From: Rhynchonema sp. JSB1_4 | Lineage: Eukaryota > Nematoda > Chromadorea > Monhysterida > Xyalidae | Direction: 5' to 3' | Assembly: GCA_030248065.1 (NCBI GenBank) | Contig: JASAMV010005414.1 | Span: forward strand, 1-64,000 | Length of the DNA stretch: 64,000 bases | Shown here: positions 1-64,000 of the stretch, in pieces | Layout of the letters: every line of letters begins with the position of its first letter | Position numbering within the stretch: the first letter of the stretch is position 1 | Made by a program: the position numbers and the translations under genes | Notes under the pieces: generated by a model | What the model was told of the DNA's origin: nothing | The model's input: only the letters and a program-made list of their open reading frames with translations | Database searches by the model: none

Positions 1-2270
1 GAGTTATCCAAGAGGTAAATTGGCGGCACGGGGGAGAGTACCCCAAGCCTGAGAATTGCACATTTTTTGGCTGAGACCCTAAGGCCATTAGCAGACATCC
101 AGCTTTGAACTGAGTGAATGTCGGACTGCAATTGATGCAAATCTTCAATGCTATGGATTTCCCTATAAATTTTAATATCATCAGCATATAGGTACAATTT
201 AGTACCATCCGCAACGACACTGACGATATCATTTATAAAGAGCAAAAACAAGATCGGGCCGATGACACTGCCCTGGGCCACACCAGAGGAAACCTCAGCG
301 AGCCCGGAAACAGCCCCACCGACTCGAACTTGTTGAGTGCGATTGGTTAGATAGGCGCGAACCCATTGTAACAAAAGTGGGGGAAATCCATAGCATTGCA
401 GTTTTGACAAGAGCAATGAGTGATCAACTGTGTCGAATGCTTTAGAAATGTCCAAATAGATAATATCAACACAATTGCCTCTCTCAATTGCGGCCGTCCA
501 ATCCTTCAGACACAACAGCAACTGAACTTCTACTGAACGGCCGGGCACGAACCCAAATTGTGCTTTGGATAATAAATTGTATTTGTCCAAATGAGACAAA
601 ATTTTAGTTTTTATAATGGTTTCCATTAGTTTACAGACACTGGAAGTGAGGGATATGGGACGATATTTCTCCACCGTCTCTGCCGAGGCCTGCTTTGGGA
701 GTGGATGGATTTCCGCAGTGCGGAAATCATCCGGAAGCTGACCAGAGAAGTAAATTTGATTGAAAAGTTGTGAGAGCAGGTCAGCTAAGGGGACGGCCAT
801 TTTTTTGAGAAAAATTGAAGGAATGCCGTCCGGACCCGAGCTGGTCTTGGCAGGAAGTCGGCGGAGAAAATTTAGCAGGGTGACTGGCGAAAAAATGATG
901 GGGTCCATGTCCGAGACCGGCGGGATACCGACACAACTGGGAGCCGTACCCCCTGATGCAGGGGATTTATTAAAAACAGATGCAAAATAATTATTAAAAG
1001 CGGCTGCCTTTTCACGGTCCCCAGTGTGTCGGACACCATCGGTGTCAAAAATGTCAGGGAGCTCAGGGCGGGGCTTAAGTTTTTTGTTGACAAAACCCCA
1101 GAATTTTTTGGGATTAGGATGGGTGACCAGGGACTGCTCGCGACGGCGAATTGAGGCCCGCCTACGCTGCCGGAGAAGCTTGGACACTTTGCAACGCGAA
1201 TAATAGGTGTTCACGTTGCTGTCCTCCCCAAACCGAGAGCGCAGACGGGTCTCAGAACGCCGTAAACGATGCACAGCCCGAGACCAGGATGGAAGGAAGC
1301 CGGATGCCGAGGAAATGCGCCCGATGGGAACGAACTTCTTGATGGCCATCTGGCAAGCTAATTTTATAGCAAACCAGGTGTCGTTTATATCCACAAATGG
1401 ACCACCAAGAACCTCGCCCCAAGGTATGTGACAAAGTAAAAAGGCTTCGATATCGTCCCATCTGGCTTCTGCCCAGTTTTTGAAAGTTGTAATTTTACGA
1501 GTTTTTGTAGTATTATAGCCAGACGAAAGCCAAACAGGACGATGATCGGTGGCAACATCGCCGAGACTATCCGACACTTCCACCTGTCGCCAATTAAAGC
1601 CAAATGTGGCAAAAATGAGATCCAAAATGTTGTTGCCACGGGTTGGCTGGGTCACCAGTTGGGACACTCCCGATAAATTGACTGCGTCCAAAAAGTCTCT
1701 CTCAAGAGGGGTATCTGCTGTATTGTTTTGCCAGTTTATGGATGGGAAATTAAAATCGCCAAAAACGACAGCAGAATCCCCAATCTCGAGGGTCTTTTTG
1801 AACAGCTCAAGGAAACTTCTACACTCAGGGGACCCGGCCAAAAGATGCCCAGGGGGGCGGTAAACAGCGGCAACACCCAATTTTCGACCCGGTAATGAAA
1901 AGAGGAGGGACAAGATTTCGAAATGTGGGGTAGTGACTGTTAGATTTTTGACAATTTTTGAATGAATATGTTTGGGGACAAGGGCCGCAACACCACCACC
2001 TCTCCTGTCCGTCCTATCCAACCTGTGGACAATGAATGCCCCTCCAACAGACACAGCCGAATCGAGAACGGTTGGGTCGAGCCAAGTTTCGGTCAACAAG
2101 TACACCACATTGTCTCCCTGCGAGTGAACGGCCTCCTCGAGCACGAGTCGTTTGTTAGATGTGGCTAGCGATCGCACATTGAGGTGACAGAATCTGATAC
2201 CTGAAGGACATAAATTGTGGTTAATTTGACGATTTTCGTTCGTCACACACGTTGCCAAAAAGCTGCTGGC
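1..2270 (-). CDS. Non-LTR retrotransposon EN-RT protein, 3' part beyond window
   Basis: Reading the minus strand from 2270 down to 1, I find about 756 codons with no stop, so the frame runs off the window edge. An APE-type endonuclease comes first. Its motifs are LTETWLDP near 2090, GDFNFPSINW near 1750 and TDHRPVW near 1535. A linker follows, then reverse transcriptase: SSGPDGIP near 835, YRPISLTS near 660, KAQFGFVPGRS near 545, DISKAFDTVDH near 430, SSGVAQGSVIGPILF near 270 and the catalytic YADD at 177-188. The order EN then RT is that of Jockey/CR1/L2-type LINEs; the clade is inference. There is no Met codon between the upstream TAG (2271-2273) and the endonuclease, so the start is unclear. 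The lack of any internal stop suggests a young or recently active copy. The RNase H or C-terminal region and the 3' tail lie outside the window. Confidence 0.93.
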
Positions 2271-2628
2271 CTACTTATCATCGTTATAATCACTGGAATC
2301 ACCGGATTTGTCAGTCAACAAATTCAAATCAACGAGCACATCATAGTTCAATGGGTCACACACAAATGAATGCAAATAACGACCGTCTTTCTTGGTCTTC
2401 TCAACAACAATAGGCCTGCCCAAATTTTTAGAATCACGAAGAACAAGCACTTTATTTTTGTTCAGTGGTTTAGCACGCAAAGCAGACAGCACAGACACAG
2501 ATTTATGGTGAATAGAACGTTGCATTTCAGTGAGGTCATTGCGCAACCAGACGGCAGGTGCCGTTTTATCGCGCAATGCCGACACGCCATTTTTACTCAT
2601 CAATAACCGTTTCGTCCAGCTACTGTGT
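2271..2628 (-). pseudogene. Upstream part of the same LINE frame, closed by TAG
   Basis: This segment is in the same frame as the EN-RT region and is separated from it only by one TAG (2271-2273). It encodes a charged stretch that includes VLVLRDSKNLGRPIVVEK and ends SSDYNDDK. I recognise no domain in it. It could be the C-terminal end of an ORF1, or the N-terminal extension of a single polyprotein interrupted by one amber codon. The frame stays open further 5' (to about 2780), but that sequence is made of GGGCC-rich repeat, so I end the element near 2628. It is probably 5' truncated here. Confidence 0.5.
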
Positions 2629-2737
2629 TCGGGCCGGGCCGGGCCGGAGATTTGGGGGTACGGGTCGGGCCGGGCCGGAGATTTGGGGGCTCGGGCCGGG
2701 CCGGGCCGGCCAAACCCGGCCCGATTGCGACCTCTGA
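2629..2737. repeat. GGGCCGG-rich fragment, end of hAT-like family 3
   Basis: This is a block of GGGCCGGGCCGGAGATTTGG units ending CCCGATTGCGACCTCTG. That end closely resembles the right terminus of the element at 50703-51773 (CCCGATTCCCACCTCTG). The block abuts the 5' end of the LINE. Similar GGGCC blocks lie at 48770-48800, 49847-49905 and 52220-52280. Confidence 0.6.
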
Positions 2738-3769
2738 TTCTCAAACGAAAAAAATATAAAAAGACGTTTTTCTCTGTCATTGATTTTTTACTCGACGGAG
2801 GAGTTTTATTTTTATGTATAACAGCGATGATATATACTGTAATTCAGTCCGAAGTATTCGTGCGTGTACCATTACAAGCCCCATTGTCGTTGGGTTGGGT
2901 GATCATGGTATTTAAATCACCTGCTGCACTTGCTTTTCGCTTAATATTGCTACATTTTCCAGGTGTATCCCTCTGAATAATCTTCGGGTTCCGCTGTGGC
3001 TTTCTCTTTACGATCATTCCCATTTTGATCAAGGGAGTCGTGGACGGCGGGTAAATCAGCAGGTCATGTTTAGTTCTCAGCGGATGATGGTCAATTGCTA
3101 CATTCTCATCATCATGGCTGAAGTCATTGCCGCCCATGCGCCGAATCAACATCCTCGAAACCGTATCGCTGCCAATCATTGGGCAGTAACACCCTGGGAC
3201 CTTAGTTCACTTACGAAAACCCAACGGCAATTTTCAGGGCCACCCCAGATATCCTGTGCACGACCCGTGCCCAGTGGTTTTTAAAAAAAATTTTTTTATT
3301 AAAAAAAATTTTTTTTTAAAAATTCGTTCCAAAAGTTAAAAAATTTTTTTTTTATTATTTCAAAATTCGAAAATTTCTCCATTTTTTGCTCTGAAAGTGC
3401 TATTTTTTGCATAAAAATTGCTACTGTTGACATCACCTGACCTTACCATGGGTGTATTGGGTGCCATAATCGTTGTTTTGTGGCATCTGGACATAGTGCA
3501 CACACTCACATGGCCTCTCATATGATCACACATGTACATGTGACTGGGTGGGCATGCATTTATCCATGCAACAGACCCGAAAGCAGTGATTCGGTGTGAT
3601 ATTCACTCTATATTTACACTGTTTGTCGCATATTTGCATTGGTCGTGTGCCAAGAGGCAATAGTTTCACCCAAATTTGCCGTCTTGGGTGTCACAAAGCC
3701 ACACGAAGGCACCCACACCACGTGGGGGAAGCGTACGGGTGTGTGTACCTGACTACTGTTGGTACTCAT

Positions 3770-4755
3770 CAGGGTTGAAAAAAAAAATTTTTATTAACGA
3801 GCTTTTTTTTTAAGAAAAAAAATTTTTTTTTGACGAAAATTTTTTTTATTAGAAAAAGTGTTGCAAACGACGTTTCAGGATAAATGAAATCGATGCAACA
3901 TATTTTTCAAAAATTGAAAAATTTTCGCCTGAGACCCAACTTGTGTGGTGACACCCGGTAGTATTGTGCAGATTCTATGGAATCCTACCAGTGTGAGGTT
4001 GATGTTGACTAACGATGTTACTCTAATGTATTGTAGCATGCCGTACAACGTATTTTAATGCATCTAATGCCGTATATCTGATATACGACCATCAAAATAT
4101 CGATTACAGCCCAAATCTTGCGTGTCAGATCGACTTTGCGCGCCCGGTTTTGCACCAGACTTATGTATATACATGTGTAGTAGCATGCAGTGGTATTGGT
4201 CGCACAATGACCATATGAGAATCCATCCAAAACCACCTTCATTTTCAGGATTGCAAAGATGAGTCACGCTTAACCACTGCGCTATTTGTATTTCTCACAA
4301 AACATTTTCATCTGAAAATAAACCAACCAGTCAACCACGTTTTTAATCCCTGAAACATTTCGCTTACTGCATACTTTATGTGTGATTACACGTTGGCGCG
4401 CAATGTTAATTTGAATTTTCTGTCTTGTCAATTCAGGAAAAATTTTGGATGGATTCTCATATAGTCATTGTGCGACCAATACATTATCGGTGCCACATCA
4501 CTATAAAAGACCATCCCCGCGCATCCCTGTACGGATTTGGGGACAATACAGGGCGCCGCAGGCGCGATTTTGGAAAATTGTCCCGTCCACAGAAAAAAAG
4601 TGACAATTTTTTGCCTCGAAAAAGGCCATTTTTGGACATTTCAGCCCATTTTGGGCAACTTTTTCTTATTAAAAAAAAGCAAAATCTGAGTTTCAAAAAA
4701 AATTTTTTTTAAAAATTTTTTTTTTAATTAACCACTTTTTTTTGAAACAACCCTG
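3770..4755. mobile_element. hAT-like miniature element, family 1, nested in 3272-4942
   Basis: The ends are CAGGGTTG...CAACCCTG, with the 8-bp target duplication GTACTCAT at 3762-3769 and 4756-4763. The interior is a reversed version of the element at 15534-16252: long A/T runs near both ends, and a GC-richer core with TGTATTGTCCCCAAATCCG-type sequence. It carries a further insertion at 4196-4479. Confidence 0.9.
4196..4479. mobile_element. TA-targeted MITE (Tc1/mariner-type), family E, innermost insertion
   Basis: The inverted ends are TTGGTCGCACAATGAC, flanked by TA at 4194-4195 and 4480-4481. The uninterrupted version of the target is visible in the sister element: 15534-16252 reads GCAGTGGTACATTATCGG (reverse orientation), with a single TA where this copy has TA-element-TA. 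Other copies are at 16375-16648, 19106-19373 and 57900-58174. Confidence 0.92.
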
Positions 4756-4950
4756 GTACTCATTGACCATTGTTTAGTATTGTTTTCGTGTCGTCAGTGC
4801 TTTATATGCACTTACCACACGTTATGGAAGAAAAATGCCACTATTTTTTGCTTTAGCGCTCATTTTTTTTCGCTTCGGGCAGTTTTTGGCTGGAATAAAA
4901 AAAAATGGGGTTTGAATAAAAAAATTTTTTTATTAACCACTGCCCGTGCC

Positions 4951-6378
4951 CCCTCAGTTGACCAGATACTCGAGGTTGTTTCCAGTAGCATCAGAATATT
5001 CATGGAAATAAAGTTGGAACTCAAAAAACCCCAACTTCGGCTGTGTTTGGGCACCTGCTTTGCTACAGTATAGGATCAGACCGGTCTTGTGATCACTTCC
5101 ACTCAAGGGCGGATCCAGAGGGGCACAGGGGCTATGGCCCCCTCTAGAGTCCCACAAAGTTTTGCAAGAGGATAAAAACAGAAAAATGTTTACAGCCGTC
5201 CTGTACAAATCTGCAATCTTTTCAAGGTTTACATAGTCAAAGATTTCTTCGTTAAACTGGATATAAAGCATTGTGTGAAGCGTGATGCGTGGCGAGTAAT
5301 ACACAAAACAATCCTAAAATTCTGGCCCTTTTTTACGTTTTTACGTTTTTCTTCCGCTGTAATTCTAAGCATCTGTGCTAAATCAAAATGGTTATCAATT
5401 ACTAATAAAAATTCTCAAGTAGTTATCTCCAGATCCTGTGTTTTTTATTTTCAAAGCCCTAAACAATCACAGGGAGCGTAAAACGCGCCATTACTTGGTG
5501 TGCTGTGTTTCGCTGAGGTCGCACCGCCGCCAGTATTGTTGGATTAAAAAAGTAAGGCACTTTTTTAATTTTAGAATTTTAAACAGCAGGTCCATCTCCT
5601 TTTTTCATCATTTTCTGGCATGCATCCGTTCTTGGTTGTGCCTTCCGGGCTGCAAGTTTGGAACAGGCCTGGCGTGCAGAGGGGTATTCGCACATGATCA
5701 CCCAGCGCATCAATTAATTATTCCGCCCAGCATCTATCGAAAATGTTCTTCTGTGACATCACAACGCTTTTAGGGATAGCGAGATTATTTAAAGGGTATC
5801 CGCCATATATGTATATTCGACCAAAACCAATCTCAATGAAACTTGGCACGGTGACTGGGTTTGGTCCAAAACACTCACGGCCAAGAAAAATTTTTCCCAT
5901 GTCAGCTCCCTGTATGAGCCCGAAGGGCTGAAACGTAAAAAATTTTAACCCTACCACCGCACCATCAAAATAAAATACCGATATGTTTCGCATGTTCTTA
6001 ATGTGCCGTTTGATCACAAATGTTTCATAAACGCCTTGACTATAATTTAAAATTATACTCACTTTTTTGGCACTACCACCACAGCTCGCTCTACTTTGCC
6101 AAAACCACGCTAATTTTAGAAAAAAAATTTTCCGTTGTATTTTTGGGCCACATAGACAGCACACAGAGCTTTACTATAAAATAGGTAACAAAGCCCATTT
6201 ATCACGCAATTCAAGCGATCAAAGACCAATTTCCCATCGCTGCCATTTCCCAAGTTTCGACCAAAGTTCGCTCAACTGTTGTGAGCCTCAACTTTTTGGC
6301 CCTTTCCTGGGGACCCCAAGCACACTTCTATGTCATAATTTCCTATTTTAATAACGATGTACCAAGGTGATATACTGT
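4951..6378. other. Mostly unassigned sequence with one uncertain ORF
   Basis: No gene with splice support was found here. At 5104-5150 there is a CAAGGGCGGATCCAG block similar to one at 48660, probably the end of another miniature transposon. A 148-codon minus-strand ORF at 5718-6164 is AT-rich and matches no family I know. I leave it as uncertain. Confidence 0.4.
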
Positions 6379-6982
6379 ATGGCACGCCACATAGTAAAAA
6401 TATAGTTGTTGTTAATTAAGTGCGAAACTATGTTGGTTCATCTGCATACTTGGAGGTACGAGCAAGAAATGAATTTTACACAAAATCCACCGCATTAACA
6501 AATTTTCGCTTCCGCCTACCTGCTGCTGTGATGGAATTGTGGCATTTACTGTCCGATGAAGCCCCAACGTTATTGTTGTTTATCGATCAAAATCCAACAT
6601 TCTAGCTCTAACGTACATATTTTGGACAGAAGTCGTTCAAACGAAGGCACCGTAGACGCTGGTCCGGTTACAAGACCGGTCGTAGTTCCAAGTCCAACGC
6701 ATGGACCTCAATGATCACGATTTTTCTAAAGATACGTTAGAGCTAGAATTTTGGATTTTGATCGATAAACAACAATAACGTTGGGGCTTCATCGAACAGT
6801 AAATACCACACTTCCATCACAACTGTGGGTAGGCTATAAATATGACGAAAGCGAAAATTTGCTAAAATTATGAATTTTGTGTAAAATTCATTTCTTGCTC
6901 GTGCCTCCAAGTATGCGGATGAACCAACATAGTTTTGCACATAATTAACAACAATTATATTTTTACTATCTGGCGTGCCATG
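6379..6982. repeat. Long palindromic (fold-back) element
   Basis: The left half, from ATGGCACGCCACATAGTAAA, is repeated in inverted orientation ending TTTACTATCTGGCGTGCCAT. The two arms stay alignable for about 230 bp each, around a spacer near 6610-6730. Both arms contain the same roughly 60-codon reading frame (plus at 6420-6605, minus at 6743-6940) with similar protein sequence, including DEAPTLLLFIDQNP. A fold-back transposon or an inverted duplication is likely. No clear target duplication was seen. Confidence 0.75.
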
Positions 6983-7372
6983 TCAATTTCTTGATCACAA
7001 TTTAGATTCACAATTCACATTTCTTGATCCGGTGTTGACATTTTAGATGTTCGACTGCAGCTACTGTGCGCAATTCAAAAACAAAACTTGACGCAGCGTG
7101 CGAGTATACCCCGAGAATGCGGTTAGGAACGCAATATACGCACCTGCGCATTTTCAGGTCACAAATGCCGAAAACTGCGGCTCGGGCAGAAGTTTTGAGA
7201 TCCGGTTTTGTCTGGTGTCTGCGTGTAACGGTCTATGAACCAATTCTACGCGCTCAATACGCCTAAACATTCGATTTTGCATATAGAGGCGCATTTGCGA
7301 CCAAAGTCGGCGGAAGATACCCAGACACTTTGCACACCTACTGGCTTGCTGTGCATATACATGTACAGTATA

Positions 7373-7692
7373 GTCCGTCCATCGGCTCATGTCACTTTGT
7401 GTTGCTGCTGGCTGGTTTGTTCCCTTCCTCCACGTTCTAATGAAAGAGAAATTGAGTGTGACCGATTTTGCAAAAAAACTAAAAAAATGATAAAACGTGT
7501 CGAAAAAGATTGAATTCGATCAAATTTAAAATTAAATTTAATTAAAATGGATAAAACACGTAGATTTCGTAAAAAAACAATTTAGGACCGAAAATAATTT
7601 TTTCCGAAACTCAATTTCTCTTTCATCAGGACGTGGAGGAAGGGAACAAGTCGGCCAGCAGCATCACAAGTGACGTGAGCTGATGGACGGAC
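7373..7692. mobile_element. TA-targeted palindromic MITE, family G
   Basis: The ends are GTCCGTCCATC...GATGGACGGAC with TA at 7371-7372 and 7693-7694. The inner inverted repeats include TTCCCTTCCTCCACGT and its complement. A second full copy is at 24156-24497, and a lone end lies near 17713-17735. Confidence 0.85.
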
Positions 7693-8362
7693 TATCTGTA
7701 TGTACCATGGTCGTGTAAATGTACAGCATACAGTATGTGGCTTCTCCACTCAGTTTCAGTTACACCTGCAAACACTCACACACACACAGCTGTTTTCAAA
7801 GAGCTGTTCAGCTACCACGCTAGTTGAGCTTTGACAAACACGTTCTCAAACCGTGCGCAACAGTGTTGCAGCTGAGAATTAGGGCTGACTTTTTCTTTTC
7901 TTGAAAAATGTCACGAACTTGTAGCAATTAAACATAATGATATACAGTAGCATAGCAATTTTAACACAGGGGCTTTAAGTGGAAAACCCGGGTACTTGTC
8001 AAGCGTGACTGTTTCTGCGATAACCTATCTGGTAAGTGAGCAGGGGGCTTATCCAGACTTAACGTCGGATAAAAAGTGTTGAACTGAAAAGTCGCCGAAT
8101 TTACACAATACTCGTTTGTTTTGTTTTTCCAGCGTTTCTGGATTCTTTCTCGACAAAAAACATTGGTGGTCAGGTCGAGGTCTTATGACCCGGACCCCGG
8201 ACTGTTTGCTGGAGAAAAAATCAAGCAAGGCAATTCAGCCAAAGCCAAAGAGACGTTACCGAAAAAGCTGTGCGAACCTCTCTTCTGTGTGATTCAATCT
8301 CGAAATCAATGCAGATTTTTTCCTGTTTTGGAGACAAAATTGCAGAAAAATAATTTCCAAAA

Positions 8363-11357
8363 ATGCTGAAATTGTTTGCGCTCAGTCTGTTGTTGGGCGT
8401 GGCGCTGGCCGATTTTGACGAACAGAAGTTGTTCAAACGTCTGTTTGAGGACTACGAGCGGGTCCGACCGGTCAAGGATGTTTCAAAACCGATCAACATC
8501 GAGTTGCAGCTCAATTTGATCAGCTTTCATTACGTAATAAATCTTTATTTTTTCGCAAAATTTATGTAATTTAGTCATTTTTGCCAAAACAAACATTTCA
8601 ACTTTTTTGCAGAGCTCCGACCGACGCGCCATGACCGCTCAGTTCTACTTGTTGATCGTGAGTTTTGTGATGTTTCAATCCTTACCTGATCCTTCTGAAT
8701 CATGTTTATCGCCGTTTTGTCATTGCGAGATATTTCCTTTCCGCAACCTTAGATTCGAGCCTGTGTGTGAGCATTTGCCTGTAATCCACGCCTGAACATA
8801 CACCATTGGGTTACCGAAGAATCACTATCTTGGAGATATCAGGAATTTCCAAGCAAACGTCGATGCTCATCGTGCGACGACTCAGTACCGGGGCACAGCG
8901 CAGGCCCGACCATTCAGGCCCGGCCGATTTAGGCCCGGCTGGGGCCTAAGTCTATAAGCCTATAAATGGGTCAAACGTGCTGGGAATGAATCGGTCTGAA
9001 AAACTGGCCCTGGAAAGGTCGGGCCTCTGCTTCCGGTCCTGAAAAGTCGCAGAATAGTCAATTTCGCGCACAGAAATGGACGGATCCACTGCTGACGTGG
9101 GACAAGAACGAATACGGGGGTCTGAGCCGTATCATTCTGCCACCGAATATAGCCTGGACGCCTGACATCACCGCATTCATTGAGTGAGTTCGTCGTGAAA
9201 AACTCACAGTTGGGAGCGCTTCGGACCAGTTAACCGAACACCGGGGGGGGGGGGGGGGTCCGAGTCCGCATGGTTTTGTCGACGCAATAATCCACTCACA
9301 CGGAGGCATGCCTGACCGAAAGTAATTTTGTTAAGTTGAATCGAATCTTTTCGATAACGCTTTACCACACAAATATTTTTTTTACTCCCAGCGTTTCGTG
9401 ACCGACTAAAGAAACTTTTTCAATTGAAAACCTTTGATGTAATGGGTAAAAACCCAGTTTTGTTAACACTCACGGCGCTGCGTAACATCAGGGAATCAGG
9501 GAGCCTGTCGTGTGAGCTGCTTGAAAGACCTTGGATCACACCAGCTTGCCAAACAGTCAAGTCTGACAGCATTTCTGTTGGGCCCACTACAAGACCTCTG
9601 TATCACCGAGCGGACCCTGTGACGATTCAGTCCCGGGGCACAGATTCAGGCCCGCCCAATTCAGGCCCGGCTGGAGCCGAAGCCTCAGCCTATAAATGGG
9701 TCAAACATGCTGGGCCTGAATCGGCCGGGCCTGAAAAACTGGGTGTGAACTTCCGGGCCTGAAAAGTCGCGGAATACCCCTTTTGTCTCACAGAACGCCA
9801 TTGTGGGATGATGTTTCACAGCCTGTATTTATATTACAGCCTCAATGACGACAATGATGCCGATGACGACAGTGAGTACCGCGTACAGTCGGACTACAAC
9901 GGTCAAGTGATTCACGTACCAGTGCGACAATACACCTTCCCGTGCACGCACACAAAGGACCACAAGATCAGTTGCTCGATTGCGCTGGGCTCGTGGGCCT
10001 ATGGAGGTATGTACAGTATACACTGTTTGCTCTTTTTCTGTGCTGTGATTCGATGCGTGGTGTTGTTTTATTTTTCGTCTTGTTTTCCAAGCGCTGTGTT
10101 GACGCTTGTGTTTATACTACCCCCTGCCGTTTTCTGATCGTGTCAGAGTCAGACTTCTAACTGCGGGTGAGTGCACAATCTTGGTACAAAAACTTACCTG
10201 GATGTTTCCCTTCTTGTCTTGGTTTCGTGGACAGATGGTCAGGGTTGGATTAAAAAAATTATATTATCGAACTTTTTTAAAAGAACTTTTTAAATTTTTT
10301 TAAAAAATCACTTTTTTTATTTCGGACCCCCAAAAAATTGGTTTCTTGAAGAATGAAATTTCTGAAATCATGTTAGTTAGGTATGTTTTGAGGGACACCA
10401 AAGGGTACTTCTCCACTGACTTGCATGTTTACGTCGATCACCTGCGATCTAATCCCTTTGGTCATGACTTTGAGAATCTCGAAGGTAACTTTGTGACATG
10501 ACAAAGGAAAGGCCAACCTGCTGCTTGTGAATTTGGGGATAAATTTGAAGAGAGATAAAAACGAACACCATATACTCATTTTGTGTCACAAAAGCAACAA
10601 ATACCATAACTAATCCACGTACACTGCAAACAGGCGAGCAACGTGGAGTCTGTCGATTGCTTGCGACACGCTCAATAACTGTACAGTATAGGGTATGGGG
10701 TGTACTATATTATACATGCAGCGGTTGTTGGGATATCTGGGAACTGTATAGTGCATCACAACACGATTTCAAACTGAAATATAAGCGCGCAGGCAATTTG
10801 TTGAGAATCATGAGCAATAAAACACATGAAAACATGCCTTTTTATCTTAAAAAAGTCAGAAAATAACGAAAAAAAAGTAAAAAATAATACAAAAGTGGAC
10901 TTACTTTTTAAAATTTTAAAATACAAGAAGTGACCCACTTTTTTAAAAAAAGTTTTTTACTTTTTTTAATCCAACCCTGCAGATGGTGCACCAGCCCCCC
11001 CCCATCAGCTGGTTCGGAAGTGTACGTACCTACCAAAATAGTTAAATTCAGTCATGTGAAACTTGGCGGTCGACCTCAAAGTAATTCATCATCTTTTCAT
11101 TTTTTTAACATTTTTAAAATACATTCAACTTATTGACAGATTCTTACTGCCCATTCCGTTCAGCTAGTCAACTTTCGCTGTCCACACCCCAGAAGGACAT
11201 GAACATCGACTGGCTGGTGCCGCATGAAAAGTACGCAATTGTGGACACGGACGTGGAACATCACATCAGTGAATTCCCGGGTAGGCTGTTGCATTTACGT
11301 GAAATTTTTGAGATTGTTAACATATTTTTAGGGTGTTATTGTTGTTCAAAAAAATGA
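8363..11357 (+). CDS. Cys-loop ligand-gated receptor ectodomain (nAChR/AChBP-like)
   Basis: Exon model: 8363-8533, 8613-8657, 9074-9183, 9840-10006, 11140-11280, and probably 11332-11357. It is phase-consistent and gives 219 aa. A signal peptide (MLKLFALSLLLGVALA) is followed by an acetylcholine-receptor ligand-binding fold. Visible marks are KWTDPLLTW, the WTPD loop-A motif, GSWAYGG (loop B) and, in the last small exon, CYCC, which fits the paired cysteines of loop C. Differences from the norm are a Cys-loop with 9 residues between its cysteines (FPC...ISC) instead of 13, apparent Tyr for the loop-D Trp, and Phe for the loop-A Tyr. The frame stops three residues after CYCC, and no transmembrane segments were found in the next 3 kb. 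It may be a soluble acetylcholine-binding-like protein, or a truncated receptor gene. If the last intron (57 nt) is retained, the same frame still ends at the same stop. Confidence 0.8.
8877..9054 (+). repeat. Intronic repeat copy 1 (CAGGCCCGG-rich)
   Basis: It runs from a CCGGGGCACAG start to GCCTGAAAAGTCGC and ends about 20 bp before exon 3 of the receptor gene. The same repeat occurs at 9613-9776 in the next intron, also shortly before an exon. A diverged relative is near 16815-16920. Confidence 0.7.
9613..9776 (+). repeat. Intronic repeat copy 2 (CAGGCCCGG-rich)
   Basis: This is the partner of 8877-9054. Shared landmarks in the same order are CCGGGGCACAG, CAGGCCCGGCTGG, CCTATAAATGGGTCAAAC and CCTGAAAAGTCGC. 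It is either a mobile repeat that landed twice in the same gene, or a local duplication of an intron end. Confidence 0.7.
10240..10979. mobile_element. hAT-like miniature element, family 1 variant, in receptor intron 4
   Basis: The ends are CAGGGTTGGATTAAAAAA...TTTTTTAATCCAACCCTG, with the 8-bp duplication CAGATGGT at 10232-10239 and 10980-10987. It has AT-rich subterminal arms and no coding capacity. A short diverged relative is at 14598-14791. Confidence 0.9.
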
Positions 11358-11539
11358 TTGCTGTTTGGTTGCGGCGTTTTCTACATAACATTTAAACGTA
11401 CACCTTCTTATATGTAGTAACGTTGTGTTTTCTGTGCACCAGGCCTTCGTCATTTCAAACAAGTCAGACTTGCACTCGATTCCTGAAACCGTGAGGCGGT
11501 TATGGAGCAAACCTGTCACTTTTGTTATCGTGCACATTA

Positions 11540-12306
11540 GCGGCAAATTCAAATGCAATGGTGAATACGGTCATGGCACCAGGGTTGGGCAAAAAAAAGG
11601 TTTTTGAAAAAAAAATTTTTTTTTTTAAAAAATTTTTTTTTAAAATTTTCGGGGGAACAAAATGTTCTAAAACGTCCAAAAATGGCCTTTTTGGGGGTTA
11701 TTTTTTGTCATTTTTTCTCAAGGGTCGAAAAATTTTCTTCATAAACTCACCTTTGGGGCATGTATTTGGTACCTAAGATACCCCAAATGATGTTATTATA
11801 CCTTCCCTTGATACATGGGACACAGTATGCATGTGCCTACATGGTACTTCGATGTCATACCCCATCAGGTCGGTCATATACGACTGATTCAGCTGCCCGA
11901 CAAGTATTTCTGCAGCTTATATTCTCAATTCTGTGTGGTTTATGAGTGAATCTTGCTTATTCGGCCACAAACTGTTGTGTCCGATACCACAGAGCAGCAA
12001 TCATCGGTCCATATCAAGCACAGACTGTTGGATCGTACCGAAATGACGTAAACACCGTTGATAAGTGATGCAAACCAAGTCACAAAAGTGACTTGTCAAT
12101 TAAAGTTGCATTTTTCGCGATTTTGCGCGTTTTTTAGGCAAATTTGGTAAAATTTCCCCGAATCTCAGACTTTTTAAAAAAAATTTTTTTTAAAAAAAAA
12201 TTTTTCTTTTAAAAAAACTTGTTTAAAAAAAAATTTTTTTTTCCAACCCTGCATGGCACTGCCCCGGAAAGGCACGAAGCCTGGGTTCGATTCCCAGACG
12301 TACAAA
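11540..12306 (+). pseudogene. tRNA-like sequence split by a hAT-like element
   Basis: To the right of the insertion, 12283-12300 forms a perfect T-arm: CTGGG-TTCGATT-CCCAG, with the B-box GGTTCGATTCC. Before it, TGCC-CCGGAAA-GGCA could be an anticodon arm, but with C instead of T before a GGA anticodon. To the left (11551-11579), TGCAATGGTGAA resembles an A-box/D-arm. The 7-bp acceptor stem is not convincing. It is a tRNA pseudogene or the head of a tRNA-derived SINE, later cut by the element at 11580-12251. Confidence 0.4.
11580..12251. mobile_element. hAT-like miniature element, family 1
   Basis: The ends are CAGGGTTGGGCAAAAA...TTCCAACCCTG, with the 8-bp duplication CATGGCAC at 11572-11579 and 12252-12259. 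The ends are lined with long A/T homopolymer runs able to form a large hairpin. No ORF worth keeping. Confidence 0.88.
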
Positions 12307-12740
12307 AGTCATTTTTTGTGCACAAACGATTTCGGATTGTACGTGCGTTCCCGTTATTATGAATAACATATGCGCGCCATCTGCAACTCTTGGCGATTCA
12401 GAAGAACATGTTGAATCACTGTGCAGCCTTGGAAAATCAAATAAATAAAAAATTCAAATGTTTCGAAACTTCAAATCAAGGTTACGACGACAAATACCAC
12501 GATGTGACGGGCACAATTGTGATTGAGAAACGGGCCAAGGGCGACACAGGCACTACTGCCGGACATGCGGAGGGACAGTGCGAAAAGTGATTGGAAGGAC
12601 ACGATAGACAAAAGGCGTATTTTGTTGTAAGGTCGTAAGATCGTGATGTCTTCTGGGTGAAATAATCGTTTATCAAGTAGTAGAAAGACATACATCATGT
12701 ATTAATTATGTATATAACGTGCGCATATGAATAATCAGCC

Positions 12741-13059
12741 CAGGGTTCGAAAAAAAATTTTGAATAAGTTTTTAAAAAAAATTTTTTGAAAGTCTCACAT
12801 TCGGTGAAATTCGACCGTACCAAGGCACACTGTGTGTCGTCGTGCTCATATCACGGGAAGCTATAATAACATCTTTTAGGGCTTCTTAAATACCAAATAC
12901 GTGCCCCACAAGTGATTTTGTTAAGAGAATTTTTCGACCCTCGAGAAAAAATGACAAAAAAATAAAAAGGACCATTCTTGGACGTTTTAGAGCACCAATT
13001 TTTTTTAAATTAAACCGTTTTTAAAAAAAAATTAATCCTAATCCTAAATTCTAACCCTG
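12741..13059. mobile_element. hAT-like miniature element, family 1 variant
   Basis: The ends are CAGGGTTCGAAAAAAAA...CTAACCCTG, with the 8-bp duplication AATCAGCC at 12733-12740 and 13060-13067. Length 319 bp, AT-rich arms, no coding capacity. Confidence 0.85.
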
Positions 13060-13125
13060 AATCAGCCAGCAGTAGAGCTGTATATTTTGAATATACAGTA
13101 TAGACCAGTTCAGCTCGTTTCATTA

Positions 13126-13566
13126 GGCCGCTCTCTGACAAAAGCAAAAAGCAAAAAGCAAAAAGTTTAACGCACACTTTTTGCTTTTTGCTTTTTGCTT
13201 TTGTCAGAGAGCAAAAGCAAAAAGTTGACTTTTTGCTTTTTGCTTTTTGCTTTTGTCAGAGAGCAAAAAAGCAAAAAGCAAAAAGTTGTGCAGCGCGCAC
13301 AAGCAGCAAACATTAGCGTGTTCCAAGCCTGTGTAATTTTTGATTTTCGGGTTTGTGCAGCCTGGTTTTGGGCGTAAAAAGTCATGATGACTTTTTGCTT
13401 TTTTTCAAGTTTTTGCTTTTTGCTTTTGCTCTCTGACAAAAGCAAAAAGCAAAAAGCAAAAAGTCAACTTTTTGCTTTTGCTCTCTGACAAAAGCAAAAA
13501 TCAAAAAGCAAAAAGTGTGTGTTAAACTTTTTGCTTTTTGCTTTTTGCTTTTGTCAGAGAGCGGCC
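13126..13566. mobile_element. Harbinger-like palindromic element with internal repeats
   Basis: The ends are GGCCGCTCTCTGACAAAAGC and its complement, flanked by TTA at 13123-13125 and 13567-13569, a target duplication typical of PIF/Harbinger. Inside, the module CTCTCTGACAAAAGCAAAA followed by AGCAAAAAGC units recurs several times in both orientations, so the element folds in multiple ways. The central 90 bp are unique. Confidence 0.8.
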
Positions 13567-14252
13567 TTAGGGAACATCGGTTGTCCAGATGAAAGAATCT
13601 AGTCAATAACTTTTTATGTCCTTCTTGCGGTGGTGTACATTTGTACCCCAGGCAATAACTATAGTTCATTATTGAATACCAGAGAATTTTACGGTGACCT
13701 AAAATTTGATCTGCATTTGCTGTGCTGATTGTAGCAGTATGGCATCTGTGCCATTATTTACATTATAAATCAACAAAATGTTGTGTGAACTTGCAAAACG
13801 AAATATAGTCAATTCTCTCTGTGTTGCTCATTGTGCATGTTTCATGAAGCACCGTACAAGTCTCAAGTGGGAAAGAGTATCAGCTGGATAATTTTTGGTC
13901 GGGCTCTGCTGCGGGTTACTGTATGTTGAATGCATAACATGGTCAGCTATGCAGATGTTCATTGCAAAATGTCGAAAAACCGTGGTGCCCTAACAACCAA
14001 TACAGCGTACGGTTGCCCGCGAAGTGCGTGCGCCTAGTTTTTTCTCGAAAACATCGACGAAATGGTTCCATCGGCTGCAACAGCACACCACTGCTGAGCG
14101 GGGGTGCGCATTTGAAAGTTCGATGCGTGAGAAATGTTGAAAAAATGCTGATTAACCCATCTGCGCTATTCATTACCATAAGCTCAGGAACAAGATCGTT
14201 CCGTTTACCTAGTTTCACTATTCTCATCCAAAGTTAACTGAGAAGTTTCAAG

Positions 14253-14309
14253 ATGTTCAAAGAAGTGCTCGTTTTGGCCGTGCTTGTCGCGGTCACAACC
14301 GTTAGCATG
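14253..14309 (+). CDS. First exon of a possible secreted-protein gene
   Basis: ATG opens MFKEVLVLAVLVAVTTVSM, a typical signal peptide, ending exactly at a GTAAGT donor in phase 0. The best downstream partner is 17180-17236, with a CAG acceptor in phase 0. That exon contains QVQGTFYFNCNE, which faintly recalls the first strand of nematode transthyretin-like proteins (V-x-G...C-N). The link is inference. Confidence 0.45.
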
Positions 14310-14597
14310 GTAAGTTCCTGATTAATCAAGGGAATTTAACTTCCGTGATAAATGCAAAAAACTGTAGACATGTCGATATTGATGATTCCATGATTTCGTA
14401 AACTCAACATGATGAAATCTGTTTGCAGCACATCGTTCAACAGAATTTCTGGCGAAAAAGTTCAAAAAGTTCTTTTGTGCACCCTGAGCGCAGTTTGGAT
14501 TAACTGTTGCACCTTCATCACGGGCTTCTATTAGAGGGTGACTTCAATTAGAGAGGGAGCTTCTATCAGTGCTGCATTTTCTGACGTGCTCTGAGGG

Positions 14598-14791
14598 CAG
14601 GGTTGAATTAAACAAAAGTAAAAGTCAGCTGGAAAAGAGTTTTTCTTTTGTGTCCCTCAAAACGTATATTGATACCTATGTAACATGATTTCAGCAATTT
14701 CAATCTTTGAGAAACCAATTTTTTCGTCCGGAAGAAAAAAATTTAAGAAGTTTTTTTTAAAGTTCGATAACAAAAATTTTTTCCATCTCTG
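14598..14791. mobile_element. Short hAT-like remnant related to 10240-10979
   Basis: It starts CAGGGTTGAATTAAAC and ends ATCTCTG. The flanks TCTGAGGG and CCTGAGGC match imperfectly. Shared interior landmarks with 10240-10979, in reverse, include the GTGTCCCTCAAAACGTAT region and AACATGATTTCAG. Confidence 0.55.
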
Positions 14792-15393
14792 CCTGAGGCT
14801 GGGCTTCAATTAGAGAAAATACGGTAGTTTTGAACCTGGTGTTCTTGGAGTGACATTGTGATCCCTAAAAATCGTAGAATTTTTCACCTAAGCCCCATCC
14901 CTTAAAATTGGTCAGTTAGTTAGTTTATTGCGTTGGCACCAACTCCATAATACATAAATAACAAGATTAAACGAAAGAAGCATGATTACAAAACCGGGTG
15001 TGGAGTTTACGGTCATGAAGATAAATACAAAATTGGCCCCAATATTTGTCATGTGCGTCATTTCATTCATTCCTTTCCGACTGCATGCCGCTTTGCCTAC
15101 AAGCTCCTGGCTGTCCTGGCAATCTGATTAAAATCTGGTAACTGTATCAATAATGCCAGTTCAGTTTTTGAGCGACATTCCGCATGTGTTTTCACTGCCG
15201 GCTGTTTGTAGTTTGCAACGAGGCTTTATCTACCCCAACCGCAAAACATAATTGCATCGAAATACAGTAGCAGGCACACATTGTATGGGGATGAGAAAAC
15301 GCGCCGCTTCAGAGGTTGTGAGACATCGTCGCTCTTTGTCACATGGTCGCGCGTTTTGTGAATTACAACATATGCGGCTGTTAGGGAAAGCTG

Positions 15394-15432
15394 GAAGCCT
15401 AAGCCTAAGCCGAAGCCTAGGCCTTAGCCTAA
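15394..15432. repeat. Degenerate telomere-like GCCTAA hexamer block
   Basis: There are six or seven tandem or near-tandem GCCTAA/GCCGAA/GCCTTA units. Similar short blocks occur at 18781-18825, 28675-28700, 37715-37765, 54665-54720 and 56925-56960. TTAGGC is the nematode telomere unit. These are interstitial and degenerate. Confidence 0.6.
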
Positions 15433-15533
15433 ACTGAAGCTGTTTGAAAATACGCGCGACCAAATCAAAACGCGCGACGATGTCCCCCGACCGCTTCAGA
15501 GGCGCGGATGGTCGCAGTAGTGACCCTTGTGGG

Positions 15534-16252
15534 CAGGGTTGTTTCAAAAAAAAAGTGGTTAATTAAAAAATTTTTTTTTAAAAAAAAAAATTTTTTTTTG
15601 AAACTCAGATTTTGCTTTTTTTTTTAATAAAAAAAAGTTGCCCAAAATGGGCTGAAATCTCCAAAAATGGCCTTTTTCGAGGCAAAAAATTGGCACTTTT
15701 TTTCTGTGGACGGGACAATTTTTCCAAAATCGCGCCTGCGGCGCCCTGTATTGTCCCCAAATCCGTACAGGGATGCGCGGGGATGGTCTTTTATAGTGAT
15801 GTGGCACCGATAATGTACCACTGCATGCTACTACACATGTATATACATAGGTCTGGTGCAAAACCGGGCGCGCAAAGTCGATCTGACGCGCAAGATTTGG
15901 GCTGTAATCGATATTTTGATGCTCGTATATCAGATATACGGCATTAGATGCATTAAAATACATTGTACGGCATGCTACCATACATTAGAGTACATCGTTA
16001 GTGAACATCAACCTCAGACTGGTAGGATTCCATAGAATCTGCACAATGCTACCGGGTGTCACCACACAAGTTGGGTCTCAGGCGAAAATTTTTCAATTTT
16101 TGAAAAATATGTTGCATCGATTTCATTTATCCTGAAACGTCGTTTGCAACACTTTTTCTAATAAAAAAAATTTTCGTCAAAAAAAAATCAACAAAAAAAT
16201 TTTTTTTTAAAAAAAAAGCTCGTTAATAAAAAAATTTTTTTTTTCAACCCTG
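15534..16252. mobile_element. hAT-like miniature element, family 1, uninterrupted copy
   Basis: The ends are CAGGGTTGTTTCAAAAAA...TTTCAACCCTG, with the 8-bp duplication CTTGTGGG at 15526-15533 and 16253-16260. This is the reverse-oriented sister of 3770-4755 and provides the empty site for the TA-targeted MITE found in that copy. Confidence 0.92.
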
Positions 16253-16374
16253 CTTGTGGGACTATCCGTCACCCTTGGCACACGGACAATCTGCCCTCTT
16301 AAAGGGCTATCGGAGCAAAGTGTTATAGGCCGTTGGAAAGCATTCGGATAGTACAAGGCATGCACATACATATA

Positions 16375-16648
16375 TTGGTCGCACAATGACTTTATAAGAA
16401 TTGGTCAAATTTTTTTCCTGAATCGTAAAGCAGGAAAGTGACGGGGCAATGACGTTGCGTTGCGTGATCGCACACAAAACACGTAGTAAAGAGAATGTTT
16501 CAGACCTGCGGCAACGTGGTTGATCTGCTAGATTATTTTCAGCTGAAAATGTTTTGTGAGAATCACAAATAGCACAGTGGTTAAGAGTGACTGAACGTGA
16601 AAATCAGGATTCACTTGATGAATTCTTATATAGAAATTGTGCGACCAA
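16375..16648. mobile_element. TA-targeted MITE, family E
   Basis: The ends are TTGGTCGCACAATGAC...TTGTGCGACCAA, flanked by TA at 16373-16374 and 16649-16650. Inside, near the 3' side, TAGCACAGTGGTTAAGAGT resembles a tRNA A-box. That motif is conserved in all copies. Confidence 0.88.
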
Positions 16649-17179
16649 TATCTATTCATATAGCTGGTCACAGTCTGTCACGATTAGTGAAAATGCAACC
16701 TGTCAGTTTTGTCCTATAATCAGTGTTCTCTGTTATGCAGTTCTGTAATACTGCTACACTTAGCGAAGTATTTTAAAAGTGACTTCTGGTCGAGACAATA
16801 AATATTATTCCGCAATCATTCAGGATCGAAGATTAATTCAGGCCAGACTTTTTCGTGCCTGACCTTTTTAATCCGGGGCACATTTCGGGCCCCTGGCTCT
16901 TCGGGCCCATGCCATAAGTCTGACCTCTCACCAATAATTGGGGCACCACACCTATACAACGATCTGGTCGGAATATTGGAATGACTAAACTACTGTTACG
17001 GAAATTGATCAATACTTTGCACATTTACTGATTCTATGATATTGGCTAAAGTTGTTACGGAACAACTAATCCTCAGATCCATATCAAAGCAGTGACTGAT
17101 CTTTACCGTGTGCCGTTTACTGTTCACAGATGGTTCAATTTCTATCAACCTTCATTCCAAAGAACAGCTTTTCGCACAG

Positions 17180-17236
17180 TCCAACGCAAATCAAGTCCAG
17201 GGCACTTTCTATTTCAATTGTAACGAGTTACAAATT
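17180..17236 (+). CDS. Possible second exon of the secreted-protein gene
   Basis: It follows a CGCACAG acceptor, in phase with the signal-peptide exon 14253-14309. If the palindromic block starting near 17242 is removed at the direct repeat AATTGTACGG (17233-17242 and 17406-17415), the frame continues to about 17535. That stretch is cysteine-containing (NRNCPGLALRVD, ACGCRNK). An insertion may have broken this exon. Tentative. Confidence 0.3.
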
Positions 17237-17242
17237 GTACGG

Positions 17243-17405
17243 TTGATTGTTGGATTAGTCATATCATTCGATATCGTTGTTTCTGTTTTTTCGACCAGCG
17301 TAAAAGTTGTTCACAATGCACATGGGAGCAACTTTTACGCTGGTCGAAAGAAACACACACAACGAAATCGAAAGATATGATATATGATAAAAAAAAGAAA
17401 GATAC
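17243..17405. repeat. Palindromic element with TCGACCAGCGTAAAAGTTG arms
   Basis: The arms are TCGACCAGCGTAAAAGTTG and its complement, extended by imperfect pairing of ATATCATTCGATATCG with its counterpart. It is bracketed by the direct repeat AATTGTACGG. A related small hairpin is at 25768-25838. Confidence 0.6.
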
Positions 17406-18501
17406 AATTGTACGGAATAGAAACTGCCCCGGGCTGGCTCTGAGGGTTGATACCGCCGAATTTTCCTTTATCGCCGCCACTTCATCTCGTGCGTGTGGCT
17501 GCAGAAATAAAAATACGCATATGCCAAAATAGAACACGGTGTGGTAAAATGGTTGCAATGTCGGATCGAAACATTACCTTTCAAATTAGATTGCAAAGAA
17601 ACTCGGTGTCACACAGCAAATTGGGTAAATAAGAATGACACAAACAGGTCAGGACTTGAATTTCAGGGAACAGCACCGAATCCTGTTAAGCTTTTCAGCT
17701 GACAAAAAGTGTCATGAGCTGATGGATGGACTATAGTGTGTGCATAATGATGTGATGTTTCATTGCTATAGCACGCCTACGTTCAGAGAGGTAGGTATAC
17801 AGTGTGTATCTTTCGGAACGCAATGTGCCTGCCTTTATGCTTGCAATTTGAATAAAAAATTGAAATTCTTGAAGAAAAAATACGGGGCGAAATCAAACTT
17901 TGTGATCGGTCCGGTTCTTTTTTTGAAGACCGATCGAATTGATCGCCTCGATTTTGCAAGATCACGGATCGGATCGGACAGATCCACAAGTAATATTTGG
18001 CCCAATATGGTGGCAAAGTGAGCATAACTCGTGCTGACATAACAGACCGGATTGAAACATTAGTTTTAGGATTGTTAATGATATACATACAGCAGTTCAA
18101 ATAAGATTTTCAAAGCAATGGTATGAGCAGATTAGAACTTGTGTTTCTAAGAAACATCATAGTCATTCTTCACAGCTTCATAGCATCGACTCATAGACAT
18201 TCAATCGTCCGCAACCATTCAGGCCCGTTGTTGTTGTTGTTATTGTTCGTTTACCGTTTCCTTCTGATTTGGGTGGTTGTTGGAAGAACGCTTCATCGTA
18301 CGAACGGTGGGACGTCTAAAATGCATAATGTCGCTGGTGCTGATGATATTTACAAATGAATATGAAGCCGAGGGATGATTGGATATGTTCGTTCTCATTG
18401 TGTTGTGACCCGTATAATGTTTAGTGACACGTGACACAAAAATGAATACATGAGACCCAGATGGACGGGATGGAAAATCCGATCACCAAGCTTGCCACAA
18501 A

Positions 18502-21500
18502 CTACGCAAAGACAAAATTCAAAGTAAAAAATGCACAAAGCAACATGCTTTTTCGAACCTGAAAATCCGACGCCGGACTCATTTTGCCAATTCCACTGTC
18601 AAGATCGACGCTGCGTTGAGTCGACGATTGTAGGTGATCGATGCACGTCGATAATCGATTGGCACTGCTGATCACCGATGATGAACTATCGATTTTGGAT
18701 GCCGCCAGCAATTGGGCGACGCTCGTGATTGGCTATGCGATTTGAGAATGAGAGTTATACGCCAGGCTCAGTTTGAAATTTGGCCTAAGCTTAAGCCTAA
18801 AGCCTGGGCCTGGCGCCTGCCTCAGCCAGAGACAAAAGAACTATGCAGAAACCCAAACAGTTCTGTCGTGCTTATTCTCGTTACCTGATGTGACCCGTTG
18901 GTGGTATCGAATGAGGTTGAATTAGATAACAAAGATATTCGATTATTGTTGTTGTTGATGGGCGGAGTGGTGTCAAGCGTTGTGCTGCTGGACTGGTCGT
19001 TGCGAAGGGCCACCTGCGTCATAAAAGCTGATTGGATTTATGGCGGTTAACGAAAACATAAAATATCTGCGAATGATAGTATTGTCAGCCGTTCTTCTTC
19101 TGATATTGGTCGCACAATGACCATATAAGAATTCATCAAATCTATCCTGAATTTCAGTCACTCTTAACCACTGTGCTATTGGTGATTCTCACAAAACATT
19201 TTCACCTGAAATAAATCCAGCAGATCAACCACGTTGCCGCAGGTCTGAAACATTCTCTTTACTGCATGCTTTGTGTGCGATCACGCAACGCAACGTCACC
19301 ACCCCGTCACTTTCCCTCTTTGCGATCCAGGAAAAAATTTTTATCAATTATTATAAAGTCATTGTGCAACCAATATCAACTAGAGTTGGTCGGATCGGAT
19401 TGGTGGTTTAGACTCACACGGAGCCACTTAATCTCGGCTAACTTAAAAACTATTCATGTTTGGCCGATGAACAGTGGACGAAATCAGTGCCACCAGTAAA
19501 TCTCAAAACATCCTTAAAATTCAAAAAAAGGTCACGGGACAAACGCTGGACCGTTCTGATGCGATCACAATGTTTGATATCTTAGTGCCCGAGAAACAGA
19601 AAACATGCTGACATTCCCATCACAACAAAGAGTGTACACAGTCAATCACATACTTCCACACCGACCGACCTGTAAGTTCTTCATATCGACCATCGCATAC
19701 GGTCTTATGGGCACCTGCAGTCTCTGCACCGACGTCGGCAGCACATGCACTGCCCGTTCAAGTCGTTCCAAACGGTCCGGCTCGGTGCCGTTACGATTGC
19801 GTTGCATCTCGATTTGCAATTTGCGTTTGTAGTTGTGCATCCGATCGCAGGCCAGCAGCTGCTCGGGCGGGATGGACCTGAGAAGAAAGTATAATGAATT
19901 ATTTTCGTGTGTGATTAGTGTCAGACTCCGTCGTCACGTCACCGACGAGGCACGTCTGAAGGCAAACTGCACCAACATGAGCGCGATTTCGCAGCTGGCA
20001 GAATCGTGAAACATTCTGACGTTGCTGCTGATTTGGAACAGCTTGCTTATCAGAAAACGCTGTAGAACCATTTTTGTTCCAGAATATGGACGATTCAATA
20101 TAAATGATTGTGAGTTGCATATTTTTAATGAATTTTGAACTTTTTAGTGAATGTACAGGTTGTACTAGGTTCACACCATAGGTCAACACCAACGCCAAAG
20201 CATTTAGCTTGTATTTGCGATCACCCATCGCCAGCACAAAGCGAGTGTTGTAGCCAGGGTTGGGCAAAAAACGTTTTTTTTTTTCAAAAATCGTTTTTTT
20301 AAAAAACGTTTTTTTAAAACGCAAAGATGACCAAAATATGCCACAAAAAATGGAAAACGCTCATGTTGAGAAGAAAACGTGGTTAAATGAAGTAATTCTA
20401 TGCGTTCTGAGGCAAAATAAACGGGTTTCAACCCTTTTCTGGCGAGTTGCTAAGATCCCATATCAGACCCGCATCATGGGACCAACTTTGGCCGGGGTCA
20501 TCACTGAAAGTCAAACTCCGTATATCGACGTATGTATCTCGACAAAGTATAAATTGGTCGAAAATTTTTTGAAAAAAATGGGACAAAAAATTGATTTTCC
20601 TTGATAAGCAGGGTACTTTCCCTGAAAAATAAGGGAAAATCAAGAAAATTCAGGATGTAAAAAACGAAAAACGACCCAGGCGTTTTTTTGCAAAAAAAGC
20701 GTCGTTTTTTTAAGACAAAACGCCTTCGTTTTTTTTGCCCAACCCTGGTTGTAGCCTGTAGGTATGTATAAGTGGTGCGGGTTCCGTGCTGTTCGGTGTT
20801 CAAAGAACCACCACGCGTAACAGCTGTTACTATCCTTCCGTCGGGTCTAGACGACAGAACGAGTTCCACCGGAATAGACATTATCGACGGGCGTTTCACA
20901 TCCCCTTCGAAATGACCCAATCGGAGATTGTAGTCAGCCATCCTCAACTCTCCCTCCGGTTCGAAGTATACACACTTCACGATCGGTTCGTACAGTACGT
21001 CGTACTCACGTTTCTGTTTAGTTTGGTTGGGACCTCCAGTAGCACTTTCAGGCGTGCCACAGCCTGTTTCATCCTGTTGGCTGCTCATACACTCTTCAAC
21101 TGAGGCACCATGCCACAGGGATCGCGTCTTTCCGACTGGCACTATACGCATCGACACACTGACGGTGTGCGACTGCACTGGGTAGTCCAGTTCGGGTAGG
21201 TCGGAGTACCGTGTGCGTTCTCTGAGCGCATTCTCAAGCACATTCGGCATGGACAACATCGGGTCCTCATTCCGACACATATCGTTGTATAATCCACAAG
21301 TCACGGGTTCGGAACCCTCTTGCAGTGGCATGCCCGGACTGTGGCGGTCTCCATATGGTAGCACTCGTATCGGCACTCGGTTATCGAGTATCTCGCCCCA
21401 CAGGTCAAACAATTGACGCGTCTTGGCGGATCTCGGATCCCGTGCGCTCTCGATCTCACACAATCCGCGAACCTCGGCGAGACACCGGCCATCAAACTCG

Positions 21501-24500
21501 CACAAAGGCTCATACGTCAGCGATATCACGTTCAAATACTCCGAAATCCTGGATGCAAGCAATCTATCATGCGGTAGCTCTCCCGCATACAACCATTTCA
21601 ACAGATGGTCACTGTATCGGTGCGTGGTGAACACAATGTCAACCACTTCTTCATGCAACTGCCACGGTTCAGCGAACCTGGGTGCATTCAACCAATCCTC
21701 TTGCCACGATACCTCGAGTATCTGGTCTTCATCGAGCTCCTCCTGCGAGTACAGATCGAGCACGTTCTCCCTGGTCGATTCTGACTCAGACTGATATCTT
21801 TCACGGATCCGTGTACGTCCGGAATCCGTATTCGAACTCACGTAACGGTCCTGTCGCGCCTGTTGCGCTCGTCCGGCTTTCTGCCCTTGCGACACTCGTC
21901 CAGTGTCCTGCCCTTTCACTCCCGGCTCTTTGGCCGCACAACTCTCATGCGCCTTATGCGCCCTTTCCTCTTTCGGACCCTCCGGTCCCTCCTTCGCGTG
22001 GGCTCCCTGCCCTTCCTTCACACGGGCTTTCTGCCCCTCCGTTGTACGATCCTGTCTCTCTTCCACTCGGACTCCATGTCCCTTCTCCGCACGGATCTCC
22101 TGCGCCCTGCGCGCCCGTGCTTCCTTCAACCATTCATCGTACAACACCTGCGCCCGCAGCGCCTGTTGAGCACTCAAAAGCTCCGTCCGCCTGGACCCAG
22201 CATGGAACCCCTGCGCGTCCTGCGCTTGTCCAGCTCTAATGTCCGGTCGGTACACATTTCCATCCGTCTGTCGAACATCAGCTAGCTCTGACCGCACGGA
22301 CCTAGCGTGGAACTCCTGCGCCGCCTGCGCCTGTCCAGCTTTCGTGTCCGGTCGGTACACGTGCCTAGCTGACTGATCCGATCGACCACAGTTGCGGTCC
22401 CCTGACTGATCGGTAGCCGCGCTCCAGCGGTCTTTGAACTGAGTGACTCCCGCATCCGACCCCTGGTCCTTCGACTTACGGTCGATGCATTCCGAAAACC
22501 CAAAAGCATGGTTCTCGATAAATGAAACATCACTGTCACTCTCATCATCATCCCAGAACTTCCACTCGGTCCCTCCGCGACCGATGGACAACACTGACTC
22601 GCCCGACTGACCTATCCATCCGCCTGTCTGATCTCCTTGCCTCGGCGGACTGCTGCGGTCATCGGCGGTTCTCGTCCGGGAATTGGCATCCGGCATTGTC
22701 TTGTTCGACCGGGAATTGACGTCCGGCATTGGTTTGCGACGAACGAATTCGCCGACTGAAGAATGCATCGGTGCTGCGAATCAATCAAGCCACACCGATG
22801 AGTCGACGCGCGAATCAATCAAGCTTGTCGACGGATTAGTACCCGGAGTGCGAATCAATCAAGCTTCTCCGGACCGAGGTGCGAATCAATCAAGCTTCCT
22901 CGGTACCTGATCTAGAAAATCTGCAAAAGCTGGAAGTCCCAGTCAGGTTAGGTTAGGTACATAAATATATAATACATGCAATAGGACGAATCACAAGCCA
23001 AAACCAACGTTGCGAATCAATCAAGCGTCGAAGGTTTTTTATTGGCCTGGAGACGAACGACCTTTTCCAATAGTAGGTCACTGTGGGTATGGCGGAAGAT
23101 TTGAGTCTAACTACTAAAAGTGAAGATTGCTTATATAGTTTTTGGGACGTAGTGTCTAAGGATACATCACACACATAAGGTATGGATTATAAAAACAAGA
23201 AATATTACTGCACGCAAAGTATGCAAATTTACCATACGACACACGCAAACAAGGAGAGACTTAATCCCTCACTCGAACGATCGCTAACCACTTCATAACG
23301 AACGTTCACACAACACAGTCACGCAAGGGAACATCTACCGAACTGCTCATTACGCAGGTTGACTCGCCTGCACGCATAGTGCTTTCCGGACTGACTTCGG
23401 AACCGACCAATCACAGTACCGGTCTACTTATGTCCCTTGACTTCACGTGTCCCTCACGTGTCGTATTCCAAACGACACCCACCACCCCACTCACCACGCG
23501 CTGAACAGTTGATCCTGTATCGGTTTGCTTTGTTGATTCTCGTACTCGACTTCTTTGGTTTTGTTGTCGGTCTGCGGCAGAAACACGCTCGTCAGCACGA
23601 CCGTTCGACATTCGGCATCTTGCGTCGGCAGAAGCGGGCTGCGCGGTTGTTTCTGAATGTTTGAAATTGGCATATGCATGGGACAGAGCATAGATTACAG
23701 GAAAGGTTGGGCGTCTTACTCGCCAAAGTGGCCAGCACTTACGTTTGGTGTGGTTATTCTGTATGCTGCAGTGCGTTACTGATGCATTTATACAAAGTCC
23801 TTTCTCAAAATGGCACAGGAATCGAAAACTTCATCACAGATTGGCGTTTTGAGGACAATCCACACGGTGCCCCAGCTCGACAGTGCCATTTCACAACATG
23901 AAAATTGACAAAAATTAGGCACAAAGGACTCTGCTTCAACCTGATTCTCGCCCAGCCACACAGCGCGCAATGACTTGAGACACGCAATCAAGGTGTACGG
24001 TAGCACGCGCAGTTGGTTGCCGATCAAGTTGAGCATCGAGAGGCGGTAGAAATGACTGAACACGTCGGGCAGGTGCACAACGCGGTTGTGGCTGAGGTCG
24101 ACTATCGATAGATTACGACAGCCGCAGATCTGGAACGGGGCATTGACGAAGTATAGTCCGTCCACCAGCTCATGGCACTTTGTGTTGCTGCTGGCTGGTT
24201 TGTTCCCTTCCTCCACGTTCTAATGAAAGAGAAATTGAGTGTGACCGATTTTGAAAAAAAACTAAAAAAATAATAATAATTAATTAATTAATAATAAATG
24301 TGTCGAAAAAGATTGAATTCGATCAAATTTAAGATTAAATTAAATTAAAATGGATAAAACACGTCGATTTCATAAAAACCAAAATTTATGAGCAAAAATA
24401 ATTTTTTCGAAAAGTCAATTTCTCTTTCATTATAACGTGGAGGAAGGGAACAAGTCCGTCAGCAGCATCACAAAGTGACATGAGCTGATGGACGGACTAC

Positions 24501-27152
24501 ACAGTGCATCCTCTTTACAGCGACACGATCGGCGGGAGTCGGGCATTTCCGGTCACAATATGAGGCTCGGGTACCAACGAATCAGTAGTTGACCGCAAAC
24601 AAGTGATTGCGTAACATTTTTGTGCTGCATAGCCTGACTACACTGCCTTCAACTGATATGTAACCAAGTTTTGTACTTTTGGCTGAATTTTTCCCCAGTG
24701 CAGAGCTGCACCAAAAATATGTACCTAGGCTCAATTTTCTTTTTCAAATTCAGAACCTGAAAAACCCCACCATTGAGCACGATAGCGGGCAACTTCAAAC
24801 GATCAAACACATACCGTCAGTACCGTGGTCATTTTGTTCCAGCATTCGTACAGTTCAATGCTGTTCGCATTAAAGAACTGTCCCGGTGTCGGTAACAGAT
24901 GTCACCGGCGGCAATAAGAAAGCTGGACAAATTACAAACAGGAGCAAGTAACCTGTCTGGGTAGATCGGTCAATCTATTGTGCGACAGGTAGAGCTCAGT
25001 GAGCGATTTCAGGCATCCGATTTGGGCGGTGATTTGACGCAGCTGATTGTTGCGCGCGGATAGAACTCGTAGATAACGACATCTGAAACGTATATAAACG
25101 CCAAGATTCATTTGTGATCCTTAATTCAGATCGCACCATTGCGATTAAATTATACACACATGAATTTCCTCTCGCTCGTCAACAAGTTTTCAGCGTCAAC
25201 GCTGTTATTTTGTTTCAAAGTTTTATGATAATGATCCGGTGCACTGCCCGCGGCTGTGAGAACGGGCGAATCAGGCCCCCAAAAATACAGTATATGCCAC
25301 ACAGTTCGTAGTTCACTCCCAAAATTCCAAGTCCGTGTAGTATAGCTTGTATACGAGCAACGATAAAGGCACAGTGGAAACCCGAAGACCTCACCTTGCT
25401 ACTGAATCAGGTATCTCCGTCAACTGGTTATTATCAATTCTGAGCACTTCGATAAAAAGCGCATCAAAGTCCGGAATGCATTTGAGTTGATTCGATGTGA
25501 TATCCAGATGTTTTAAGGCGGCACAATATTCCAACTGAACGGGGAAAGCAGCCAAGTAATTGTTGGACACGTCAAGATGGGAGAGGTTGAGTAGACGACA
25601 AAGCGCCTGAAACATTTGTGTGTCGAGTGTATAGTTTCGCTGAATTTGAACTGTGGCAAAAAGGATTTAATGCCGCAACCGGAGTCATCGAACCGGCTCT
25701 GCCTTATAGTCACGTTACGTTTACTGAATAAAGAGTAAGTAAAATCTGACTTTCTGATAGCGCACTAATTTCGACCAACGTAAAAATTGTTGCTCTTGCG
25801 TGTCGGCGAACAATCTTTACGCTGGTCAAATTAACGGCATCAGTAACTTTGTCATTAATATCTTTGACATGAAAAAGGCATCAAGGTAAAAAGCCGATCC
25901 AATCACCAAGCTTGATGGCATAAGGACGAATTTTCAAATGTTTCGTCGGCAGAACTTGGAGAATATCAGTTTTGCAAAAAAGAAAAAACAAAGGCTTGTA
26001 AAATTAATGTAACGAATTATAATTCAGCCTGACCATAGGCAACTGCAGCAGTTCATTGACAGCAATATCGAGCACGCTCAGGGCACACAGGTCGCCAATG
26101 GAGTCGGGCAGTTTCTGCAGCTGGTTGTTGTGCAGAAGTAGCGTGTGCAGTTTCTGCAATCGGCCGACGCTGACCGGCAGCGATTTCAGCCGATTCTGCG
26201 CCAGGTCCAGATGTTTCAGCTGAGTGAGCAGGCCGAGCTGAAATACATAGATGTGCGCAGAAGTTTCTGCGTTGTGGTCAGCAAAAAATCTAAATTTGTG
26301 TCCAACAAAAATTTCAGCCCATATGCTGAATCAGTATCCAGTACCTGTTTGGGTAATTGTTTCAGCGAGCAACCCATCAAATTCAATTCTGACAAAAGAT
26401 GATAATTGTGCAGAAATGACGGAATGCAGCCGATGCTGTTCAACGAGACGTTAAGCGACTCGAGCTGTTTGCAGAATTTCAGCGTGTCTGGCAGCGTGCC
26501 GAGTTCTGCAAAAGTCGGCCTTGAATAAAAACAGAAATAAACAATATTTCTGCAACAAAAATTGCCAGAATTTTTCTGCACGCACCATTTCTGCCCAAAT
26601 CCAGCACGGTCAGATCTCTCAGCGCAGCAATGCTCGGCGTCAGTTCAGTGAGGTGATTGTCGTGCAGAATCAGCACCCGTAAATGGCGGTATTCGAAAAT
26701 GCGCTGAAAAAATTATGAATATTATGCAACTGCAACAAAGTGTGCAGAATGCTACATATTCAGCCTGAAATTAGTAAAAATCTGAACTTCCTACCTCCGG
26801 TAATCTGTCCAGTGCATTCGAGCTCAAGTCAATGTACTCAACGGTAACCGAGTGACCTTGAAGGTTGGCGTTATGGGACACTGAAACAAAGAATGGCTCA
26901 TGAAGACAGAAAAGCTGTTATGCATAGATGTGTTTCACTTCATGAGGGTCGCAACAAAGAAGGAAGACTGTAAATCCAGTCCATTGATACAGTACTGACC
27001 AAGAGTAGTGGCCAGATTATTGGCACTTGGCACGGGTGTCCACGTGAACTTGTGCACTCGCCGGCAGCCGGCGCGTGATCGACGGATGGTGATGGAGGGG
27101 GAGGTGAGTTTACGCCACAGCCATTTCATACTGCGTGCGTCACTTTGCGAGT
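18502..27152 (-). CDS. LAP-type leucine-rich repeat protein (Scribble/LANO/LET-413-like)
   Basis: Twelve exons on the minus strand: 27152-27000 (ATG at 27129), 26880-26795, 26703-26586, 26505-26345, 26237-26034, 25606-25395, 25082-24953, 24129-23941, 23652-23495, 19877-19670, 19013-18894, 18732-18502. All phases fit, giving 648 aa. About 14-16 leucine-rich repeats of the LPxxIxxLxxLxxLxLxxN type fill residues 45-410. They end with LPYTLIACLKSLRAVWLGENQ, matching the last repeat of LAP proteins (LPYT...LxALWLxENQ). A LAP-specific segment follows (PLLPTQDAECRTVVLTSVFLPQ). The tail is Ser/Asn-rich. LAP proteins set epithelial polarity at the basolateral membrane. Scribble, Erbin and LET-413 carry PDZ domains. 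None is seen here, so this is LANO-like or the tail is incomplete. The last exon's final 18 codons, after a possible donor, are doubtful. Confidence 0.88.
19106..19373. mobile_element. TA-targeted MITE, family E, in LAP intron 10
   Basis: The ends are TTGGTCGCACAATGAC...TTGTGCAACCAA, flanked by TA at 19104-19105 and 19374-19375. It is inverted relative to the 16375 copy. It lies 92 bp upstream (in transcript sense) of LAP exon 11. Confidence 0.87.
20204..22768 (-). CDS. Unknown 755-codon GC-rich ORF nested in LAP intron 9
   Basis: The uninterrupted frame 22768-20501 encodes 755 aa. I recognise no family. The N-terminal third is hydrophilic with short internal duplications: MPDxNSR twice, then a 33-residue unit beginning VYRPDxxAGQAQxAQ twice. 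Next comes an Ala/Arg/Glu-rich coiled-coil-like segment at residues 205-290. A compact, more hydrophobic domain spans about residues 350-680, with LLKWLYAGELPHDRLL, CEFDGRCLAEVRGLCEIE and VKCVYFEPEGELRMADYN. The last 75 codons come from a hAT-like insertion (20255-20747). Without it, the same frame would end at a TAA near 20204-20206 after about 13 more codons. It is markedly richer in GC than its surroundings. LAP exons 9 and 10 join in phase without it, so it is a separate same-strand unit, perhaps a gag-like or virus-derived gene. Confidence 0.6.
20255..20747. mobile_element. hAT-like miniature element inserted in the 755-codon ORF
   Basis: The ends are CAGGGTTGGGCAAAAAACG...CGTTTTTTTTGCCCAACCCTG, with a perfect 8-bp duplication GTTGTAGC at 20247-20254 and 20748-20755. 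It replaces the original C-terminus of the ORF with Lys/Arg/Phe-rich sequence. Confidence 0.9.
22766..22904 (-). promoter_or_regulatory. Array of four hairpins with one shared loop, ORF leader
   Basis: Four adjacent hairpins: 22766-22800 (8-bp stem CATCGGTG/CACCGATG), 22802-22832 (GTCGAC/GTCGAC), 22843-22872 (CCGGAG/CTCCGG) and 22873-22904 (ACCGAGG/CCTCGGT). Each loop is 18-19 nt and contains TGCGAATCAATCAAGC or a near copy; in minus sense it is AAGCTTGATTGATTCGCA. The stems are unrelated in sequence but perfectly paired. A fifth loop copy at 23011-23026 has only weak arms. The ATG of the 755-codon ORF (22766-22768) is the end of the last stem. Confidence 0.85.
23130..23137 (-). promoter_or_regulatory. 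Possible TATA box upstream of the hairpin array
   Basis: TATATAAG in minus sense lies about 225 bp upstream of the hairpins and about 360 bp upstream of the ORF start. The position would suit a leader that includes the hairpins. It rests on sequence likeness only. Confidence 0.3.
24156..24497. mobile_element. TA-targeted palindromic MITE, family G, in LAP intron 7
   Basis: The ends are GTCCGTCCACC...GATGGACGGAC with TA at 24154-24155 and 24498-24499. It is the sister of 7373-7692 and ends only about 26 bp from the acceptor of LAP exon 8. It contains an extra TAATTAATTAATTAATAATAA stretch-like AT expansion near 24270. Confidence 0.86.
25768..25838. repeat. Small hairpin related to 17243-17405
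   Basis: TTTCGACCAACGTAAAAATTG pairs imperfectly with CAATCTTTACGCTGGTCAAA. It lies in LAP intron 5. Confidence 0.5.
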
Positions 27153-30100
27153 CTGTAGAAAGAAAGAAGTAATAGCAAATAAGCATGATAATAGCGATTA
27201 TGACGTTTTAAGCTGGAATTTTTATATGTTATAATCGCCGCGCTACGCGTGTGAAAACACAGTCAACGATTTGGGAAACGCAAATGATTCCTACATGCGC
27301 AAAGCGTGTTGTGCGCTCAAACGAAGGGTCTTGAACCCCGGGGATGATGTGCTTATTTTCAGCCGCAGGATTCCGGTCAGACTCGAGCTTTTGGCCCGTG
27401 ATTAGACCTGTGACTTTGACCGAACGTCTTTGCCAGAATAACCTAACTTCTCTTGCGCAAGAATTTACACCCACCAAGCTATGTATGTACCTATGTACAT
27501 ATATTCTGCAGTAGTTTATGTGTGGTCAAAAAGAAGTCTTCCCTGGACCAAAATCAGGTAAAGCAGCATGATGCGCTAAGTGCGTGTTTGTAACCCGTAA
27601 AATTACATGTAACCAACCACTATTTGCGTGTTTCGCAGCAGACACGGAAGCCACAGAGCGCACTGTCTCCACTGGCACCGGGTAACTCATTATTGGTCCG
27701 AAGTCTATTTTTATTCGCTGAAAGGAGAACCAATAGACTTGGCGGGCAAATTCAGTTTTTCCAAGCAGGAAACACAGAAAAATGCTCAAATTTTGCGCCC
27801 GGACGCAGTTTTGCACCACATCTCGTGGCTAATATGACAGTGGTCAATCCAAGTGGTCAAATCACTTCGTCAACCAACTCACAGCAGCTTCGAGTGGCCG
27901 CGACAAATAATATAAGGCATTCGGGGTGAGTTGATGACTCTACAAAGTGACTTGACGAAGTGATTTGACTACTTCAGTTGACCACTGCAATATAAGCGCA
28001 TGTCGCTGAAGGACGCTCATGAGAAAAGGAAATTATTTTACGAAAAAATACTAAGATTTTGTCGGCAGATGTTGCATTACATTATACTGTCTCATTCTCT
28101 ACGTGCACCGTCCATTAAGATCACAAACGTGCAATTCCGTCCCAAAACGAAACTTGTTTATGTGTTCTAGTCTAAATGGAACAAGACAAACAATATAATC
28201 AGTCTTGTGTCAGTGTGCGCGTATTTGCATTATGCATAAAACGTGCCAGTGTGATTTCACAGGTCATAAAAATCGTGAATTACCTTCTGGTTTGATGTCC
28301 AAACGGGGAATAAATTTAAATATACATTGCGGTACAGAATAGAAATGATAGCATGATAAAACACAATAAAAGAGCAACCCAGAAACCAGGAAAAGCACCA
28401 TGAGAACGTCTAGCAGAAAATTTCCGGGTCAATTGTCTTTCATGGAAAGTTCGATAAACCGTTTGTAACTGACGGTGTCAGCAAACCTTGTCAGCAACAA
28501 AGCTGCTAACATATCTGGACATCTGACATTTCCTTGGTGACAAAAGCAAAAATCGAATGGAAGAGAAATCAAAACGCGTACATTGTGCATATTTGTAGTC
28601 TTTTGCAATTCCCAGACTTAGTATTTTTTAAGGTGTAGGCCCAGACTTGCAAGCCTATTCACCCAATCGTTTGGGGGAGAGTGAGCCTAAGCCGCAGCCT
28701 GGTCTGCCTGTATTATTTTCTCTTTCATTCGTTTTTTCATTCCCATCAGCAAACCCATATGTCAGCAAAACCCATCCCACGTGCGCGAACATGGTTGCCT
28801 GCCGCCCGGCCTTATCGAACCCTGGAAGCATTTTGAAAGTGGAGCAACTGGAGCGCACTTTAGAGCCATGGCTTGCTGAGATTGGCTGCCGCTGACGGTG
28901 ATAAGTTCTATGGACCTTAGCGTAGCTTAGGAAAAATCGCTGAGCACTAAATTGTTGGTCTTTGGATTATTGTGATCCCTCCTTTGTGGCAATTATCATT
29001 GCTGGTAGAGCTAAGAACCGCAAAAAGACCCATCCAATCCAGACGTGCTGTAGTGTAGCAGCATTCTTGCTGACAGAGTTTGCTGACCCGGCAGTCACTC
29101 TCAACCGTTCGCTCACGCGATAAAAAACACAAACGTATCGTTTACCGGGTTATTGCAATTTTCTGATCGAGGCTGCAATGATCATAAATTGAACAGCGGC
29201 AAAATATGCTAATGCTGATGCCTTAAACTGTTCGTGCGGCTTGTTGTGAAATCGTTGAGAGATGTCACTGATACACACGAATAGGGTTTCAAACGGGATC
29301 GCAAGTTCGGGACAGGGATCGGGAATAACTCTATAAATTTTCGGATCGGGATTGCAAAAACAATTTCGGGATCGGGATTCGGAATCGGGATCTGAGCAAA
29401 TATTTTTGACCATCTACGAACATAAGATTTTCGTGGCTCTTTTTCAAAATTTATCACTTGAAATCAATTGAAAGTCGTTTGTTGATGAAACTGATGCAAA
29501 AAGGGATGATTTTTTGGTCAATATGCAACCTGATGAAAAGACGAACTGTTTTTAGTGCAAAATAACGAAAAAATTAACGGATGGTGACAAGATTCTAATT
29601 CCGAAAAGTTTCGTGATCAGGATCGGAATTAAAGTTCGAGACCGGGATCGGGGTTTATTTTTAAATTTTCGGGATCGCGATCCAAAAACGCTTCGTGATC
29701 CCGAACTTCGAGATCGGGATCCCGTTTCAACCCCACACACTCCTGACAGACATGTTTTTCGGGCTTTATATTCATATGGTTGGCGCACAACATCAAATCA
29801 ACGCTGCTTTGGTCTGACTACATAAATGAGTCGACGACCAACGTTGACAATGTGCATTAACGACTAAATAATTGGCCATTTTTCGCGTGGTTGAACTAAT
29901 ATGGTCGAATGTGTCACCCACACACGCAATATTTAGCCAAGACGGACAGTTTCAATTTACAGATTATTTATGAAAATGGAGTCAATTACAGAATGGAGAG
30001 CAACAAACTTTCAGCGGTTTCGACGAAAAAATACAATTATATTAACTGAATGATAAAAAGAAATTTGCTTGTGCACCAAAACATAAATGGTAATCAGTCG

Positions 30101-33100
30101 AAACTATTTTTTAATTGTTTCCCCATCAAACAATTATCTGGACACAAAAACGCCAATTAAACGCAGTTTGAAACCATTATGATGCATGTCCACAGCTGGA
30201 CGACCAATACAAAGATAAGTTTTCGCGTTGTTTGGTCAGTCAAGAATTCAGAAAACAAGACACGGTGTATTTTTTAAGACGATGTAATGTTTGGTGCGCT
30301 AGACAGTTCTGATTATTACAAATTTATGAAAAATCCAACAGTTTGATAATAAAAATACAAAGTGTCCAACAACAATAATTGGATCTAACAATCCCTTGTA
30401 AAATAGCGGCATTAAGAAAGGCGGGCGGATTTTCGTCGGAAAAAGAACGCCGACGGGCAAAAACTTTGGGTGGGTTTCGATTGAATTACAACGTGTGCGG
30501 TTTAACGAGTTGTTGTTCAACTTGTTTTGAAGAAATAAACGAAATTGAAACAATGTGTGTACACTAAATAAGGTAAAAGATGTAAAAATTTTACTCACCC
30601 CAGCGTGTTGAAAATTGTAGCGTAGCAAAAGTTCGTGGAAAAATAATCTCTGCAAACCCTGTTCTTGGGGGATTGACTTTCAGAAATGTTTCGAAGGCAA
30701 AAAGTCGACGTTCTTCGTGGACATTTTACATGACAATGCAAATGATAAAATTCCGAGACTTCGGGTTCAGGGTATTTCGACAGTATTTCGGTAAACTACG
30801 CAGGTGTAAAGAGCAAACAGTTCACATAGGATCAAAACATTAATTTGATTGAACTATTTGTTTTAACAAGAACATGCTATAAAAATTATGAACATGCGGA
30901 TTTTTGCGTCAACAAATTATAATTTTATGAGCGACGTTCTCAGGTATTGTAGATATTCGCATCTGATTATTTTTAAAAATAAATTACACCATGAACTGCG
31001 CATGGACTAAAGGCAGGAGAAACAAATGCTTCCGATATTATTGAAACAGCGGGCAATCAAAACAGAGGAACACACTGATGCCGTCCGCTGTTCCCGCGAG
31101 GCGGGGCAGATTTGTAAATCGCGGTTCCTGGATTCGAGCTCCCCCTGCACAATTTTGCGAAATAAAAAAAGTAGTTTTGACATTGACATTTCTCAAACCA
31201 AAAACGGGTTACTGATGAATATCTCTTTGACACCGAAGAAAAACGTTGAGATTTCTATTGTGATTATTTATTACAATTCCGCATGAAATTGTTATTATTT
31301 CTACTTTTTTCTGATTGGAGCAATGTCGTTATCGAATGTATAGCTGGCGGATGGAGCGTTTATGAGACGAAAACACAGAGAAAAAGAAATAAAAATGATG
31401 TGAAACACAAACGCATGTGTGGCCTTGGAGCATATCGCTCACTGTGAGAACACTTGAGCCACAACTTTAGTTGGGTACCGAAAGTCGACAAAAAAATTCA
31501 AAACTTAAAAGTAATAATCTAAAAGTATTGACGTGAAACGTTAGCGGTTGCCTGATGTTTCACAACTTTGTAACAACTTCTAAACTATTTTTTTAAAAAA
31601 AACTCGCGCCAAATCGAAGTTTGCCTCTATCAAGATTTCAAAATATTCAACCGCGCTTGTACCAAAGAACCAAAAAATCAAACCGAAATCAAAAATTCTT
31701 TCTTGGAGAGAAGAGACCAGCCCCAAACGTGACAGCAGAACATTAATCGTCGCACTTTCTCGAAACAGAAAACGACAATTTTTTCGACAGTTATTCACGC
31801 GCACATTGGTGCATGCACTTTTGTGTGTGAGTCACGGAAAACAGTCACCCACACACATAGCGCGCGAACACTGTTGATGCGGTATCAGTCTCGAACATCT
31901 CTAAGACGATCACAAAGTGCTGTACACGTCACGCGAAAGATGATAATCGCATGAGAATTTGCACAAATTTCGAATAAAAAGGGTATTTTTGTCGAAAGAA
32001 ATTAATGATTTGCTGTCACAAAGGGGCAAATCGTTGTCTTATGCTATGTCACTGTGGGGTAAAAACAAACCAACACACTCCAATTTATAAATTCACTTGT
32101 CCTGAAATAATACATTCAACGTTATATTCAAAGTCGTAGATGCAGCTGTTCCATGAATCGTTACGATGATGATCAAATGCCATTTTACACATTACTATAC
32201 AAGAATGTTGGATGACTATTTTCTGCAATGTTGACCGCCCGCTGTGAGTCTGTCGCGAACGAGTGAAAAAGGACAAAATGTAAAAGAAACCAAATGACGA
32301 CACGTGAAATAATTTTAAAGGCTGCTGTGTATAGGTATGCACTATTTTGTTTTGGAGTTAGTGTTTAATAACGAACCGCAGGTTGTCGTGCTCTGTTTGA
32401 TACGGTATCAAACGCATTTTCTCCCATAGGAAAGACTAATTTTCGGGCCACCGTGTAAATCATAGCATCAGTAAACCACCATGAGTGCAAAACTGTCAGT
32501 AACAATTTGTAAGTTTGCCATCAAGTGTGCCTCGGACGAAAATGAATATCAGCATACGCACACGACGAAAGATGCAATCAAGGTCAGATTCGAGCGACCA
32601 TTTTTTTTTAAATCGGCTTCCAGAAAGTGGCTCGACAGTAGGCATTGGAAGTACCTAGGCATTGGCATTTTTTCACACGAAGAGGTAGCCGGACAAAGAT
32701 TGACATCCAGCTGTCTGTCTTTTCGTTAAGCAATACGTTTTTGGTTGCCCCCGTTTCGACCTGCTTTCGCAGACGCGAAGTGCACCAGGTCATCGTCAGT
32801 GCGAATGCACCAGATGACCACGAGACCATGCTCAAGAACAAGTAAGTAGGTGCCTACATATTATATCTAGGTGGTTTTATGCTCCCAAAGCTTGTCAGCA
32901 GACCATGTTTAGTGCATTCAGGTGCTGATCTATAGACATTCAGCCAAGAAAACAGCACCGGTATGCGCAATTTGATGTGGAAATGCCGTGCTGATACGTG
33001 CAAAAATTGTTGGATGTTCGAAGAGAAAAAAGATAAAAATGCAGCAAATCTTGCGATAAGCAGACTGAATCTTAGCGAGTCAGTGTCAGTCAATGAAAAT

Positions 33101-36100
33101 TGAGCATAAACACGTGGACACGGAGAACCGCCAAGGCCGAAATAGGGTGCACAAAAACACATGCTCAATCACAAATGACATGCCATTATTGTGTGTGGGC
33201 AAAAACTAGTGAATTCGGCCAAAAAAGGAATTCGCAACCATATTCCTTCTGTGTGCTGGTCCAACATTAATCATGATTGACTGCATATTATTGGGTACAA
33301 TCTTCTCAATTTGTTTCATGAATGGTGCATATTCTTTTTTTTACTGACGAAGCGTAAGAAATATTCTTTCGTCGTCTGGCGCTTTGGGTATTTTTGGCGC
33401 GAAAATACAGCCGAACAAAGGAGCAAAGGAGTGGCCTCAGTTATTGCAGGATTACAGTGTGCTGGGCTCGGTTTCATGGACATATTTTAGTGTGCATATA
33501 AAATTTATATTGTTCGGTTTCTGTCTGTGTTGCGGGATTAAATTCCGGACGATTCTGTGGGGTTATTTTTGGGTGATTTCACATGCTTTCTCCCATTTTT
33601 TTGACGAGCAAAAACAACAGTTTTCCGAACAGGATTATTTTGAGGAGAGAAAACAATAATTTGCACCGCTTGTGATCAAGTTACCCCACCACATTTCAGA
33701 GGGCGACCAAACACAGTACAGTTGAAGTTTATTTGCCTGCATCCTAATTTTGGCGTCCAAGAACAGCTCAGTAAAACGGAAAATTCCAAATTAAAAATAA
33801 GAATTTTGCTGCGACTGTCTCTAACTCTAAGACTTCACATGGGTTGCTAAAATTGGTGTTTGCACCCTTTTTACGACAGCAAAACACAAAAAGGACAAGA
33901 TGCTTCGTCTTGACCTGTTAACGTCATGTAAACTGTGGTGCTTTAATCGTGTAAATGACTCATCAATTGAGTATGCGTGTTTCAAATTACTGGTCCCACA
34001 ATTGGGTATTTTAGTGTTTCCTTCGAAAATATCTGTGCTTTAGTTCTGGGTTTTTACTTGTTTTCCGAAAATAAACCACACGTGCATACCAACGTCACGT
34101 ACATAGACTACGAACCACGAGTGAATTTTATTTTTCATACGATAAATCATATATATTTATGCGACAGGCATTTGAACTGTTTGCAACAGCTACAGCTACA
34201 GATATCATATCCAGTTTGCAGCATAAGATTATGATCAGACGAAATAATTCCATATGCAGGTACACATATAGCTGTTGCAAAGTAAAGATAAATAATTATT
34301 TTTACGTAATCTTAATACACACATATTGGTAAGCAAAAAAACAATATTCTCGAAAGCTGTACCGCACACCAAAAATAAAGCACCCAATAATTGCGCGCTG
34401 CAAGCTTGTACGTAATTGGTATCGTTCTGAATTGAAAATAACAGGAATAATTTGAGTTAAAATGTTGCAAAATTTGGACGCAAACACACCACAGTGATTC
34501 ACAAAAAAACGCAGTTTGCACCCAAAAATTGCAGTGAATTTCGGTGGATATTGTATAGTACAACCAATCAATAAACGTTCTTAAATCACATTTTCAAACT
34601 GAGATAGACCCGGGAAATTCATCTAGACAACGTGCCGTAAATGATATATATTACTGCTAAACTAGCAAGCTACCTATAGTTTGCGAGTATTTGGTCCAAG
34701 CCAAAATCTATATCACCGCGGGTTACAATGCTATTCAATACCAAAACAATTGAAATAAAATACATATTGGAGAAAATCTAACCTATATACCTAGCCTTAG
34801 TCTTCTGACGGGGCAGCAAGACCACAAAACCAATAAAGCAAAGCTAAAACGAAGACTGCGGGTTAGATTGTTCTGCAGGTAGATTATGAAGCCACATTAC
34901 GATAATAAGAAGGATCACAACAACAAAAAACATGGGTATACATAGTTACGTGTACGTTCGCAAAAAAATTTTAAACATCAATGTGTGTGCACTGCGAGAT
35001 TTCGCTCAGCAAATTTAGTATGTATCATGTTTCATTAGAGATATATGTTTAAAGGTGAACTACTGCACTATTGCCGACTGAGGTATAGTAAATCTGGGAT
35101 AAATCTAGAATTGGCATCCCAGAAAGGATCTGTTTTATCGGAGAATGCCAAATAAGCCCCTGTGAGATGTTATAATCAAAAGTTTTTCCAATTATGCCCC
35201 CGGGGGGGGGGTATTCGGAAAACCTCCGAATAGTTTCCCCACCGGGGACTTAGGCTTAGGAAGGAGTGTAGTGTATCACAGCAAGCAAGTGTTAATGAGG
35301 AAAAAAATCGTTTCTTCCCAATTAAACCCGGGGAGTGTATTCGAAAAATTTGGGGGCGGGGAGCTTATTTGGCATTTTTCGGTACAATTGTGTTCGAAAC
35401 AAGAGAGAAACTTGTAAGATAAAGCTGAGGGTAGAATAATCAAGCATAAGAAAGCAGAATATGATATAGGCTTCAGCGAACTAGTGAATTTACGCACAGT
35501 AGCTGTGTAGTGGCTGGCGGGTAAAATGAACGAAAAGTTGCCGCAATTATTATCAGGCACAAAAAGGTTGAAAGGCATATTTTAACTATGACACCGAATT
35601 ATCTTGCTTATTAGTCAGATACGTAGCTTTGAGTAATTTATTTGGTATATAGATACACAAATAAACAAACCTTAGATTAAAGAAAGTGTTGCGCTAATTT
35701 AAACAACCTTTAAGATCTTTGATAATGAAAACTAGGGCCACAACAGCATCTGGAGAAAGTTCTGGACCAGTATGTTGAGAAAGATTAGATAAAACAGTAT
35801 AAAACGAGTCACTGCCAGTCTAGTAGATCAGCAAAAGATAACAACCAAACCGCCGGAGCAAAAAGAAAAACATCTTTAAAGAATGTTAAAATCAGTCAGT
35901 TTCGATTGTGTATGTTCGCTTTTCAAATAAAATAATCGACTACAGAAGTCGGCAGAGAGAAAAAAGAACAACCACGACAACCGAACTTTTGAAACGATTT
36001 GAAAGAGAACGTAGCGTCATCAACATGGCGCATCTGACGAATAATCAGCGCAATTTCCGTGCACAAACGTCGCCAAAATAATACAAGTATTACCGACTGA

Positions 36101-36942
36101 ACAAGTAACGTGATATGTTTGTTGGTATAATTAATCATACAATTCAGTTAGCCAGACTATTTTAGGGAGTCAGTGAGTAATAATAGCGGAGCAACAGCTA
36201 ATATGAGACGACAAGCTCAGATTTCGGACATAATTTTGTTGTTCAATTAGTTCCTTCAGTCGGCAGAATCAATTCGAGGGTGGATAAAAAAGCGCCTAAG
36301 GGCGGGGCGGACTTACTTAAAACTAGGAAATAGGAAATATCGAGAAGGGATACATTTCACAAAAAAAACTTTAGTTTTTTTACCGCTGTTCCGCCCCAAT
36401 CGGACCGACGCACTTATCCGCCCTATCCATCAGATTCATATACCGAATTCACAACTCGAGCAAAAGAAATAGATCATAGAGTGCGGCTTCGTTTGGTCTG
36501 GACATTTTAGCGATACTAGCTAAAATCCTATTCGACGTTTTTTTCGAAACAAAGCTCAAAACGAAGAACTTTGAAAAAGCGCGGTTTCGAAAACAGCCGA
36601 ATCGCATCCAGTTAGACATTTGAAGAGCATTGATTGGTGCACAGTTCCAAGATTAGCGTCCGACGGCCGAATTCACAGAAATTACCAATATAAACAAATT
36701 GAGCTCGCGCGACTTTCCGTGAAATCGGCCACGACGACAGCGCAGCAAGATCATCAGCGTTTCGCATCGATAAATATCGTCGAATCAAGGTTATAGGTAG
36801 ACAAACGCATGGATAGGCTGGTTGGTGGTACATAATAGTTCAGTCAGACATTCATGAAAAGAAAAAAGTTCAATATAGCTGGTTGATTGATTTGGATAGT
36901 AGTTTGTCAGCTGGCTGATTCCACAAGCAGTATAATGAAACA
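27153..36942. other. AT-rich stretch with no supported gene
   Basis: I found no exon chain with splice signals, RNA gene or transposase in this region. It holds a GATCGGGAT-rich repeat with inverted outer ends at about 29283-29733 (left GGGTTTCAAACGGGATCG, right complement ending CCCGTTTCAACCCC). It also holds a GCCTAA-like block near 28680 and a G-run at 35201-35210. Upstream regulatory sequence of the LAP gene and downstream sequence of the glucosyltransferase gene are expected here, but I cannot mark sites. Confidence 0.5.
29283..29733. repeat. GATCGGGAT-rich element with inverted ends
   Basis: The outer ends GGGTTTCAAACGGGATC and GATCCCGTTTCAACCCC are nearly complementary. The flanks CACACGAA and CACACTCC match at five of eight positions. 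The interior carries many CGGGATCGG units near both ends. It is probably another old hAT-like element with terminal repeat expansion. Confidence 0.5.
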
Positions 36943-39900
36943 TCATTGAGAAGTGCATACGGTCGGAGTCCTGACGAACATCGTGGCCGTCGCTGATTGG
37001 CTGGCCGCTGGCGCCGACTGATGTTTCAACGGCGTCTTATTTAAAACGTTGTTGTTGGTCATCGAATGACTGCTGATCAAAAACGCGTGATCGGGCGATG
37101 TTTCACGCCGCATACAAGACGAGGAAGGCGTGATCGTTTTCGGTAGTGAGAGCGATTTGTTGGACACGGCGGTCTTCGCTGTTGTTGTGGAGAGCGAAGT
37201 GTCACTCAAAACCGGCTGTTTCTCGGGCAGAGCCGATGCACCAAAACTCATCATCATTTGATCATCCGATTGTGAAACATCACCGTCCACAACCATCATC
37301 ATCATCGGCCGTTTTTTGTGGACGGGCGACGTGCCAATTCGACCGGAGTCCACGCGTTCCACCATGCCGCCCCATCGCAGCCGGAATGGACCGTCCGTTC
37401 GCCATTGTATCACCGGGTTGACCAGTGCGCGAATGAAGACCGGCAGCGCGACACATTCGCGATACAGCCACGACACAACGAACTCGAATTTGCCGAACGG
37501 CAGCGGACCGTCCTGAAAAATTATGGTTTCAGCAATGTCATGTTAAGAAATCTCGATGCCGCAGTGGCCATGATCTGGTGCATTCGCACTGACGACCACC
37601 TGGTGCGATGGCCGGGCAATTGAGCAAAGCACGTTTGGACAAGACCACCTTGAGCAAGAAAAAAGGGCAGAGCCAAAAGAGCAGAGGTCTTAATTTGTCC
37701 CTAAGACAGATTTTGGTATCAGGCTTAGGCTGTTTTGTGCTTGAGCTTAGGCTTAGGCCTATCCGTTTTTAGGTCCGGCTCTTTAGGCCCCTGCTCTTTT
37801 TCACTTGCTCAAATGTACTTTGCCCAATTGCCCGTCCGCCCCTGGTGCACCACCTACCTGCCTGTTAAAACAGTACAACTGATGCCAAGTTCGACAGTTC
37901 AACATGTCACATTTGCAACCATACAAGGCGTATTCGCCTGATTTATCAAGGCCACATACTCACCTGTATGACCAACAATAGCACCCAATCCAGCAACATC
38001 CAGACAAGCACGTGCACCAGGAAGAATACGAGCGAATTCCAGCCGAATAGAAGGTTGGCGGCCCTGAAACAATCATACAGTATATATACAGTCGAGCTTC
38101 TTTATAGTGGTGCTGTTTATGGGCCGACATGCACTTTGCTCGTATTCCGGTTGGGTTCGGTTCGGGCTTGACTTGCTATGACGTTTTCGGATAATATACA
38201 CCCATGTGTGAAACGTCAGACAGCCACGCGTGTACGCATAACACGTGCGTTGCCGGCGAGTGCGCACTGGCTGTGTGACACACGCGAGTGTTATCGGGCA
38301 GCTGACAGATGTTTCACAGATCGGTGCGTTATATGAAAACATTTTACGCCAAGTCAAAATCAAACCCGTCAAATCCGCCTAAACATGTTTTAGCTGACTA
38401 GTCCAGCATGTCTTTTCCTCACGAAGCAATTTTAGACCACATTTTGCCCAAATGTACCCCACTTGAACTGGCCGAGAAAAATATCGGAAACCGCTTTTTT
38501 CAGTGAATATATTTTGCCGATACTGTATCGGCAAAATATATTCACGCGATACTAATATCAACTATACATGCATTGCTTTGATCACTGACCGCAATAAAAA
38601 GAAGACGCTAGATTGGCAATTGAAACATTTCTCTGACCAAAGCGACCGCCTGGAATCGATGCGCGTCCGTGTGAATAAAACAGCGGTTTTAGAAACAAAA
38701 AAAACAGTGTTACGGTGGAACTCTCTATTCTCCAAAACCATACTTTCAAACAATTTCAGCACATTTTTGTGTATACCCCGCTGTTTCGACCAACGACAAT
38801 CACAAACTCACCAAGATGCGCACAGTCCGAGTAACATGCAGTCCTGCAGTGGCTCGAGAATGATGATGTGCGGCAGCATCGCCTGACGAAGTTTACACCA
38901 CCTGCAACAATTGGAACAACGATTTTGGAGCAAGAATTATGCAATCCGCCGGCAGAAGTCGTTGAAATGTTTTATATCTTTGTCTCATTTCAAGTCGGTC
39001 GCACGTGATTCGTTGCAGATGTTGTGTGGTCGCTGGTCTACAGTAGATGTATTCACACAAGTCTTTTTCAGGTCATAGGTTCCATACTAGTTCAAACGAG
39101 TCACGACCCCAGTCACTCAAGCCGATAAACCCAAATTATACGCGACAGGGCCACCCCCAATATGTACATTGTAACTGAACTTGCCCACATCAATGAATCC
39201 AGAGTCTACATCAGGCCATAGCAAGCCAGTAGCAAGTATAGCGGTACGGAATGGTATAATTTTGTCCGCACTAGGCAACAAGCAGCAAGCATTATTGGCC
39301 CAGATAGAAAAGCGCAAAACCTAAATGGCACGCATTTATTCAGCCACTTCGACACACATGATCATCGTCGTAACAAGCACCTAGCTTCGTTGAACCTAGT
39401 CCAGCCATAGCCATGTGACGGAAGTTATTCTGGGAAATATCCAATTAACCGGCTTAGCGAACCGTAAATCCTATGTCTCACACTTCACAACAAAATAGCA
39501 GCTTCTACCGTTCTACGCGTACATGTACGTACATGAATAACGACACGCCCTGTAATTGAAACGTACTGTAGGACAACAAGTTTTTTTTATCTTGAAGCAA
39601 TTCCAATGATTCGGCAGCAGAAAACCAGCCCTCTCCAACAGCATTGGCATGGCACTCTACTGACTCACGTAAACAATTAATACTGTAATGTACACTACCG
39701 AAAAATGGCGCGCAAACCAGTATGTTGCGAAACGTTTGTCTCACACGTTGTACAGGAAACTGACTTAATGTTGGGTGGTTGACTCATATTGCACACAGCT
39801 GAAGCTGATTGATACACCGCAAAGTTCCCACGTTCTTTCACCACACTTTCAAAGCAACATTCTACCAACCATCACGTGTCGTTGTAATCAAGTGCGTCAA

Positions 39901-42900
39901 CTACTACAGAATTGGCCCGCTTATCTCCAATTTCCCTTATTCCTAAGCCATATGTATAACTCAGTGGGGGACACTACTATCAATGGCAGCGCATCAACTC
40001 TAACTGTAGCCGGTGATTACGCTTGGTAGTTCAGGCACTGATAACATACACCAGTAATCAGAAGATTCTGACGCACCTCCCAAATGGTCTCGGCTTGGTA
40101 CAAGTTCTGCCACAGCAGAAAAACAACCTACTGCCAAGTTAATGGCCACGGAAACACACACTCCCTCCCTGTCTCACAGTTATGTAACGGCGTCAGTTGC
40201 TTGGTCCAAAATCATTTTCTCAAACCCAAGCGTGCAAAAACAGCTTGGGTAAGAAATTAGCTTTCGTTCTTGTCGATTCCCCATCACGTAACGTAAAGTA
40301 AATGGCAGCACAACCCGCGGGTAATGTGCGTTGTAGAAGTATCAAAACCGCCATTAAACAGGTGTACAGTAGGTTGGGTTTGATTAAATCGCGTTAAGCC
40401 GCACATAAAAAATCTTGCTGAGTTGCAAACCCCCAGCAGCAAAAGCATCAAAACACGAAAATACAATGTTATGCAAATGTGTGCTCTTCAACAAAGCCAG
40501 AAACCAGAATAATCACGCTTGAAAATCCCATGCAAGTCAATTTCTTTGGATGTTCGCCCCCTCTTACAAAGGGCATGCATTGCAAACCCACTCAGACTTT
40601 CTAAAGAATGTTGAAGAGTCATAAGCTATTGTATTTTCACCATGTTTACATTTTAGATTTCAATTCACACACACGATGATAAAACCCAGCATTACACATT
40701 TGTATGACAAAAAATGCGAGGAATAAGCCCCTCCCCCTCCCAAGCATAAGCCGTACCTTTGGTCGGGTGCGTCAAAAACGTTTGAACGATAAAGCATAGC
40801 CATTTTGTAACTCATCGCTGAGTCACCACAACAAACGTAACTTTTATCCGTCCAGAAATTTTGGCTCGCGGGAGCGAGGGAGGGATGATAAATAGCGCCA
40901 CATGCCCAATAGTCAAACGTAGTCACGTAATGGCGCCAAATCAAAAATTTTCCAGACCAAAACGTACATACACGTGCGCCGCGCAGGCAGACAAACCGTT
41001 TTGTTGACGTAACAACCGAATCGGGCGGGACAAAGGCAAGCGGCCCGCGTAATTTTTGTTATGTCATGAGACTGCATATTCCTCACGCACACGCACCCCA
41101 GCAAAACGCACGAATACTTTAGAATATATTTGCAGTACACACGCAAGCACACAGCTATACATTACATATTGCACCTATAACCAAGCAAGTTGTTGATCCC
41201 ATCCCAGCTTGAGAATAACTGACCTGGTACCTTAACTCCTGGTATGTAGCTTGCACATCTTAATCTCTTTCATGCTTCAGTTACCTTGTTCCATTATTAT
41301 CTTTTTATTCAGCCGGGCCGAGCAAATTAATCGCAATTAATCTTCCTCAACATATACAACATCCAGCGAGTTGACGTGATAAGCAAACTTTCAAAGAGAA
41401 GCCCGATGATGCCTTTATTTACGTGCTTTCAACCATATGACCTAATCCCCTTTTCAAGTCAGCTAAAGCACCGCTAGATACAAAGCTACAGGCGCACCAA
41501 CCCTACGAAACACGTAACAGTAGCCAGGTAAACGGCGCGATAACTTGTACTCAAAATGTGTAGTACGAGTACACCCGGTTTTGGCATGAAATCTCATTTC
41601 AAAACATAATAAACACGTTATGGTGACTGCTGCTCATGCGATAGTAGCTATACTATACTATGATGGATGGCAGTTTGTTGTCGCATCGTGCATGCACTTG
41701 CCACAGCCCAATACGATTTGCTCGTGCCAAAAACAGTACTCTTCCCCAGCTGTAAGTGCAACTGAACTATATTACCCACGTTACCAAGGTTGAGTAACAC
41801 AACCGACTAACCAAAGCGGTAAAAAAATTGTTTGTTGTTGACGCGTTGAAATAACGATAAACGGTAAATGAAACGAGTTTTCATAATTTCAAAACAACTT
41901 AACCGGTCAGGCAGCGCAGCCATTTCATCACTGAAAAATCGCTTACATAAAACGTTACGATTGTTGCTTGCAATCAGAAATACACAGCAGGTTGCATAAA
42001 AACACGTTACAAAATTTTCTAATTTTGAAGAAAGCTAACCCCCACCCCCAACACAAGAATTAGATACTCACTACCATTTTCAAATCACAAGCACTATCAG
42101 GCAGGTTGTGTGTAGTTTCGCAACAGCTGTGTGAGCGCATTTACTCACAACAACGTTGCAGCGGATTCAAAAAAATGTGGGCGATCTTTTGTTATTCACG
42201 GATAAATTTCGCCGGTTATTTGGCAGGACAGCAGGTGCGCAAACAGCAATTGCGGATGATTTACTTGGTATAACCCCGCCGGCCTTTCAAAAAAATGTTC
42301 TCCACGACTTCAGTCCCACATCACAAAAACCACAGAGCAACGACAAAATCTCAAACGTCATTCATTAATTCGCCAATTATTCATTCATTCAAAGATCGAA
42401 CCCGATCCCTCGCAACCGTTTGGGCGCCCTAAAAGACACCAATACAAAGGGGCGGGCCTGGACAGACACACACACACACACAAACTAAGGGTCGTCCTGA
42501 CAACACTCACACCCTTGGCTACCATGCCAAAGATCGCAGATAATGGGTACCATACATCTGTTTCACGCAGCAACACGCCACGGGCACCACCAAACCAGCT
42601 ACGCCTGCGCATGCATTATGCATGTATGAATGGGAATACCTGCGCACCTACTGTATATCGCGATGTTTCTCGGCACTAAAGGTGCGTGCACAAGCAAGTT
42701 TGCGGAAGTTTCTGAGCGCGGAAACATTTCGGGCATGAAACTGGCATGTAGCTGTCCAACGCCTTTTTTGGAACTTGCAACACGCACAATTGGTTGGTAC
42801 ATCTAGCATGTGTGACGCAATATTTATGAACCATAACTGCCACCTGAGCTGTGCTGAATAGGCTCGATAGCTTGCTTGAACACAACACACACGCATAACA

Positions 42901-45900
42901 TATGGTGGTCCTCTCCTCCTCACCAGGGCAGTTGGGTTTGGCCAAGTGGACCTAAGTCAAAAAGGATCTGACCGCTCAGCGGCAGTGTCGGTTTCGAGGG
43001 TGGGTCGAAAATCCCGAAAAAAAATTTCGGGATTTTTAAGGGATTTTGACGGCCACCGGTTTCGAGGACGTCTCGACTAAATGAAGCGCTTTAAAAACCA
43101 AATGCACACACAATACCTCCACCCTACCACACAATCCAGCACCGCGTTATGTTTTCAACAGCCCAGACGGAACAGAAAATAATTAAAAGCAGATTAGCTC
43201 GCACCACCACTGCATCTATCCGTGAAAACCGGCCGTTTTTCTTTGATTTGCTTTCCTGATAGTGTTTGATGCATGTACCGAGCGTATTGTTTATTGCGCA
43301 CCTTGAATTGAATAAATTTATGATACGAAACATTTGCCCACCTTTCCATACGTTCGCGAAACTTGCCCACATCGAGATCTCCTCCATTCTGCCAGGCCGG
43401 CTGTGTGGCCAGAGCGGTCGACCAACCGCTGAAATTCATCATATAAATTTTATTAAAATCTGCAAATTTTTTTTCATAAATTATCACATTTTTACAAAAA
43501 AATAAACAAATAAATTTGTCGTACTTTCTGGAGACGTGTCGCGCGAAGAAAAAATCCTCCGCCAAATAGCACCCATGCACGTGCATACCGCCAACGTCGT
43601 CCAGCGCACGTTTACGAATCAGGGACGACATTCCTATGAAAAAATTAGAAGATGAATAAAAAAATTAGATAATATATCTGTATGTGTCTCGTGTCCTCCG
43701 TGTGATCAGAAAAACCACTTTATAGCGCCAGTGGAGTGGCCGAAAATTTGGCTCGAAAAGAATATATAAGTGGCAAATTGACATGCTTGGTCAGTCACTA
43801 GGTGGAAGGTGCACATAACGGAGGGCACACTGCAATAAACGTAATCCAGAAAGGCAATGAACGCAGCAAGAAAGCCAAATTCAAACATTGACAGAATAAA
43901 ATTGACCACTCACCAGTGGAACATGTTATTCGGAAGAAATCAGCCACCAAGTACATTCGCGCGTGCCACGTGCCAAAGTAGACCTGCAGCAGCAATCAAA
44001 CTTGATTATCGGTTGCCTTTCAGTCAAATAAAATCAAGTAACGAAACGCCTTAATTCCTATAATCTACCTGGATTATTATTTCATTCGGTGCTTTCAGAC
44101 GGAAGGTATCGGGTATCGGCACCCAAAAAGTACCGGGTGTCGGCATATCCCCGATACCGATCCTTATTCGGTGCCATAACCAGTCACCAAAGGTTGAACA
44201 AAAACTGGCGTCATTTTTTCGTCAAAAAATCTGTTTAATCTGAAAATAAAGCCGCGGACCTTTTCGAGTGTCGCAGCAAACCCGGCGCGATCGCAGGCAT
44301 AGGGCATTTGTGTGACGATCGCCACATCATCTCGCATTGTTAGCACCATGTCGGTCAGAGTGTCGTGTTTCACTGAAACAACTGTTGCTTTTTTTAAAAA
44401 AAATATTTTTATTGATTTTGACGAATTTTTGGGCGTTTCGTAAGCTCTGTACTCTGCACGAATAGTGGGCGAGGATCAGCAAGGAAAATCTCGAACACCA
44501 CAGTGGATACGTGAAGAATCCACGCGTGGAGTAAAGTGAAACATTTACTCACTTCACCAGAGCCAACGTTTACCACGGCCACGGGATGTGACAAAACAAA
44601 AACACGGCTCTTTAGACACGGTTTTTGACCTTATATCGCAGAAAATTTTAGCTTTTCAACAAGACAACAATTAAAATCAACCAACTTCTGAGCGTGGCAT
44701 CTGAGATGAGAACGAAATCGTACTGCGCCGCGCGATACGCCGGCATCATATTGTTGATTTTGGGATTCAGTCCGACATTGTCTGCCTCTGCAAATGTATT
44801 TCTAGGTTTCACTGCTTTGACAGCACAATGACATAAGATGACGGTTTCGTTAAAGTTGGCATATCAATCAGGGTCAGCGACATATTTCAATTCACAATAT
44901 AGTTGTAAATTTTTTTCGGAAAGTATATATTTACTGGAAAAAACCGTTTTTTTTCACCTGCAACTATTATTTACGAAGAGGAAAAATCAAAGTTCTGTAC
45001 AGACAAGTTCCGAAGCCAAGCGACGCACTTGAAAATGGAATTAGTATTCTGAATGGTCGCAACAAAAGATTGTGACGACCGACCAGTGAATATCCGACAC
45101 CTGCCCGCTACGGATGGATATTTGTCCAGCAACGTTCGCACCACGTTCAGCGACGGATCGTTCGGCGTATGTACACAAAAGAGTAATTCGAACTGAAATA
45201 ATAGTGGCGATTCGTTTGTGATTTCTGGTGTTTTCCGCAGAGTACTGGAAAGAAAAAAACGCAAAAGGTCGATGCACAGTCTATTAATCTTCGTCCCGCT
45301 AACGAGAACCACACAACTGTGAGTAAGCGTGTCTGAAAACACCGTATCGTATCCACAATAAGAAGACCGTTCATTTGCTCATTTCTGGGTTCAACTTCAA
45401 CCACACCAAGTGGGTGAGCAAGAAACTTAGCCGCACGCTCAACCAGAGTGGGGTCGGTAAAATTGAGAGCAGTCCCACATCAGCGGGGTCCAGGTGCGCT
45501 GTGAACTTGATGTGGTGCGTAAACAAAAACAAGTGTCGCCAAACAAAATGCAGAACCAACTTTTGGATAGTCGAGTTGAAAGAACGACTCTAAGTTATTG
45601 AGCAAGTTCGGATCGACGCCCGTCAGCGGCTTGATGATCGACACGCCGGGTAGCAGCGATCGGTCGATGCTGTTCGCATTCAATTGTTGGCGTGACTTGC
45701 CTCGGTGGAATATGCAGTACCTGCAGCAACAAGCCAATGCGTCGGTGGTTCTTCTACTGGCCAGACGTACAAATTTATCATTTGTACACCAGCACCAGGC
45801 TGTAGGATCAGACCAGCCTCCCAGAGTTTTCATATTCAGCAACCAAGAGAAAATAAAAAAATCAAAATTGGCCGTGGATTTTGTCCATTCCCATTCAAAA

Positions 45901-46423
45901 TGTCGATGTTTATTTCGTGCAAATTTCACCCGATAGCTTTTGACAAAATTGCCTGCAGCAGCACAAGAGCACAGGTCAAAGTTCGTGGAACAGAGCGCGA
46001 TCCCTGGTGCCTCACAGTTCTCAAACATGGGGTATCCTAGTGGAAAGTCCACGACGGCGACGATGATGACCAGAAACCAGTGTTTTTTTTTCATCAAATT
46101 TAGGTGCCATGGCACTTAAAAATTGAAATCTGGCACTTGAATTTTTAGAGTTTAGGTGCCACAAATTTACGCCCTTTTAGTGGTTTTGGTCCCTATTTAG
46201 GTGCTAGAACGTCTTCTTAACACCTAACAAATCGGAGATTTAAATGCCATGGCACCTAGGTTAACATTTGAAAACAAGTCCTGCCCCAGCAGACTCACCC
46301 GTAGCAAATTGAAATGACATGTAGCGCCCATAGTCCGATCCAATAGAGCAGGAAAGCGATGCCAAGACAGACGATCAGAACATCGGCGCGCGCATACGAC
46401 AGAATCGAGAGCAATAAATTCAT
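36943..46423 (-). CDS. UGCG: Ceramide glucosyltransferase
   Basis: Eleven exons on the minus strand: 46423-46299, 45720-45561, 45192-45084, 44787-44686, 44372-44260, 43983-43914, 43633-43525, 43428-43342, 38901-38812, 38063-37964, 37512-36943. Phases all fit, giving 544 aa. The enzyme transfers glucose from UDP-glucose to ceramide on the cytosolic face of the Golgi, the first step of glycosphingolipid synthesis. The sequence shows an N-terminal membrane helix, [17 protein letters not shown], the GT21 aspartates (NDP, LISDA, LAEDFF), GTWH and the R-x-x-R-W motif (RMERW, split across exons 8/9). C-terminal membrane helices and [16 protein letters not shown] follow. About 135 extra Ser/Thr/Met-rich residues follow the usual end. 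Exons 2 and 4 use GTTGGT donors. Intron 8 is about 4.4 kb and contains no gene I can support. Confidence 0.95.
38902..43341 (-). other. Large intron 8 of the glucosyltransferase gene
   Basis: About 4.4 kb between exons 8 and 9. No coding exon, RNA gene or transposase was seen. It contains short simple repeats (for example CACACACACA near 42470) and a palindromic patch at 43010-43045 (ATCCCGAAAAAAAATTTCGG). Confidence 0.6.
46085..46262. repeat. AGGTGCCA repeat block in UGCG intron 1
   Basis: There are several AGGTGCCATGGCAC-like units in both orientations with AT-rich spacers. It is related in style to the AGGTGCAAC units at 47125-47190 and 48435-48510. Confidence 0.5.
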
Positions 46424-46639
46424 TCAGCTTGCTGGCTGACTGCTGGCCTCACTTTCTCTCTCCTTAGTCCTCCGCTCTGATTTTGATTGTTCGTTTGTTT
46501 TAAATTTTGTTCGCGGCGGGTGTGATAACGCGCTCACGCTCGTTCCGTCCTCACAACGAACGAACGTGATAAAATATGTCGTTTGTTGTCGTTTTCTGAA
46601 GATTTTCCAACAGTTATTTACCTATATTCACACACAGGT

Positions 46640-47095
46640 ATACTGGCAGGCGGAAAAAAAACCGGTTTTTTTCCGGAAAAAAAAAACCGAAAAAAAACCG
46701 TTTTTTTTCCGAGACCCGAATACTTTTCCATTTATTTTTCCGTGGGTACCTTTTCGGTTTTTGATCGGAAAAATATCGGTACTTTATTCCAATTTTTCCA
46801 AAAAACTGTAATGCAAAACTGATGAGTTTTTCGATTTCAGCGAAAAATTGGCTCGAGCACAAAAATTAACCGGCCCAAAATGGGCCAAAAAGCGTGTAAA
46901 CCAAGTGTTTTCGACTGACTTCAACACTCTTCAAGAGCACTCTCGTCACTTTGAACAAATTTTGCACTGAAATTGTTATATTTTTCGAAATTACGTTCTT
47001 AAGTACTGGAAAAGTATTTGGAAAAAAACGGTTTTTTTTCGGAAAAAAAACCGTTTTTTTTCACGAAAAATAAAGAACGGTTCTTTATGACAGTA
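46640..47095. repeat. AT-rich element with AAAACCGG runs at both ends
   Basis: Both ends have alternating GGAAAAAAAACCG/CGGTTTTTTTTCC blocks, near the inverted pair GTATACTGGCA and TGACAGTATAC. The right part (46930-47095) matches 51950-52090, including TTTTTCGAAATTACGTTCT and AAGTACTGGAAAA. It lies just upstream of the glucosyltransferase gene. Confidence 0.6.
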
Positions 47096-47517
47096 TACAC
47101 ACAGGGTTTTTTTTTCAAAATTCACTAGGTGCAACTTAGGTGCAACCCCCCAATTTTTAGGTGCAAGCTGGCCAAAGTAGGTGCAACCCCTATTTTGGAC
47201 AAAAAACGCCAATTTTAGGCTTTTTTTGCCAGGTTGTGTGTTCAATACTATTTGCGTGCTTTTAGAAGTTCAACAAAGTTGTGAGGCAATGAATGCCTTT
47301 TCCTTTAGCAAAAGCAAACTTTTCAGGGAAAGTTCAACATTTTGCAGCACATTTTGTACTAGTTTCATTATTGAGAACCGATTGAGAAGAAAACGAAACA
47401 GTAAAATTTTCATGTCACCATATCCCCATTTGGGGTCACGTACGAATCAATTACTTTCGCTGTTCATTTACTGTGTGGGTATCTAATACTGTTGTCATGC
47501 TCTGCTCTAGTTCTAAT

Positions 47518-47910
47518 CAGTGTAGTTCCTGGGGGGACGGGGTCCCCTCCTAAGGTGCACTAACCGCCGCGACCAAGGTACACTAGTACACTAACCGCCG
47601 CACCAGGTACAGTAACCGCCGCAATTTTTGCCTAAAATAGGCATTTTAGCCCAAGATGGGCATTTTAGGCCTAAAATGGGTAATTTTCAGGTCAATGTTG
47701 TCAAAAGTCGCCAAAATACCCTATTTATGGAGAATTTTTTCCAAAAAAGGGAAAAAATAGGTCATATTTTTTATCTCAAAGAAGGACTTTTTCCTGAATT
47801 TTGGTCTTCCCCCCTTCTTCCCCCCACAGGGAGCAGGGAGGTACACTAACCGCCGCACCGACAAAGTGGGTAGGTTCACTAACCGCCTCGCCGGACCAGG
47901 AACTAAACTG
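47518..47910. mobile_element. hAT-like miniature element, family 4, older copy
   Basis: The ends are CAGTGTAGTTCCTGG...CCAGGAACTAAACTG. The interior has (T)ACACTAACCGCCGC units near the ends and the block TTTTTGCCTAAAATAGGCAT, all shared with 49229-49625. The target duplication is no longer clear. Confidence 0.75.
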
Positions 47911-47959
47911 ATCCTAGTACAGCATGTATTTGTTTTGAATCTTATCACCAGCACACCAG

Positions 47960-48260
47960 GTAAAGGCAGTCTACGGGAGGTTGTCACTCAGCCCCCGAAT
48001 ACCGTAACCCACCGTAATTTTGATCTGCAAGGATCGTGTCGAGACCATTTTGTTTTTTATCTATGTTTTGCGTGTTAGCGCCAACACCAACCAACATTCC
48101 CAAGTTTTGGTGATCGACGCGCACGATGACAATTTCCAGCTTGCTGCCGCTAATACACGTGTCGATAAGCAGCGATCAGCATGGGTCTCGCAACGATCTT
48201 GCTTGCGGTGGGCTACGGTATTCGGGGGCTGAGTGACAACCTCCCGTAGACTGCCTTTAC
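47960..48260. mobile_element. Fold-back element with ~52-bp near-identical inverted ends
   Basis: The left arm starts GTAAAGGCAGTCTACGGGAG. The right arm is its complement, and I count one mismatch over about 52 bp. About 200 bp of unique DNA lie between. No clear target duplication. Near-identity of the arms suggests a recent origin or arm homogenisation. Confidence 0.8.
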
Positions 48261-48817
48261 TAACTGTGTACGAAATCAATCAATCAGATCAATATTTTTT
48301 GTCGATGTCGACCAAATGCTTCGATGGAATTTATTGGAAGGAATGAAAAGCCGCGCAGCGCATTTTTTGTTTCTAAGCTTTCCAACCTTAAAAGATGCTG
48401 TATAAATGCTAAATTAAGCAAATAAGGGCCCAAAATTTTAGGTGCAACCTTGCACCTAACCCTGAATTTTTAGGTGCAATTCTGATTTTTTAGGTGCAAA
48501 TTGCACCTAAAAAGTGTCTAAAAAAACTATGTTCACACAGCACGGTGACACGTGACAGAGAGAGAGAACAGGGAACACTGATATTTCGGGCAAAAAAAAG
48601 CTCCTGGGAGTTTCGCTTTTCAGACGCTGGGTGACGGACGACCACGAACTCCGCTGCGCAAGGGCGGATCCAGGGGGCCACAACAGGGGTTGTACCCCCC
48701 CCCTTTTGGTCCATTTGGCCCCTGAAGAGGGACAGAGGTGGTCGCAATTGGGCCGCGATTGTGGGCTTTTGGTTTGGGCCGGGCCGGGCCGGGCACCCCG
48801 GCCCGAAGCTTCTGAAG

Positions 48818-49637
48818 CAATGGTGTAGCAGGGGGGGGGGGGGGAGTGGGGGGGTCCCCCCCCGAGGTACAGTTGGTAGGTTGCCGCCCCTCGCCTGGTA
48901 CAGTAGGTAGGTTGCCGCCCCTCCCCTGGTACAGTAGGTAGGTTGCCGCCCCACCTAACTTTTCACCCAAAACATTCATTTTTGGCTTAAAATTGCATAA
49001 AATTAGCATATTTGTCTGCAAATAGGCGAAAAATCGCGCGCTGCGCGCGAAATTAGTGTTTTAGGCCTTATTTTCTTCAGTATTTAGACATAAAAAATTT
49101 CGGTTTCCAGATGACCCCCCCCCCCAAGTGGTACGACCCCCCCCTAGCTCGGCTGGTACAGTAGGTAGGTTGCCGCCCCGCATTTTGGGTGGTACAGTAG
49201 GTTGCCGCCCCGCCTGGGTAGCTACACCCAGTGTAGTTCCTGGGGGGGAGGGGGGGGTCCCCCCCCCCTCGGGTACGCTATCTCCCCCTCAGGTGGTACA
49301 CTATCCCCCTATCTCCCCCTCCGGGTACACTATCTCCCCCAATTTTTGCCTAAAATAGGCATTTTTAGGCCTAAAATGGGCATTTTTATACCAAAAATGT
49401 GTGATTTTTAGGTCAATGTTCTCAAAAGTCACCAAAATGCCCTTTTTATGAAGAATTTTTTCAAAAAAGGGGCAAAAATAGGTCAAATTTTCCACCTCAA
49501 AAAGTGACTTTTTCCCGAATTTGGGTCTTCCCCCCCCCCTTCCCCCCCCTCGGGGGTACACTATCTCCCCCTCCGAAAAAAACGGAGGGTCCGCTATCTC
49601 CCCCTCCGGACCAGGAACTACACTGGCTACACCACTG
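48818..49637. mobile_element. hAT-like miniature element, family 5, carrying a nested element
   Basis: The ends are CAATGGTGTAGC...GCTACACCACTG, with a perfect 8-bp duplication TTCTGAAG at 48810-48817 and 49638-49645. GTAGGTAGGTTGCCGCCCC units are repeated near both ends. The middle has a TCGCGCGCTGCGCGCGA palindrome. It was hit by the element at 49229-49625. Confidence 0.87.
49229..49625. mobile_element. hAT-like miniature element, family 4, nested
   Basis: The ends are CAGTGTAGTTCCTGG...CCAGGAACTACACTG, with a perfect 8-bp duplication GCTACACC at 49221-49228 and 49626-49633. TACACTATCTCCCCCT units sit near both ends, where the sister at 47518-47910 has ACTAACCGCCGC units. The core is otherwise shared. 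Confidence 0.9.
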
Positions 49638-50267
49638 TTCTGAAGTGACTTATTTTACTGAAAAAGTAGGGATTTTTTGTCAAAAATACTAAAAATTTTC
49701 GACGGAGTCGGCAAGTAAGTAATCAGTACAGTATTGCCCATCTGACGACTTTTTCATGGAAAACAATGAATTTTCAACCAAAAGAATAGAGTCAAAAAAT
49801 CGCAAAAGTTATGACTAAAAATGGGTTAAAATCTGAGTCAAAAATTCGGGCCCGGCCGGGACGGAGATTTGGGGGTTCGGGACGGGCCGGGCCGGCAGTG
49901 TCGTTCCTGGTCCGGCGCGGCGGTTACCGTATTCCCTAAAATAGAGCACCCCCCAAAATACAGCCCCCCCCTAAAAGGGTTCAGTGAAAAAATAGAGCCC
50001 CCCAAAAATACAGCCCCCACCCAACTTGGAATTCACCGCTTGGGGGTCGTAAAGTCAAGTTCTTGTATAAGACACCTTATGTACAACGTTTGTGGTTGAG
50101 TATATGATGACGTAAAGCCTTTTATGGAGGTCTGCACCTAAAAACACTCAATAATGACCAGTAACACCCTGACAGAACTCCATTTTAGGGGTATTTTTTG
50201 GAACATTTTTTGAGATTTTGGGCAGCGAAAAAATAGAGCCCCCCCCAAAAAAATAGAGCCTCCCAAA

Positions 50268-50685
50268 CAGTGTAGTGGCAGGCCCATGTGTGGGAGGTAA
50301 GTATGATGCGGGGTTGGGACCGGAAGCGTGAGAGGTATGATTTTGGTCACCCAAAAAGGCGAAAAAACACCGTTTTTGTGATACAATTTTGGCCAAAAAT
50401 TGAGGTAAAAATAGTACTTTTTCAAAATTTTCGCCGAAAATCGCCTAAAAATAGGTATTATGGGTGGGTTTGCGCGCGGAGCGCGCGATTTTTGCGAAAA
50501 TAAGGTCGAAAAACACCGATTTTTGCCTTAAAAAGGTATAAAATTGCTTGTGAGAGGTATGATTTGGAGTTGTGAGAGGTAAGTACTCAACCGCCCCCAA
50601 CCCCCCCCTCGGGTTTTGTGGTAGGTAAGTACTGAGAGGGGGGGTAACCCCCGCCCCAGCCCCCCCCCCCCCAGCCACTACTATG
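50268..50685. mobile_element. hAT-like miniature element, family 6
   Basis: The ends are CAGTGTAGTGGC...GCCACTACTATG, with the 8-bp duplication CTCCCAAA at 50260-50267 and 50686-50693. GAGAGGTA(A)GTA units lie near both ends, with a central GCGCGCGGAGCGCGCG palindrome. It is inserted in a larger CAGCCCCC-repeat element spanning roughly 49930-51835. Confidence 0.87.
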
Positions 50686-50702
50686 CTCCCAAAAATACAG
50701 CC

Positions 50703-51773
50703 CAGAGGTGGGAATCGGGCCGGCCCGGGCCGGGCCGAGGTTTCCGGCCCGAACGGTCGGGCCGGGCCGGGCCGGGCCGACTTTTCGGAATGTCGGGCCG
50801 GGCCGGGCCGGGGTGGCCGGCCCGAAAAGGCCCGACATCATCGAATTTCAATAAAAAATCGTGATTTTTTAGGCTAAATTTGCCAAAATTTCTCGCGATT
50901 CTGCAAATTTGTACCGACTTCCATGATTATCACTGATAATTTATCAGGTATTTTTAAACCAAAAAACAGTAATTTTTGCACCAAAAAAAATGCTTCAAAA
51001 TATCATCAGAAAAAGTCGGGCCGAAAAAATCGGGCCGGGCCGGGCCGGGCCGACTTTTTTCCAAGTCGGGCCGGGCCGGGCCGGACTTCCCGGCCCGAAC
51101 TGTCGGGCCGGGCCGGGCCGGGCCGACCCCCGGACCTAGGCCTGGGCACAATACCACTTTTGACACCCAATACCAATACCCAATACCAATACCGGCCCTG
51201 TACCAATACCCAATACCCAATACCAATACCAAATTGGTGACCCAATACCAATACCGGGTGAGACCCAATACCAATACCAATACCCAATACCAGATCAATA
51301 CTACTGAAGTGCCTGGTACTGGGTTTGGTATTGGGTTGGTATTGGTATTGAGAATTGAGTATTGGTTATTGGGTTGGTATTGGTATTGGGTATTGGGTAT
51401 TGGTCTTAGTATTGGTTTGGTATTTGGTTTTTGGTCTGGTATTGGGTTGGTATTGGGTTTGGTATTGGTTTGGTATTGGGTTTTGAGTCAGGTATTGGGT
51501 TTGGTATTGGTTTGGTATTGGGTTTTTTTGGATTAGTATTGGGTATTGGTTTTGACCCAATACCTGGGCAAACCCAATACCAATACCAGGCCAGCTTCAA
51601 TACCAATACCCAATACCCAATACCAGAATTAGACCCAATACCAATACCAAGCACTGGTATTGGTATTGGTATTGGGTGGTATTGGTATTGGGTATTGGGT
51701 ATTGTGCCCACCCATACCCGGACCTCGTCGGGCCGGGCCGGGCCGAGGTAACCCGGCCCGATTCCCACCTCTG
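50703..51773. mobile_element. hAT-like element, family 3, GGGCCGG-rich, with nested insertion
   Basis: The ends are CAGAGGTGGGAATCGGGCC and its complement, with the 8-bp duplication ATACAGCC at 50695-50702 and 51774-51781. The subterminal arms are GGGCCGGGCCGGGCC arrays. A second element (51137-51716) sits inside. Confidence 0.9.
51137..51716. mobile_element. Minisatellite-filled hAT-like element
   Basis: The ends are TAGGCCTGGGCACAATACC...GGTATTGTGCCCACCCATA, with an 8-bp duplication CCCGGACC at 51129-51136 and 51717-51724. Almost the whole interior is (CCCAATACCAATAC)n and, in opposite orientation, (GGTATTGGTATTGG)n. The element is a nested palindrome made from copies of its own subterminal motif. 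Confidence 0.88.
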
Positions 51774-52288
51774 ATACAGCCCCCTAAAAGGGGTCAGTGA
51801 AAAAATACAGCCCCCCCTTGTATTTTAGGTTTTACGCTAATCCCCCCTCCAGAGTACCTCCAACACTGTCCAGCACTTTCATGGCTTTTATTCGCACTTT
51901 CTCAACAGCACAGGATTACCTTTCACCCTTTTTTAGCTCATTTTTTGAACAAATTTTGCACCGAAGTGTAGCTGTTATATTTTTTCGAAATTACGTTCTC
52001 AAGTACTGGAAAAATATTTTAACTAAACGTTTTTTGGAAAAACGTTTATTTCACGAAAAATAAAAAACAGTTCTTAATGGCAGTGTACACAATTATCTGA
52101 CAGCTTTTTCATTGAAAGCAGAGGCAATCATTTTTTCACCAAAAAATAGGTTCATCAGAAAAATCGCAAATACGCAAAAATTATGACAAAAAATAGGGCA
52201 AGAACCTGACCCGGAAAATTCGGGCCGGGGCCGGGCCGGGCCGAGCTTTGGTCACCGCGGGCCGGCCGGAGATTTGGGCGCTCGAAAT

Positions 52289-52660
52289 GGCTACCTCTCT
52301 CGAGGAGATTGAGTTGAGTGACGAATCAGTGGAGGAGATAGAAATCTTTAAGAAAACATCGGTGCCTGATTCGTAAAGGAAAGGTGAAACGAGGTGAAAC
52401 ATTGATCACGCATGGGTCGCTGGTGACGGGACGCTTTGTTCCCAGTGACAGACCGTCCCGCACACCTCGGCCTGTGCCGGACGGCGCGGTTTGTTTCACT
52501 TTCTTGCTCGATAACACCTACAAGTTATTGTCTGGCGGTAGACAAGTGCGGGAAGCTCGAACTTACTGTCCGTTTCGTTCTAAAACTTTTCTGGAGCTTC
52601 AAAATGAACACCGCAACACCTTGATGAAGATTCTGAAACAACGCCGATATTGCCCATCAA
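52289..52660 (+). pseudogene. Fragments of an unrecognised gene interrupted by repeats
   Basis: ATG at 52289 opens MATSLEEIELSD...VEEIEIFKKTSVPDS, then TAA. A shifted frame (52384-52660) reads on with KRGETLITHGSLVTGRFVPSD and LDNTYKLLSGGRQVREARTYC before entering the palindrome at 52663. A reading frame at 52800-52945 (LPESISEFHEFLKRGKEINRR) inside the palindrome spacer may be the next piece. I know no family. An inverted partner is at 53939-53990. Confidence 0.35.
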
Positions 52661-52662
52661 TG

Positions 52663-53158
52663 GGTGGAATTCACAAAACAAAGTCAAGCTCACCGTCAAG
52701 CTCAACGTCAAAGTTCAATGCCAGATGTTTCCGCGTCACGCTGGCTCGTGCAGCAGACGCAATTTTCTAAACAAAGGGTCAACTTTGACGCATTATTGTG
52801 CAAGACTGGATGCTTACCTGAGAGTATTTCTGAGTTTCATGAATTTCTGAAAAGAGGCAAAGAAATAAACAGACGATCACCAACGGAGGTGCAAAAAATT
52901 TTGACTGCGGTCAATGATCGCCGCATTAGTCAGAAATTATTATAACTCAGAAATAATCTTCAGAAACGCTTGTGCTACGTCCTTAAAATAACAGTATCCC
53001 GAGAAACGCATCCAATCATGCCCAATAATGTGTCAAAGTTGACCCTTCGTTTAGAAAATTGCGTCTGCTGCACGAGCCAGCGTGACGCCGAAACATATGA
53101 CTTTGAACTTTGACGCTGAGCTTGAGGGTGAGCTTGACTTTGTTTTGTGAATTTCACC
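52663..53158. repeat. Fold-back element with GGGTGGAATTCAC ends
   Basis: The left arm (GGGTGGAATTCACAAAACAA onward) pairs with the right arm ending TTGTTTTGTGAATTTCACCC. Each arm is about 160 bp, with a spacer that contains a short coding-like frame. It is flanked by AAT on both sides. The related element 53192-53417 has similar tips (GGGTGATATTTTCGAAACGG). Confidence 0.7.
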
Positions 53159-53191
53159 CAATGACGTTGCGTTGCTTAATCACACACAAAG

Positions 53192-53417
53192 GGTGATATT
53201 TTCGAAACGGTGTAAAGGTCAGTTGGGTGTAAAGGTAGGTGGAAAGCTCGGTCGACAGCTCAGTGTGATAGACCTCGGTGTAAACTTGAAACATTCCACG
53301 TTAATAACAGGCAATGTTTCACGTTTACACCGAGCTACGCCGACCGAGCTTTCGACCGAACTTTACACCGACCTTTACGCCCAACTGACCTTTACACCGT
53401 TTCGAAAATTCCACCCA
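53192..53417. repeat. Second fold-back element inside a family E MITE remnant
   Basis: The arms GGGTGATATTTTCGAAACGG...CCGTTTCGAAAATTCCACCC include repeated GGTGTAAAGGTCAGTTGGG-type units. The sequence either side (CAATGACGTTGCGTTGC before, TGTTTCAGACCCGCAGCAAC after) is one broken copy of MITE family E, so this inserted into it. Confidence 0.7.
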
Positions 53418-53931
53418 TAGAATGCAGTCACTAAAATGTTTCAGACCCGCAGCAACGTGGGTGTTCTGCCAGATTATTTTCAGATGAAACTGTTTTGTAA
53501 CAATCACAAATAGCACAGAGTGGCTAGGAGTGACTGAACGTGAAAATCAGGATTGATTTAAAGGGGAAATTGCACATTCCTAATCGCCTTTCAAACTCTA
53601 CAAGTGTTTAGACAGTCGTGTGGGCATCATGAAAGTCAAATCACTTGGTATAAAACAACGCAGCGCACGGCTGGTTTGCCTTTAGATACTAGCACGGGGC
53701 GGGGTGGGGGGTGCCAACTTGAGGGGGCGGTGGGTATTTCTTGGGTAGGTGCCAAAGCCAAGGTGGGGCTGGGGGTGCCTTTTGGTGTCCGTCTGGTACG
53801 AAAAGTGGGGGTGCCACTTTTTTCAACAAACCCACATCAATACCTTCAACATTCCGATAGAGAGACACTGATAATGAACCAGAACGCCGAAGAAATAATT
53901 GCAAGTTTGAAATTGACACGGATAATTGTTT

Positions 53932-54048
53932 CCTTTGCGAATCAGGCACCGATGTTTTCTTAAAGATTTCTATCTCCTCTAACGAATCAGCTTTCGCTCC
54001 GCTTGGTAAATTCTCTTTCTTTAATTTCTGAAGAACGCGGAGGAGCAC
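53932..54048 (-). pseudogene. Inverted partner fragment of the 52289 gene
   Basis: The minus-strand frame contains SLEEIEIFKKTSVPDSQRK, nearly the same as the plus-strand fragment at 52330-52377. There the Gln codon CAA is replaced by TAA. The two pieces diverge outside about 55 bp. They may be parts of a dispersed gene or transposon family. Confidence 0.4.
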
Positions 54049-55205
54049 GGTTCTTCAACGGTTCTGGTGCAGCGAGTTCGAAACTATTTATTTATTTTTT
54101 ATTTATTTATTTGAGTTTTTGCACCTCCAGTGCCAGGTGAATGCAAACGCCCGCAGGCAATGTGGCAAATCCTGTTAGAAAAACATGAAAATCTAACGTG
54201 AATTGAAATCACAGGTTCACGATGTACATGTATAAATAAGCAAAGTACAGTCGTATTGTCCAGTAAATACTGAGTTGTTACAGAAATTGCATACATAACA
54301 TTTCGGAACATGATCGTGCACATCAACCAGAATTTTCCATGACTCATTTGAACTATAATCGTCCGAGTCGTCACGAACAAACAAAATCGACGTAAATAAA
54401 AAATCGCAAACAAAATCGACGAAATGGTCCAAATGACACCATTGCCTCCACCCAGCCTGACAGCTGACAGTCACACACCCGTAGAACGTGGGATGTTCCT
54501 ATCAAACTAAAGGGGAGGGCAATGGCTCATGATGGATGTAAATGAACGTTATCGGTTACGCCAAAGAACACTGCTATTTGAGGGTGCATGGTGGGAAACC
54601 CATAGACTTTTGGTGGGGGGAAATGGCCCATTCCTCCAAAAATAAAAGACTGAATTGACGGATTGGCTCTAGGTTTGGCTTAAGCGTAAGTCTAAGCCTA
54701 ATAAAGAGCCTGAGCCTAATTAAGGAAAGTCAAATTTCAGGCTGTTTTCGGATTTCAAAGTTCCCCACCAAAAGTCTTAGGGTTTCCCAAAAGGCGGTGC
54801 AATAAGCCTGATCAGATAAGATATCATAGCAAATATGCTCGTGAGACCGTTGCGAAGATTATCCGGAATGCCTTCCAAAGCACAAAACATAGCCAAAATC
54901 TAACCGTCCCACACACCCTTTTTGGAAATGTGTGGATAAAAATGTTATCGTGCGTGGGCATGTCTATGACAAGTATTAGTAACCAACAACCTTCAAGCAA
55001 TATTATGGATCTTGTTCTGTTGTGCTTAACCTTGATCTACCGGTGTTTCTTCGTAATGTATTGTAGTGACGCCTCGGTCTATTCGTAACACGCTATTTAA
55101 ACAGGGAATTCTACTCCCAATATCACGGTCTTAATCGCGTATGCTTGTTATGCACCGCGTCGGTGGTATGTACTCCAGTGACCAAAGTAAACTCATTGAC
55201 TCAAC

Positions 55206-55810
55206 CAGTGGTTTTTAAAAAAAAATTCGTACCAAAAGATTAAAAAAATTTTTTTTTTTATTATTTCAAAATTCGAAAATTTCTCGATTTTTTTCTCTAA
55301 AAGTGCTATTTTTTGCATAGAAATTGCTACTGTTGACATCACCTAACCCTACCATGGGTGTATTGGGTGCCATAATCGTTGTTTTGTGGCATCTAGACAT
55401 AGTGCGCACACTCACAGGGCCTCTCATATGACTACACACGTAGATGTGACCGGGTGGGCATTTATTTATCCATGCCCCAGACCCGAAAGGAGTGGACGTC
55501 ATAATTTCACCCAAAATTCCCATCCCGAATATCAGAAAGCCATACCATCACACCCGCACCATCACCTGGGGAAGGGTACGGGTGTGTACCTAACTATGGT
55601 TGGACTTATCGACCATTGGATAGCATGGTTTTCGTATCACCTGTGCTTTATATGCACTTATAACACAATATTTAACAAAAATACCCCTTTTTGTACTTGA
55701 GCGCTCATTTTTTATCGTGTTGGGCAGATTTTGGCTGAAATAAAAAAAATTTTAATTAAAAAAATTTTTTTAAAATGGGGTTTGAATAAAAAAATTTTTA
55801 TTGACCACTG
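55206..55810. mobile_element. hAT-like miniature element, family 2, uninterrupted copy
   Basis: The ends are CAGTGGTTTTTAAAAAAAA...TTGACCACTG, with the 8-bp duplication GACTCAAC at 55198-55205 and 55811-55818. It is the sister of 3272-4942 without the nested insertions. Confidence 0.9.
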
Positions 55811-55818
55811 GACTCAAC

Positions 55819-57304
55819 CTCGTGATCCTTTCAATCTTGTTTGCCAACTGAATCGAAACCGTATGCCAACACCCTCCAACCCCGTAGCATAGAAATCAAG
55901 AAGACCGAGACATATCAACGTCAAAACGCACGCAAGCGGACGAGACGGTTCAGTCGGTTAACCCAACCGTCTCCCAGTCAAAAACACTGACCAGTTCTGC
56001 AGGTGGTTGTGAACTTCGACGGTCCGAATGTCCAAGAAAGATATTGGCATGGACACATATCAACATTGGTTTCGTTCACTTGCGTTGTTTCACTGGCTCT
56101 TATTCTCTTTGTCTAACCATCACAGATCGAACATTATATTTTGAATTGCTTCGCTTCATTCAGTGCCATAGACTGTTCTCATACCATGCACAGCTCGCAC
56201 AACTATAAGTACAGATCTCCGCGTAAATTTGGGGGTAGTGCCACTCCAAAACGGCGGGGCACGCGTGGCACGCGTATGAGGCGTATGCCCTTTCTTTCTA
56301 CAACACACCAGCATAGACATACGCACAATACGCGTATAGTCCAACCACGTGCTCATGAGACGATTCCTTTTAAAGCTTGCTTGTCCAGATTCAAAAATGC
56401 GCCGGTTACACGGGTTTTCGCAAACAAACACGGTCCCATCGGTGTGCATCCAGCTACAATTATTCTCTTTCTTACAATGGGGGTTACAAAATTTTCGTTT
56501 GCAGCTGGATTCAGTTGTACCCAGTCACAATTGTAACTTCTTACAACTGTATCACTCACAATTACAAATTGTAAGAACTTCGTTTTTTGTAAGAACTGAC
56601 AATTTTGTATGAAATAGAAAGTGTTCCCTGGGGACAATAAAGTCGAAAATATGCTTCTTAGTCTTTGTTTTTTTAGATGTCGACTTTTTTTTGAAAAAAA
56701 GCAAGCACTAAAACAACTTTTTTGATATGTTTGCACTTCACAATTGCAGCGCTGATTACGATTGATGAATTTAAAAGTGAAAAAAGAAAAGCAAAGCGAA
56801 AGTGAAAGATATTTTCTTTTTCATACATTTTTTGCTGACGGAAGAATAATTTTTATGGAAAAATTCTCGCATTTTGGGAAAAGCTTGGACAGTTTCAAAA
56901 TTGACTTCCCTTTTCTCATGCCTCGGCTTGGGCTTATGCTCAGGCCCACAATTCGGCTTATCGCGAATCTAAAATTTGTGGTTCTCCGTCCAACTGTCCA
57001 AACTTTTCCCAACATGCGCTGCGTTCGGAATGAGAGAATGTAAATTTTCGATTTTGTGATAGAGGGCACGGATCGGCTCAGAGTTTGGCCTAATAATAAT
57101 CAGGCCTGCTGAAAATACGAATAAAAATGATAATTGTGTGTAAAAAACAGTGGCAGATCCAGCTATTTGACCCCATAACACATCTTCTACCTGGTAAGTT
57201 GTCCTATAAATCGGCCGAATTCCAACAAACACGTCAGTATCTTTTTATTGCTTCTTTTCGTCAATGTACAACTGTGTCCCATCATCACAATTATGTCCAT
57301 CTCA
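55819..57304. other. No supported gene
   Basis: There is no splice-supported coding chain. Reading frames at 56141-56536 (plus) and 56353-56736 (minus) overlap antisense and look random. A short stretch near 56455-56590 repeats TTACAATTGTAAG-like words in both orientations. Confidence 0.4.
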
Positions 57305-58435
57305 TTATTTTTTGTCAAACATTTTGTTGTCAAGTCCGGCCAGTGTCATGTATTGGATATCATCGATTGGTTTGTGTGCCTTGCCGCCTTTCACCTGCGT
57401 CCCTTTGTCGAAGATCGCGTTGTTTAGGTTTATCAACGTCTGGTAAGCTGGATCATTCACATCCTGCAATCGTTGTACAAGGTAGAAATTTGAAAGCTGA
57501 TTACCACCACGTGGTTGACACGACGTAAAAAACTGCCTTAATTTGAGGAATCCCAAATCTGTGAGACTTTTTGCGTCAAGCAAGTGTGTCAGTGATATAA
57601 ACATTCAGCAATTATATGGCCAAGGTTTTCAAATCACCAACTCTGAAAGCCACTTCTTGCTGCACTGGCGCTGGCGGTGGTTGCTGGTCTACTGAGCCCG
57701 TCGGTGTTTGGTTAACACTGGCCGCACCGCCGTCCCCGCCTTTCATTTCGTACGCGTCGACCAACGTTGTTATTAACGATTCGGGTATGATGCGACATGC
57801 GATCGCTGGAAAGATATCAACTGATTTACAAAGAGTCACTCAGAATTCGCTGAAATAATGATATTGCGTTCTGCTGCATAAATTGCAAGTATATTGTTAT
57901 TGGTCGCACAATGACTTTATAAGAATTGGTCAAATTTTTTTCCTGAATCGCAAAGCAGGCTAGTGACGGGGCAATGACGTTGCGTTGCGCCATCACACAC
58001 AAAACACGTAGTAAAGAGAATGTTTCAGACCTGCGGCAACGTGGTTGATCTGCCAGATTATTTTCAGCTGAAAATGTTTTGTGAGAATCACAAATAGCAC
58101 AGTAGTTAAGAGTGACTGAACGTGAAAATCAGGATTGATTTTGATGATTTCTTATATGGTCATTGTGCGACCAATATCTGCGTCGACTCCATGCAACTAT
58201 CGTCAACATATTTATGACCAAAATTGACAAATGTGTTGACTGTCAAACATCACCAACCAGCTGCTGACTGTTCCAGACATTTGAGCAGCCGAGAAATTCG
58301 ACAGCTGAGATAGATTTGGTAGAGCAGCACGAATATGAGTCCTCCGACAGCGATCAACTGCAGAGCAAGGGAGGCTGCGAGACTGGCGTGCAACAGAATG
58401 TTAACTTCGCCGAAATTTAATTTGGTGCTGTTCAT
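57305..58435 (-). CDS. Small membrane protein of unknown function
   Basis: Three exons on the minus strand: 58435-58258, 57805-57638, 57558-57305. Phases fit, giving 199 aa. Residues 1-60 hold one long hydrophobic helix (HASLAASLALQLIAVGGLIF...VLLYQIYLS) preceded by a polar N-terminus and followed by basic residues, as in a single-pass membrane anchor. A Pro/Gln-rich linker follows (QQPPPAPVQQ). The soluble C-terminal part contains LRQFFTSCQPRGGNQLSNFY and ends DNKMFDKK. I do not recognise the family. The exon 1 donor is GTTGGT, as in two UGCG introns. Intron 1 contains MITE 57900-58174. Confidence 0.6.
57900..58174. mobile_element. TA-targeted MITE, family E, in an intron
   Basis: The ends are TTGGTCGCACAATGAC...TTGTGCGACCAA (first base 57900), flanked by TA at 57898-57899 and 58175-58176. 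It is the same orientation as the 16375 copy and highly similar throughout. Confidence 0.88.
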
Positions 58436-59315
58436 CGTTGACAGTATTTGGTGATTGATTGTTAGCAAGGGTCTGTGGTCTGAGTAAGTATGATGACTAT
58501 GAATATTATGTGTGAGTGAGTACTTATTGTTGATAAAAGTTATCTTCCGATTACAGTGAGAATAAATGGATGTAAAGGCAAACTACACTAACACGAACCC
58601 GATTTCGAAGGTGGTGTGTATTCAAAACGAATAGAAAGAGAAAATCATCATGCCCCACTTTGTATTCTTCAACGTGTAACACTTCCCAAATCAGCAGCCA
58701 CGTATGAATGTTTCACTATTCTGCCAGCTGCGAAATCGGGCTCGTGTTGGCGTAGTTTGTCTATATGTACTTCAACCAGATTTTGAAAGAAGCACATCAG
58801 AGCAATGTCCCGCTTGTTTAGCTGCACCATATCGAAACATGGTTTACACGTTTTACCAAATTAACGACACAGGAACACGCGAAAATAAAGTTAAACCATG
58901 CATTACAGTGTGACCTCTCAACTAGGCAGCAAGAAATTCAAAACAAGTCGTGAGTTAATATGACTGGCGAACTGTCGTCACAGGCTCACCGTCGCAGATA
59001 TTCATGAAAATACACATTTTCGCAGCGTACAACGTATGAACATTTCGTGAATAAGCGGAAACATAACTTCAGTTCAGTAACATCGAAAAAACCTAAACTT
59101 TTTTCGAAATGAGCATGAACAAAGAACATGGACATACACATTAAAGTTAAGCATGCACGAAGTAATGTCAGACATGTTTTGAGAAGTTTGAGAATTTTCA
59201 CGAATAGATCGATTGCAAGTTTCTGGGTAATTATATCCATTAGAAAACACGGCCAGTACAAGCCACATTCACAACTCAACTCAAATCACTTATCCGAAAA
59301 CAGGCTATTTTCAGC

Positions 59316-61220
59316 TCAATATACGCGCTCGTAATAATTTATCCCCATTTCCGCGACGAGGTAGATATATTGCGGCATCATCCAGGTGTCCTCTTTGGCA
59401 GCGAACAACGTGCAATTACCGGTGGCTTGTCCGAACGTGAAACTCAGACATCCTTCCGTCAATTGGCATTCGAACGCGCACAAACGACCGTCACCCGGGT
59501 CGCCCGAAACTATCTTCGTGCGCATTAGACCTGAAAGCGGTGTATCGAAGAAACAACCGGGGTTGACCTAAAAAATCTGGCGTAAATATATTGCAGATAC
59601 TGAATTTAATTGACACTTACTTGGAGCGCTCGCAGTTCCGTTCACTCCCATGTTCTCGTGCTTCAGGTCGCATTTTTGGAAGGGTGCCACTGAAATTGAC
59701 TATAAAAACAATATTTTACAGCGGATTCTGACCAAAACTATCGTGAACCTGTAATAAAAACAAATTCGCACCGATTTCGCCAATACATTGTTTGGTTGTG
59801 GCGCAGTTAACGCCACCCACGTAACTACTGCTGCCCATGAAACTGCCACAATTTGCCGTCACACTGGATTGGCCCATAATTTCTCGATGAACTGAGGGAC
59901 TGTTGGCTGGATCGGGCGTCAACGGGTCCAACATCCAGGTTCCTGTGCCTCCCATTGCTTTCAATCCGGTCCAGTACGTCTGTATGTCCCAAATAATGAC
60001 GTTACAGCCCATACCTTCTTGACAGTGGTCAAAGTGCTGGGCAATTCGATCTTTAATCTGCCACTGCTAAGCATAAAAGGCGTGTTTATTTGTTTGCACA
60101 CTCGTACTCTGTTTTTTTTATATCAACACTGTTCACTTGAGACAAACTTTCTGTCCTCCAAAGCATGTTTTGAGACTACAAACAAAGAGCTCAAAGCTTG
60201 CCGGCCATACCAAGACACTTTTTCTACAGAAAAACGCACCACTGAAGGGCTCAGGATTGCGTTTAGCTTCACAGCCGCTTGATCGGTGTAGAAGCGTGCC
60301 GGGCGGGCGCCGAATTGGGCCAAATTACTCTAACAGTCGTCCCAACTGCGGGTACCGCTCGATACGAAGTAACAACTCGAGCCCACGTATCGACCGCCCA
60401 ACTGGATGCAGTCCATTCGACGACGATTTGTGACCATATCTAATATTATCTTCCGGTTTTTCTCAAATACGTTCACAGTTTAGGACAAACGCTAAGCCAT
60501 GCTTCTTCTTTTCCAACACACAGACGTTAAAAAAATTGCCACCTGCAAAATTGTGCCCTGACTCACTTTCTTCGTCCGACAAATAAGGCACTTCTGAAAA
60601 ATCGGCAATCTGGGGTTTGTTTCAGATCAGAGTGCTAGAGTCGCCGGCTACAAGAAAACTTGCATTTAGCACTTACGGTATTCGCACATAGGTACGATGC
60701 CGTAGTAGCTGATCGTGCACGAAATGTCTTCCATTTGCAGAACACCTCCCGAGAGCGCACCACGTGCGCAGTCCTCGACGTTGTTCCAGTTATTCTGCAC
60801 GGCTGGGTCGCAGACAATGTCGCTGGGAAGCGGTCCACCGGAAAATAGTATGCAACTGTGCTAAATTAAGAGCCCTCCCAAGAGTTGGGAACAAACTCCA
60901 TTTAGTAAGAATGCCGGCAAGCACAGCCCACCGACTGATTGCACGATTTCTCACCAGACACCAACTCACATCCTCCACACGGTTCGTTGGTTTTGTTTGG
61001 TTGCACGAGCCCAATCCAGATAAAGTTTTTGTTCGCCTGAATGCGCAGTGCGTTCATCAGTTGTTGAAAGGTGTGGCTGGAGTCGGGAGCCTGGGTGATG
61101 GGTTGTTGTCGTTACAATATTGATTCGCTTGAATCCAACTGCGAGACGTCGCGTCGTTTTTGTCGATCGAGAAACAACGACTGCCTTGACGCAACGTCAG
61201 ATACCAGTGCCCGTCGCAGT
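59316..61220 (-). CDS. Secreted C-type lectin (two CTLDs) with PAN-like C-terminus, disrupted
   Basis: Exons seen on the minus strand: 61220-60970, 60822-60677, 60593-60567, 60439-60273, 60057-59772, 59689-59621, 59530-59316 (stop). The first CTLD runs from CDGHWYLTLRQGSRCF through IWIGLVQPN to VPMCEY. The second runs from DCIQLGG...SCYFV through YWTGLKAMGGTGTWML to VNCATTKQCIGEI. The cysteine-rich end (CAFECQLTEGCLSFTF...NCTLF) looks like a PAN/apple fold. Such proteins are extracellular carbohydrate or ligand binders. Oddities: a one-base frameshift near 61093-61099 inside CTLD1; an unclear phase between the first two exons; and an in-frame TAG at 60330-60332 where a CTLD residue is expected (SWDDC-stop-SNLAQFG). 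From exon 3 on, phases fit. No start or signal exon is certain; a candidate lies near 61440-61530. It may be a decaying gene or contain sequence errors. Confidence 0.68.
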
Positions 61221-61699
61221 CTGGGAACGGAGGTCGAAGGTGGACACGGCGCCGGTATTTTACTTTTTTGGTTTGGGACGCGACAGTCAGAAAAACTGTT
61301 ATGCAATGTCCGTTCGTGACGTATTTACCGAGAGATAGAAGTTTACAACTACACAGACTCAAAGTTGGAACGATCTGAGTCGTGTTTCAGGAATAAAACA
61401 TCTTCTTTAAAAATAATTTTTACCACGTACCTTCATTTGAGCCTGTGCCTTGTGCGAACGGCGTGAACGATCACAAAGCACACTAGTGTGTGTGCGATTG
61501 CAGTAGTTATGTAGGATTGCATTGACGGTTTGACGAACTTTCGGAATGAAGTGATGATCAGAGCAAAATTACAAAACGTGCGGTAAGCAGAAATACAGTG
61601 TGCTTGACAGCCAACAAGTTTACCAGTATGACAGAAATCAATCAACGGCACCAGAGGCAGGCAGCAGTTGCAGTGTACGGAGCTACCGAAACTCATTTA

Positions 61700-62569
61700 T
61701 CAAGCACGATGTTGACAACAACAGGCACAATTGTTTTGTCCTCAAGTTACCATTCCTGAACCCTATCTGGTGTACTGCTCCAAGCTGTTTGTGTTTGTGA
61801 AATGAAAGGCTGAAATTGTGTAACCATGGAAGTAATATGTATGTATGGAGGTACTTTATTGGTAGTCTATTATAGGCATAAATACGTGATGTCCGGTCAT
61901 CACCTGCCAGGTTTAGGATGCCCCAGGTGATATTAACCCGACTGCCTCAACCCACACTCGTTGATGAGCAAGCCTGGATCATCGGCAGTGGGATTTCGTT
62001 TCGTTTCGTTTCGTTTTACTTTTCATGGTTATAACCACAAGGCATATGCGCAACATCAATATAATCATTGATAAAATGGATCGCATAACCTTATACTGGC
62101 AAAAAAAAAACGTTTGTGATTATCGCAGTTCAGTCTCACAGTTTGCGATTTGAATGGTCAGGTGTCCAGAAACGGATTGTCATACGAAACGTATGTACAA
62201 AAAGACACAGCAATTGTCCCATCGATCACACCATGGATGGCCTTGGAAAGCAAATTGCTAAACGATTATTCCATTCGAAATATGGGTTTGCATGCCATAG
62301 AATGTACAATCAAATTTCTATGATAGCGTTTATGTACCCGTGTTTTTCTACAATTGCTGTTGACATCTACTGTACATGTGACTGGAATAATCCAGCATGC
62401 GCCCCATTTCGATTGCGAGACCAAAAATAACCAGAAACTATGACGCGCACTTCTGAGTTCGCTGTTGGGACACTTTGTGTAGGCTAATGTTGTGACTAGG
62501 CAGCATGTGAGCTAAGAACACTCACATGACTGATAACAGCTTGCGAACGTTTATAATGTGTGATCTTAC
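61700..62569. other. No supported gene
   Basis: There are only simple-sequence features: TTTCGTTTCGTTTCGTTT at 61998-62016 and a 10-A run at 62101. No exon chain found. Confidence 0.4.
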
Positions 62570-62776
62570 GTTGCATGTTCAGTTGCAGTGCAGTTCGGAC
62601 TTGTGTATTTTGGTAAATGTAGAATCTATCTACATCTCCGTCGCGACATGTGGCATAACCTGATCGAGTGAACCTGTGGCAATCGTGAATTGTGAAAAAG
62701 AAGTCCAGTGTCCCCTTGTAGTGTGGCCGCTTGTTATGCGGTCTGGCACACAAATTTGTGCTGCCTGAAATGCAGT
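62570..62776 (-). CDS. Possible exon of an unrecognised cysteine-containing protein
   Basis: A 207-nt open stretch lies between a TTTTTTCAG acceptor and a GTAAGA donor, phase 1 at both ends. It encodes DCISGSTNLCARPHNKRPHY and RSGYATCRDGDVDRFYIYQN. I do not recognise it. Possible upstream exons at 62822-63252 are not convincing. Confidence 0.35.
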
Positions 62777-63773
62777 CTGAAAAAAGCACATTTTGTGACG
62801 TGCTTCTAAAAGTTTGACTTTTTAAAAATTAATTTCGAAATCGAACCGTCGCGCGAAATCGACGGAACTGCGCTCTGGACGTCGCCAATGGCTTGTCGAG
62901 AGGGGAGGAATGATCGTGTCTACTGGCTGCGACTCCTGGAGGGTCGTCTCACCTCCAGTACAACACTCCAGCACTGGTGTACCGATCGCCAACGAGCCTC
63001 TCTGTCTCATCTTCAACTCAATATTCAATTCGATGCTACAACCGGTCAACAACAGTAGAGTGATGTCAACGCAACGAACTGCAACGAAATCGAAATCGAA
63101 TTGAAACCCCGCGATATCACCCACCAGAAAGCAGACGACACGACGGATAGAAAGCGCAGAGCACGAAAGTTTGCCATCGGCGTCAACAAGATAAAAAAAT
63201 ACAAGATAAATTCAAATTCTGAACCGATGGCGGACTTTGTTGGTTCATGCATATAGGTAGCACGAAGTTGGTGTTGTGCAAGTTAGCAGGTCACAACAAT
63301 CCACTAGCGCTTTATATTGGATAGGATTAAAGAGCGGAGAAACTTCGTATCCGAAAAGCGAAAAAAGGGTGTATTTTTCGAAAATACTGTGCTGGATGGG
63401 AATACTATTTGGTTATGTTCTCTGTTCAAAGTTCGTCCGCATGAAAACGGGATGGCACGGGGTATCCAAAATCCTTTTGAGATCTTTGTTGCACAAAACT
63501 TCCATTCTCCAGTCTGGGATGATGCTAACCTTGCGCTTTTTTGAATCCGCTTAAGCTATTGTTGCAACGCAAGTTCTTGTGGACCCAGAAAACTGCCTTT
63601 GAACTGTCTTTTGCGTGAACGACCAGTAGCGAGCTTTGCTCTTTCATGAATAATACTGTGAGTGTTGTGTCATGCCCGTTAGTGGCCACGAAAAATGACC
63701 AATACTTAACTAAGCATGCTGTAATTTCAGGATGGTGAATAATTGCGCATAAATATATAGCTTTTCACGAATT

Positions 63774-64000
63774 ATGCAATTCACCAAACTTGGCATGTTG
63801 GTATGGTTGCTTTGCCTGATTGTTCAAGGCGACCTGAAAAGACTTGGAAGGCGTGGACGTGAGTGTTCAAAGAATTTTTAACATGTTTCTTTTTCAATGA
63901 CAGTTCTAAATTCACTGATGGCGAACACCGGTCGCGCAGCAGAAATCGCATATTCTTTGAGCGTCGGTTTTGACTCGGTTCCGCCATATTCACTGGGTTA
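63774..64000 (+). CDS. Start of a secreted-protein gene, runs off window
   Basis: Exon 1 (63774-63857) encodes the signal peptide MQFTKLGMLVWLLCLIVQG followed by DLKRLGRRG, ending at GTGAGT in phase 1. Exon 2 starts after TTCAATGACAG at about 63902. It stays open to the window end in the matching phase: LNSLMANTGRAAEIAYSLSV and GFDSVPPYSLG. A basic site (GRRG) after the signal peptide could be a propeptide cleavage point. Family unknown. Confidence 0.6.

What the first reader, a model, noticed from the sequence alone, without database searches (positions are those of the whole stretch)
22766..22904. Four tandem hairpins with unrelated stems but one shared 18-19 nt loop
Seen directly: stems CATCGGTG, GTCGAC, CCGGAG and ACCGAGG each pair perfectly with their partner across a loop holding GCGAATCAATCAAGC. 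Different stems with a constant loop is the pattern left by compensatory change, so structure and loop sequence both seem to matter. They are packed within 139 bp, just before (and overlapping) the start codon of a 755-codon orphan ORF. A fifth loop copy lies at 23011. Repeated hairpins with a common loop in a 5' leader recall packaging or protein-recruitment signals of RNA viruses and retroelements. That reading is inference.
Basis: partly seen in the sequence, partly recalled or inferred. Interest (0 to 1): 0.92.

Follow-up and report, generated by a model that had tools for sequence, protein, structure and literature searches.

The report
Hairpin array in giant retroelement leader
The repeated hairpins are real, conserved base-paired structures in the leader of the long terminal repeat of a very large virus-like jumping element in an animal genome, sitting on the start of its giant coding frame, where they probably serve as docking sites that mark or control the element's RNA.

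Summary
The four hairpins and an imperfect fifth (22766-23038, minus strand) lie in a ~2.7-kb repeat with about 100 copies (104 left, 112 right ends). It is the LTR of a giant Ty3/gypsy-like element: contig C2207 holds a 41-kb copy with two LTRs, a TATG target duplication, a tRNA-Gln-like primer site, a purine tract, and RNase H and integrase domains. The window copy is a lone LTR truncated at its 5' end. The 'orphan ORF' is the LTR-encoded start of a frame that in C2207 stays open for 5013 codons, through the primer site; its AUG lies in hairpin 1.

The 'constant loop' is structured and not constant: GC, a two-base bulge beginning with U, GA paired with UC, then a variable tip. Stems keep pairing through compensatory change (52 double-change cells against 19.9 in shuffles). 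The loops occur as two alternative sets that differ in all five hairpins while the stems hardly differ. Best mechanism: a multivalent RNA docking site around the Gag-type start codon, for packaging or translation control, most likely bound by the element's own protein. Identity and structure are shown; partner and function are inferred.

The parts
20771..23477 (-). lone LTR, truncated: lacks the 5'-most ~62 nt that full copies have (coding sense)
   Evidence: alignment to 20 fetched loci, end comparison, junction
20767..20770 (.). TATA, possible remaining half of a target duplication
   Evidence: seen; the other side is lost, so not testable
20771..22768 (-). 666 LTR-encoded codons of ORF1; the 755-codon ORF reads on into flanking DNA to 20501
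   Evidence: dN/dS 0.445 over 11 copies
22766..22800 (-). hairpin 1; the ORF1 ATG (22768-22766) ends its 3' arm
22802..22832 (-). hairpin 2
22843..22872 (-). hairpin 3
   Evidence: not found by model R1
22873..22904 (-). hairpin 4
22905..22948 (-). longer, nearly invariant hairpin between 5 and 4
   Evidence: RNAalifold pairs, columns 106-149 of A1
22948..22977 (-). 9-codon upstream ORF
   Evidence: same ORF read in copy L225; window coordinates
23000..23038 (-). hairpin 5, with internal loops
23038..23043 (-). AATAAA, probable poly(A) signal
   Evidence: present in 19 of 19 full units
23130..23137 (-). TATATAAG, probable TATA box
   Evidence: present in 18 of 19 full units

Best explanation
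Shown: the hairpins belong to the leader of the LTR of a giant Ty3/gypsy-like retroelement. The coding-strand sequence carries five copies of one module (GC pair, bulge beginning with U, GA/UC pair, variable tip) on stems that change but keep pairing. The start codon of ORF1, whose frame begins inside the LTR and runs through the primer site, lies in the last hairpin. Inferred: the array is a multivalent protein-docking site on the genomic RNA, most likely bound by the ORF1 (Gag-type) product; binding marks the RNA for packaging and closes the start codon, switching the RNA from translation to packaging.
For: LTR nature: paired units in C2207 with outer TATG, primer site, purine tract, RNase H and integrase in one 1591-codon frame. 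Leader position: TATATAAG in 18 of 19 and AATAAA in 19 of 19 full units, 94-100 nt apart in 18; AUG in hairpin 1 in 17 of 19. Pairing: 28 distinct hairpins, 93.9% of cells paired (21-51% when slid), 52 double-change cells against 19.9 in shuffles, covariation 0.404 against 0.165, 0 of 500; leader alignment, 5 pairs changed on both sides against 1.3, 0 of 500. G.U cells 44 against A.C 4. Likenesses: Ty1 leader, coronavirus SL5 with repeated loop and buried AUG, GACG tetraloops.
Against: No binding partner, transcript or packaging was tested. ORF1 has no recognisable Gag domain in its first ~2570 codons. RNAalifold gives other pairs for hairpins 3 and 4. In one search the percentage paired hardly exceeds shuffles (92.5 against 91.8) and pair types do not exceed them; pair types do not either (75 of 500). 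G.U against A.C by pair position is 13 to 4, P 0.05, and hairpins 3 and 4 fold better on the plus strand. The LTR-encoded protein does not change with the loop set (98.8% identical). All copies come from one genome and share ancestry.
Confidence: 0.5

Rival explanations
1. A host RNA-binding protein, not Gag, binds the modules; they serve export, stability or translation control of the unspliced RNA, with no role in packaging.
For: The AUG sits in hairpin 1, an upstream ORF precedes it, and the LTR-encoded protein is the same with either loop set.
Against: Repetition of one module beside the start of a gag-position ORF fits packaging at least as well; no host factor was identified.
Confidence: 0.22
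2. No selected docking function: the module copies spread along the leader by template switching during reverse transcription, and the loops are a recombination by-product.
For: All five loops are identical in the common set, whole-set differences exist, and copy L235 has lost a hairpin.
Against: Stems with unrelated sequences stay complementary, with double changes; copying of loops does not produce that.
Confidence: 0.12
3. DNA-level sites: the common loop contains TGATTGAT, which I recall as a Pbx/Exd-Hox type site; the array would be a downstream enhancer.
For: Five same-strand copies of the site just downstream of a TATA-like motif.
Against: Alternative loops (60 matches) lack that site although the hairpins stay; the covariation of the arms is unexplained.
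Confidence: 0.08
4. A TAR-like switch: a transactivator binds the U-bulge of the nascent RNA and raises transcription.
For: The first bulge base is T in every module of the slot table, with G-C and A-U above it apart from two exceptions, as in HIV TAR (recalled).
Against: Resemblance only. No Tat-like protein was sought. Four of the five hairpins lie downstream of the probable poly(A) signal.
Confidence: 0.07

Closest known systems
Burro, giant gypsy-like LTR elements of planarians (PMC6431247 and PMC11410931, passages)
   Same: Very large (over 30 kb with LTRs; internal up to 25 kb), huge ORF1 (4,873 aa against an open frame of 5013 codons here), gypsy-like enzymes.
   Different: Burro ORF1 begins with a retrotrans_gag domain and CCHC knuckles; none found here in the first ~2570 codons. 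Pol here lies in a separate 1591-codon frame. No hairpin array or LTR-internal start is mentioned in the passages I saw.
Ty1 leader of yeast (PMC5454406, abstract and passages)
   Same: Structured leader that includes the GAG AUG and serves translation, packaging and start of reverse transcription; that the GAG start lies inside the LTR is recalled.
   Different: Ty1 uses a pseudoknot and kissing loops, not a repeated bulged module; only tens of coding bases lie in its LTR (recalled), against about 2 kb here.
Coronavirus SL5 (PMC12513883, passages)
   Same: Same loop motif repeated on different stems; AUG embedded in the structure.
   Different: Hexaloop UUYCGU in a junction; unrelated virus.
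GACG tetraloops of alpha- and gammaretroviruses (PMC516450, passages)
   Same: Hairpin loop shared by several retroviruses, involved in RNA packaging.
   Different: Open tetraloop; no bulged module.
HIV TAR (recalled, no call)
   Same: Bulge with U first, then G-C and A-U, in the R region.
   Different: Single hairpin; no Tat-like protein known here; most hairpins here lie beyond R.
Ogre of plants (PMC6431247, passages)
   Same: Very long LTRs (1.9-6.5 kb).
   Different: 16-25 kb in plants; extra ORFs lie in the 11-13 kb internal region, not described there as starting in the LTR.

Membership tests
LTR retroelement | two direct terminal repeats flanked by a short target duplication | tested here: met
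   C2207:6314-9083 and 44629-47366, outer TATG on both sides; 15 of 19 units with both ends have their own 4-bp duplication, and two of the other four are this C2207 pair
LTR retroelement | primer binding site after the 5' LTR and polypurine tract before the 3' LTR | tested here: met
   TGGAGGTCCCACCG directly after, AAAGGGCAGGAAGG ending one base before; assignment to tRNA-Gln is recalled
Ty3/gypsy | RNase H before integrase in one pol frame | tested here: met
   PF17919 at C2207:23393-23692 and PF00665 at 25187-25474, both in a 1591-codon frame; BEL marker PF18701 has no match in C2207
Ty3/gypsy | reverse transcriptase domain placed on a tree | tested here: inconclusive
   the RVT_1 search scored only 150 of 822 candidates and lists none in C2207; the sequence could not be fetched
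Burro | retrotrans_gag domain and CCHC knuckles at the N terminus of ORF1 | tested here: not met
   Pfam scan of the first ~2570 codons in four pieces: only DUF6994 at E 0.029, below its cut-off; later part not read
Burro | MATH, BIR, BCL2-like and env-like regions | not tested
   C2207:14801-43299 was not read
retroviral packaging signal | selective binding by Gag and need for packaging | not testable with these tools
   needs experiments
retroviral packaging signal | conserved structure in the leader near the gag start | tested here: met
HIV-type TAR | transactivator binding at the bulge | not testable with these tools
   only the bulge pattern was compared
any Rfam family | score above the gathering threshold | tested here: not met
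   0 matches in the window

The most novel reading that the evidence does not exclude
A five-fold repeated RNA address with exchangeable specificity: the loops are a switchable set of recognition sites in the Gag-start leader of a ~41-kb retroelement. Two sets coexist in one genome and differ in all five hairpins while stems and the LTR-encoded protein stay nearly the same, so that the element can change RNA-binding partner, or escape a host factor, by exchanging loops.
Probability: 0.2. Interest if true: 0.8.

Novelty: new variant of a known kind. Interest (0 to 1): 0.62.

Why it matters
Packaging and leader signals of LTR retroelements outside yeast and vertebrate retroviruses are little known (my recollection). 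Here the copies themselves are a mutational record: one module, five positions, two loop sets and dozens of copies in one genome, which makes the site directly testable. The element is larger than the over-30-kb Burro of the papers seen, with the caution that much of its inside was not read. Its frame begins about 2 kb inside the LTR and crosses the primer site, so a lone LTR leaves a long open frame with no stop of its own, a trap for gene annotation.

Tried and rejected
A DNA transposon without inverted repeats (4-bp YATR duplication, promoter inside, frame open to the end) was my working view until the C2207 pair was seen; rejected by paired repeats, primer site and purine tract. A tyrosine-recombinase circle was considered because the frame would run on across a circle junction; dropped for the same reason. 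Inverted pairs of units as one composite element: such pairs exist, but most fetched units have their own duplications; left as clustering.

The loop motif in bacterial and viral collections: 118 stretches, of which 80 are listed, each with one match, and 76 stretches, each with one match; taken as chance. Protein relatives: none at E <= 0.001 (residues 230-677 of one LTR ORF, 533 aa of the internal part). PDB: none. Rfam: none. Alignments A2 and A4 put hairpins out of register and were not used. A3 took 28 of the 42 distinct strings; most hairpin-5 forms and three chance-like strings were left out; rows whose 3' arm starts one base earlier are out of register and lower its count. A1 has 27 rows (23 distinct) of the 30; L245 (decayed), L248 and L251 (partial) were left out. 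Some L246 pieces were cut off-centre. In one search the L236a protein was read in a wrong frame; one search replaces it. Other same-strand pairs (C308, 28 kb apart; C3615, 10.7 kb) and C1456 were not checked for target duplications.

Full report
WHAT IS THERE. On the minus strand, five exact copies of GCTTGATTGATTCGC lie at 22776-23026. The four named stems are perfect (8, 6, 6, 7 bp); exchanging arms between hairpins gives 1-5 bp, and a random position has a stem of 6 bp or more with frequency 0.012. The fifth copy folds with internal loops. Both strands fold better than shuffles.

IT IS A REPEAT FAMILY. The 15-nt motif occurs 124 times in the host genome (59 forward, 65 reverse; reversed control 0), in the listed places mostly in groups of fixed spacing (100 listed). 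All 20 loci fetched hold stretches that match the window between 20767 and 23477, at 75-99% identity. The ends are AGTGG... and ...TTGCT in window orientation. Of 19 units with both ends, 15 have an exact 4-bp duplication, in coding sense CATG 5, CATA 5, TATA 4, CTTG 1. Pattern searches counted 104 left and 112 right ends; of the first 100 of each, 69 pair up, 58 of them 2.5-2.9 kb apart.

IT IS AN LTR. In contig C2207 two same-strand units lie at 6314-9083 and 44629-47366; their outer flanks form TATG on both sides. Directly after the first stands TGGAGGTCCCACCG, which I recall as the primer site for tRNA-Gln; one base before the second ends the purine tract AAAGGGCAGGAAGG. The two differ at 39 of 2738 aligned sites plus 32 gap columns, among them one lost hairpin. 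The internal region is about 35.5 kb; only its first 5.7 and last 1.3 kb were read. An RT_RNaseH_2 domain (23393-23692) and an integrase core (25187-25474) lie in a 1591-codon frame, in gypsy order. The reverse transcriptase core itself was not seen: that search scored 150 of 822 candidates. The BEL marker has no match in C2207. By coordinate arithmetic pol lies in the -1 frame relative to ORF1; this is inference. What follows the integrase (up to ~19 kb) is unknown and may include nested insertions, so 41 kb is the size of this copy, not proven to be the size of an intact element. C1196 carries a distant relative of the internal part (29% over residues 2-507 of 533), with its own RNase H and integrase.

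THE ORF. In C2207 the frame that starts at hairpin 1 runs through the rest of the LTR and the primer site and is open for 5013 codons. The window's 755-codon ORF is 666 LTR codons plus read-through into flanking DNA. Over 11 copies (55 pairs pooled) the LTR part has dN/dS 0.445, 0.53 in the first 330 codon columns and 0.37 after: moderate purifying selection. No Pfam family above its cut-off in the first ~2570 codons; none in PDB; none in the large protein set for the two parts searched. Calling it Gag rests on position only.

LEADER MAP (inferred from motifs). TATATAAG is in 18 of 19 full units and AATAAA in 19, 94-100 nt apart in those 18. This would put hairpin 5 at the R/U5 border and hairpins 4 to 1 in U5. 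A nearly invariant longer hairpin lies between 5 and 4, next to a 9-codon upstream ORF. The AUG of ORF1 ends the 3' arm of hairpin 1 in 17 of 19 units; in L244 and L247 an in-frame ATG also lies in the loop of hairpin 1.

THE MODULE. In 30 aligned leaders 131 modules were found with a search form that requires T after GC; 117 have stems of 5 bp or more (G.U allowed) and 14 less. Free of that form, the slot table of 27 copies shows T as first bulge base in every module present, T, C or A as second, and GA...TC kept with two exceptions, L231 hairpin 2 and the shortened L242 hairpin 1. Tips differ: TTGAT in most (98 of 131), also ACATAT, GCATAC, ATATAT, TGAAAT, CTTG, CTGAG, TAT and others. In several the next pair forms too, as A-U or G-C or C-G (L251). 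The 'constant loop' is a bulged stem with a variable tip.

COVARIATION. Leader alignment A1, 23 distinct rows: 92.5% of cells paired against 24-47% when slid by 1-3 columns; 5 pairs with changes on both sides against 1.3 in shuffles, 0 of 500; but the shuffled mean for cells paired is 91.8%, and pair types do not exceed shuffles (176 of 500). Twenty-eight distinct hairpins laid over each other (A3): 93.9% paired against 77.8, 52 double-change cells against 19.9, covariation 0.404 against 0.165, 0 of 500 each; pairs with double changes 8 against 6.4 (13 of 500), pair types 18 against 16.3 (75 of 500). A model built from A3 finds four of the five window hairpins (E 4e-10 to 3e-6; it was built on three of them), misses hairpin 3, and finds nothing else in the window up to E 5. 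G.U cells 44, A.C cells 4; by pair position 13 and 4, P 0.05: this favours RNA of the coding strand, not strongly, and hairpins 3 and 4 fold better on the other strand. RNAalifold gives hairpins 1, 2 and 5 but other pairs for 3 and 4. Diverged copies have damaged hairpins (L242) or none recognisable (L245). All copies come from one genome.

TWO LOOP SETS. The pattern GCTNGARYATAYTCGC occurs 60 times (reversed control 0 and 1), at most places with the LTR spacing. Between L246 or L249 (alternative set) and L225 or L234 (common set), 21 of 80 columns differ inside the modules and 7-9 of about 203 outside, gap columns counted; P 8e-8 and 2e-7 for the two pairs tested. Outside differences are larger against the window copy (16-17) and for L247 (15-24). 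Within a set 0-1 columns differ inside the modules in the four pairs compared. Mixed copies exist (L239, L243, L250). L236a has the alternative set but encodes a protein 98.8% identical to that of L234, with the common set. Exchange of the leader as a block explains that body; it does not explain how five loops came to differ while the stems between them hardly did.

MECHANISM. Shown: LTR leader, module, pairing, start codon in hairpin 1. Inferred: multivalent docking by a protein, most likely the ORF1 product, coupling packaging and translation control at the start codon. The Ty1 leader does both in one domain (PMC5454406, abstract and passages); coronavirus SL5 combines a repeated loop motif with a buried AUG (PMC12513883, passages); GACG tetraloops act in packaging (PMC516450, passages). 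These are likenesses of working, not membership.

PRINT. I found no description of such an array or such an LTR in the listings, which cover openly licensed PMC papers only. Burro was seen in passages of PMC6431247 and PMC11410931. The host was not identified.

Noticed in passing
window 23788-26330 (-): Exon-like open stretches with leucine-rich repeats (LRR_8, LRR_4) on the same strand as the LTR, so the LTR fragment lies beside or inside an LRR gene.
   Followed up: no
window 51-695 (-): Reverse transcriptase domain (RVT_1, E 2.5e-33, 756-codon frame) at the window's left end.
   Followed up: no
window 20254-20747: Another dispersed repeat beside the LTR; relatives in L229, L236 and L242 (82-90% identity).
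   Followed up: no
L228 (C739) 1-4556: Two truncated LTRs head to head, with 867-bp inverted flanks 99.8% identical: a palindrome or an assembly artefact.
   Followed up: partly
C5383, C3401, C1888, C5638, C4090, C2268, C5214, C816, C1843: LTR ends of this family cluster as inverted pairs within about 20 kb more often than ~100 copies in 204 Mb would suggest (no test made).
   Followed up: partly
L242 1-3500: Tandem repeats of about 860 bp (82-90% identical) some 2 kb from one LTR copy.
   Followed up: no
C1196:55601-67382 (-): Distant relative of the element: internal-part match at 29% identity, RNase H and integrase in the same orientation; its LTR was not read.
   Followed up: partly
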